From a virus: a DNA stretch of 26,952 nucleotides. Below are positions 1 to 26,952 of this stretch, piece by piece. Within the stretch, counting starts at the first letter, position 1. The number at the start of each line of letters is the position of its first letter. The position numbers were made by a program, and so were the translations under genes. The notes beneath the pieces were generated by a model. The model ran no database searches, was not told the origin of the DNA, and saw nothing but the letters and a program-made list of their open reading frames with translations. The stretch spans positions 1-26,952 of IMG/VR virus record IMGVR_UViG_3300036832_001328; one strand, given 5' to 3'.

Positions 1-533
1 CTTACGAGAACGACACCAACGTCACAGATACCAATACTGGACTGCCACCGCACAGCATCAGCCTCGTGGTGCAGGGTGGCGATGCTACCCAGATTTGCCA
101 GACGATCCTCAACCACAAGACCCCGGGCTGCTTTACCTACGGCACTACCCGGGAGTCGGTGAATGACGTCTATGGTCTGGCACATGATATCGGTTTCTAT
201 GTGCCGACCCCTGTCACGGTAGGCGTGCGCATCTCGCTGACGGCAAATCCCGGTTACTCTACGCTGATCGGCACGGCGATCAGCCAGGCAGTGGCTGACT
301 ACATCAACAACCTTGGTTCCGGCGAGGATGTGGTCTATTCCAAACTATGGCTGCCGGCCAATCTGTGCGATGTGACGACCGGCTTGCCGAGTGGTGCCAC
401 CAATACCTACGACATCACGGCAATGACCTCGGCCTCACCACCTGGCGGCACCTACGCGACTGCCAACATTCCGATCAGCATTTTCCAGACGGCGACCTGT
501 CTGGCCTCAGATGTGGTGCTGACGGTATCCTGA
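1..533 (+). CDS. Baseplate J-like protein, C-terminal part (5' truncated by window edge)
   Basis: The reading frame is open from base 3 to the TGA at 531-533, so the gene begins upstream of the window; about 176 residues remain. The start of the visible part (YENDTNVTDTNTGLPPHSI) followed by VVQGGD is typical of the C-terminal domain of phage baseplate J-like proteins, which form the baseplate wedge/periphery of contractile tails. A later GEDVVYSKLW segment also fits. The next gene starts one base after the stop, so the two are probably translationally coupled. The family call is from pattern recognition and is fairly safe; the internal ATG at 66 is not a credible start. Confidence 0.85.
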   Translation, partial: YENDTNVTDTNTGLPPHSISLVVQGGDATQICQTILNHKTPGCFTYGTTRESVNDVYGLAHDIGFYVPTPVTVGVRISLTANPGYSTLIGTAISQAVADYINNLGSGEDVVYSKLWLPANLCDVTTGLPSGATNTYDITAMTSASPPGGTYATANIPISIFQTATCLASDVVLTVS

Positions 534-534
534 A

Positions 535-1245
535 ATGACCCTCGGTGACTACCTTGCGCTGATCGGCAGCTGGCACTCCACGCGTCCGAAATATATGAAC
601 ACCATCGCGGCGCTGATCCAGCCGCTGGTGGATGCGCAGGCAATGCTGGCGCAATTGACGGCCGACTTTGATCTGGACACGGCAATCGGCATTCAGCTCG
701 ATCAGGTCGGTCAGTGGATCGGCCGCACGCGCTACATAGAGGTGCCGATCACTGGGGTGTATTTCACCTTCGACGACGGCATCACCACAGCAGGTGACAG
801 TCCACGCACTGGGTTCGACCAGGGGGTATGGTTCAACAAATACGATCCGACCGAGAAGATCGCGGCACTGGATGATGAGACATACCGCTCGGTGCTGAAG
901 CTGCAGGCAATCGCCAATCATTGGGACGGCACGCTGCCGTCGATCGCCGATGCCTTCCATCGCGTGTTCCCTGGTGCCTACATCCAGGATTTGGGCGATA
1001 CTGCAAACGGCCTTATGGCGATGGATGTGCTGCTGCCAGGACCGCTGATGTCCACCTTGATGATCCAGGTGCTGCAGCAGGACTTTCCGATCAAGCCTTC
1101 GGGTGTGTTCATCAACTTCATCGAGACGACCGTCTCCACCGAACCGATCTTCGGCTTCGATGCCGATACCGTCGATCCGCAAAATCCCGGTCCACTGGCC
1201 GGCTTCGACATCGGCAGTTGGGGCAAGATCATCTCGACGCTTTAG
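535..1245 (+). CDS. DUF2612 phage tail/baseplate protein
   Basis: 236 aa. The N-terminus (about residues 1-60) is helical. It is followed by IQLDQVGQWIGRTRYIEVPI, the recognisable core of DUF2612 proteins, which lie directly after baseplate J genes in contractile-tailed phages and take the place of P2 gpI-like tail proteins. A DDETYRSVLKLQAIANHWDG segment at about residues 102-121 is also family-like. The start ATG lies one base after the upstream stop. The C-terminus ends just before a Shine-Dalgarno (AGGGGAA at 1244-1250) that serves the tail-fibre gene. Likely role: a structural protein linking baseplate and fibre. No catalytic motif is visible. Confidence 0.8.
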   Translation: MTLGDYLALIGSWHSTRPKYMNTIAALIQPLVDAQAMLAQLTADFDLDTAIGIQLDQVGQWIGRTRYIEVPITGVYFTFDDGITTAGDSPRTGFDQGVWFNKYDPTEKIAALDDETYRSVLKLQAIANHWDGTLPSIADAFHRVFPGAYIQDLGDTANGLMAMDVLLPGPLMSTLMIQVLQQDFPIKPSGVFINFIETTVSTEPIFGFDADTVDPQNPGPLAGFDIGSWGKIISTL

Positions 1246-1256
1246 GGGAAACCACA

Positions 1257-3188
1257 GTGGCAAACGACTTCCTGACTTTCGCGGGTGATCCTGCGGCTAA
1301 TGTCATGCTACAAGCTGACTATGCTGCGACTGGTTTCACGGCGCGCATTCTCGGCTTCTCGACCGGCACCGCGCTGTCGATCCAGCTCAACAAGGTCTGG
1401 CGGCAGGCATCGCTGATCAGCACGATGATTGCCAACTTCACGGTGACCGAAACCGGCAGCAACATGCTGGATGACGGTTCGCCGGCCGGTATGACGGCAT
1501 TGCAGAACAACTTCGCTGCGGCAATCCGCACTGTGGCGCAGGGTGCGGTCGGCACAGGTTATCTGCCATTGGTCGGTGGCACATTGACCGGTCCGCTGAT
1601 CATCCAGAGCGCCAATGCACTCGATATCAAAGCACCTGTCGGCAGCCCAGCGACCCTCGCGCTGGACAGTGCAGCTGGGCAGTATTGTCAAGTCTTCTCC
1701 CGCACCAACGGCACTGTGCGCTGGTCAATCCTGCACGCCGACAACGCACCGGAGACCGGCGGCAACGCCGGTTCGAACTGGTCACTGTCGCGCTACAGCG
1801 ACGCTGGCAACTACCTCGGCACGCCGCTGTCGATCAGTCGCGCCACTGGGGTCGTCAACTTCACCAATCCGCCGACCTTGAATGGGGCGCCGTTGCCTTA
1901 TCTCTCGATCGGCGGCGGCAACCTGTCCGGTCAGATATGGTTCACAGGCGGTGCCGGCATCACCTATGCACTCGGAAGTTACAGCCATGCGATCGAATAT
2001 GGCTGGGACGGCTCGGAAATCCTTGCCTGGGTCGATGCCACCTATGTCGGCAACCTCGCCACACAGCAGTGGTCGAACAGCGTCTTGACCGGCTATCTTC
2101 CATTGTCGGGTGGCACTCTGACCGGCGCCTTGCAATGCAATGCCTCGCTGGTGGTCAACGGTGGCGCCGGCTTTAGGTCCTCAGTGTGGTTCGCCAACCT
2201 GGGTGACTTCGCCAATTTCACCGATGGCCGCTATCGCTACCGGCAATGGGCTGGGAATTGGTTTGACAACTGGGATGGCCAGACCGGCAACCGCACATGG
2301 TATTGTGCCGGTGGTCAGTCGATGCGGCTTGATGGTGGCGCGGCTCTGACCACGACTGGCATGATCCGCACCGAGAGTGCGCGCCTGATGGTGCAGCACG
2401 GCAGTGTGGCACCTTGCGTTGGCCTGTGGGCACAGTGGGCCGGCGCCGCGATGGGATCATGGTTTGACGGCAACGCGCTGTGGTTTGGCGGTGTCGATGG
2501 CAATGCCAATCCGGTCAGCGGTCTGATGGACATCGCCTTGTCCGGCGCGGTCGGCATAGCGAATACGCTTTGGGTTGGTGGTCAAATCAGTGCCGGTGGT
2601 CTGATCTATTCAAATAGCTATATCCAGGCAGCCGGCGATGTTGATGCCGGAAACAACCTTAATGTTAACGGCAACGGGTATATCCGTGGTCTGCTGGAGG
2701 TGGATAACATCCAGCACACCTATGGCAGCGGCAAAAACGTCAACCATTCCACCTTGCCGTGTTTTGCCATGGACTTCGTGGGCAACTACGCCATGGGCAT
2801 TTCGCTTGGCGTGCTCAGTGCCGCAATGACCTTTGGCTATACCGATGCCGGCGGTCAGCCGCAAGGGTGGATGGGCTTCCTCAACACGGCAGGTGTCTGG
2901 GGCGGCGCCTATTTCCAGACGCTGTCCGGTCGTGCCATCAAGAAGAACATTGAGCCATCACGCGACTTCGATAGCCTGAGCGCAATCCGCCAGGTGGAAA
3001 CCTTCAGCTATGATATGAAGGACAGCGACACCCATCGCGACTTCGGTTTCATTGCCGAAGAACTGGCCGACCTTCTGCCGGACGTGGTAAGCAACTACGA
3101 GGCAGGTCCGACCGTCGATGTGACGGCACTGATCGCGCACGCCTATCGCGCTATCGCCCAACTTGCCAGGCGCATCGACGCCATCTGA
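1257..3188 (+). CDS. Tail fibre/tailspike protein with C-terminal S74 intramolecular chaperone
   Basis: 643 aa from a GTG start at 1257, chosen because AGGGGAA sits 6 bases upstream and the gene then abuts DUF2612; the first in-frame ATG at 921 would overlap the previous gene by more than 300 bases. Two copies of a YLPLxGGTLTG motif (from about residues 102 and 280) and a degenerate third between them are typical of phage fibre shaft/collar repeats. The last 90 residues are a peptidase S74 domain: Ser557 followed five residues later by Lys562 (SGRAIKKN) matches the Ser-Lys dyad that cuts the chaperone off after trimerisation, and FGFIAEEL is also characteristic. Expected role: host receptor binding at the baseplate. 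Confidence 0.88.
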   Translation: MANDFLTFAGDPAANVMLQADYAATGFTARILGFSTGTALSIQLNKVWRQASLISTMIANFTVTETGSNMLDDGSPAGMTALQNNFAAAIRTVAQGAVGTGYLPLVGGTLTGPLIIQSANALDIKAPVGSPATLALDSAAGQYCQVFSRTNGTVRWSILHADNAPETGGNAGSNWSLSRYSDAGNYLGTPLSISRATGVVNFTNPPTLNGAPLPYLSIGGGNLSGQIWFTGGAGITYALGSYSHAIEYGWDGSEILAWVDATYVGNLATQQWSNSVLTGYLPLSGGTLTGALQCNASLVVNGGAGFRSSVWFANLGDFANFTDGRYRYRQWAGNWFDNWDGQTGNRTWYCAGGQSMRLDGGAALTTTGMIRTESARLMVQHGSVAPCVGLWAQWAGAAMGSWFDGNALWFGGVDGNANPVSGLMDIALSGAVGIANTLWVGGQISAGGLIYSNSYIQAAGDVDAGNNLNVNGNGYIRGLLEVDNIQHTYGSGKNVNHSTLPCFAMDFVGNYAMGISLGVLSAAMTFGYTDAGGQPQGWMGFLNTAGVWGGAYFQTLSGRAIKKNIEPSRDFDSLSAIRQVETFSYDMKDSDTHRDFGFIAEELADLLPDVVSNYEAGPTVDVTALIAHAYRAIAQLARRIDAI

Positions 3189-3199
3189 AAGGGATAATC

Positions 3200-3391
3200 A
3201 TGACTGAGTTCGAAGAACCACGATCACCTGAGCCACCGAAACACCGGGAGGCTGAGATTGCCAGCCCGGAGCTGCCTGAGCCTCCGGCGGCATGGCCGGC
3301 CGTGCCACCTGACCTGATCGATTGGAAAGGTCCGGTGAACTGGCCGGGACCGCTATCGCCGCCACCACGGAACGTCCCACAACATCGTTGA
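3200..3391 (+). CDS. Small proline-rich protein of unknown function
   Basis: 63 aa, about one quarter proline, with PEPP/LPEPP-type runs and an acidic N-terminus. AAAGGGA lies just upstream of the ATG and the gene sits 11 bases after the tail-fibre stop, so it is very likely expressed with the late operon. No membrane segment, signal peptide or known domain is visible. Its position suggests a fibre-associated or late accessory protein, but this is inference only. Confidence 0.6.
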   Translation: MTEFEEPRSPEPPKHREAEIASPELPEPPAAWPAVPPDLIDWKGPVNWPGPLSPPPRNVPQHR

Positions 3392-3403
3392 AAGGAGAAC
3401 AGT

Positions 3404-3643
3404 ATGCCGCAACCACAAGGTCCCGACATTACCTGGACTGTGACAGTCCCATGGGAGGCAGTGAACCCGCTGCTTCAGGTGATTGGTTCCGGGCCATTCA
3501 ATATCGTCGCCGATGTGCTCGTCGAGCTGCGTAACCAGACTCAGCGCCAGATGGATGCCTGGGGTCAGGAGCAGCAGGCCAAGCAGGGGCAGGTCCTGCC
3601 GCCCGCTGCGCGGCCGAACGGTGAGGATCGGACGGTCGCCTGA
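3404..3643 (+). CDS. Conserved-looking small phage protein, unknown function
   Basis: 79 aa, preceded by a strong AAAGGAG site 7 bases before the ATG. The centre (about residues 10-45) alternates hydrophobic strand and amphipathic helix (ITWTVTVPWEAVNPLLQVI, then VADVLVELRNQTQRQMDAW). The last 25 residues are polar and proline-rich. It sits between the proline-rich protein and the DUF3309 gene in the late operon. No function can be assigned. Confidence 0.65.
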   Translation: MPQPQGPDITWTVTVPWEAVNPLLQVIGSGPFNIVADVLVELRNQTQRQMDAWGQEQQAKQGQVLPPAARPNGEDRTVA

Positions 3644-3687
3644 CCACGGTCGAAGACTGGCGCCGCGCACTGCATGGAGATGTGATT

Positions 3688-3855
3688 ATGAGTCCCCTGC
3701 TGATCATCGTCATCGTTATCCTGCTGGTGCTCGTGCTGGGTGGCGGCTATGGCTACCGCGCCGGGTGGGGCCAGCCGGCCTATTACCCGGGCATCGGCAT
3801 CGTCGGGATCATTCTGATCGTGCTGATCGTTCTGCTGCTGACTGGACGGCTCTAG
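3688..3855 (+). CDS. DUF3309-like small membrane protein
   Basis: 55 aa. Two hydrophobic helices (residues about 3-18 and 34-52, the latter a run of Ile/Leu/Val) flank a central GGGYGYRAGWGQ stretch rich in Gly, Tyr and Trp. This two-helix layout with a glycine/aromatic linker and a terminal LLLTGRL is the DUF3309 pattern, common in rhizobia and other alphaproteobacteria. A GGAG lies about 9 bases before the ATG. It is the last gene of the rightward operon, just upstream of the terminator. In a phage it could be a membrane-acting late protein (for example holin-like), but that is speculative. Confidence 0.7.
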   Translation: MSPLLIIVIVILLVLVLGGGYGYRAGWGQPAYYPGIGIVGIILIVLIVLLLTGRL

Positions 3856-3895
3856 CCGGACCGGCTAAGTTCGTCCCGACGTTACCCTTACCTGA

Positions 3896-3927
3896 CCCCC
3901 TGAGAGCCTGCCTCTCAGGGGGTTTTT
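3896..3927 (+). terminator. Strong intrinsic terminator of the late rightward operon
   Basis: A perfect 11-bp stem, CCCCCTGAGAG at 3896-3906 paired with CTCTCAGGGGG at 3912-3922, encloses a 5-base loop and is followed directly by TTTTT (3923-3927). It lies 40 bases after the last + strand gene. Confidence 0.92.
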
Positions 3928-3935
3928 CTTTGGGT

Positions 3936-4018
3936 CTAGGAGGGGGTCCAGCGGCTCGGATCAGGCACCCTGGCCGGGGGACCTAAGGGCCTTCCGAGGG
4001 GTCTGGACCCCCTCCTAG
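3936..4018. repeat. Long-range inverted repeat, 16-bp perfect arms
   Basis: CTAGGAGGGGGTCCAG (3936-3951) is the exact reverse complement of CTGGACCCCCTCCTAG (4003-4018), separated by 51 bases that are themselves G-rich. It begins 9 bases after the terminator's T-run. Confidence 0.9.
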
Positions 4019-4132
4019 CTGGGTGGGGGGTCTGGCTACCCCCTAGACACCCTGTTTCTACCCCTTTTTTTTAAGGCTGGGCAGGCTCTAGAGCGTCCCC
4101 TCGGGTAGGGGTAGCTCGGAAGCCCTCTAGGG

Positions 4133-4146
4133 GCCTCCTAGGAGGC
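4133..4146. repeat. 14-bp perfect palindrome containing CTAG
   Basis: GCCTCCTAGGAGGC reads identically on both strands. Its CTAG centre and flanking GGAGG echo the arms of the larger inverted repeat about 120 bases away. Confidence 0.85.
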
Positions 4147-4172
4147 GGCGATCTCGTTTTTTAGACACCTGC

Positions 4173-4328
4173 TTACTCCCCTGCGGGAGAAAGGCTTAGT
4201 TGCTGTGCCACGTAGGCATCCGCGTCAGCAGCGCCGGCAGGGTCTAGCCACCGCAGTCCGCTGGCGATGGTCATGACGATTGCCGCTGCGATCATCAGAA
4301 CTGTTATTGTTTCGAGCATCTCATTCAT
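4173..4328 (-). CDS. Small single-pass membrane protein (51 aa), unknown
   Basis: ATG at 4328 was chosen because it overlaps the TGA of the upstream small gene as ATGA; no good Shine-Dalgarno is visible, so translation probably depends on coupling. The product has one hydrophobic helix near the N-terminus (LMIAAAIVMTIASGL, about residues 11-25) and a polar C-terminal tail. It is the last gene of the leftward transcript. A longer frame starting at 4400 exists but lacks a ribosome site and ignores the overlap. A lysis-related or membrane accessory role is possible but unsupported. Confidence 0.5.
   Translation of the reverse strand: MNEMLETITVLMIAAAIVMTIASGLRWLDPAGAADADAYVAQQLSLSPAGE
4306..4322. 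repeat. 17-bp direct repeat, copy 1
   Basis: ATTGTTTCGAGCATCTC, exactly repeated at 8189-8205 in the same orientation. Here it lies in the first codons of the 51-aa membrane gene (EMLETI). Confidence 0.85.
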
Positions 4329-4522
4329 GCCGGTTCGTCTGGCAGCTTGTTTGAGCAGATGACCCGCCGGACGGTCCAGCCTGGATGACGCTGCTGCCAT
4401 AGCGGGGTCAGCAGGGAACCGTGCATTTGACAGGATGAAACGTCGGGCATGGGCCGGTCAAGCACATTGAATATCTGACAAGCGCCGTTGGTGATGCAGG
4501 CGAGGAAAGTGAGATAGAACAG
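4325..4522 (-). CDS. Small Cys-containing protein with hydrophobic N-terminus, probable CTG start
   Basis: 65 aa if translation begins at CTG 4522, which has GGAG 8 bases upstream; no ATG/GTG/TTG is available near the N-terminus. The N-terminus (LFYLTFLACITNGACQIF) looks like a short exported or membrane segment. The C-terminal half has QRHPGWTVRRVIC, a pattern I associate with short proteobacterial and phage proteins of the form 'leader, paired Cys, HPGW..R.W.C'. The stop overlaps the next gene's ATG (ATGA). The codon-level sense and the overlap argue that it is real; the start is uncertain. Confidence 0.5.
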   Translation of the reverse strand: MFYLTFLACITNGACQIFNVLDRPMPDVSSCQMHGSLLTPLWQQRHPGWTVRRVICSNKLPDEPA

Positions 4523-4525
4523 CGT

Positions 4526-4633
4526 TTATTCTCCACCCCATCGGATGAACTTGCCCATCAGGACCGCCAGCCCAAGGGCCACCACAAACCATATCAGTCC
4601 GAGCACGACCGTAGCTGTCGTTGCGGCTATCAT
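4526..4633 (-). CDS. Very small membrane protein (35 aa)
   Basis: The ATG at 4633 overlaps the TGA of the preceding 28-aa frame (ATGA). The product is nearly all one hydrophobic helix (TVVLGLIWFVVALGLAVLM) ending in a basic/aromatic tail KFIRWGGE. It ends 3 bases before the probable CTG start of the next gene, whose ribosome site lies in its last codons. Hydrophobic phage microproteins in such chains are often lysis or superinfection-related, but nothing here proves it. Confidence 0.5.
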   Translation of the reverse strand: MIAATTATVVLGLIWFVVALGLAVLMGKFIRWGGE

Positions 4634-4716
4634 CGCCAGGTTCTCCAGATCACGATCAGACAGGCACCGCAGATCGTAAGTGCGACCGGTAGCCAGACTG
4701 TGGTTAATGGTGTCAA
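4630..4716 (-). CDS. Very small membrane peptide (28 aa), TTG start
   Basis: A TTG at 4716 overlaps the TGA of the 701-aa gene, and the frame ends in a TGA overlapped by the next ATG. It would encode a 28-residue peptide with one hydrophobic helix (VWLPVALTICGACLIVI) and a basic C-terminus (WRTWR). Evidence is the overlap at both ends and the membrane-like composition; its length makes it a weak call. Confidence 0.35.
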   Translation of the reverse strand: MTPLTTVWLPVALTICGACLIVIWRTWR

Positions 4717-6818
4717 GTCACCGGTCCGGCGATCGCCTGCTTGCCCGGCCGGGACGCGCCGCCCGCTTCCAAGCCTGCCAGGATCGAAGTTTCCAGCTTG
4801 GCCAGTGCCGGCTCTGCTTCGGCAATGCCAGCCTGCCACGCCACCGCCAGCGCGCATGACAGATACAGCGGATAATCGAGGTCGCCGCTGGGCGGCGGAT
4901 AGTCCGGGCTATACTGGGCCGGCCGCGGATCACCCAGGAACGGCGCATTGCCCGTCCAGGCATCGGCCCAGTTGGGGTAAACATTCACCGGATCAGTGGC
5001 CGCGCCCTTGGCGACATAGCTGGACGGATAGGCGCACGACCAACCAGAGTTCGGATCAAGCCGGGCACTGAGGTTCTTCACCTTCCACTGGGTGATTTCG
5101 TTCCACTGATGCAGGTCAGGATGCAGCAGGGCGATCCACGCCCAGCCACCCGCGCAGATGTCCTCCTGCCAGGGCTGATACCACGTCCAGGTGCCATCCT
5201 CGCCGCTGCCATCGGTGCTGCCGGCCAGTTGGAACACCGACCGGATCGGCGCCGGGTTCATCACCGTTTCCTCATAGACGTGATCGTAAGCCCAGCTTTG
5301 CAGGGCGCGGTGGAACAGTGAGCGCGGCAACAGCCAGGGTGGTGGGTTCTCCGGCGAGACTTTGGCGCACGCGGCCAAAGTGCGCGATGACCAGCCCGTG
5401 GCACGTGGTTGGATCACGCCGTAACCCCGCACGATCGAAGATGGCGACTCCATGATGCACATGACGGTCTGCCGTTGCAGGTTCTCCAGATGGTAGGGAT
5501 CGCCCGTCAGCAGGAACGGCAGGTAAGAGCAGGCCGGCTGATGCGCGGTGTCGAGGTAGATGCCGGTGCCGGGGACGAAGTTGTCTGCGATCTGTGCGCC
5601 AACGCCATCGACTGGTGGGTTGATGCGGCCAGCGCCTGGTGTGCTGATGCCGTAGACTTCACAGCTCACCGTGATCGAGCCGCTGTCGGGGATTTTGGTG
5701 TCGACCGGCACGCGGCACTCGATGTTGTTGGCATCGAGCACCATGTTCCAGGCGGGGGGCGAGCCGTTTGCCGAGAGCACGGTGCCGGGTGGTCCGGCCA
5801 GCATGACGTCAACCCAGTTCGAGGGCACTGACCAGGTGATCCAGGGCGAACCGGCCTGCGCGCTGTAGAGCGTCGATTGTGGGTATTGGTCGATCGGGTC
5901 GATCACGCAGCCGGTGTCCTGGTCGTAGAAATCCCAGGTAAAGGTCCCGGCGGCTTCGGCCTGTGCCATGACGTCGGCGAGAGCGTCGGGGTTGTCCTCG
6001 TTGCCGATATACCAGCCCTGTGCACTGGTGACGTGACCGATGTCGCCGCGCCCGCCGGTCTGCGGCATGTATGCAGTGAAACCACACAGACTCATGGGGG
6101 TGTAGTGGTATTGCCGGCCGGGGTATGGGTCGGTGCCCCTGGTGAGGTTTGGGTCGAAGCGGGGCAAAAGCTTCGCTGCGTAGAGGTCCTCAAGTTTGCG
6201 CATTGGCAGGGGCCAGTCGTTCGACTGCCAGCGCCAACGCTGATAAGCACCGTGCGATGGTACCTCCATCGTGACTGACTCGGCCAGCTCGTCGCCGTTT
6301 ATCTCGACTGTGTATGCCGGCAGATTAACGTGGTTGGTATCCTGCCAGGCGCCTTGAGCGACAATGACCGACACACGTCCTTCCATACGGCGGAAATCAA
6401 CGCGTAGAGGACAATCGTTAGCAAGCACACGAGTGCAACGCTCACTGAAACGTCCATCAGTATCCTGATAGGTGCCGACATCATTGCCATCTGCTTCGTT
6501 GTAGACGAACTGTCGACCGCTCAGGGTAACCACGGCCTGCAGGGTGCCCGCTGGTGGAGGATCAGGCGGGGTGATGTCGACCGGCGGCTCAGGCGGCACT
6601 TCGATGTCGGGCGGCTGCTCTGGCGGAATGATAATAGGATGCTCAGGCTGCGCATCCACGGGCGGCTGTTCCACATCTGGAGGCTTACCCTGACCGGGGG
6701 GAGTTCCACCATGACCAGGTGGTGTTCCGCCTTGACCGGGTGGAGAGGGTGGCTTGCCCATGGTTACCTCGATGTCAAAGGTTATTTCGCCGGATATACG
6801 AATGACGCGTGGCGACAT
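4713..6818 (-). CDS. Large secreted/virion-like protein with proline-rich N-terminus; possible carbohydrate-active (alpha/alpha-barrel-like) C-terminal half
   Basis: 701 aa. Residues about 20-95 are a low-complexity Pro/Gly region (PPGQGG-type repeats, then runs of PPE/PPD). The rest is globular and very rich in Trp, Tyr, Pro and Asp, with a segment (about 430-560) including LLTGDPYHLENLQRQ, then WLLPRSLFHRALQSWAYDHV and QPWQEDICAGGWAWIALLHPD. Paired helices with aromatic and acidic residues recall six-hairpin glycosidase/lyase folds; this is inference. ATG 6818 has AAAAGG about 8 bases upstream; a second ATG at 6761 has a better GAGGT site and would drop 19 residues. It lies opposite the tail operon. 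It may be a depolymerase or structural decoration; no homologue is recognised. Confidence 0.6.
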   Translation of the reverse strand: MSPRVIRISGEITFDIEVTMGKPPSPPGQGGTPPGHGGTPPGQGKPPDVEQPPVDAQPEHPIIIPPEQPPDIEVPPEPPVDITPPDPPPAGTLQAVVTLSGRQFVYNEADGNDVGTYQDTDGRFSERCTRVLANDCPLRVDFRRMEGRVSVIVAQGAWQDTNHVNLPAYTVEINGDELAESVTMEVPSHGAYQRWRWQSNDWPLPMRKLEDLYAAKLLPRFDPNLTRGTDPYPGRQYHYTPMSLCGFTAYMPQTGGRGDIGHVTSAQGWYIGNEDNPDALADVMAQAEAAGTFTWDFYDQDTGCVIDPIDQYPQSTLYSAQAGSPWITWSVPSNWVDVMLAGPPGTVLSANGSPPAWNMVLDANNIECRVPVDTKIPDSGSITVSCEVYGISTPGAGRINPPVDGVGAQIADNFVPGTGIYLDTAHQPACSYLPFLLTGDPYHLENLQRQTVMCIMESPSSIVRGYGVIQPRATGWSSRTLAACAKVSPENPPPWLLPRSLFHRALQSWAYDHVYEETVMNPAPIRSVFQLAGSTDGSGEDGTWTWYQPWQEDICAGGWAWIALLHPDLHQWNEITQWKVKNLSARLDPNSGWSCAYPSSYVAKGAATDPVNVYPNWADAWTGNAPFLGDPRPAQYSPDYPPPSGDLDYPLYLSCALAVAWQAGIAEAEPALAKLETSILAGLEAGGASRPGKQAIAGPVT

Positions 6819-6842
6819 CCAGTGAACCTTTTGTTACTCGCA

Positions 6843-6869
6843 GAACGGCCGGGCAGTGCCCGGCCGTTC
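6843..6869 (-). terminator. GC-rich perfect inverted repeat between PEP-CTERM and 701-aa genes (terminator/attenuator-like)
   Basis: GAACGGCCGGGCA (6843-6855) and TGCCCGGCCGTTC (6857-6869) are exact reverse complements around one base, giving at least an 11-bp stem. It begins 6 bases after the PEP-CTERM stop in the - direction. No T-run follows on the - strand, so it may act as a weak terminator, an mRNA 3'-end stabiliser or an attenuator before the 701-aa gene. Confidence 0.6.
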
Positions 6870-6875
6870 CCTAGG

Positions 6876-7547
6876 TTATACCTTGCGGCGACGGATCAGT
6901 CCAAGACCCACCAGACCGGCACCGAGCAGCATGATGCTGGCCGGCTCCGGGACAGGCGGCGGAGGTGGTGGAGGCGGAGGCGGTGGCGGACCGCCCGTAT
7001 TCACCGGGATATCCTGACTGACGAGGTTGTAGTTGTTCTGCGTCCCAACCCAGTCGATCTTGAACGCAGGCGCGTAGCCGGCCCAAGTGCCACCGGCATT
7101 CAAGGTCGCCGTGAAGTCGATGGTGATCGGTGTGCCGACCAGCGTGGTTGGGGTTGGCGGGATCGTTGTGTTGTCGAAGCAGAAGAAGTTGCCGTTGCCG
7201 TCACACCCGGTCGAGTTCAGGCCACCGACCAGGAAAGTGAAGTTCGCCGGTGCGGTAACTGACGCCGATGCCAAACCGCCGGCCGGGTTACCGAACGCAA
7301 TGGCATTGATGCCAGTGCGCCCGCCGATCGTGTCGCTGGCCGTATTCTGGCCAGAGATGGTCAGGACAAAGTTGGCGATCAACGGGTTCGCCGTGACCGT
7401 CTCGTCCAACTCGTAGGTGATGCCTTCGCAGTTGCCACCGCAGTTGCCGGCGGAGTTAGACAGTACCAGGGCAGCGTTGGCGGGCAGGGAGATAGCAGCG
7501 GCGATTGCCGCTGCTACCACTCCCAGAGTGATGGGAAGCTTGTTCAA
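6876..7547 (-). CDS. PEP-CTERM exported protein 1 (exosortase substrate)
   Basis: 223 aa from TTG 7547, chosen because a GGGGGG Shine-Dalgarno lies 6 bases upstream and the start follows the previous TGA by one base. The N-terminus (MNKLPITLGVVAAAIAAAIS then LPANA) is a Sec signal peptide with probable cleavage after ANA. The central ~150 residues are Gly/Thr/Asn-rich, beta-like, with paired Cys (CGGNCEG; CDGNGNFFC). A 12-proline tract leads into VPEPASIMLLGAGLVGLGLI and RRRKV: the PEP motif, hydrophobic helix and Arg-rich tail of PEP-CTERM domains. Known for the family: sorting by an exosortase to the outer surface or extracellular matrix in Gram-negatives. No exosortase is in the window, so the host must supply it. 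Confidence 0.88.
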   Translation of the reverse strand: MNKLPITLGVVAAAIAAAISLPANAALVLSNSAGNCGGNCEGITYELDETVTANPLIANFVLTISGQNTASDTIGGRTGINAIAFGNPAGGLASASVTAPANFTFLVGGLNSTGCDGNGNFFCFDNTTIPPTPTTLVGTPITIDFTATLNAGGTWAGYAPAFKIDWVGTQNNYNLVSQDIPVNTGGPPPPPPPPPPPPVPEPASIMLLGAGLVGLGLIRRRKV

Positions 7548-7548
7548 T

Positions 7549-8100
7549 TCAGCCCCCCTTCCGCCGCAACTGGGTGAAGCCCAGTCCCAGCAGGCCGACA
7601 CCGAGCAGGGCAAGACCTGCTGGCTCCGGAGTGGCGAGCGCCTCGGCAGTTGCCGAGAACGACCCCACTTCCTGACCAAGCTGGTTGATCGTCCAGACAA
7701 ACGTGCCCGGCGTCGCTGTGAAGCCGGTCATGTTCAACGTCGCGGGAGCATTGATCGCCAGCGAGTTTGGCGCCGGCGTGAAGCTGCCGCCAGCGTCAAC
7801 CGTGATGGTAGCGACCAGCGGTCCCTCGGTGATGGTGAACAGCAGGCCGGTGCCCACGGTCGGGCTGTAGGTGAAGGCTGGCTGGTTGACCGTCACGCAC
7901 GACAGGCAGGCGATGAACGGCGCGAATGAGCCGGTCTGGTTGGGTGCGAGGCCAGCCGGGGTCTGGCTCAGCACCTGGGTTGAGGTGAAGCTGGCGCCGC
8001 CGATGATGTTGAGTTCACTCCCGGCAGCGATCGGTCCGGCGTAGGCGGTGCCGGCGAATGCCAGCCCGATCAACGCCGTAGAGAGAAGTAAGCGCTTCAT
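7549..8100 (-). CDS. PEP-CTERM exported protein 2 (exosortase substrate)
   Basis: 183 aa. MKRLLLSTALIGLAFAGTAYA is a classic Sec signal peptide with cleavage after AYA. The body is beta-rich with one CLSC pair (about residue 64-67) and many Thr/Ser/Gly. The C-terminus is TPEPAGLALLGVGLLGLGF then TQLRRKGG: a complete PEP-CTERM tripartite sorting signal. AAGGA precedes the ATG by about 6 bases. It is the first gene of a two-gene unit; its stop is one base from the TTG of the second. The two bodies are not obviously similar, so this is a pair of different cargo proteins sharing a sorting signal rather than a clear duplication. The ~85-base leader upstream has no convincing promoter. Confidence 0.9.
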   Translation of the reverse strand: MKRLLLSTALIGLAFAGTAYAGPIAAGSELNIIGGASFTSTQVLSQTPAGLAPNQTGSFAPFIACLSCVTVNQPAFTYSPTVGTGLLFTITEGPLVATITVDAGGSFTPAPNSLAINAPATLNMTGFTATPGTFVWTINQLGQEVGSFSATAEALATPEPAGLALLGVGLLGLGFTQLRRKGG

Positions 8101-8184
8101 GTCTAGTCCTTTGCAAAGTGCCCAAAGTCAGGCAGGAGAGAGTAAACCAGAAAATGAAAAAAGGCACCTGCATATAGTTAAACG

Positions 8185-8520
8185 TTAGATTGTTTCGAGC
8201 ATCTCCCACGTTGTCCGGGCTTTTCTCCTGCGTCTGGTCTTCGGTGTGGCGGCGGTAGACGACCGCGGACCCCAGAACAGGTGCGCCGCCTTTACGCATA
8301 GCCGGTTCTTGCAGCTGTGATAGGTAAGCAGGCGGGGGTCGTTCTCACCTGTTGCCAGCATCAGGGCAACCCGCGGCGCCTGGTATTCCTTGCCGTCGAT
8401 GATGATGCTGCTCGGATAGCCACTCCTGGTTGGATGCTTCCATATCTGGCAGTCACCGTCTGAGCGGGAGTTGGTGTCGAGCCACCAGCGCAGGTCATCC
8501 GCTGAAGGCGACGGCCTCAT
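8185..8520 (-). CDS. HNH endonuclease, homing/phage type
   Basis: 111 aa. The core CQIWKHPTRSGYPSS.. through IIIDGKEYQAPRVAL and then YHSCKNRLCVKAAHLFWG follows the HNH_3-type zinc-finger nuclease pattern (small molecule/zinc Cys pair, then H-x-C...N..CV...HL..G). The C-terminal tail is basic (TPKTRRRRKAR). The ATG overlaps the stop of the upstream coiled-coil gene (ATGA). Free-standing HNH genes are common mobile passengers in phages; this one lies directly upstream of the PEP-CTERM pair and its last codons carry a 17-bp repeat found again at 4306. It could alternatively help DNA packaging, but that usually needs a terminase neighbour. Confidence 0.75.
   Translation of the reverse strand: MRPSPSADDLRWWLDTNSRSDGDCQIWKHPTRSGYPSSIIIDGKEYQAPRVALMLATGENDPRLLTYHSCKNRLCVKAAHLFWGPRSSTAATPKTRRRRKARTTWEMLETI
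8189..8205. repeat. 17-bp direct repeat, copy 2
   Basis: Same 17 bases as 4306-4322. Here it lies in the last codons of the HNH gene (EMLETI-stop). The two copies flank the PEP-CTERM/701-aa/microprotein block. Confidence 0.85.
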
Positions 8521-8702
8521 GGTCTGATCTTCGTGGCACGATCGACCTTATCCGCCAGGAGTTCGATCGTGGTCTTGCGCGGTGCAGGTGTCATCAGCGC
8601 CGCCACTGCGCTGCGCAGTTCCTCGATCTGCCGGTCTTTGCCGGCGAGTTGTGCCTTCAGGTCGATGATGGTGTCGCAGAGTTCACGTTCGGTTGGTGTC
8701 AT
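8517..8702 (-). CDS. Short coiled-coil protein, unknown
   Basis: 61 aa from ATG 8702, chosen because it overlaps the dCMP deaminase TGA as ATGA; a longer form from 8735 would overlap by 37 bases. Residues about 4-40 form a heptad-like amphipathic helix (LCDTIIDLKAQLAGKDRQIE.. LRSAV), the rest is basic. Coupled at both ends to its neighbours. No functional clue beyond likely oligomerisation. Confidence 0.65.
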   Translation of the reverse strand: MTPTERELCDTIIDLKAQLAGKDRQIEELRSAVAALMTPAPRKTTIELLADKVDRATKIRP

Positions 8703-9121
8703 TTCAGGTGTATCCACTCTCTGGTGATCGTCCATAGGTAGCAGCCTGAGGCAGCATAGTCTTCACGGAACACAATGCGACGGCAGCTGGTCGCCAGCAG
8801 CATCTTGACGCAGGACACGCAGGGTGCCGTGGTGGCATAGAGTGTCATGATGCGCTGTGGGTCCGGGCAGAATACCACGCAGTTGACTTCAGCGTGGATG
8901 GCCTCGCAGACATCCAGACCAAGGCCGGAAGTGAAACCAATTCCCTCGCATGGCGTCTCAGTGCAATGCGGAAAGCCCCGCGGCGTGCCGTTGTAGCCGG
9001 TCGACAGGATGACCCCCTCCTGGTCAACAGCCACGGCACCGACCTTGCGGCGCGCGCAGGTGCCCCTCAAGGCGGTCACCTCTGCCAGGCGCAGCCCCCA
9101 TTCGTCGCGTGATATCCTCAT
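8699..9121 (-). CDS. Deoxycytidylate (dCMP) deaminase
   Basis: 140 aa. Zinc-dependent cytidine/deoxycytidylate deaminase: catalytic HAE motif at His76-Glu78 and the PCVSC pair with Cys101 and Cys104; the CARRKVGAV segment and GYNGTPRG loop (residues 42-49) are typical of dCMP deaminases (comEB/T4 gp cd type). It converts dCMP to dUMP for thymidylate synthesis. The gene overlaps its neighbours on both sides by 4 bases, within the nucleotide-metabolism block. In a phage that modifies cytosine it would compete with the dCMP hydroxymethylase-like enzyme next door, as also happens in T4. Confidence 0.92.
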   Translation of the reverse strand: MRISRDEWGLRLAEVTALRGTCARRKVGAVAVDQEGVILSTGYNGTPRGFPHCTETPCEGIGFTSGLGLDVCEAIHAEVNCVVFCPDPQRIMTLYATTAPCVSCVKMLLATSCRRIVFREDYAASGCYLWTITREWIHLK

Positions 9122-9366
9122 GACTTTAACTTCGGACTGATGTTGACCTTAGTGTCTGGACCAATGCCGTCCTTCAGGGTTTCCGCGCAGTGGGCTTCGG
9201 TCTCACCACTGAAGATCATGATGTCGACGGGCAGACCTACATCGTCGCCGCGGATACGGATAAAGGTGTCACCCGGCTTGGCGCGGAACCTGTCCAGGTT
9301 GGCGAAACTCAGACCGAGCACCAGGATAGACTTGCCGGTGCCGTCGTGTGCAATGGCTTTGATCAT
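9118..9366 (-). CDS. Conserved-looking phage protein in the nucleotide block, unknown
   Basis: 82 aa. ATG 9366 starts one base after the stop of the thymidylate-synthase-like gene, and its TGA overlaps the next ATG. The sequence ILVLGLSFANLDRFRA and later DIMIFSGETEAHCAETL, ending IGPDTKV, resembles a family of small phage proteins of unknown function. A mixed alpha/beta fold is likely. Its tight coupling between the dCMP-type synthase and the dCMP deaminase suggests a role in the same pathway, but this is inference from position only. Confidence 0.75.
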   Translation of the reverse strand: MIKAIAHDGTGKSILVLGLSFANLDRFRAKPGDTFIRIRGDDVGLPVDIMIFSGETEAHCAETLKDGIGPDTKVNISPKLKS

Positions 9367-9367
9367 T

Positions 9368-10138
9368 TCACTTCTCCCACCAGCGGTGCGGATCACCCGG
9401 CTTACTGTCGCGCAGTGCTGTGAGATAGTCGAGCAGGTAGTTGACGTCGCTCGACCACAAGGCGCCTGGTGCCGAGCGCGATGGTGTGAACTGATATAGC
9501 AATGATGTTTTGTCCCTGGCATAGACATGGCTGGAGGCAGCCGTGATCGACAGCATGCCAGGTTCCAGGGTGGGGTAGGTATCCTGCAGGATGATAACGG
9601 CCGTGTAGGCAATGCAGGTAAAGCTGAAGATGTCGATCGGCAGGCCGAGCCAGACATCGCTGGACCGCATGAAGACGCTGAGGTGCAGCTTGTCCTGGCG
9701 TATCTTGAAGTCCATGGCAACCGTGCAGGGAATATCCTTCGACACCGGCGGGCACCGGTTCCAGGTTGTCAGGGTCGCCTGTCTGCTATCCCGGTCGGCA
9801 ACCAGAGTATCTATGACATACTTCATCTGCTGATGGATGCGCGGACCATAGGCGCCTGTCAGGAATATCCCATCGTCGGAGAACTCACGCATGCGCGGTA
9901 TCCAAGGCTCGATATCCACCAGCTTGTCGGACCCTTTCAGTATCCACAAAGCCTCACCTGCTATAACGCGGCTTTTCAGGTTGCGCTCTTTGGCAGTGAC
10001 GACAGGATAGCGCATGTCAATGGTATGCGTGACGTTCAACTGCTCGAACGTCTCGATACCTCTCGGTGATACCTTGTCGCCGTTGATGGCGCCGTCGTAT
10101 GCCCGGTGCCAGGCAAGGTCAGCGGTCAGGATTGTCAT
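9368..10138 (-). CDS. Thymidylate synthase superfamily enzyme, probable dCMP hydroxymethylase (or dCMP-specific synthase)
   Basis: 256 aa from ATG 10138 (GAGG 8 bases upstream). Landmarks: catalytic Cys138 in IPCTV, Arg158-Ser159 in FMRSSDV, Asp161, Gly165, Asp169 in GLPIDI, and His204-Val-Tyr206. In thymidylate synthases the residue aligned with Asp169 is an Asn (Asn177 in E. coli) that reads dUMP; Asp at this place is the mark of dCMP-using members such as T4 dCMP hydroxymethylase (Asp179). MRSxDV and Cys-Thr also match T4 gp42 as I recall it. The likely reaction is methylene-tetrahydrofolate plus dCMP to hydroxymethyl-dCMP; methylation of dCMP is the alternative. Neighbouring kinase, MazG-like and deaminase genes support a nucleotide pool role. 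Confidence 0.82.
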   Translation of the reverse strand: MTILTADLAWHRAYDGAINGDKVSPRGIETFEQLNVTHTIDMRYPVVTAKERNLKSRVIAGEALWILKGSDKLVDIEPWIPRMREFSDDGIFLTGAYGPRIHQQMKYVIDTLVADRDSRQATLTTWNRCPPVSKDIPCTVAMDFKIRQDKLHLSVFMRSSDVWLGLPIDIFSFTCIAYTAVIILQDTYPTLEPGMLSITAASSHVYARDKTSLLYQFTPSRSAPGALWSSDVNYLLDYLTALRDSKPGDPHRWWEK

Positions 10139-10436
10139 GGGTATATCCTCTGCTGCTGGGGTGATGGACGGCTTTCCAGTGTTCCTCGCACCAGACACCT
10201 CTCCACACTTTGTTATGGCAGCGCTTATATGGCTTCGTGTCACCGCTGAGATACTGGCATTCGCTGTGAGCCACTGGCCACACAGGTGCGGGCGAAGGAA
10301 CGGCGACCTGCACCGGCTGCTTGAGCTTCCACCTGATCGAACTGGCTGAGCGGCCAAGCCTGGCGGCGATATCTTTCGGTTTGCTGCCGCGCATCTCATT
10401 GAGTATTTTGACATCATCGTCAGACCATTCAGCCAT
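10119..10436 (-). CDS. GcrA-like transcriptional regulator
   Basis: 105 aa from ATG 10436, which overlaps the kinase stop by 8 bases. The N-terminus MAEWSDDDVKILNEMRG.. with IAARLGRSASSIRWKLK is a Myb/SANT-like helix-turn-helix as in GcrA. The C-terminal part has CQYLSGDTKPYKRCHN then WCEEHW, matching the Cys/His cluster of GcrA-family proteins (C..(P/L)xGD...C......YC..H). GcrA is a sigma70-associated cell-cycle regulator of alphaproteobacteria that responds to GANTC adenine methylation. A phage copy may redirect host transcription. The sequence is divergent, so family membership is likely but not certain. Confidence 0.65.
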   Translation of the reverse strand: MAEWSDDDVKILNEMRGSKPKDIAARLGRSASSIRWKLKQPVQVAVPSPAPVWPVAHSECQYLSGDTKPYKRCHNKVWRGVWCEEHWKAVHHPSSRGYTHDNPDR

Positions 10437-10944
10437 TGCCAAGTATCCTCTCAATGAGAGCATTGCGCTCAGATACGAATGGCCAGACGGTAATCGTAGG
10501 CAACGTGGTCATGAACTCGTTGCGATACCAACTCCACACTTTGAACAGCTGGCTGGTGTTCTCCAGATATTCGTTGCCTTTACGGCGCTGCCAGTTCTCC
10601 TTGATGGTGTCGAAGTCGGCGTCACAGCGGATTACCAGCAGCTGGGCTTTACGCTCTATGAAAGCTTCCAGGGCTTCTCCCCTTATGCCGATCCGGTCAG
10701 CGCCTCCACGGAAGGCAAGCCCGTAGGGTTTCTCGCTCAGCCATGAGCGATCCATGACGACATCGACGATACCGGACACAGCCGGGATCATCAATATCGA
10801 ATAGATGTCGATCAGGTCGTTCTCGGTCGCCTGCGGGTATGACCCATGGTGGATATACACGGCACCGATGTGCTTGGCGAGGGCAAGAGCGAGTGTGCTC
10901 TTGCCGACGCCATCAGGACCTTCGAAGATGAAAACCCGCTTCAC
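10429..10944 (-). CDS. Deoxynucleoside monophosphate kinase, thymidylate kinase-like
   Basis: 171 aa from a GTG start overlapping the upstream TGA (GTGA). P-loop GPDGVGKST at residues 9-17 and the MDRSWLSEKPYG element (DR motif plus following tyrosine) are those of thymidylate kinase-like P-loop kinases; a Glu/Arg-rich lid (IKENWQRRKGNEY) follows. It would phosphorylate dNMPs to dNDPs. In T4 the analogous gp1 also accepts hydroxymethyl-dCMP, which a cytosine-modifying phage needs because host CMP kinase does not handle it well. Its place between the MazG-like gene and the dCMP-type synthase fits that role. Confidence 0.85.
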   Translation of the reverse strand: MKRVFIFEGPDGVGKSTLALALAKHIGAVYIHHGSYPQATENDLIDIYSILMIPAVSGIVDVVMDRSWLSEKPYGLAFRGGADRIGIRGEALEAFIERKAQLLVIRCDADFDTIKENWQRRKGNEYLENTSQLFKVWSWYRNEFMTTLPTITVWPFVSERNALIERILGNG

Positions 10945-11348
10945 CGTGGACTCCCATGATCATCGATATAGACTGGGTGCTCTGGATCGTAGCCTGCCTT
11001 CTTCAGAATTTTTTCGATGTCGGGAGGCGGGCATCCTTTGGGGCGTTTGATGTCGCCGTTAGGTTGTTTCTCCTTGCGCATGTTGACCGCTTGGATTTCA
11101 GCCCATATCTTCTCCCACGGCAAGCCCATCAGCAGCACAGTGCCGAGTGCCACATAGACGATATCTGCCAGCGCATCTGCCTGCTTGGCAAGATCATGGG
11201 TAGCACCCGCCTCGATAAGCTCACGCAGTTCCTCGAACAGGAAGGTAACGCGCTTCGCCAAAAGAACCTGTGTCAGATGCACGGGTGCATCTGACACAGG
11301 TTCCTCGAACTGAACGCGGAACTTTCTGACGTCCGCGAGTTCGGTCAT
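10941..11348 (-). CDS. MazG-like NTP pyrophosphohydrolase (all-alpha NTP-PPase)
   Basis: 135 aa. ATG 11348 overlaps the stop of the first methyltransferase frame (TGATG). FEELRELIEA (Glu39, Glu40, Glu43) followed by QADALADIVYVALGT (Asp58, Asp62) is the metal-binding EExxE...D pattern of phage MazG-like/phosphoribosyl-ATP pyrophosphatase-like proteins; a KEKQPNGDIKRPKG tail is also typical of the phage group. The enzyme would hydrolyse a dNTP or NTP to the monophosphate. Next to a dCMP-type synthase it could act as the dCTPase that removes normal dCTP, as T4 gp56 does. The gene contains a 40-bp perfect palindrome at 11264-11303. Confidence 0.82.
   Translation of the reverse strand: MTELADVRKFRVQFEEPVSDAPVHLTQVLLAKRVTFLFEELRELIEAGATHDLAKQADALADIVYVALGTVLLMGLPWEKIWAEIQAVNMRKEKQPNGDIKRPKGCPPPDIEKILKKAGYDPEHPVYIDDHGSPR
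11264..11303. repeat. 40-bp palindrome (19-bp perfect arms, 2-base centre) inside the MazG-like gene
   Basis: GAACCTGTGTCAGATGCAC (11264-11282) is the exact reverse complement of GTGCATCTGACACAGGTTC (11285-11303), with GG between them. It encodes in-frame residues (about EEPVSDAPVHLTQV) that fit the family's N-terminal region, so it is not an insertion that breaks the gene. Confidence 0.95.
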
Positions 11349-11674
11349 CAAGCTGCCGCTTCCTTGCGGGGGCGACCAGGGCCACGCTTCATGACAACGG
11401 GCGGAGGTGCGGCTGCGGCCTTCTTCTTGGCCGGCACGGCGGCCTTGGCGACCGGCTTCTTCGCAGTTGTCTCGCCGTTGGCTCCCTTCTTGAGGATGCC
11501 ACGGTTCCAGCTGATGTCGGAAGCCTTGGCGCGCGATCCCTCGAACTGGGCATGCACGGCCTCGAGAATTGCATCGGTATCATCTGACCAATCCGTCAGC
11601 AGGCGGCGGATATAAGCACCTGATCCTTCGCCGTCTTCCCGCGGCGGATAAGCTGGTTGTGCGGCTTTTGCCAT
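11348..11674 (-). CDS. Possible nested gene: AT-hook/Ala-Lys-rich small DNA-binding-like protein
   Basis: An in-frame ATG at 11674, with AAGGA about 9 bases upstream and a TATAAC -10 element at 11708-11713, would give a 108-aa product: EGEGSGAYIRRLL-type domain (about residues 14-60), a Lys/Ala/Pro-rich basic linker and the AT-hook-like KRGPGRPRK. The same domain ends the 14242 gene, where it also has its own promoter and start. The residues encoded just upstream (ILYNLPLQQPEGKLH) look like translated leader, since methyltransferase 2 ends at the equivalent point. Whether nested or only fused is unresolved. Confidence 0.45.
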   Translation of the reverse strand: MAKAAQPAYPPREDGEGSGAYIRRLLTDWSDDTDAILEAVHAQFEGSRAKASDISWNRGILKKGANGETTAKKPVAKAAVPAKKKAAAAPPPVVMKRGPGRPRKEAAA

Positions 11675-12748
11675 GTGTAATTTTCCTTCTGGTTGTTGGA
11701 GGGGCAGGTTATAGAGTATTCCGGGCGGCTTGGCTATATCAAAAACAGCTGGAGACAGGTCATTAAGGCGATTATTTTTCACAAGTCCGGCATAGACCTG
11801 CCTTGCCAGCCATTCCCCTGCTTTCGGCATTACGGCGCGGTTCATCAGACCGGATATCGCGTTATAGCTGGCCTCTGGCCACAGGTAGTCGAGCGGATAG
11901 GAACAGATCGTCGCCAGCTCGTCCTGGGTCAGGCAGCGGTTCTTGGAGGGGTGATAGACCAGCAGAGGCACCGGTGCCGGTTTGTCCCATGCCAGGCGGC
12001 GCGACAGGAACGGTGGTGCATCGATGCGTTGCCCGCGCGCACCGCGTGGCGGGTCAGGGTTTCTAGCCGCATAGACCTTGTGCAGGCTCTCGCCCGGCAG
12101 GGCATGTGGCAACATCTGTATATGCGACTTCGGTGGTACAGGTATAGCGTAACCATTCCTGCGCCTGGGCAAGCCCTTGAAGGCTTCTTTCACCGTGACA
12201 GGTCTGTCAAAGTCCGGTATCTCCCATGGAATGACGACTTTGTGGAAGACGTAGAAGATGCGCTGACGTGACTGAGGAATGCCGAGCCATTGAGCATTGT
12301 GCACGACAATGGTTGTAGCGAAGCCATAAGGTTCGGCCTTACTGATCAGCTCGTCGACATGCGCCCTTCCCTTGGTGAATGACTGAGGGACCGACTCGAT
12401 CGCCAGCACATCCGGATCGACGACATCCATGGCATAGTTGAAGATGTCATGGTGTGCCTGTAGCCTCGGGTCGAGGTGCCAGTTATGTGCCTTGCTGGCA
12501 GTGTTGGCACCAGACCAGATCGCGCAGGGTGGGTTAGCATACATGAACTTGACAAGACCATGCCAGGAGGTCGGCCACTTCGCCGGGCCGCCGAGGTAGA
12601 TCGGCATGCCTGGAAAGTTCAGGTTTACTACGTTGCTGCCATAGCCGTCATGCTCCAGATGCCCGACCACGTTAAAGTGCTCAGCTACACCTAGGGTAAA
12701 GCCTCCGGCATAGATATGCGCACCAAGAGCGTTAATCAGTGAAGGCAT
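11348..12748 (-). CDS. C5-cytosine DNA methyltransferase 1 with C-terminal DNA-binding-like extension
   Basis: 466 aa from ATG 12748 (GGGGG 5-6 bases upstream; overlaps the previous gene by 17 bases). Residues 1-355 are a C5-methyltransferase: divergent SAM motif GAHIYAGGFTLGV (about 9-21), motif IV ANPPC with catalytic Cys75, motif VI ESVP with Glu118, motif VIII SRQRIFYV and motif IX LTQDELATICSYP. The closest relative is the adjacent methyltransferase 2. From residue 359 the frame continues into a separate domain (EGSGAYIRRLL ... FEGSRAKASDISWNRG), then a Lys/Ala-rich stretch and an AT-hook-like KRGPGRPRK. The join crosses a promoter-like sequence and an internal ATG, so the extension may also be made alone. 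Expected role: modification of phage DNA, perhaps against restriction. Confidence 0.85.
   Translation of the reverse strand: MPSLINALGAHIYAGGFTLGVAEHFNVVGHLEHDGYGSNVVNLNFPGMPIYLGGPAKWPTSWHGLVKFMYANPPCAIWSGANTASKAHNWHLDPRLQAHHDIFNYAMDVVDPDVLAIESVPQSFTKGRAHVDELISKAEPYGFATTIVVHNAQWLGIPQSRQRIFYVFHKVVIPWEIPDFDRPVTVKEAFKGLPRRRNGYAIPVPPKSHIQMLPHALPGESLHKVYAARNPDPPRGARGQRIDAPPFLSRRLAWDKPAPVPLLVYHPSKNRCLTQDELATICSYPLDYLWPEASYNAISGLMNRAVMPKAGEWLARQVYAGLVKNNRLNDLSPAVFDIAKPPGILYNLPLQQPEGKLHMAKAAQPAYPPREDGEGSGAYIRRLLTDWSDDTDAILEAVHAQFEGSRAKASDISWNRGILKKGANGETTAKKPVAKAAVPAKKKAAAAPPPVVMKRGPGRPRKEAAA
11708..11736 (-). promoter_or_regulatory. Putative sigma70-type promoter for the nested AT-hook product
   Basis: On the - strand: -35 TAGCCA (11736-11731), 17-base spacer, -10 TATAAC (11713-11708). 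The -35 is weak (4 of 6), the -10 is identical to that of the 14280 promoter, which drives the same domain. Confidence 0.4.
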
Positions 12749-13778
12749 GATGACCCCCTGGCGGCTCAGCTGCATTGAAGATCATCGGAGACAGGTCATT
12801 GATACGGTTGTTGGTCTGCAGGCTCTGGCTGATCTGGAGCGCCAGCCACTCGGCGGTCTTCGGCATGATACCTCTATTCATGTAATGCGTGACATTAGCC
12901 TGACTGCTTCTGACCGGCCAGTGGTAGTCGGTTGGGTAGGAGCAGATCGTGGCAAGTTCGTCCTGGGTCAGACGGCGATGCTCGGTAGGGTGATAAACTT
13001 CCAACGGGACCGGTGCCGGCTTATCCCATGATAGGCGCTGGTGCAGAAAGGAGGGGGCACCTATGTGGGTGCCATTGGGGTTGCGCACTGCCACAGGGGT
13101 GATTTTGTAATAAGTCTGCCGGAGCTTGCCGCCTGGTGGGGTTAGCTTCAGGGACCTCATGATGCGGGGCATAAGGACTGGCAGCTTGTAGCCATTCGAC
13201 GCCCCATTGAGCTTGCTGAAAGCCTGGCGCACAGTCGTAGGCGCTGTGAAGTCCGGCATACTCCACGGGATTACTACCTTATGGAAGATGTAGAAAATGC
13301 GCGGCCGGTTCTGCGGCACCCCAAACCACATGGCATTGTGCCTGACCGCGGTCATGGCATAGCCATAGGTTTCGGCCCGGATGATCTGACTGATGATGTA
13401 GCGCCTTCCCTTGGTGAAGGAAAGCGGCACGGACTCGATCGCCAGGACGTCAGGAGCGACCACATCCATGGCGTAGTTGAAGATATCGTCGTGCTGGTCG
13501 AGCCTGGGGTCCAGGTGCCAACGGTCGGCCTTGCTTGTCTTGGAGGCGCCTGACCAGATAGCGCAGGGTGGGTTGGCGAAGATGAAGCGGGGCGCTTCAT
13601 GCCAAAAAGCCGGCCACTTTGCCGGACCCCCGGTATAGATCGGGAGGTCCGGAAAGTTGAGCCGGACAACATTCGAACCGTAGCCTTCATGCTCTAAGTG
13701 GGCAAGCACTTTGAAGTGCCTGCCCACCCCGAGTGTGAAGCCTCCGGCGTAGATGTGGGCGCCGAGGGCCGGGATCAT
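12732..13778 (-). CDS. C5-cytosine DNA methyltransferase 2
   Basis: 348 aa from ATG 13778, which overlaps the TGA of the upstream gene (ATGA). Motifs: GAHIYAGGFTLGV (SAM binding, residues 6-18), ANPPC with catalytic Cys72, ESVP with Glu115, QNRPRIFYIFHK (motif VIII), and LTQDELATICSYPTDY (motif IX), ending in the MNRGIMPKTAEWLALQI motif X region. It is clearly paralogous to methyltransferase 1 along its whole length (shared NSNVV/GYGSNVV, IYxGGPAKWP, DIFNYAMDVV, WDKPAPVPL segments). The ~50-100 residue stretch before motif IX, where target recognition occurs, is the most divergent, so the two probably have different target sites. No partner restriction enzyme is adjacent. Confidence 0.87.
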   Translation of the reverse strand: MIPALGAHIYAGGFTLGVGRHFKVLAHLEHEGYGSNVVRLNFPDLPIYTGGPAKWPAFWHEAPRFIFANPPCAIWSGASKTSKADRWHLDPRLDQHDDIFNYAMDVVAPDVLAIESVPLSFTKGRRYIISQIIRAETYGYAMTAVRHNAMWFGVPQNRPRIFYIFHKVVIPWSMPDFTAPTTVRQAFSKLNGASNGYKLPVLMPRIMRSLKLTPPGGKLRQTYYKITPVAVRNPNGTHIGAPSFLHQRLSWDKPAPVPLEVYHPTEHRRLTQDELATICSYPTDYHWPVRSSQANVTHYMNRGIMPKTAEWLALQISQSLQTNNRINDLSPMIFNAAEPPGGHHAFTD

Positions 13779-14242
13779 GCCGCTGCGGGCGGCACCCACC
13801 CCTCGTCCTTCTTCAGCTTGCCCTTGTTCCAGCTGACGTCGGACGGGCCGGCCTTGGACCCCTCGAACTGGCTGTGGACGGCTGCCAGGATCGCCTGGGT
13901 GTCGACGTAGCCGGCCTTCAGCAGGCGGCGGATGTAGGCGCCCGACCCCTCACCCTCCTGCACCTTGGGCAGGGTCGAGCCGTTGGCCTTGGCCTTGACG
14001 GTCTTCAGAGGGACGACCTTGGCGCCACCCTTGGGCGCGGCCACGACCTTGACGGCAGGGGCGGCGACTTCCTTCAGGGCAGGGGCCTTCGGGGCGACCT
14101 TGGCGCGCAGGGCGCCGATCTTCTTGGCAGCAGCAGCGGGAACCATTTCAGTCTCTCCAATTTGAGCATCCATTGCCTTCGCGGACTTCCGCGCGGCGGC
14201 GAGTTCCTTGACCGCGAGAGCGGTCGCCTTCTTGGTAGCCAT
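13775..14242 (-). CDS. Basic Ala/Lys-rich nucleoid-like protein with shared C-terminal domain
   Basis: 155 aa from the internal ATG 14242, supported by AAAGGAAC 8 bases upstream and a near-consensus promoter (TTTACA-17-TATAAC). Residues 1-90 are rich in Ala, Lys, Val and Pro (histone H1-like low-complexity tail: ALAVKELAAARKSAKA, then AAPAVKVVAAPKGGAK). Residues about 93-145 are a compact domain (EGEGSGAYIRRLLKAG ... ILAAVHSQFEGSKAGPSDVS ... WNKGKLKK) found again at the C-terminus of methyltransferase 1. DNA binding or condensation is a reasonable guess from charge and composition. It precedes methyltransferase 2 with a 4-base overlap. Confidence 0.6.
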   Translation of the reverse strand: MATKKATALAVKELAAARKSAKAMDAQIGETEMVPAAAAKKIGALRAKVAPKAPALKEVAAPAVKVVAAPKGGAKVVPLKTVKAKANGSTLPKVQEGEGSGAYIRRLLKAGYVDTQAILAAVHSQFEGSKAGPSDVSWNKGKLKKDEGWVPPAAA

Positions 14243-14512
14243 TGCCTTGTTCCTTTCACTAGGCGGTTTCGATGTGGTGGTTATAGCAATTTCCTCATTG
14301 GCTGTAAAGGACAAAATGAAAAATTCGGCATCTTTTTTTGTCTCAAATCTGAGAATATCTCCCTTCGGATCGCGGACATTGAGGTTATGCCCGTCGAGGG
14401 TCAGGTCGACCACGAAGAAAGTGCCGCCAACCAGGGACGACATGATCTGGAACCGGTCGGCAATGATAGGAGAGGCGTAGCCGCCGGGATTGATTTGTGG
14501 TTTGTAGGTCAT
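13775..14512 (-). CDS. Two-part protein: unknown N-terminal domain fused to Ala/Lys-rich DNA-binding-like protein
   Basis: The open frame gives 245 aa from ATG 14512, which overlaps the HicA-like stop (ATGA). Residues 1-80 are a compact alpha/beta domain (FQIMSSLVGGTFFVVDLTLD; FETKKDAEFFILSF) of unknown type. Residues 81-90 (SKPPSERNKA) are the translation of a ribosome-binding region, after which a second, independently promoted start at 14242 begins an Ala/Lys/Val-rich basic protein. An out-of-frame TAG-TGA pair lies just before that second start, so a single-base change could have joined two genes, or the fusion is natural. Confidence 0.55.
   Translation of the reverse strand: MTYKPQINPGGYASPIIADRFQIMSSLVGGTFFVVDLTLDGHNLNVRDPKGDILRFETKKDAEFFILSFTANEEIAITTTSKPPSERNKAMATKKATALAVKELAAARKSAKAMDAQIGETEMVPAAAAKKIGALRAKVAPKAPALKEVAAPAVKVVAAPKGGAKVVPLKTVKAKANGSTLPKVQEGEGSGAYIRRLLKAGYVDTQAILAAVHSQFEGSKAGPSDVSWNKGKLKKDEGWVPPAAA
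14280..14308 (-). promoter_or_regulatory. Strong sigma70-type promoter inside the 245-aa frame
   Basis: On the - strand: -35 TTTACA (14308-14303), 17-base spacer, -10 TATAAC (14285-14280), 38 bases before the ATG at 14242. It is the closest to consensus of the promoters in this window. Confidence 0.75.
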
Positions 14513-14703
14513 TTCTTTCTAAGTGCCTTCCGCATGTTCTTCATGGTGTTCTTCTTCCATTTACGATCGGATGGTGTGGCTGCGCAGAATACCTGCTGGG
14601 TCGTGTCAGGATGCGTGCAGACCAGGTGGTTGCCCCTGGTCAGCCGCACATCCCACCCCATTGCACGTATTTCCCGCATCATCTTTTGGGTGGAGTCGGG
14701 CAT
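14509..14703 (-). CDS. HicA-like protein (YcfA/dsRBD-fold), solitary
   Basis: 64 aa from ATG 14703, overlapping the upstream stop as TGATG. MMREIRAMGWDVRLTRGNHL matches the HicA/YcfA pattern (amphipathic helix, GW, strand, G-S/N-H with the key His), followed by VFCAATPSDRKWKKN and MRKAL, seen in phage members of the family. HicA toxins are mRNA interferases; phage solitary members lack the HicB antitoxin. No HicB-like partner is visible here: the next gene's first domain is not convincingly HicB. A nuclease-type RNA-binding role is possible. Confidence 0.65.
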   Translation of the reverse strand: MPDSTQKMMREIRAMGWDVRLTRGNHLVCTHPDTTQQVFCAATPSDRKWKKNTMKNMRKALRKK

Positions 14704-15104
14704 CAGTGGCAATCCACGTAGGTGGTATTGCTGTCCTTGAACTTGAAGGACGTGCAGCTCCGGGTCTGGCCGTTGGGACCATAGAAATCCGAGTATGTCG
14801 TATTGCTATCTTTGAAGTGGAAGGATGAACCATGCCACTCGTTTTGATCCCAGCGCTGCTCACCATGTGCACTGGCCAATGCCAGGACGATGCCGAGGAA
14901 GATCAGCACACTGAGCAGTGAGGAACGCCGCTGTGGCGGCGGCGCCTGGCGCTGGTTGATCTCTATCTCAATGCGCACTTTCCCAGGTCCGCCACCACGC
15001 TCAGGCGGCGGTGGAGGGTCGTTCCTGACCACAGGCTTGATGTCGTTGAGGTCCTTCAGTAGGTAGTCGAAGGACCCGCGGGGAGGGATCTTGGTCCGGA
15101 TCAT
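14703..15104 (-). CDS. Membrane-anchored protein with duplicated FKDSNTTY motif
   Basis: 133 aa. A cytoplasmic proline-rich segment (about residues 25-60, with PPPPPERGGG) precedes one transmembrane helix (SLLSVLIFLGIVLALASA, about 62-79). The C-terminal 50 residues contain the tandem motif FHFKDSNTTY and FKFKDSNTTY, separated by SDFYGPNGQTRSC, with CTS and the terminal DCH adding two Cys that could form a disulfide outside the cytoplasm. Similar short 'TTYxD' repeats occur in small exported proteobacterial proteins of unknown role. 4-base or closer overlaps with both neighbours. Confidence 0.65.
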   Translation of the reverse strand: MIRTKIPPRGSFDYLLKDLNDIKPVVRNDPPPPPERGGGPGKVRIEIEINQRQAPPPQRRSSLLSVLIFLGIVLALASAHGEQRWDQNEWHGSSFHFKDSNTTYSDFYGPNGQTRSCTSFKFKDSNTTYVDCH

Positions 15105-15688
15105 TGGATTGTCTCCGTGGTAGTCGAGGCATCGGCGAACTTGAAGCCGAGCTGCTTAATGATGAACGGCAGCACGTCGCGGGCATTTCGCTGCTGCTCG
15201 GGCGTAGGACGCTTCCATGGCAGGATGGTGGTGAACCTGCCTCCAGATGTGTCACTTACACTGCTATCCAGATCGACGACATCGGAAGGATGACCTTTCC
15301 CATCGCGTTCAATCCGCCCCATCCTCGATACTGTGTGGCGCTTGCCGGAAAAGTCGAAGTAACTGCAGGTCACAAGGATAACCTCCTGCTTGTCAGGCTG
15401 TTGCGATATTGGCAGGGACTTGGCCACTGTCTTATCGTCAACATTGACAGGAAAGTTCTTCGACCATCCCTCCGCCAGGAACGACACTGCCTCGGCATTG
15501 TCGGCAAGTGCGGTCATCCGCATGAACATAGTTATGGCGTCCTTGGTTTTGTCGTCCTGCATACCGACGCCGAAGATTTTGGCCTCCTTTTTGGTGTGAA
15601 TGATGAACATAGGCTGACACGCACCTTGCGTCAGTATCATGTGCTTGGCGAAGTTGTAGTCCTTGTCAAGCCGGTCTTTCCAGTTCAT
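15101..15688 (-). CDS. Conserved-looking phage protein, unknown (195 aa)
   Basis: ATG 15688 overlaps the upstream stop and its TGA overlaps the next ATG. No signal peptide or membrane helix. The middle (GWSKNFP, SQQPDKQEVILVTCSYFDFS) is alternating beta and the C-terminus has TTILPWKRPTPEQQRNA. I recognise no catalytic motif. The N-terminal MNWKDRLDKDYNFAKHMILT and IHTKKEAKIFGVGM could be a small alpha/beta domain. No function assigned. Confidence 0.7.
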   Translation of the reverse strand: MNWKDRLDKDYNFAKHMILTQGACQPMFIIHTKKEAKIFGVGMQDDKTKDAITMFMRMTALADNAEAVSFLAEGWSKNFPVNVDDKTVAKSLPISQQPDKQEVILVTCSYFDFSGKRHTVSRMGRIERDGKGHPSDVVDLDSSVSDTSGGRFTTILPWKRPTPEQQRNARDVLPFIIKQLGFKFADASTTTETIQ

Positions 15689-15948
15689 GATGTTGCTCCT
15701 GAGGCAATAACGGATGCGCGCATCAGGATCAACTCCGGATCGGTGATCTTTTGGTCGATCTCCATAATGCGCTTGATGGTGTCGAGATACTCGTGCGCAC
15801 CTGGCGGGGCCATCTCGAGCAGAACTCTCTCGACTTTCAGCAGGGAGAACATGACATCTAGGTCTGCCGGTGTCATCGTAGCAAGGTCACGCTTGGTGCA
15901 GAGCAGCCGGGCGTATTCCCGGCAGACTTCGACAATCTGATTGTTCAT
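15685..15948 (-). CDS. Small helical protein, unknown (87 aa)
   Basis: Mostly amphipathic helices (VEVCREYARLLCTKRDLATM; LDVMFSLLKVERVLLEM; YLDTIKRIMEIDQKI). No motif recognised. Overlaps the genes on both sides by 4 bases, so it is part of one coupled translation unit running from 16622 to 14703. Confidence 0.65.
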   Translation of the reverse strand: MNNQIVEVCREYARLLCTKRDLATMTPADLDVMFSLLKVERVLLEMAPPGAHEYLDTIKRIMEIDQKITDPELILMRASVIASGATS

Positions 15949-16160
15949 GACAGTGCCACCTCCAGGTCGTCTTCCGGGTCGTCGCTGTGCATCCAGTCCT
16001 TCAGGAAGTGCAGGGCGTCCTCGCGCGCAAGGGCGCCGTCAAACTCCAGGGTCAGCTCTACCACGTCAGACAGGTTTTTAATACCCATCGAACGGATGCG
16101 GTAGTTCCGGCAGGCCTTAGGCGACGGCACGTCGCCCGTGGTGTCCACTCTGATCTGCAT
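15945..16160 (-). CDS. Small acidic protein, unknown (71 aa)
   Basis: ATG 16160 has a perfect AAGGAGATAA 5 bases upstream, immediately after the previous stop. Residues about 20-50 alternate strand and helix (NLSDVVELTLEFDG; DALHFLKDWM) and the C-terminus is Asp/Glu rich (SDDPEDDLEV). No family recognised. Confidence 0.65.
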   Translation of the reverse strand: MQIRVDTTGDVPSPKACRNYRIRSMGIKNLSDVVELTLEFDGALAREDALHFLKDWMHSDDPEDDLEVALS

Positions 16161-16173
16161 AGATTATCTCCTT

Positions 16174-16425
16174 TCAGGTAGGCATGGTGACGAGGCACAG
16201 ATGTTCAAGGTTACGCTTGAGGTCCTCGAGGTGCTGCACGTGCTGCACCCATTCATGACGTGCCGTTACGATGGCATCCTCGCCCTGTGGGTAATAGTCC
16301 CGGCCATGTGGCCACGCTGCCCGCATCTTCTTGATCGTCTCCTCGACAGCGATCAGTGCATCCATGTAGGCAGCATGCAGGTCACCCCGCGACGTGCCGT
16401 TGAGGTGGATGGTGGGGGTCATCAT
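16174..16425 (-). CDS. Small conserved phage protein of the 'IHLNGTS...GRDYYPQG' type
   Basis: 83 aa. TIHLNGTSRGDLHAAYMDAL then AWPHGRDYYPQGEDAI and ARHEWVQHVQHLEDLKRNLE match a recurrent small protein of proteobacterial phages (NGTS near the N-terminus, NGRDYY in the centre, helical tail); function unknown in those too. ATG 16425 overlaps the upstream TGA. Confidence 0.75.
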   Translation of the reverse strand: MMTPTIHLNGTSRGDLHAAYMDALIAVEETIKKMRAAWPHGRDYYPQGEDAIVTARHEWVQHVQHLEDLKRNLEHLCLVTMPT

Positions 16426-16622
16426 GTGACTGCCTCCAGGTGACCCTCGGAGGTCCAGCGGTAGTTGACAGGCTCGGATGCCTCGACTGCCCGGTAATCC
16501 TCCACCAGGGTCCAGCGCATCATGAGGTTGTGGGCATTGGCCACCGCTTCTTTCTCAGTGGCAAACCGCAGGCCGTTCTTGCTCCAGGCGCCCTGCACAT
16601 AGACTTCAGGCTTCCACGACAT
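16422..16622 (-). CDS. Small protein, unknown (66 aa)
   Basis: ATG 16622 was chosen because AAAGGAGATAG lies 5 bases upstream and a promoter at 16645-16674 precedes it; a longer frame from 16679 would run into the promoter and terminator. The sequence WKPEVYVQGAWSKNGLRFAT followed by KEAVANAHNLMMRW and later YRAVEASEPVNYRW is a common small phage fold (strand-strand-helix-strand-strand) of unknown role. First gene of its mini-operon. Confidence 0.7.
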   Translation of the reverse strand: MSWKPEVYVQGAWSKNGLRFATEKEAVANAHNLMMRWTLVEDYRAVEASEPVNYRWTSEGHLEAVT

Positions 16623-16644
16623 AATGCTATCTCCTTTCTGAGAC

Positions 16645-16674
16645 AGCCTAGCCTTAAATTGAAACACCTGTCCA
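16645..16674 (-). promoter_or_regulatory. Sigma70-type promoter (mini-operon 16622-14703)
   Basis: On the - strand: -35 TGGACA (16674-16669), 18-base spacer, -10 TAGGCT (16650-16645), then AAAGGAGATAG. It sits directly downstream of the preceding terminator. Confidence 0.6.
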
Positions 16675-16677
16675 GAC

Positions 16678-16703
16678 AAAAAAATGGGGGCCTAAGCCCC
16701 CAT
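16678..16703 (-). terminator. Intrinsic terminator with stop codon in its loop
   Basis: On the - strand: ATGGGGGC, loop TTAG, GCCCCCAT, then a run of seven T (16684-16678). The upstream gene's TAG stop (16694-16692) lies in the loop. Confidence 0.85.
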
Positions 16704-17174
16704 CATTTTACTGGCGCACTCTGGTCCGATGCCCCGGTCGATGCTCTCAGGCACCGTTAGCTTCCGCCCGCAGCAGCCGCACTTGCCTTCGTGCCTGACT
16801 TCCAGGCCGGGAGGCATCGGGGCCTCTGGGTGGCGGATGACCCGCTCGCAGAGGTATCTGGCGGCCTTGACTGGATCGGAGTATTCCGGCAGCTTGCTCT
16901 TGGCCGTCAGCGCGAAGGTGGGGCCAGTCTCGAGGGTGGGCACCCCCTTGATGACGCCAAGGTAAGTGTAGTCGGCAGTATTGTCCGGGCCGGTCAGCAG
17001 GCTAACGAAGCGCAGCTCCTTGGTGGTGTCCCGCTTTAGGCCACCCTTTTCGGTCTTCTCCGAGGGGGCGGCGATGCGGAAGGTGTAGCGCGCGCCGGTC
17101 TTGGCCGAGGAAACGGTCAGGATGGCATTGCCTGCCAGGGCGAAGGTCTTGACATCTTTGGCGTTCGTGAACAT
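16692..17174 (-). CDS. DUF6011-like zinc-finger protein
   Basis: 160 aa. The C-terminus CGCCGRKLTVPESIDRGIGP followed by ECASK is the recognisable DUF6011 zinc-binding motif (CxxC...SxxRGIGPxC). The N-terminal ~100 residues (FALAGNAILTVSSAKTGARY) resemble the strand-rich domain often paired with it in phages and plasmids. The role is unknown. ATG 17174 has AAGGAGATAG upstream and a promoter at 17197-17225; the stop lies inside the terminator loop. Single-gene cistron. Confidence 0.8.
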   Translation of the reverse strand: MFTNAKDVKTFALAGNAILTVSSAKTGARYTFRIAAPSEKTEKGGLKRDTTKELRFVSLLTGPDNTADYTYLGVIKGVPTLETGPTFALTAKSKLPEYSDPVKAARYLCERVIRHPEAPMPPGLEVRHEGKCGCCGRKLTVPESIDRGIGPECASKMMGA

Positions 17175-17196
17175 TTTCTATCTCCTTAACGGAGAG

Positions 17197-17225
17197 AACC
17201 TACATCTGCTCTATGAAGATGTCCA
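17197..17225 (-). promoter_or_regulatory. Sigma70-type promoter of the DUF6011 gene
   Basis: On the - strand: -35 TGGACA (17225-17220), 17-base spacer, -10 TAGGTT (17202-17197), then CTCTCC and AAGGAGATAG before the ATG. Confidence 0.65.
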
Positions 17226-17228
17226 TAG

Positions 17229-17252
17229 AAAAATGGGGCCTAAGCCCCATTT
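17229..17252 (-). terminator. Intrinsic terminator with stop codon in its loop
   Basis: On the - strand: ATGGGGC, loop TTAG, GCCCCAT, then TTTT (17234-17229 region). The TAG of the 56-aa gene (17242-17240) is in the loop, as at 16692. Confidence 0.82.
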
Positions 17253-17410
17253 TCCTTCGGCGGCGCGATTTCGTTGATCCACTGCCGGCACTCCTCGATC
17301 TTGACCCGGGCAAGCAGGCGTTCTGCATCGCCGGCGTGCTTGGCTTCCAGCCATATGTTGGCCTGGGCGATTGCTTCATAGAGGATCGACAGGCGCAAAA
17401 GCTGGTTCAT
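17240..17410 (-). CDS. Small helical protein (56 aa), unknown
   Basis: ATG 17410 has GGAGGATGACGA directly upstream, a strong ribosome site. The product (MNQLLRLSILYEAIAQANIW, then LEAKHAGDAERLLARVK and ECRQWINEIAPPKENGA) is two amphipathic helices. The clean terminator at its stop supports a real cistron. No function recognised. Confidence 0.7.
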   Translation of the reverse strand: MNQLLRLSILYEAIAQANIWLEAKHAGDAERLLARVKIEECRQWINEIAPPKENGA

Positions 17411-17413
17411 TCG

Positions 17414-17452
17414 TCATCCTCCGCGGCAAATTCCCGCTTGATCGTCTTTCAT
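17414..17452 (-). CDS. Possible 12-aa leader peptide before the 56-aa gene
   Basis: MKDDQAGICRGG, from ATG 17452 with AGGAGATTTTCC upstream, ends at a TGA 3 bases before the next ATG; its last codons contain the next gene's GGAGG. It fits a coupling or leader peptide, but could be chance. Confidence 0.25.
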   Translation of the reverse strand: MKDDQAGICRGG

Positions 17453-17461
17453 TGGAAAATC

Positions 17462-17490
17462 TCCTGGAAAAGGAGGGGGCCGAAGCCCCC
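17462..17490 (-). terminator. Intrinsic terminator with UUCG tetraloop
   Basis: On the - strand: GGGGGC, loop TTCG, GCCCCC (17490-17475), then CTCCTTTTCC. It lies 7 bases after the 65-aa gene's stop. Confidence 0.75.
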
Positions 17491-17496
17491 ACCGTT

Positions 17497-17694
17497 TCAC
17501 TTCTTCGCCATTACGTTCAAAGAGAACTTCAGCTCCCGGCAATGCGTCGAGGTAATAGCTACCGAGCCGTTGGTGGAGGCGACGAGGTTGGTCTTGCCAC
17601 TAGACGAGGCAGGCGCCTTGTCGATCGCCTTCTTGCCGATGTCGATGGTGATCACGAGCTTGTCGCCTTCGACGGTGTAGTCCAGGCCGTTCAT
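17497..17694 (-). CDS. Conserved small phage/plasmid protein (65 aa), unknown
   Basis: ATG 17694 (AGAAAGGAAAC upstream). YTVEGDKLVITIDIGKKAID then APASSSGKTNLVASTNGSVA and ELKFSLNVMAKK match a small beta-rich family widespread in proteobacteria and phages (LVITIDVSK..., SGKTKLVAST). Function unknown. Own promoter at 17730-17758 and terminator at 17462-17490, so it is a one-gene cistron. Confidence 0.78.
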   Translation of the reverse strand: MNGLDYTVEGDKLVITIDIGKKAIDKAPASSSGKTNLVASTNGSVAITSTHCRELKFSLNVMAKK

Positions 17695-17729
17695 GTCAGT
17701 GTTTCCTTTCTGGTTGGGTTGACGCAGGG

Positions 17730-17758
17730 AATATAGCGCGTCTTCCAACATTTGCACA
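17730..17758 (-). promoter_or_regulatory. Sigma70-type promoter of the 65-aa gene
   Basis: On the - strand: -35 TGTGCA (17758-17753), 17-base spacer, -10 TATATT (17735-17730). The preceding gene ends in a small CGGC-GAAA-GCCG hairpin and AT-rich stretch that may weakly terminate. Confidence 0.6.
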
Positions 17759-17766
17759 CAATTATT

Positions 17767-18138
17767 TTAGCGGCTTTCGCCGAAGGGTTCAAAGGCAGTG
17801 TCGTCGAACGTTTCCGGCTCCAGTTCCGGCAGCTTCCTCCCCCAGCGATACATGGTGGTCCAGACGTCGGAGTAAGCGTTGTGCCGGTCGTCCTCAACGA
17901 CTGAGTTCTTGAAGTTCGGATAGTCGATCCGGTCCACCTCCTGGACGAGGGCACGCTTTACCCGCTTGGTTGAAATGACCGCACGGAAAGCATAGTCCTT
18001 CTGCGGAGTTGGCCATACCCTGACGCCTGGAAACACCTTGTCGATGTCCCCTTCACGCCTGGCACGGACGAGCAGGACATGCGGGCGCTTCGGGATGGCG
18101 ACGATCGACAGGAAGCTGTCATTCAGAAAAATCCACAA
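17767..18138 (-). CDS. Conserved phage protein of the 'MW(I/L)FLNDSFLSIV' family, unknown
   Basis: 123 aa. TTG 18138 was chosen because AAGGAGATAG precedes it with the same spacing seen in neighbouring genes, and because the family characteristically begins MWxFLNDSFLSIV. RARREGDIDKVFPG, then IDYPNFKNSV and DRHNAYSDVWTTMYRW are further family segments. Known members are single-domain proteins in phages, plasmids and genomic islands with no defined function. The gene starts 5 bases after the previous stop. Confidence 0.8.
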   Translation of the reverse strand: MWIFLNDSFLSIVAIPKRPHVLLVRARREGDIDKVFPGVRVWPTPQKDYAFRAVISTKRVKRALVQEVDRIDYPNFKNSVVEDDRHNAYSDVWTTMYRWGRKLPELEPETFDDTAFEPFGESR

Positions 18139-18142
18139 AACA

Positions 18143-18505
18143 CTATCTCCTTGGTTGCAGAGCGGCACCTGTCTCCGGGTCATAGAAGTCCTCATGCCAT
18201 TCGTGGGCCATACCGAACAGGGAAACTAGTTGAAAATATTCTAACGGTCTGAGCGACAGGTTGATGAGCCGGTGAAGCTGAGCGATGGTCAGCCGCACCT
18301 CGATATTGTCGCTGCGGTAGATGACGCACTTGTGCACAATGTTCTCCAGGTCCGGCTCCAGGGTGAAGGATCGCAGCTTGTGTGCGCCACCCTTCATATC
18401 CCACAGCACGATCTTGTTGGGGTCGAACACCTGCACGCCGTTCTGATCCTCCACCTCAAGCCATAGCAGGGGGAGGGACTGGGCCTTGCGGTTACGTTGG
18501 GTCAT
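18143..18505 (-). CDS. Small protein, unknown (120 aa)
   Basis: ATG 18505 overlaps the TGA of the zinc-ribbon gene and has AAAGGAGA upstream; longer versions are unlikely. LPLLWLEVEDQNGVQVFDPN, KIVLWDMKGGAHKLRSFTLE and VRLTIAQLHRLINLSLRPLE suggest a beta domain followed by helices. No motif recognised. Confidence 0.65.
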   Translation of the reverse strand: MTQRNRKAQSLPLLWLEVEDQNGVQVFDPNKIVLWDMKGGAHKLRSFTLEPDLENIVHKCVIYRSDNIEVRLTIAQLHRLINLSLRPLEYFQLVSLFGMAHEWHEDFYDPETGAALQPRR

Positions 18506-18684
18506 GTCGGTTCTCCTTTCTTCCTTGCCAGATGCCACAGCCCGCAGACCTGACACTGGTAGACTGTCATGCCCTTCCGGCCGAAGCCCATCTGCTTCCG
18601 TGCCATATGGGCATCAGCGGGTGACCTAAAAGCCTTCTTCCGGTAGCAGCTGTGCCACAGGGTCTGTTCTAGCGACTTGCGCAT
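18502..18684 (-). CDS. Small zinc-ribbon-like protein
   Basis: 60 aa. SCYRKKAFRSPADAHMARKQ then YQCQVCGLWHLARK: a Cys near the N-terminus, CxxC and a following His, the 'YxCxxCGxWHL' signature of small zinc-binding proteins frequent in actinobacteria, proteobacteria and their phages. ATG 18684 rather than the GTG three bases earlier; the choice is not firm. Probably a nucleic-acid-binding accessory protein. Confidence 0.72.
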   Translation of the reverse strand: MRKSLEQTLWHSCYRKKAFRSPADAHMARKQMGFGRKGMTVYQCQVCGLWHLARKKGEPT

Positions 18685-18690
18685 CACTCT

Positions 18691-18912
18691 TCACACTTTC
18701 TCCTTTGTTACCCGCCTGATAGCAGCGATGAACTTGTCCATTTCCGGCTTACCGACCACGGAGGCGATCAGGGCGCGGGTGGTGAAGTCGTCGATGGGCT
18801 TGCCTTCGCGGACCCTTGCAGCGAGCACGTTCCACAGCCGGGCCAGAGGCACCGGGCCTATGACCCTCTCTGCCATCCGGACGGCTCCATTGAAGTCAAT
18901 GGTCTTGTTCAT
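18691..18912 (-). CDS. Small helical protein, unknown (73 aa)
   Basis: ATG 18912 overlaps the upstream TGA (ATGA). FNGAVRMAERVIGPVPLARL then FTTRALIASVVGKPEMDKFI are alternating helices, with a basic C-terminus. No family recognised. Confidence 0.65.
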   Translation of the reverse strand: MNKTIDFNGAVRMAERVIGPVPLARLWNVLAARVREGKPIDDFTTRALIASVVGKPEMDKFIAAIRRVTKEKV

Positions 18913-19097
18913 AGCATTGCCCTTTGCATATCTTCCTGGTTCAGCTCTTCGAGTGCACGGATTGCGTCGCGCTTGAACTGCCGCTTGGTGCATTCACTGA
19001 AATCAGTCCCATTTATGCCCATGCGGGTGAACACCGCGAAAGCACGCTGCTCGTCGTTGCAGCGCAGGATGGCCATGATATCCTTGATGTTTTTCAT
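18909..19097 (-). CDS. Small helical protein, unknown (62 aa)
   Basis: ATG 19097 with AAAGGAGATAG upstream and a promoter at 19123-19151. IKDIMAILRCNDEQRAFAVF followed by ECTKRQFKRDAIRALEELNQ is entirely helical and charged, possibly DNA-binding or dimerising. First gene of a mini-operon running to 17767. Confidence 0.65.
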   Translation of the reverse strand: MKNIKDIMAILRCNDEQRAFAVFTRMGINGTDFSECTKRQFKRDAIRALEELNQEDMQRAML

Positions 19098-19122
19098 CGG
19101 TCTATCTCCTTTTGACGGGAGG

Positions 19123-19151
19123 ACCTTAGCATAAATTGAAGGGGGTGTAAA
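19123..19151 (-). promoter_or_regulatory. Sigma70-type promoter (mini-operon 19097-17767)
   Basis: On the - strand: -35 TTTACA (19151-19146), 17-base spacer, -10 TAAGGT (19128-19123), then CCTCCC and AAAGGAGATAG. Confidence 0.68.
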
Positions 19152-19175
19152 GGAAAAATGGGGCCGAAGCCCCAT
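19152..19175 (-). terminator. Intrinsic terminator with UUCG tetraloop
   Basis: On the - strand: ATGGGGC, loop TTCG, GCCCCAT (19175-19158), then TTTT CC. It begins 6 bases after the 101-aa gene's stop and directly precedes the next promoter. Confidence 0.85.
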
Positions 19176-19180
19176 GTTTC

Positions 19181-19486
19181 TCAGTCCATCCGGGAAACCT
19201 CAAAGCTGCCGTCCGGCTGCACGATGACCAGCCACTGGTAATCGTAGAACTCGATCTTTTCCAGGCGCAGCGCCGACACGGCGAGCAGAGGCAGCGGTGG
19301 GTCACCTGGATACTTCAGGCCGGCAGGGGTCCGCTCGAAGCCTTTCATTGGCTGCCAGCCGCCGCCATGACGGTAGTTGGCGTCGATCTGCTCACGCGCT
19401 GGGCGGGGGTCCTGGTCGTCCAGGAAGCTGGGCAGAAAGCCCAGCATTTCGGGGGTCATCCGGGGGTGGAGTAATGCCCAAATCAT
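19181..19486 (-). CDS. Small protein, unknown (101 aa)
   Basis: ATG 19486 (AGGAAG upstream) overlaps the previous TGA. Contains ALRLEKIEFYDYQWLVIVQP and a Gly/Pro/Trp-rich middle (HGGGWQPMKGFERTPAGLKY). The beta-rich C-terminus ends in an intrinsic terminator. Nothing recognised. Confidence 0.65.
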   Translation of the reverse strand: MIWALLHPRMTPEMLGFLPSFLDDQDPRPAREQIDANYRHGGGWQPMKGFERTPAGLKYPGDPPLPLLAVSALRLEKIEFYDYQWLVIVQPDGSFEVSRMD

Positions 19487-19788
19487 TGATACTTCCTTTC
19501 ATCGGGGAGTGCAGTCATGTGGAGGGAGTTGGACTTAGCAAGCAGCCGGGGCAGCAGGGTATTGGCAGGCCAGCTCGGCGGCCACCTATCAGTGCCCATC
19601 CAGGCGGTCGCCCAGAGCCGGCCGCGTTCGTAGTTCATTTGATGAACCCGATCGGCGCACTCATACGCCTGACTGAAGCCGCGCCCGGCTACTGCATCGA
19701 CGTAGCCTAGCCTGATCCAGGCCAACTGATCGGCGTGCCTACTGCGCTTCAGCGGCTTGACTTTGACCTTGCGAGCGTTGGTTGCCAT
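19483..19788 (-). CDS. Small basic protein with 'YERGRLWA' motif, unknown
   Basis: 101 aa from ATG 19788 (GGAG upstream, 1 base after the previous stop). QLAWIRLGYVDAVAGRGFSQ then MNYERGRLWATAWMG resembles the aYxxGYxDAxxGR...YERGRLxxA pattern of small rhizobial and phage proteins, distantly reminiscent of ribosome modulation factor-like helices. The N-terminus is very basic (ARKVKVKPLKRSRHAD). Function unknown. Confidence 0.65.
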   Translation of the reverse strand: MATNARKVKVKPLKRSRHADQLAWIRLGYVDAVAGRGFSQAYECADRVHQMNYERGRLWATAWMGTDRWPPSWPANTLLPRLLAKSNSLHMTALPDERKYQ

Positions 19789-19789
19789 G

Positions 19790-20074
19790 TCAGTCTCCGA
19801 TGCCACCGCGCTTGTAAGCTTCAGAACTCGGGCAGGCGGCGCTGATGGCATTTTCACGCCTATCTTCTGGGCATGAGCCTTGTTCCCAAGGCATCAGCTT
19901 TTTGTGTGGCTTTGGGGTTACTGCATGAGTGACAGGCGCCGGCGGCAGCCGCTGGGCTGTTACTACCACTTCAGGCAGACTAGGTGGTGGCTGCGGCTGC
20001 TGCCAGGATGTAGCAACCCCTCCGGCAACGCCAATGTTCAGCGCCAGGGCCAGGGCAACGAATTTTGCGTGCAT
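19790..20074 (-). CDS. Small exported protein (signal peptide, proline-rich)
   Basis: 94 aa from ATG 20074, overlapping the previous stop as TGATG. MHAKFVALALALNIGVAGGV is a plausible Sec signal peptide or N-terminal anchor; a QPQPPPSLPEVVVTAQRLPP segment and a basic KPHKKLMPWEQGSC follow. Two Cys lie in the C-terminal half. The EVVVTAQR string looks like a TonB-box, but the protein is far too small to be a receptor. No lipobox. Role unknown; periplasmic. Confidence 0.6.
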   Translation of the reverse strand: MHAKFVALALALNIGVAGGVATSWQQPQPPPSLPEVVVTAQRLPPAPVTHAVTPKPHKKLMPWEQGSCPEDRRENAISAACPSSEAYKRGGIGD

Positions 20075-20235
20075 CACAGGTTCTCCAGGTAGGTGACAAT
20101 CTGCCGCGGGGTCCAGCCGGCCTCACGCGCGTCGGTAATGACCCGCTGCACAGTAGCCTGTGCCCGCGGGTCAGTGGTGCGAGCGACGATCATCGCCAGT
20201 TCGGTCATCGCTGGGAGATAGTCGAGGTCAACCAT
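20074..20235 (-). CDS. Small helical protein (53 aa), unknown
   Basis: ATG 20235 has AAAAGGAA upstream and a promoter at 20266-20294. MVDLDYLPAMTELAMIVART, then RVITDAREAGWTPRQIVTYL and ENL, compact and helical with a terminal 'REAGWTPRQIV' that could be a helix-turn-helix-like end. The stop overlaps the next ATG. Its length kept it below usual ORF cut-offs. Confidence 0.68.
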   Translation of the reverse strand: MVDLDYLPAMTELAMIVARTTDPRAQATVQRVITDAREAGWTPRQIVTYLENL

Positions 20236-20265
20236 GGGGAAATTCCTTTTCGTTCAAACAAGGGC

Positions 20266-20294
20266 CTTATAGCACACCCCTGGTAAAATGCACA
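20266..20294 (-). promoter_or_regulatory. Sigma70-type promoter (mini-operon 20235-19181)
   Basis: On the - strand: -35 TGTGCA (20294-20289), 17-base spacer, -10 TATAAG (20271-20266). Confidence 0.68.
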
Positions 20295-20319
20295 TAAAAA
20301 AATGGGGGCCGAAGCCCCT
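20295..20319 (-). terminator. Intrinsic terminator with UUCG tetraloop
   Basis: On the - strand: GGGGC, loop TTCG, GCCCC (20318-20305), extended by a G-T pair, then CATTTTTTT. Lies just after the 91-aa gene's stop. Confidence 0.82.
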
Positions 20320-20325
20320 ATTTTC

Positions 20326-20601
20326 TCAGGTCTTGACCAGTTGCAACGCTGTCCACGCTTCCTGCGCGGCCTTCTCCCCTTCCGGCGTATACATGCGATA
20401 AAATGCGCCGAAAAACATCTCCCCCAGTTCCTCCATGTCCTCGATGTTCGAGGTCTCGGGATATTCCTCGGCCTTCATCACCGTGACGGCCTTTGCCAGG
20501 GCCTGACCCATGATCAGGCGCCCTCGTCCGCTGTTGAGCAGCTTGAGGGCATCCTCATGCTTCTCTTCGGTGGTCATCTTCGACCAGTTGCTAGGCTTCA
20601 T
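20326..20601 (-). CDS. Small acidic helical protein, unknown (91 aa)
   Basis: ATG 20601 has AAGGAAAGGACG upstream. TTEEKHEDALKLLNSGRGRL, then MGQALAKAVTVMKAEEYPET and DMEELGEMFFGAFYRMYTPE: helices with many Glu. No motif. Promoter at 20634-20663, terminator at its stop: a one-gene cistron. Confidence 0.68.
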   Translation of the reverse strand: MKPSNWSKMTTEEKHEDALKLLNSGRGRLIMGQALAKAVTVMKAEEYPETSNIEDMEELGEMFFGAFYRMYTPEGEKAAQEAWTALQLVKT

Positions 20602-20633
20602 ATCAACGTCCTTTCCTTGTTGCTGACCCGAGG

Positions 20634-20663
20634 ACCCTAGGCTAGATTTGAGGGATTAATCCA
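20634..20663 (-). promoter_or_regulatory. Sigma70-type promoter of the 91-aa gene, inside the end of the upstream gene
   Basis: On the - strand: -35 TGGATT (20663-20658), 18-base spacer, -10 TAGGGT (20639-20634). It overlaps the last codons of the 77-aa gene. Confidence 0.5.
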
Positions 20664-20875
20664 GAAAAATAATCCTTCGCCTCCTCGACCGAGGCATGTG
20701 ACCGGACATAGCCGGCGGCAGACTTGGAATAGACGTTTCCTCTGATCTGCCATACCTCGGCGTAGCGCCTGGCGGCACCCTGGTAAAAGGGCTTGCCGTT
20801 GTCATAGGCCAGCCGGCGGTAGTTGCCCCTGCCGTCCACCTGCCAGCCATCCGGCTCGGTTGTCCACCTGGTCAT
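20642..20875 (-). CDS. Small protein, unknown (77 aa)
   Basis: ATG 20875 overlaps the previous TGA. WTTEPDGWQVDGRGNYRRLA then YAEVWQIRGNVYSKSAAGYV and SVEEAKDYFSGL: aromatic, strand-rich, like other small accessory phage proteins. Not recognised. Confidence 0.65.
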   Translation of the reverse strand: MTRWTTEPDGWQVDGRGNYRRLAYDNGKPFYQGAARRYAEVWQIRGNVYSKSAAGYVRSHASVEEAKDYFSGLIPQI

Positions 20876-21093
20876 GGCAGCACGTTGACCCATACAGTCG
20901 TCAGGAAATCGGGCAGGTCCATCGCACGGACCTGACTGGTTGCCCACTTCTTGGCATCGGTCAGGGTCATCGATGGGGAAAAGAAAATCTTGGCTGGCAT
21001 CTCGTCCAGATTAAATGCCCATGAGCCGCGGCCCTTTGGGCTACAGCCATGAGAAGCTACCCACTTGCGGGTATCGAACCTAACGGTGATCAT
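20872..21093 (-). CDS. Small protein, unknown (73 aa)
   Basis: ATG 21093 with AAAGGG upstream; promoter at 21121-21149. GRGSWAFNLDEMPAKIFFSP then LTDAKKWATSQVRAM, a beta-beta-helix arrangement. No family recognised. First gene of a two-gene unit with the 77-aa protein. Confidence 0.65.
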   Translation of the reverse strand: MITVRFDTRKWVASHGCSPKGRGSWAFNLDEMPAKIFFSPSMTLTDAKKWATSQVRAMDLPDFLTTVWVNVLP

Positions 21094-21109
21094 CGGTTTT
21101 CCCTTTCGT

Positions 21110-21397
21110 TCAACGAGAGGGTTTTACACTGTCTTCATGAGGACGTCCAGTGAAAAATGAAGAGTGGTTATCCTCAATTATCTTCACAAGGTCCCGGGCC
21201 AGGTCCCGCAGTGGGTAGTTTTGGCTGAAAAAAGCGTCATCCTCGAAAAGCCGATCATAGATGTCCCTGACAGTCTCCCGCCAGGGGTTACTCTCCGGCA
21301 GGTCAGGGGTCACCCACATCGATCCACAACTCGGACATGGTTGGTTCGGGATGAATTCCTGTTGCAGGCCGCACCGCGAACACCGCCAGATTGTCAT
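21110..21397 (-). CDS. Zinc-ribbon (rubredoxin-like) protein, unknown role
   Basis: 95 aa. The N-terminus TIWRCSRCGLQQEFIPNQPC followed by PSCG has CxxC...CxxC, a zinc ribbon. The remaining ~65 residues are an acidic helical region (DIYDRLFEDDAFF; LARDLVKIIEDNH). ATG 21397 has AAAGGAG upstream and lies 3 bases after the previous stop. Its 3' end carries the promoter for the next unit. Confidence 0.7.
   Translation of the reverse strand: MTIWRCSRCGLQQEFIPNQPCPSCGSMWVTPDLPESNPWRETVRDIYDRLFEDDAFFSQNYPLRDLARDLVKIIEDNHSSFFTGRPHEDSVKPSR
21121..21149 (-). promoter_or_regulatory. Sigma70-type promoter, inside the end of the 95-aa gene
   Basis: On the - strand: -35 TGGACG (21149-21144), 17-base spacer, -10 TAAAAC (21126-21121), then CCTCTCGTT and AAAGGG. 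Confidence 0.6.
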
Positions 21398-21399
21398 GT

Positions 21400-21588
21400 T
21401 CACTCCTTTACCGTGTAGGTCAGCCTTGCGTCATTGTCTTCCATGGTCACCCAGCCCCTTACCTCAGGATAGCAGAACTTGCCACACTCAGGGCAGTAGT
21501 TCGGTGGCCTGGGATTGACCCAGCAGAGCAGCTGGCCACAGCAGCCCATGGCCGTCAGCTTGAAGTGGACCCGCTGGGTTTCCTTCAT
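21400..21588 (-). CDS. Small zinc-ribbon-like protein (62 aa)
   Basis: ATG 21588 overlaps the previous TGA. Two Cys pairs: CCGQLLC near residue 16 and YCPECG at about residue 31, with strands around them. Possible nucleic-acid-binding or metal-binding accessory. No strong ribosome site, so it is likely coupled to the 44-aa gene. Confidence 0.62.
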   Translation of the reverse strand: MKETQRVHFKLTAMGCCGQLLCWVNPRPPNYCPECGKFCYPEVRGWVTMEDNDARLTYTVKE

Positions 21589-21719
21589 GTGGGGAACTCA
21601 CACTGATCCAGGCTGTCAGGGTGGGTCGCCACACAAACCCGGTGTGCCCATTGGCCAAACAAACTAATGGCGATGATCAGGGCAAGGATGACCGCTATTA
21701 TCTCAAGTTTTTCAGTCAC
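21585..21719 (-). CDS. Small single-pass membrane protein (44 aa)
   Basis: GTG 21719 overlaps the helicase TGA (GTGA) and the stop overlaps the next ATG (ATGA). MTEKLEIIAVILALIIAISL then FGQWAHRVCVATHPDSLDQC: one N-terminal membrane helix and a short Cys-containing periplasmic or cytoplasmic tail. Too short for standard ORF thresholds; coupling at both ends makes it credible. Role unknown. Confidence 0.6.
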   Translation of the reverse strand: MTEKLEIIAVILALIIAISLFGQWAHRVCVATHPDSLDQCEFPT

Positions 21720-23182
21720 GCCAGCTCCTTCTCGCTCAGGGCTTCCAGCAGCAGGTCCTGTATTCGGGCTTTGCCCTTGATGGCCTGCATGATCACCTCG
21801 TCGATGGTTCCCCGTGCCGTCAGGTAATGGACGAAGACCTGCTTGTGCTCCGACCCCTGGCGCTGCACCCGGTTGATGAACTGCTGATGAAGCTCCAGGT
21901 TGTAGGTGGGGGTATAGAAGCAGACCTGGTTACCAGCCTTCTGCAGGTTCAACCCGTGACCCATCGACTGAGGATGGCCGAGCAGCAGGGGAAGATCACC
22001 CTCGTTCCATGCCCGTTCGAGCTGGGCAGCGCGCTTGCTTGAGGTCCCGCCGCCGATCACCGGCACATCCTCGCCGAACCTGGACTTGATCCGCTCCAGG
22101 TCATGCTTGAAGTCATAGGCGACCAGGAGAGGGACACCCTGCAGCTCGTTCACGAGGTCAGCCAGCAGCTCGGTCTTCTCGTCATGGATCATCGCCCAGT
22201 CCCGGCCAGCCATTGGCCGCAGCGGCTTGCGGCGGAACAGGTTGATCACCTCCGGGTCCAGGTAAAGCCCGCCTGAGGCAACCTGGCGCAGCTTCACGGA
22301 TGCCACCCCGGCATTGGCCGCTGTGATGAGGTTCTCACCGATGCGCACAATGAAGTCTTCTTCGAGCTTGTTATAGATGACCCGTGCCGAAGGCGGCAGG
22401 TCAAATGTGATGACGTTCTCGATCAGGTCCGGCATATCCACATAGTCGGCCGCCTCCAGGCGCAGCACCAATGGCCGGAGCTTCTCATAAATCTCGTCCT
22501 CGGCACCACGGCGTATCACCCAGCCGAAACCATTCCATGCAGGTAAAAAGTATTTCTGCCTGAAGTGCGTGATGTAGGGGCCGAAGCTTCGCCCGCGGTC
22601 GAGGCAGTAAATCTGGCCGAATAGATCAAGCAGACCATTGGGTGCCGGTGAACCGGTCAGACCCCAGCGCCGCGAGAAGGTATCGAGGATGCACCTGAGT
22701 GCCTTGTGGCGCTGGCTTCGTGTGTCCTTCATCATAGTCAGCTCGTCGACTACCAGGGTGTCGAACTTGTGCTTGCGGAAGGCCGCGACGTCGCAGGACA
22801 CCGTGGTGTTACCCATGGCGCTCTTGCCCTTGCTCGCACCGAGCAGCCAGTCAAGACCGTCGGGGTTGATGACGTAGACATCGGCGTCCCTGGCAAGCGC
22901 CTCGTCCTTCTTTGGTCCGTGCAGAACCTCAATCCGTAGATGGGCAAAGTCAGCCCACTTCTGCGCCTCTGCCGGCCAGACCAGCTGGGCAGGGCGCAGT
23001 GGCGCGATCACCAGCATCCTTTGCGCGACACCCTTGCGGCGCAGATACTCAAAGGCGGCATAAACAACGGAGGTCTTGCCAGTGCCTGGCGAGGCGAACA
23101 GGCCGGCGGCTGCGTGTTCTATGAGGAACTTCAGTGCTTTCATCTGGCCCTGGTGTGGTTTCCACTTCACAGCAAACGTCAT
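21716..23182 (-). CDS. SNF2-family (superfamily 2) DNA helicase/translocase
   Basis: 488 aa. Walker A ASPGTGKTS with Lys36, motif Ia IAPLRPAQLVW, Walker B LVVDELT (Asp146-Glu147), motif III LTGSPAPN (175-182), and motif VI QFINRVQRQGSEHKQ near the C-terminus. This is the compact phage helicase of the SNF2/DEAD-like type that accompanies VRR-NUC and family A polymerase genes. It probably unwinds or remodels DNA at the replication fork. The upstream VRR-NUC stop overlaps its ATG. Length and motif order are complete. Confidence 0.88.
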   Translation of the reverse strand: MTFAVKWKPHQGQMKALKFLIEHAAAGLFASPGTGKTSVVYAAFEYLRRKGVAQRMLVIAPLRPAQLVWPAEAQKWADFAHLRIEVLHGPKKDEALARDADVYVINPDGLDWLLGASKGKSAMGNTTVSCDVAAFRKHKFDTLVVDELTMMKDTRSQRHKALRCILDTFSRRWGLTGSPAPNGLLDLFGQIYCLDRGRSFGPYITHFRQKYFLPAWNGFGWVIRRGAEDEIYEKLRPLVLRLEAADYVDMPDLIENVITFDLPPSARVIYNKLEEDFIVRIGENLITAANAGVASVKLRQVASGGLYLDPEVINLFRRKPLRPMAGRDWAMIHDEKTELLADLVNELQGVPLLVAYDFKHDLERIKSRFGEDVPVIGGGTSSKRAAQLERAWNEGDLPLLLGHPQSMGHGLNLQKAGNQVCFYTPTYNLELHQQFINRVQRQGSEHKQVFVHYLTARGTIDEVIMQAIKGKARIQDLLLEALSEKELA

Positions 23183-23484
23183 CGTCTTTTCCTCGTTAAG
23201 GCAGTTTCGATCAGCTCCATAGCGTCGCTATAGGAGTCGACAAATCCGGCGTTGTAGCTAAGACTGTTAAGGATGTCCAACCTATTTTGCTGCAAAGGCC
23301 GGGGAACCTCCCCCGGCCTTTTGAATTCGAGCCACAGCGGTATATAGGGTGTCAGGAAGATACGATCCGGCCAGCCGGCGTCGTGGCGCAGATCAAGTTG
23401 CAGTGAGCGCACACCCAGTAACCGGGCGTCGTGGCATACGCGGTCACGCAGGGGGTTTTCCAGCTGGCGGCGCAGGACGGGCAT
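23179..23484 (-). CDS. VRR-NUC domain nuclease
   Basis: 101 aa. GWPDRIF with Asp40, LWLEFKRPGE with Glu53 and Lys55, and a following Gln65 (PRPLQQN) give the PD-(D/E)xK core of VRR-NUC stand-alone nucleases, which process branched DNA. It overlaps the helicase start by 4 bases and the upstream small gene by 41. A terminator-like hairpin lies inside its coding sequence at 23294-23321. Confidence 0.85.
   Translation of the reverse strand: MPVLRRQLENPLRDRVCHDARLLGVRSLQLDLRHDAGWPDRIFLTPYIPLWLEFKRPGEVPRPLQQNRLDILNSLSYNAGFVDSYSDAMELIETALTRKRR
23294..23321. repeat. Terminator-like perfect hairpin inside the VRR-NUC gene
   Basis: AAAGGCCGGGG (23294-23304) and CCCCGGCCTTT (23311-23321) form an 11-bp stem with a 6-base loop. 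A TTTT follows on the + strand; the coding sequence is undisturbed (FKRPGEVPRPL). Confidence 0.8.
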
Positions 23485-23635
23485 TCTTCATCACCTCGTC
23501 GGTTTCAGCTTTCTGCCTGGCGTAGGTTTCACGGCGAGAGCGGCGAGCTTCTTCGTGATCTAAGCTCCACCGCTTCCACCAAGCAGCGATGCCTTCCTCG
23601 TCGAGAGGTCGGCCGGAGTCGTCAAGCTCGGGCAT
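23444..23635 (-). CDS. Small charged helical protein (63 aa), unknown
   Basis: ATG 23635 lies in the last codons of the upstream gene (14-base overlap) and the end overlaps VRR-NUC by 41 bases. EEGIAAWWKRWSLDHEEARR and SRRETYARQKAETDEVM are long charged helices; the tail is PAPPAGKPPA. Codon sense is good and it fills an otherwise empty gap. Function unknown. Confidence 0.55.
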   Translation of the reverse strand: MPELDDSGRPLDEEGIAAWWKRWSLDHEEARRSRRETYARQKAETDEVMKNARPAPPAGKPPA

Positions 23636-24023
23636 CGAATGATCTTGCCCATGTCCTGGTATCTGAAGTCCGGCGGCGTTGCGGACGGCTGACTGGGGCA
23701 GTCACATCAAGACCGTCAAAAAATCCAGCTTTCCCAGCTGCACCAAACAAATACCAGCAGGCTTTATCAAGTGGCTTACGGCGGCGGATGTTGTTATACG
23801 TCGTCACAATGTTCTGCAGTTTCGTCTCCACAGCCTCTTCGGTGCGGTTAAGGTTCGCCGCGCAATACCGTAGAAAGTGGTCATACGTATCCCGGCGCTT
23901 TGTGCCTTTTGGCGCGATAGCGTAATTCTTCTCCCATTTGGCGAGAGGGCTAAGATGCCTGACTGCCTCCACAGTCAACCAGTCATAGTCTCTGTTGGTC
24001 CAACGACGCTTTACGTATTTCAT
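23622..24023 (-). CDS. Basic protein, unknown (133 aa), possibly DNA-binding
   Basis: ATG 24023 has GAGAAGGAAC upstream; the longer frame from 24122 would overlap the nuclease. The N-terminal MKYVKRRWTNRDYDWLTVEA, then NLNRTEEAVETKLQNIVTTY and NNIRRRKPLDKACWYL, may be a helix-turn-helix-like (SANT/Myb-like) module with strong positive charge. The C-terminus is Arg/Thr-rich. It lies within the replication module. Confidence 0.62.
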   Translation of the reverse strand: MKYVKRRWTNRDYDWLTVEAVRHLSPLAKWEKNYAIAPKGTKRRDTYDHFLRYCAANLNRTEEAVETKLQNIVTTYNNIRRRKPLDKACWYLFGAAGKAGFFDGLDVTAPVSRPQRRRTSDTRTWARSFDARA

Positions 24024-24036
24024 TGTTTGTTCCTTC

Positions 24037-24768
24037 TCAGTAGATACAAGGCCCGTTCTTCTCTTTCGAATAACTACAAAAACGACACTGCTGTCCAGGG
24101 TTTGGTGCGAAGGTTTTATCATTCAGCATTGGCCGGACCCGGTTCTTCCATTCTTGTTTGAGGCGGGGAAGGTCATTCATCCGGTAAAGTTTTGGGTTCT
24201 CCGGATGGACAATTCCGTGGTCGAGATAGACGAGATGCGGCGAAACGGTGAGGTCAGGCACGGCAGCGCCATACATTAGCAGTGCGCCGAGGCTGTAGAG
24301 GTCGAGCTGCAGGGTATAATCGGCGGTGTTGTATTGCGGCGCATACTTGCCAGTCTTCCAGTCCATCACATCCATATGCGAGCCGGACAGCCGCACGGCG
24401 TCGGTCTTGATCCGCAGCCAGCACTCTGCCCAGTCATTCCAGTCAGTGACCGACCAGTCGTCGCGGAATGCCCAGGTATCCTCCACCGTGACGTCATCGC
24501 CATAACGGCCACGCAGGTCGTTGAACAGACCGTCGAACAGCTTGAGAGAGTCGGGCAGCTTGCGGATTTCTTTGCTGATATAGCTGGCCGCCTGCTTGTG
24601 GATAGCATCGCCGCGCGACATCGCCGCCGACTCTGGCTGCGGCAGCTTGTCGAGGTTGGACAGCTTGGCGGCCAGCGGACAGCGCGCATAGGCGTTGAAC
24701 CTGGAGAATGACCAGCTGGTGAAGCCTTTCGGCTCCGGCTTGGCAGAGGCAGCAACGGGTGCCGGCAT
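24037..24768 (-). CDS. PD-(D/E)XK nuclease, RecB/Cas4-like with Fe-S Cys cluster
   Basis: 243 aa. SFSRFNAYARCP with Cys30, SRGDAIH with His57, MDVMDWKTGK with Asp133/Asp136-x-Lys138, QLDLYSLGAL as the Q-x-x-Y motif, and the C-terminal CRFCSYSKEKNGPC with Cys228, Cys231 and Cys241. The four Cys (30, 228, 231, 241) match the 4Fe-4S layout of AddB/Cas4-type RecB nucleases. Expected role: processing of DNA ends in phage recombination/replication. It starts with a TGATG overlap to the 74-aa gene. No CRISPR components are nearby, so it is not a CRISPR adaptation gene in this context. Confidence 0.9.
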   Translation of the reverse strand: MPAPVAASAKPEPKGFTSWSFSRFNAYARCPLAAKLSNLDKLPQPESAAMSRGDAIHKQAASYISKEIRKLPDSLKLFDGLFNDLRGRYGDDVTVEDTWAFRDDWSVTDWNDWAECWLRIKTDAVRLSGSHMDVMDWKTGKYAPQYNTADYTLQLDLYSLGALLMYGAAVPDLTVSPHLVYLDHGIVHPENPKLYRMNDLPRLKQEWKNRVRPMLNDKTFAPNPGQQCRFCSYSKEKNGPCIY

Positions 24769-24992
24769 CAGGCAGTGTCCTTCGTGGTTTCATTATCGGC
24801 ATGGAATATAACATTATCCACCAGTTCTTTCTTTGTCCAGCCACCGAACACCAGCGCATGGACCAGCTTCACCCATAGCAGGAAGATGACGCAAGGAAAG
24901 TCCTCGCCCGACTCCGCTATCTTGTCGGCGATCATGTTGATCAGTTCCTCGGTCAGGGCATCGATGTGCGGCATATCGTCCGGGTTAATCAC
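24768..24992 (-). CDS. Small protein, unknown (74 aa)
   Basis: GTG 24992 with GGAGAAG upstream; it overlaps the polymerase stop by 8 bases. The longer ATG version from 25064 is a shadow of the polymerase. HIDALTEELINMIADKIAES then FPCVIFLLWVKLVHALVFGG: a hydrophobic helix that could be buried rather than membrane, followed by WTKKELVDNVIFHAD. Placed between polymerase and nuclease; role unknown. Confidence 0.65.
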   Translation of the reverse strand: MINPDDMPHIDALTEELINMIADKIAESGEDFPCVIFLLWVKLVHALVFGGWTKKELVDNVIFHADNETTKDTA

Positions 24993-26883
24993 TTGTCTTC
25001 TCCATCTCTGCCCAGTTTGGGCCGGTCTTGCCTTCCGAACGGATCGGCACGTCGATGTCGCCAACCTCGTCCATTGCCCCTCGGAGCAGTTTCATCGACT
25101 TCTCGAGCCTGCCTGGCGGCACTGACAGCACGATTTCGTCATGCACAGACAGGATCAGATGGCCCGGTCCGACTGCTTCGTATATCCGTATCATGGCCTC
25201 CTTGGTCTGATCGGCAGCCGAGCCTTGGATGAGGGTGTTCACCATCTTGTATTCATAGGTGGTCTCGATGCCGTCAACGATGCGTGGTTTCTCGCAGTAG
25301 TAAAGCCGGCCACCTGTGGTGCGCACCGGCTCGCCGATCCGGGCCTTGTAGGTGAGGTCCTTCTTCAGATAGAGGATGCCGGGAAACGCCTGGAAGTAGG
25401 CATTGAGCAGGCTCCTTGCCTTCTCCACCGTAGTATTGAGACTCTTTGCCAGTTTGTTGAAGCCGGCGCCATAGAGAATGGAAAAGTTCAAGGTCTTGGC
25501 ATCACGGCGGATCACCTTGACGTTGGTCGTCTTGCCGACCATATCGCCGGTATGCTGGTGAAAGTCAATATCCGGGTTGTCGAGATAGCTTTTCCGCATC
25601 GCGCCATCCTCGAAGTGAGCGAGGATACGCAGCTCCTGGCTGGAGAAATCGCGCAGACACAGCACGTGGTTTTTGTAACTGCAGATGTAGCGCCGGCACA
25701 GCGGCAAGGGCGGCAGGTCCTTGACCGGAGGCTTGATGCCATTGGCGAACAAGGGATCGAACACGGTCGGGATATTCTGGAAGTTTGGGGAGGATGACAG
25801 ACGACCTGTGCGCGCCCCGCCACCATTGCCGCGGGTCTGATGCCAGACGGTATAAATCATGCCCTTGGATTGTTTGGCTGTGGCGAGCCAGGGTTCCATG
25901 AAAGTGCCGAGGCAGGTGCGCAGCCTGGACAGATAGGTCAGGGTAGCGGCAAGCTGCTTGTCGGCAACGGCTGCGTTTATGGCGGCAGCATCGGAGGCAG
26001 GCTTACCGGTCATGGTAATGCCAAGTTTGGTTCTATCAACCAGGCCGGACCTATCGAGGGCCTCTATCAGCTGCTGACCGCTCTCGAGGTTCACTTCTGG
26101 TTCACAGCCAATACGGGTGCGTACCCAGTTCTCAAGTTTCATTGCCAGGTCGCGGTAACGCAGAATATCGGCGTTCAGCAGGGGAACGTCGACCGCCACC
26201 CCGCGCTTCTCCATGTCGAGGAGGACAGGCAGCAGACGGCGTTCACGGTCGTAGGCGCCCAGCATGTCAGCCTTGGCAATCCGCGGATAGAGATACTGGA
26301 ACAGTGCCTCAGTGCGCTCAACGTCACCAATAGCATAAGGACCAACAATCTCAGCCGGCGCATAAGCGATATACTTTCCCGGAGGTTCCTTGCCTTTCAG
26401 GGAGGTGGATATCTTGATGCCCGGCACTGGCTGGTTCGTGGTCAGCCAGTCATTGAGCTCGTCGCGCTCACCGGCAGGATAGTTGAACAGCCGCTCGCAA
26501 GCCTGCTTCAGGCCAATGGCACGGGCATTAGGGTCATCGAGGAACAGCAGAAACATAGTATCGTGGACGCGCTGCCATGGCGGAATAGCGATGCCGAAGT
26601 GGGTCTCGATGACGTCAAGGTCAAATTTGCAGTTGTGGAACAGCACGCCGTCGGGATTGGCATAAGCCTTGCGGATTGCCTCCAGGGCTTGTGCCCCGGA
26701 GGCGTTGTTCCACTTGTATTTCGCTGCGAGGTGAGAATTTGGAACTACATGTCCAAACCCGAAGTATTTCGACTTCTTTCCCCATTCCTTGACAGCGACC
26801 CCGACCGGCAGCGGAGGATAATCAGGTCTCGGCTCTATGCCGAAACTCTCAATATCTACAATGGTGGGCCGGGGAATTTTCAT
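24985..26883 (-). CDS. Phage DNA polymerase I (family A) with 3'-5' exonuclease domain
   Basis: 632 aa from ATG 26883. Exonuclease: VDIESFG (Asp10-x-Glu12), LFHNCKFDLDVI (ExoII), YAIGDVERTE (ExoIII). Polymerase: motif A LRDFSSQELRIL, motif B RRDAKTLNFSILYGAG, motif C ILSVHDEIVLSV. The 5'-nuclease domain is absent, as usual for T7-like and related phage polymerases. The start overlaps the upstream stop as TGATG. All catalytic residues are present. It is the main replicative polymerase. Confidence 0.94.
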   Translation of the reverse strand: MKIPRPTIVDIESFGIEPRPDYPPLPVGVAVKEWGKKSKYFGFGHVVPNSHLAAKYKWNNASGAQALEAIRKAYANPDGVLFHNCKFDLDVIETHFGIAIPPWQRVHDTMFLLFLDDPNARAIGLKQACERLFNYPAGERDELNDWLTTNQPVPGIKISTSLKGKEPPGKYIAYAPAEIVGPYAIGDVERTEALFQYLYPRIAKADMLGAYDRERRLLPVLLDMEKRGVAVDVPLLNADILRYRDLAMKLENWVRTRIGCEPEVNLESGQQLIEALDRSGLVDRTKLGITMTGKPASDAAAINAAVADKQLAATLTYLSRLRTCLGTFMEPWLATAKQSKGMIYTVWHQTRGNGGGARTGRLSSSPNFQNIPTVFDPLFANGIKPPVKDLPPLPLCRRYICSYKNHVLCLRDFSSQELRILAHFEDGAMRKSYLDNPDIDFHQHTGDMVGKTTNVKVIRRDAKTLNFSILYGAGFNKLAKSLNTTVEKARSLLNAYFQAFPGILYLKKDLTYKARIGEPVRTTGGRLYYCEKPRIVDGIETTYEYKMVNTLIQGSAADQTKEAMIRIYEAVGPGHLILSVHDEIVLSVPPGRLEKSMKLLRGAMDEVGDIDVPIRSEGKTGPNWAEMEKTSD

Positions 26884-26952
26884 CAATATTTCGCCCGTCG
26901 GGTGCGCACTGGCGGCGGCGGCGGTGCTGCCTCTTCGATGTCCATTGCGTAG
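26883..26952 (-). CDS. C-terminal end of an unidentified gene (5' part outside window)
   Basis: 22 codons remain: a short acidic stretch (MDIEEAA), five prolines and a basic tail (RTRRAKY) ending at TGA 26885-26883, which overlaps the polymerase start. Proline/basic tails of this kind are common on phage ssDNA-binding or replication accessory proteins, but too little is visible to assign a family. Confidence 0.55.
   Translation of the reverse strand, partial: YAMDIEEAAPPPPPVRTRRAKY

Follow-up and report, generated by a model that had tools for sequence, protein, structure and literature searches.

Does a phage supply its own cargo to the exosortase of its host? To our knowledge, exosortase sorting has been described solely in bacteria, which use it for proteins of their matrix and surface, and the function of exosortase cargo is poorly understood. 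The question is raised by two genes, here called A and B, in IMG/VR record IMGVR_UViG_3300036832_001328, a linear fragment of 26,952 bases which was analysed whole and is referred to as the window. We lean towards a positive answer: A and B are probably phage-encoded substrates for a host exosortase of the XrtA/EpsH type, which would alter the surface or matrix of the infected cell.

The tandem genes and their sorting tails

Both open reading frames fall exactly inside positions 6876-8100 on the minus strand and form a tandem cassette, i.e., two neighbouring same-strand PEP-CTERM genes with non-homologous bodies. The features of the locus and its surroundings are:

3-3188, plus strand: tail genes (baseplate wedge, DUF2612 structural protein, tail fibre with endosialidase chaperone), from family matches
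4713..6818, minus strand: 701-aa ORF with Pro-rich N-terminus (GKPPGQGGTPPGHGG, PEHPIIIPPE) and Pro-rich repeats, immediately downstream of B
6835..6882, minus strand: strong hairpin just past B, from folding (13-bp stem, -28.1 kcal/mol, z -4.2, without T-run)
6876..7547, minus strand: gene B, 223 aa, predicted secreted protein with signal peptide, all-beta body, 12-Pro linker and PEP-CTERM tail at 198-222 (translation; PF07589, TIGR02595)
6882..6953, minus strand: PEP-CTERM sorting signal of B (TIGR02595, E 6.7e-8, 29.1 bits)
7549..8100, minus strand: gene A, 183 aa, predicted secreted protein with Sec signal peptide at 1-21 and PEP-CTERM tail at about 156-180 (TPEPAGLALLGVGLLGLGFTQLRRK) (translation; PF07589, TIGR02595)
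7558..7632, minus strand: PEP-CTERM sorting signal of A (TIGR02595, E 1.1e-5, 22 bits)
8185..8520, minus strand: HNH endonuclease-like gene directly upstream of A (phrog_1872, E 3.9e-11)
From the DNA polymerase (26.9 kb) down to A and B, then the 701-aa ORF, minus strand: long gene block (ORF list, family matches)

A preliminary description had read the pair as tandem genes with Sec signal peptides and complete PEP-CTERM tails, including an Arg cluster and, in one protein, a spacer of 12 Pro. Model searches bear out the tandem tails. Within the full record TIGR02595 (cut-off 16 bits) matched A and B and nothing else, and both proteins also passed PF07589 (B 28.8 bits, A 22.6 bits, cut-off 20.7 bits), while B additionally exceeded the TIGR03370 VPLPA-CTERM cut-off (27.8 versus 25.35 bits). 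The 12-Pro spacer is real and belongs to B. PEP motif, helix and basic end are thus present over model cut-offs; however, A ends in RRK and lacks the long Arg cluster. The N-termini of A (MKRLLLSTALIGLAFAGTAYA, followed by GP) and B (MNKLPITLGVVAAAIAAAISLPANA, followed by AL) both show, by eye from sequence, a charged n-region, a hydrophobic core and an AXA cleavage site without a lipobox, and the same signal-peptide features were seen in their homologues.

The two genes are tightly coupled. The TTG start codon of gene B at 7547 follows a G-rich Shine-Dalgarno sequence, and only one base separates this start from the stop of gene A at 7549, which suggests co-translation of A and B. Scans for consensus sigma-70 promoters and T-run terminators were negative; the hairpin after B is a possible transcript end. 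When the A and B families were compared as profiles, only the sorting tail aligned, the bodies being unrelated, and B is therefore not recognisable as a duplicate of A. AlphaFold2 modelling gave an all-beta core for B (block pLDDT up to 81) and a poor, unreliable model for A. Fold searches with the body structures gave no significant match; those for the body of B were scattered and sub-threshold, carbohydrate-binding modules among them, with none at E < 0.001.

The phage genome around the pair

The contig is a phage, with Caudoviricetes-type hallmark genes on each side of the pair. Family searches in the window identified a baseplate wedge, the DUF2612 structural protein, a tail fibre and a DNA polymerase as flanking hallmarks, and found no terminase in this fragment. 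The minus-strand block comprises helicase-like, exonuclease-like, methyltransferase, thymidylate synthase, dCMP deaminase and HNH genes and then A and B, so that the pair closes a replication and nucleotide-metabolism block and is not part of a virion operon. At 11348-13799 this window also holds two neighbouring cytosine-5 DNA methyltransferase-like genes which resemble each other, the copy at 12732-13799 matching PF00145, and a small DUF3309 membrane protein lies at 3688-3855 between the tail genes and the 701-aa ORF.

Homologues of gene A were found in six other IMG/VR contigs (37-79% identity) and homologues of gene B in six viral contigs (about 50%). One contig with relatives of both is IMGVR_UViG_3300036846_000650 (G004, 53.7 kb), in which the cassette has the swapped order B-A and is followed by a homologue of the 701-aa ORF. 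Identity between G004 and the window is 74-79% for A, 51-52% for B and 51-68% for the tail genes. Between these two genomes we obtained for A dN 0.19, dS 0.87 and a dN/dS of about 0.2, and for B dN 0.45, dS 1.23 and a dN/dS of about 0.36. As both ratios lie well below 1, they point to purifying selection and thus to maintenance of both proteins.

The 701-aa ORF matched no known family in family searches and is a probable partner or virion protein. A second phage (G002, 75 kb) has a tail module in common with the window, carries a homologue of this ORF inside its tail operon and holds a PEP-CTERM gene of another family (C, see below) elsewhere. Pro-rich 'HPI/PDNTLP' ORFs resembling the 701-aa ORF were also seen near PEP-CTERM genes at loci L015, L039, L043 and L066. 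A Pro-rich repeat ORF lay within two genes of a PEP-CTERM gene in 6 of 10 contigs (permutation p 0.018, obtained after the filter was loosened; the first filter gave p 0.12), and this association is suggestive only.

PEP-CTERM genes among viral contigs

The phenomenon is wider than the preliminary description supposed and extends to more than 100 related viral contigs. A tail-only survey of IMG/VR yielded 50 viral contigs, and the TIGR02595 search that had been proposed for the window and its relatives gave, besides the two matches in the window, one or two in 39 of 40 surveyed records. After removal of signal peptide and tail, the bodies clustered into one large family (C), a second family (D), the A and B families and a number of minor groups. 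A search of IMG/VR for family C led to at least 103 confirmed contigs, 80 of which were kept. Tandem pairs recur in the combinations A+B, B+A, D+B, C+B, C+E and others, and at two loci (L145, L150) three PEP-CTERM genes stand in a row.

In all 12 tandem pairs tested, the partner bodies were without detectable homology, so the common property is the sorting tail. A conserved tail on varied bodies, frequently in two proteins of one phage, would also suit decoy substrates: abundant phage cargo would occupy the host exosortase, host matrix proteins would be mis-sorted, and the loosened matrix would let virions disperse. We hold this to be distinctly unlikely, because purifying selection conserves the bodies, and a mere decoy could do without that.

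The position of the genes varies between phages. PEP-CTERM genes abut or closely flank the terminase at L066, L060, L043, L015, L027 and L093; at L090 they come after the major head protein. Since the terminase and head neighbours in these seven phages belong to different PHROG families, the habit must have arisen or spread across unrelated phages. Terminase phrog_2 occurred in 20 of the first 40 records and in 20 of the further 30. The vicinity of the terminase is a common site of lysis genes, and signal peptide plus C-terminal helix could make A and B bitopic proteins that help to breach the outer membrane; a single-pass membrane protein could use such a tail as a mere anchor, which speaks against cargo. 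It fits this lysis role that a gap of 3 bases separates the A homologue of one phage (G007) from a small upstream ORF, without Pfam or PHROG match, which we take to resemble BPSL0067-type proteins. However, the whole tripartite tail, PEP motif included, is kept in nearly all members, family C among them, which exceeds the needs of an anchor. No lysis family was matched and the pair in the window is not beside a recognised lysis gene; a role in lysis thus appears unlikely.

Two further proteins were noticed near such genes. A small conserved single-helix protein (RALPPAFLLLVLLNIVFLGVASYVF) occurs at L066 (12942-13145), L059 (6101-6277), L083 (G017, 25426-25650) and L092 (G001, 18667-18879), near PEP-CTERM genes in three of its contigs; it is holin-like at a glance and gave no family match. 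Beside or near a PEP-CTERM pair, L066 (10814-11809) and L082 (8500-9672) encode a protein that begins VGQSIQ.AI..A..GDTIDV..G.Y and by eye looks like a right-handed beta-helix protein, without Pfam or PHROG match.

That the phage carries exosortase cargo and lacks an exosortase, as the preliminary description stated, agrees with our searches: none was found in the window, and none over cut-off in the 71 records considered (the window plus 40 plus 30). Most of these are fragments, so that a single absence is weak while absence across all 71 is strong. One record (G056) held a single sub-threshold exosortase fragment. Tyrosine integrases were present in 5 of 70 records (2 of 40 and 3 of 30); with so few integrases most of these phages look virulent, with the reservation that the records are mostly fragments.

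Peptide-pattern scans of 84,980 bacterial and archaeal species genomes gave no confirmed relative of B or C. Since a pattern employed in the scan is present in 64 of the 72 C members from viruses, close cellular relatives would have been seen, while distant ones would escape a scan whose patterns partly derive from the same C sequences. Families B and C thus look phage-specific, as far as these scans reach. Family C also aligns to the Zoogloea protein PepA (NF033554) beyond the tail, up to E 3.6e-14, which makes an ancient host origin likely. Plasmids gave no match to family C. Phage isolates were searched by tblastn in 50,697 INPHARED records; A, B and members of families C and D returned no match, nor did a tail-only query, a negative to which the low-complexity filter of BLAST leaves no weight. 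No PEP-CTERM protein was present in five isolates that rank among the nearest when judged by their DNA polymerase or DUF2612 protein.

Viral contig collections can contain host DNA wrongly classed as viral, and PEP-CTERM genes are common among environmental bacteria. The contig might therefore be chimeric, or A and B recent and functionless stray captures from a host, and host chromosome at the pair was what the preliminary description had itself named as fatal to its proposal. Present evidence already contradicts this: phage genes flank both sides, G004 is syntenic, more than 100 viral contigs are involved, PEP-CTERM genes adjoin terminase, portal or capsid genes in other phages, B and C are without confirmed relatives in species genomes, and dN/dS is below 1. 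We regard a host-DNA origin as very improbable.

Possible roles of the proposed phage-borne exosortase cargo

A and B resemble the PEP-CTERM/exosortase (EpsH/XrtA) system of PF07589 and TIGR02595 in signal peptide, PEP motif, hydrophobic helix and basic end. They differ in being encoded by a phage without exosortase, and the bodies of B and C in having no confirmed relative in the genomes scanned. The flocculation-associated PEP-CTERM protein PepA, known from Zoogloea and its relatives, is a further near counterpart; phage family C aligns to roughly its C-terminal two-thirds, the best score among the matches listed being 44.9 bits. Matches to A (E 1.4e-4, 21.7 bits) and B (E 0.0011, 18.9 bits) are weak or confined to the tail region. 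However, A, B and C all stay under the 80-bit cut-off of NF033554 and are thus not PepA members, and pepA is a host gene under RpoN/PrsK-PrsR control.

A study of Yellowstone virus contigs lists, among host-derived genes, 13 proteins of family TIGR03118, which have an exosortase-interaction domain (PMC11003980). They are alike in being carried by viral contigs, but represent another family, mentioned in passing with function given as unknown and without a tandem cassette. Beyond this, exosortase cargo encoded by phages was described nowhere in the literature searched (mostly open-access, few subscription journals, no bioRxiv preprints as such), in line with the preliminary description, which knew of no such system.

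Based on the known PEP-CTERM pathway, A and B would be exported by Sec during infection, and their C-terminal helix would keep them in the inner membrane. The host exosortase would then cleave them at the PEP motif, and the products would reach the outer surface or the exopolysaccharide matrix, where their beta-rich bodies may change the surface presentation or polysaccharide holding of the infected cell. The likeliest benefit is that the infected cell and its neighbours are kept aggregated or coated through the lytic cycle. Overexpression of PepA bypasses the requirement for PrsK/PrsR in floc formation of Zoogloea (PMC9012009), and phage cargo could thus plausibly change aggregation within one lytic cycle.

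We rank superinfection exclusion next as a benefit. Here the exosortase pathway would be the same and the purpose different: the sorted proteins would coat or mask the phage receptor and block re-infection. The preliminary description had likewise suggested, as examples of a purpose, that other phages are excluded or that attachment is altered. Other phage products alter the host surface too, although we know of no surface-modification or superinfection-exclusion gene that uses the exosortase route. The pathway evidence, i.e., tails over cut-offs and no phage exosortase, serves this reading equally. It is compatible with mainly virulent-type phages, for which lysogenic conversion would be no aim, and with a pair that ends a replication and nucleotide-metabolism block rather than standing in a virion operon. 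In many other phages, however, the genes sit in packaging or head modules, which are usually late; no receptor is known, and the defence-library search with PADLOC gave no match. Overall, we consider exclusion rather doubtful as the main purpose.

Returning to cargo that alters the cell exterior, the recurrence of PEP-CTERM genes in more than 100 environmental phage contigs suggests that many phages may use the host exosortase in this way. A broader proposal, which we put forward tentatively, is that virulent phages of uncultured exosortase-bearing bacteria widely carry phage-specific cargo, whose paired secreted proteins, evolved within phages, would hijack the exosortase and remodel the infected cell's matrix, so that infection would drive aggregate or biofilm structure. 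If phages do supply exosortase cargo, infection could act directly on the structure of flocs, biofilms and soil aggregates, and the viral proteins would give exosortase research a natural collection of compact, varied substrates. As the host range of such phages should be limited to bacteria with an exosortase, the PEP-CTERM tail may also act as a host marker.

Two family C loci (L133 and L153, at about 6001-6580) encode a body without the tail, which ends in VPGR before the stop; this loss could mark a phage with a changed host.

Follow-up and report, generated by a model that had tools for sequence, protein, structure and literature searches.

Introduction

Cytosine modification in phage DNA determines which restriction and CRISPR defences succeed. 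In phage T4, 5-hydroxymethylcytosine (hmC) arises through the hydroxymethylase gp42, the dNMP kinase gp1, the dCTPase gp56 and the cd deaminase. Residue D145 of gp42 activates the hydroxylating water, and a D145N variant lacks activity (PMC6400193). An S94A variant retains approximately 25% of activity, which indicates that Ser94 is not absolutely required. Thymidylate synthase (TS) of E. coli engineered with Asp177 alone methylates dCMP, and Asp in place of Asn at this position disfavours dUMP. MetaGPA (2021) found that TS with Asp177, PF01503 and PF00383 co-occur on contigs with modified cytosine, and phages of the Xp12 group share a layout of deaminase, TS, pyrophosphohydrolase, helicase and DNA polymerase (PMC9206674). 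DNA of Stenotrophomonas phage AXL3 resists 35 of 37 restriction enzymes; it is cut by TasI and Tru1I only, which have A/T-only sites, and is left uncut by every tested enzyme with G/C in its site (PMC7504290).

SpCmoX (PDB 8YF3), from Synechococcus phage S-B43, is a carboxymethyltransferase that acts on C5 of cytosine in DNA. Its R350 reads the carboxyl group of Cx-SAM, and the wild-type enzyme, with Arg at the motif X Asn position, accepts Cx-SAM only; an SPPC motif served as the criterion of the CmoX discoverers. An engineered C5-methyltransferase couples thiols to hmC in vitro, and chemistry that replaces the hydroxymethyl group is therefore possible. We know of no natural enzyme that couples to or decorates hmC through C5-methyltransferase-type chemistry.

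Results and discussion

A compact cassette of nucleotide enzymes recurs across viral loci

The stretch of DNA analysed here (the window) is a whole IMG/VR record of 26,952 bases, possibly a fragment, and part of the genome is probably missing from it. Within 8699-11348, the minus strand carries six small overlapping or abutting genes, four of which encode nucleotide enzymes, and all frames are intact, in agreement with the tight overlap described by an earlier sequence-only reading. Transcription runs from the MazG protein through the kinase, the HTH protein, the TS homologue and an 82-aa orphan to the deaminase, with successive junctions, computed from coordinates, of 4-, 35- and 20-bp overlaps, a 1-bp gap and a 4-bp overlap. 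The operon extends farther upstream, where MazG overlaps the C5-methyltransferase-fold gene MT1 by 1-4 bp and MT1 overlaps a second such gene, MT2. The features are as follows:

8699-9121, minus strand: dCMP deaminase, 140 aa (PF00383, E 6.2e-16; phrog_174, E 8e-34)
9118-9366, minus strand: 82-aa protein, a passenger without a family match
9368-10138, minus strand: predicted dCMP hydroxymethylase of the TS family, 256 aa (PF00303, E 4.2e-18)
10119-10463, minus strand: small HTH protein, labelled 'GcrA-like' (phrog_323, E 1.8e-5)
10429-10944, minus strand: 171-aa P-loop kinase of TMK-like type, with 5hm-dCMP/dNMP as predicted substrate (best-matching family phrog_761, thymidylate kinase, E 1.4e-12)
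10941-11348, minus strand: MazG/PRA-PH NTP pyrophosphohydrolase, predicted dCTPase (PF01503, E 2.7e-17)
11348-12748, minus strand: MT1, C5-methyltransferase fold with a C-terminal tail domain of about 55 aa (PF00145, E 8.3e-11)
12732-13799, minus strand: MT2, C5-methyltransferase fold, tandem paralogue (PF00145, E 1.2e-12)
13775-14512, minus strand: 245-aa protein that carries the tail domain of MT1 (phrog_17205, E 9.8e-4)

Scanning viral contigs with the hydroxymethylase as a single sequence returned nothing, and relatives were reached only through alignments. Across 84 viral loci with the hydroxymethylase, the gene set includes MazG in 68, the kinase in 58 and the deaminase in 80, and this recurrence indicates that the cassette is beyond chance. 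The isolates HTVC200P and AB434P2 also have the TS homologue, but the annotation of its surroundings shows no such cassette. Among the partner enzymes, the deaminase finds T4 dCMP deaminase as its best PDB match (1vq2, E 6.7e-12). The kinase has sub-threshold Pfam matches only, and a tblastn search of 50,697 phage records matched five, each of which contains a hydroxymethylase-type TS. The MazG protein, which contains a PRA-PH/MazG domain of the all-alpha NTP-PPase superfamily and has DR2231 as a PDB relative (E 2.6e-7), is a predicted dCTPase, specificity for dCTP not being readable from its sequence.

The two remaining genes behave differently from these enzymes. In the sequence-only reading, the 82-aa protein had figured as a candidate addition to the cassette, an idea that we rejected because the protein is absent from 84 of 84 cassette loci, yet occurs on nine viral contigs, all of which lack the cassette. 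It has no match in Pfam, PHROGs or NCBIfam, nor across the 50,697 phage records. The HTH protein had been read as a GcrA-like regulator in the middle of the cassette; it shows weak HTH matches besides phrog_323, and the label is unconfirmed because no Pfam GcrA match appears up to E 0.1. The gene recurs in one of the 84 loci (L017), which does not support a regulator belonging to the cassette's logic; it is a lineage-specific insert between kinase and hydroxymethylase.

The TS homologue carries both decisive aspartates of T4 gp42

The best PDB match of the TS homologue is the CMP 5-hydroxymethylase MilA. Its residues E62, Y97, D135, C138, T139 and D169 correspond to E60, Y96, D145, C148, the next Thr and D179 of T4 gp42. 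The catalytic C138 is invariant among 152 relatives, as is D135, which lies three residues before it at the position of the water-activating D145. D169 occupies the position of N177 in E. coli TS and D179 in T4, which governs cytosine specificity, and each of the two aspartates is missing from at most one of the relatives. At the position of the T4 signature residue Ser94, two residues before Tyr, the homologue has Gly, with Thr one residue earlier; Gly is found there in 144 of the 152 relatives. Bearing both decisive T4 aspartates, the protein is predicted to be a T4-type dCMP hydroxymethylase.

We weighed two other readings of this enzyme. The homologue could be an Xp12-type dCMP methylase, in which case the phage DNA would contain 5-methylcytosine and no hmC. 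The similar gene layout of the Xp12 group (PMC9206674) and the methylation of dCMP by E. coli TS with Asp177 alone speak for this reading. However, the TS of DLP4, which serves as a stand-in for Xp12 (5-methylcytosine is the base of Xp12 and a putative one in DLP4), has Asn three residues before Cys and Pro after it, whereas these positions are Asp and Thr in the window enzyme, matching T4; DLP4 also has DHFR in its operon, whereas no DHFR adjoins the window cassette. The T4 studies, moreover, link the Asp three residues before Cys to hydroxylation, and we regard a dCMP methylase as quite improbable. Alternatively, the cassette may merely expand the dTTP pool through dCMP deaminase, TS, TMK and dUTPase, with no modified base, as the names of the homologues suggest and as the authors of the AXL3 study interpreted theirs (PMC7504290). 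Asp rather than Asn at position 177 disfavours dUMP, and AXL3 DNA withstands every enzyme tried on it whose site contains G or C, which also counts against this reading and makes it very improbable indeed.

Because of its T4-like residues, its recurrence at 84 loci and the presence of the same set in AXL3, the cassette is real, widely shared and already known in kind. The T4-like dCMP-hydroxymethylation logic that had been proposed for the window is upheld by the active-site residues, the conserved set and the restriction resistance of AXL3. Its occurrence in an unrelated phage with a family A polymerase was correctly noted, and the layout is already found in AXL3, DLP4 (Xp12 group) and others (PMC9206674).

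Tandem C5-methyltransferase-fold genes adjoin the cassette

The tandem C5-methyltransferase-fold genes, overlooked in the sequence-only reading, are the most interesting part of the locus. MT1 and MT2 are 61% identical, and in the family alignment (A2), NPPC, Glu, Arg and the motif X Arg are invariant; in MT1, this Arg lies at the position of M.HhaI Asn304. A viral-contig scan with the single MT2 sequence returned nothing, and an alignment was needed to find homologues. The catalytic Cys, Glu and Arg are intact in 80 of 80 homologues. A PDB search with MT2 alone gave nothing informative, and we used the family profile instead, which has SpCmoX (8YF3) as its best match (E 2.8e-15) and aligns R309 of MT2 to R350 of SpCmoX, a position held by Arg or Lys in 73 of 78 readable homologues. 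An AlphaFold2 model of MT2 (pLDDT 79) has 8YF3 among its top structural matches (Z 24.6). The tail domain of MT1 also occurs on proteins of loci L017, L040, L043 and L058.

Searched independently, the C5-methyltransferase family has a hydroxymethylase-type TS nearby in 65 of 79 loci. A partner resembling T4 beta-glucosyltransferase is present in 45 loci, including all 22 loci with a nucleotide-sugar dehydrogenase gene, and the comparison yields phrog_14998, listed as of unknown function, as a candidate family of hmC glycosyltransferases. The C5-methyltransferase family alternates with a Methyltransf_23 protein in one cassette slot, with at least eight changes on a hydroxymethylase tree that was built quickly, without bootstrap, and includes a few long-branch TS rows of doubtful kinship; well-supported branches alone force fewer changes (three for the C5 label). 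We rejected the Methyltransf_23 protein as a CmoA, as it has no TIGR00740 match and matches UbiG and other methyltransferases weakly. The exchange within a single slot involves tailoring candidates. The window record, which is probably incomplete, contains no beta-glucosyltransferase-like partner, no CmoA and no other recognised tailoring enzyme; the glycosyltransferase search that had been suggested earlier was accordingly negative for this partner family.

The MT1/MT2 family is little studied, and its presence beside a hydroxymethylation cassette is chemically puzzling, C5 of the base being already substituted. These enzymes seemingly lack a substrate, and the solution would be mixed modification or new chemistry. 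Our leading guess, held tentatively, is that MT1 and MT2 tailor hmC. A more specific form of this idea, which we consider unlikely, makes the NPPC/Arg proteins a new class that flips the base, adds Cys to C6 and then replaces or decorates the hydroxymethyl group rather than alkylating C5; the motif X Arg would in that case bind a donor or nucleophile with a carboxylate group.

A role as CmoX-type carboxymethyltransferases, which would form 5-carboxymethylcytosine at sites left unmodified by means of host Cx-SAM, is suggested by the SpCmoX profile match and the conserved Arg/Lys at the R350 position. The family has NPPC (in MT1, MT2 and 76 of 80 homologues) in place of SPPC, however, and CmoA, the Cx-SAM synthase (TIGR00740), is absent from 40 related records of up to 88 kb, several of which are fragments; a host CmoA could supply Cx-SAM to a phage without its own. 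The linked cassette should also eliminate the substrate, unmodified cytosine, and we find this role rather unlikely. MT1 and MT2 might instead be ordinary 5mC methyltransferases with no connection to hydroxymethylation, shielding unmodified DNA that is present early or left over. C5-methyltransferases are common in phages, and the intact catalytic residues fit such a function, but the motif X Asn is Arg or Lys, and SpCmoX with Arg there uses Cx-SAM only. The tight linkage to the cassette and the same-slot swap with another methyltransferase argue against it as well, and ordinary methylation seems to us rather unlikely.

Proposed pathway

We consider it likely that the operon swaps cytosine of phage DNA at the nucleotide level for a hydroxymethylated form, as in T4; that the C5-methyltransferase-fold proteins act afterward is a more tentative view. 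Computation shows the gene identities, active-site residues, conserved set and exchange of tailoring candidates, whereas all substrates and products, the extent to which cytosine is replaced and the tailoring function are inferences. Against this reading stand Gly at the Ser94 position, the lack of a recognised tailoring enzyme in this probably incomplete record, and the puzzle of a C5-methyltransferase fold beside a C5-substituted base. The TS homologue would hydroxymethylate dCMP with methylene-THF as donor, and the TMK-like kinase would phosphorylate 5hm-dCMP on its way to the triphosphate. The MazG-like enzyme may hydrolyse dCTP, and/or dUTP, to the monophosphate, which would remove the competitor and feed the hydroxymethylase, and the deaminase would turn surplus dCMP into dUMP to supply dTMP. 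5hm-dC would then enter the DNA through the family A polymerase. MT1 and MT2, which are transcribed just before the cassette, most probably act later, on DNA, as tailoring enzymes. In sister cassettes, this role may fall to a methyltransferase of the small-molecule type or to an enzyme resembling beta-glucosyltransferase.

Comparison with known systems

The window shares all four predicted reactions with the T4 pathway, and its hydroxymethylase has both aspartates, Cys, Thr, Tyr and Glu in common with gp42. Unlike T4, its genes are clustered and overlapping, its kinase is TMK-like, Ser94 is replaced by Gly and its polymerase is of family A; the record has no glucosyltransferase but has C5-methyltransferase-fold genes in the operon. 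Phage Xp12, DLP4 and AXL1 resemble the window in bringing TS, deaminase, pyrophosphohydrolase and polymerase into one region. In Xanthomonas phage Xp15 and the MetaGPA contigs with 5hmC and a carbamoyltransferase, TS, pyrophosphohydrolase and deaminase likewise lie close together, but the tailoring enzyme is the carbamoyltransferase, which is absent from the window. SpCmoX shares with MT1 and MT2 the fold, the catalytic Cys, Glu and Arg and the Arg at the Asn304 position, and differs in its SPPC motif, whereas MT1 and MT2 have no CmoA in related records and are tied to a hydroxymethylase cassette. AXL3 and Pseudoxanthomonas phage PW916 have the order MazG-kinase-TS-deaminase of the window, with proteins 36-42% identical, and AXL3 also shares the family A polymerase, a Cas4-like nuclease and a helicase. 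The AXL3 kinase is longer than that of the window, neither phage has the 82-aa or HTH insert, and both carry a Methyltransf_23 protein in the slot that the C5-methyltransferase-fold genes occupy here.

Organization of the operon

The record, complete at 26,952 bases, is classed as linear and may be a fragment. Its minus strand carries the genes listed here in transcription order, with the polymerase, nucleases and helicase named by similarity to annotated AXL3 and ctUtU524 genes.

Minus strand, first: family A polymerase, then Cas4-like nuclease, VRR-type nuclease and helicase
Minus strand, between helicase and MT2: many small genes, then a 245-aa protein
12732-13799, minus: MT2, C5-methyltransferase-fold gene
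11348-12748, minus: MT1, C5-methyltransferase-fold gene
10941-11348, minus: MazG/PRA-PH
10429-10944, minus: TMK-like kinase
10119-10463, minus: small HTH protein
9368-10138, minus: thymidylate synthase (TS) homologue
9118-9366, minus: 82-aa orphan
8699-9121, minus: dCMP deaminase

Adjacent genes either abut or share 4 to 35 bases, which indicates that the sequence-only reading was right to describe a tightly packed cassette, even though its interpretation as a whole is only partly supported. Excluded by the right border of its interval, and left unreported, are the C5-METHYLTRANSFERASE-fold genes MT1 and MT2, which overlap MazG.

That reading also proposed the 82-aa protein as a new component and placed a regulator in mid-cassette. 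None of the 84 cassette loci (80 from an alignment-based scan of viral contigs and four annotated phages) encodes the 82-aa protein, and the available sequence of the nine viral contigs encoding its relatives lacks the cassette. In L017, the closest relative, the hydroxymethylase and deaminase genes are in direct contact. The HTH protein was found again only in L017, and AXL3, a Stenotrophomonas phage with the same cassette, has a longer kinase (327 aa versus 171 in the window) in place of a separate HTH protein. We conclude that both proteins are passengers and reject the 82-aa protein as a cassette component.

Elsewhere in the window, two proteins (6876-8100, minus) have C-termini resembling PEP-CTERM sorting signals (PEPASIMLLGAGLVGLGLIRRRK; PEPAGLALLGVGLLGLGFTQLRRK), which is unusual in a phage. 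A tail-fibre protein (921-3188, plus) resembles one at 4094-6184 (minus) of L003, a contig with the 82-aa gene, which suggests related phages or hosts.

A predicted dCMP hydroxymethylase in the TS family

The closest solved relative of the TS homologue is MilA, a CMP 5-hydroxymethylase. Two positions in this family determine the reaction. Cytosine is chosen by an Asp at E. coli TS position 177 (PMC8670742), and the water that yields hydroxymethyl instead of methyl is activated by a second Asp, which precedes the catalytic Cys by three residues and whose substitution in T4 gp42 (D145N) abolishes activity (PMC6400193). Both residues are present in the window enzyme (D169 and D135), in T4 gp42 and in practically all of 152 relatives; the T4 signature residue Ser94 is replaced by Gly in the window enzyme and in most relatives. 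In contrast, the enzyme of DLP4, a phage grouped with the 5-methylcytosine-containing Xp12 (PMC9206674; PMC7653180), keeps the first Asp but has Asn at the second position. The DLP4 operon also includes DHFR, which is required when folate gets oxidised, whereas none lies near the window TS homologue. Based on homology and these residues, the cassette probably hydroxymethylates dCMP, phosphorylates the product, removes dCTP and deaminates dCMP.

MT1 and MT2 are linked to the hydroxymethylase

MT1 and MT2 retain three catalytic residues of DNA C5-methyltransferases (Cys, Glu and Arg) but have Arg at the M.HhaI Asn304 position. The top PDB match of their family profile is SpCmoX (8YF3; E 2.8e-15), a phage cytosine carboxymethyltransferase in which the equivalent Arg holds the Cx-SAM carboxyl; an AlphaFold2 model of MT2 (pLDDT 79) likewise has 8YF3 among its best structural matches (Z 24.6). 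A scan with this family alone yielded 80 loci. At the Asn304 position, 73 of the 78 sequences that could be read have Arg or Lys. A hydroxymethylase-type TS is encoded at 65 of 79 loci. Since the hydroxymethylase scan gave confirmed matches in only 229 of 2.9 million contigs, this linkage is not due to chance.

A tail domain of ~55 residues (GSGAYIRRLL..ILxxVHxQFxGSKAxxSDVxWNKxKLKK; window 11348-11700 and 13775-13950, minus; also L017, L040, L043 and L058), perhaps DNA-binding, is common to C5-methyltransferase-fold proteins, a fusion that includes the glycosyltransferase-like protein and the separate 245-aa protein. The C5-methyltransferase homologues of four loci (L138, L145, L150 and L151) may form a separate subgroup: they combine QPPC with Lys at the Asn304 position, and the same loci have a divergent TS and deaminase encoded on the other strand.

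An exchangeable slot for tailoring candidates

The role of MT1 and MT2 is puzzling, as the expected base already carries a substituent at C5. They could carboxymethylate leftover cytosines, perform ordinary methylation, or act on hydroxymethylcytosine itself, for which an engineered C5-methyltransferase that joins thiols to this base provides in vitro precedent.

In most other cassettes, the slot of the C5-type genes holds a Methyltransf_23 protein (L045:3673-4497; AXL3 gp31, L013:6617-7441), which is conserved in 63 of 85 hydroxymethylase cassettes. Of the 90 non-redundant loci that have sufficient upstream sequence, 43 have only this protein, 37 only the C5 type and five both; on the hydroxymethylase tree, the two states require at least eight changes. 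Its weak likeness to UbiG and other methyltransferases makes it a candidate O-methyltransferase for hydroxymethylcytosine.

At 45 C5-type loci, phrog_14998 (~346 aa, "unknown function"; L112:9403-10443, L082:4338-5378 and further loci among L097-L176) lies within or close to the cassette. An AlphaFold2 model of this protein (pLDDT 85) best matches T4 beta-glucosyltransferase (Foldseek E 9e-6, Z 17.6), with other GT-B enzymes close behind, which predicts a GT-B glycosyltransferase. Distant homologues occur in phages of Aeromonas, Gordonia, Providencia and others, and a few of these are annotated as glycosyltransferases. Within the non-redundant set phrog_14998 never accompanies the Methyltransf_23 protein, and all 22 loci with a nucleotide-sugar dehydrogenase gene encode it. 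Together, its model, its distribution and the dehydrogenase suggest that these phages place hydroxymethylcytosine in DNA and then sugar-coat it. The window encodes no phrog_14998-type protein in its 26,952 bases. Exchange with these other tailoring candidates favours action of MT1 and MT2 on hydroxymethylcytosine in role, but not in chemistry.

Comparison with known systems

The cassette is genuine and belongs to a known kind. Across the 84 loci, MazG occurs in 68, the kinase in 58 and the deaminase in 80. Of 50,697 annotated phage records, just five, AXL3 among them, contain a match to the kinase, and all five have this TS type. Of 37 restriction enzymes, 35 fail to cut AXL3 DNA, and the two that do cut recognise A/T-only sites (PMC7504290), as full replacement of cytosine by a putative modified base would predict. 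MetaGPA had already connected modified cytosine with TS carrying Asp177, with PF01503 and with PF00383, and Xp15 combines such a set with a carbamoyltransferase. Given these precedents, T4-like logic alongside a family A polymerase, as first proposed, is not new. MT1 and MT2 are not assigned to CmoX, because they carry NPPC where CmoX has SPPC and none of 40 related records searched contained CmoA. Taken together, it is these tandem NPPC/Arg enzymes that make the operon as a whole new in composition.
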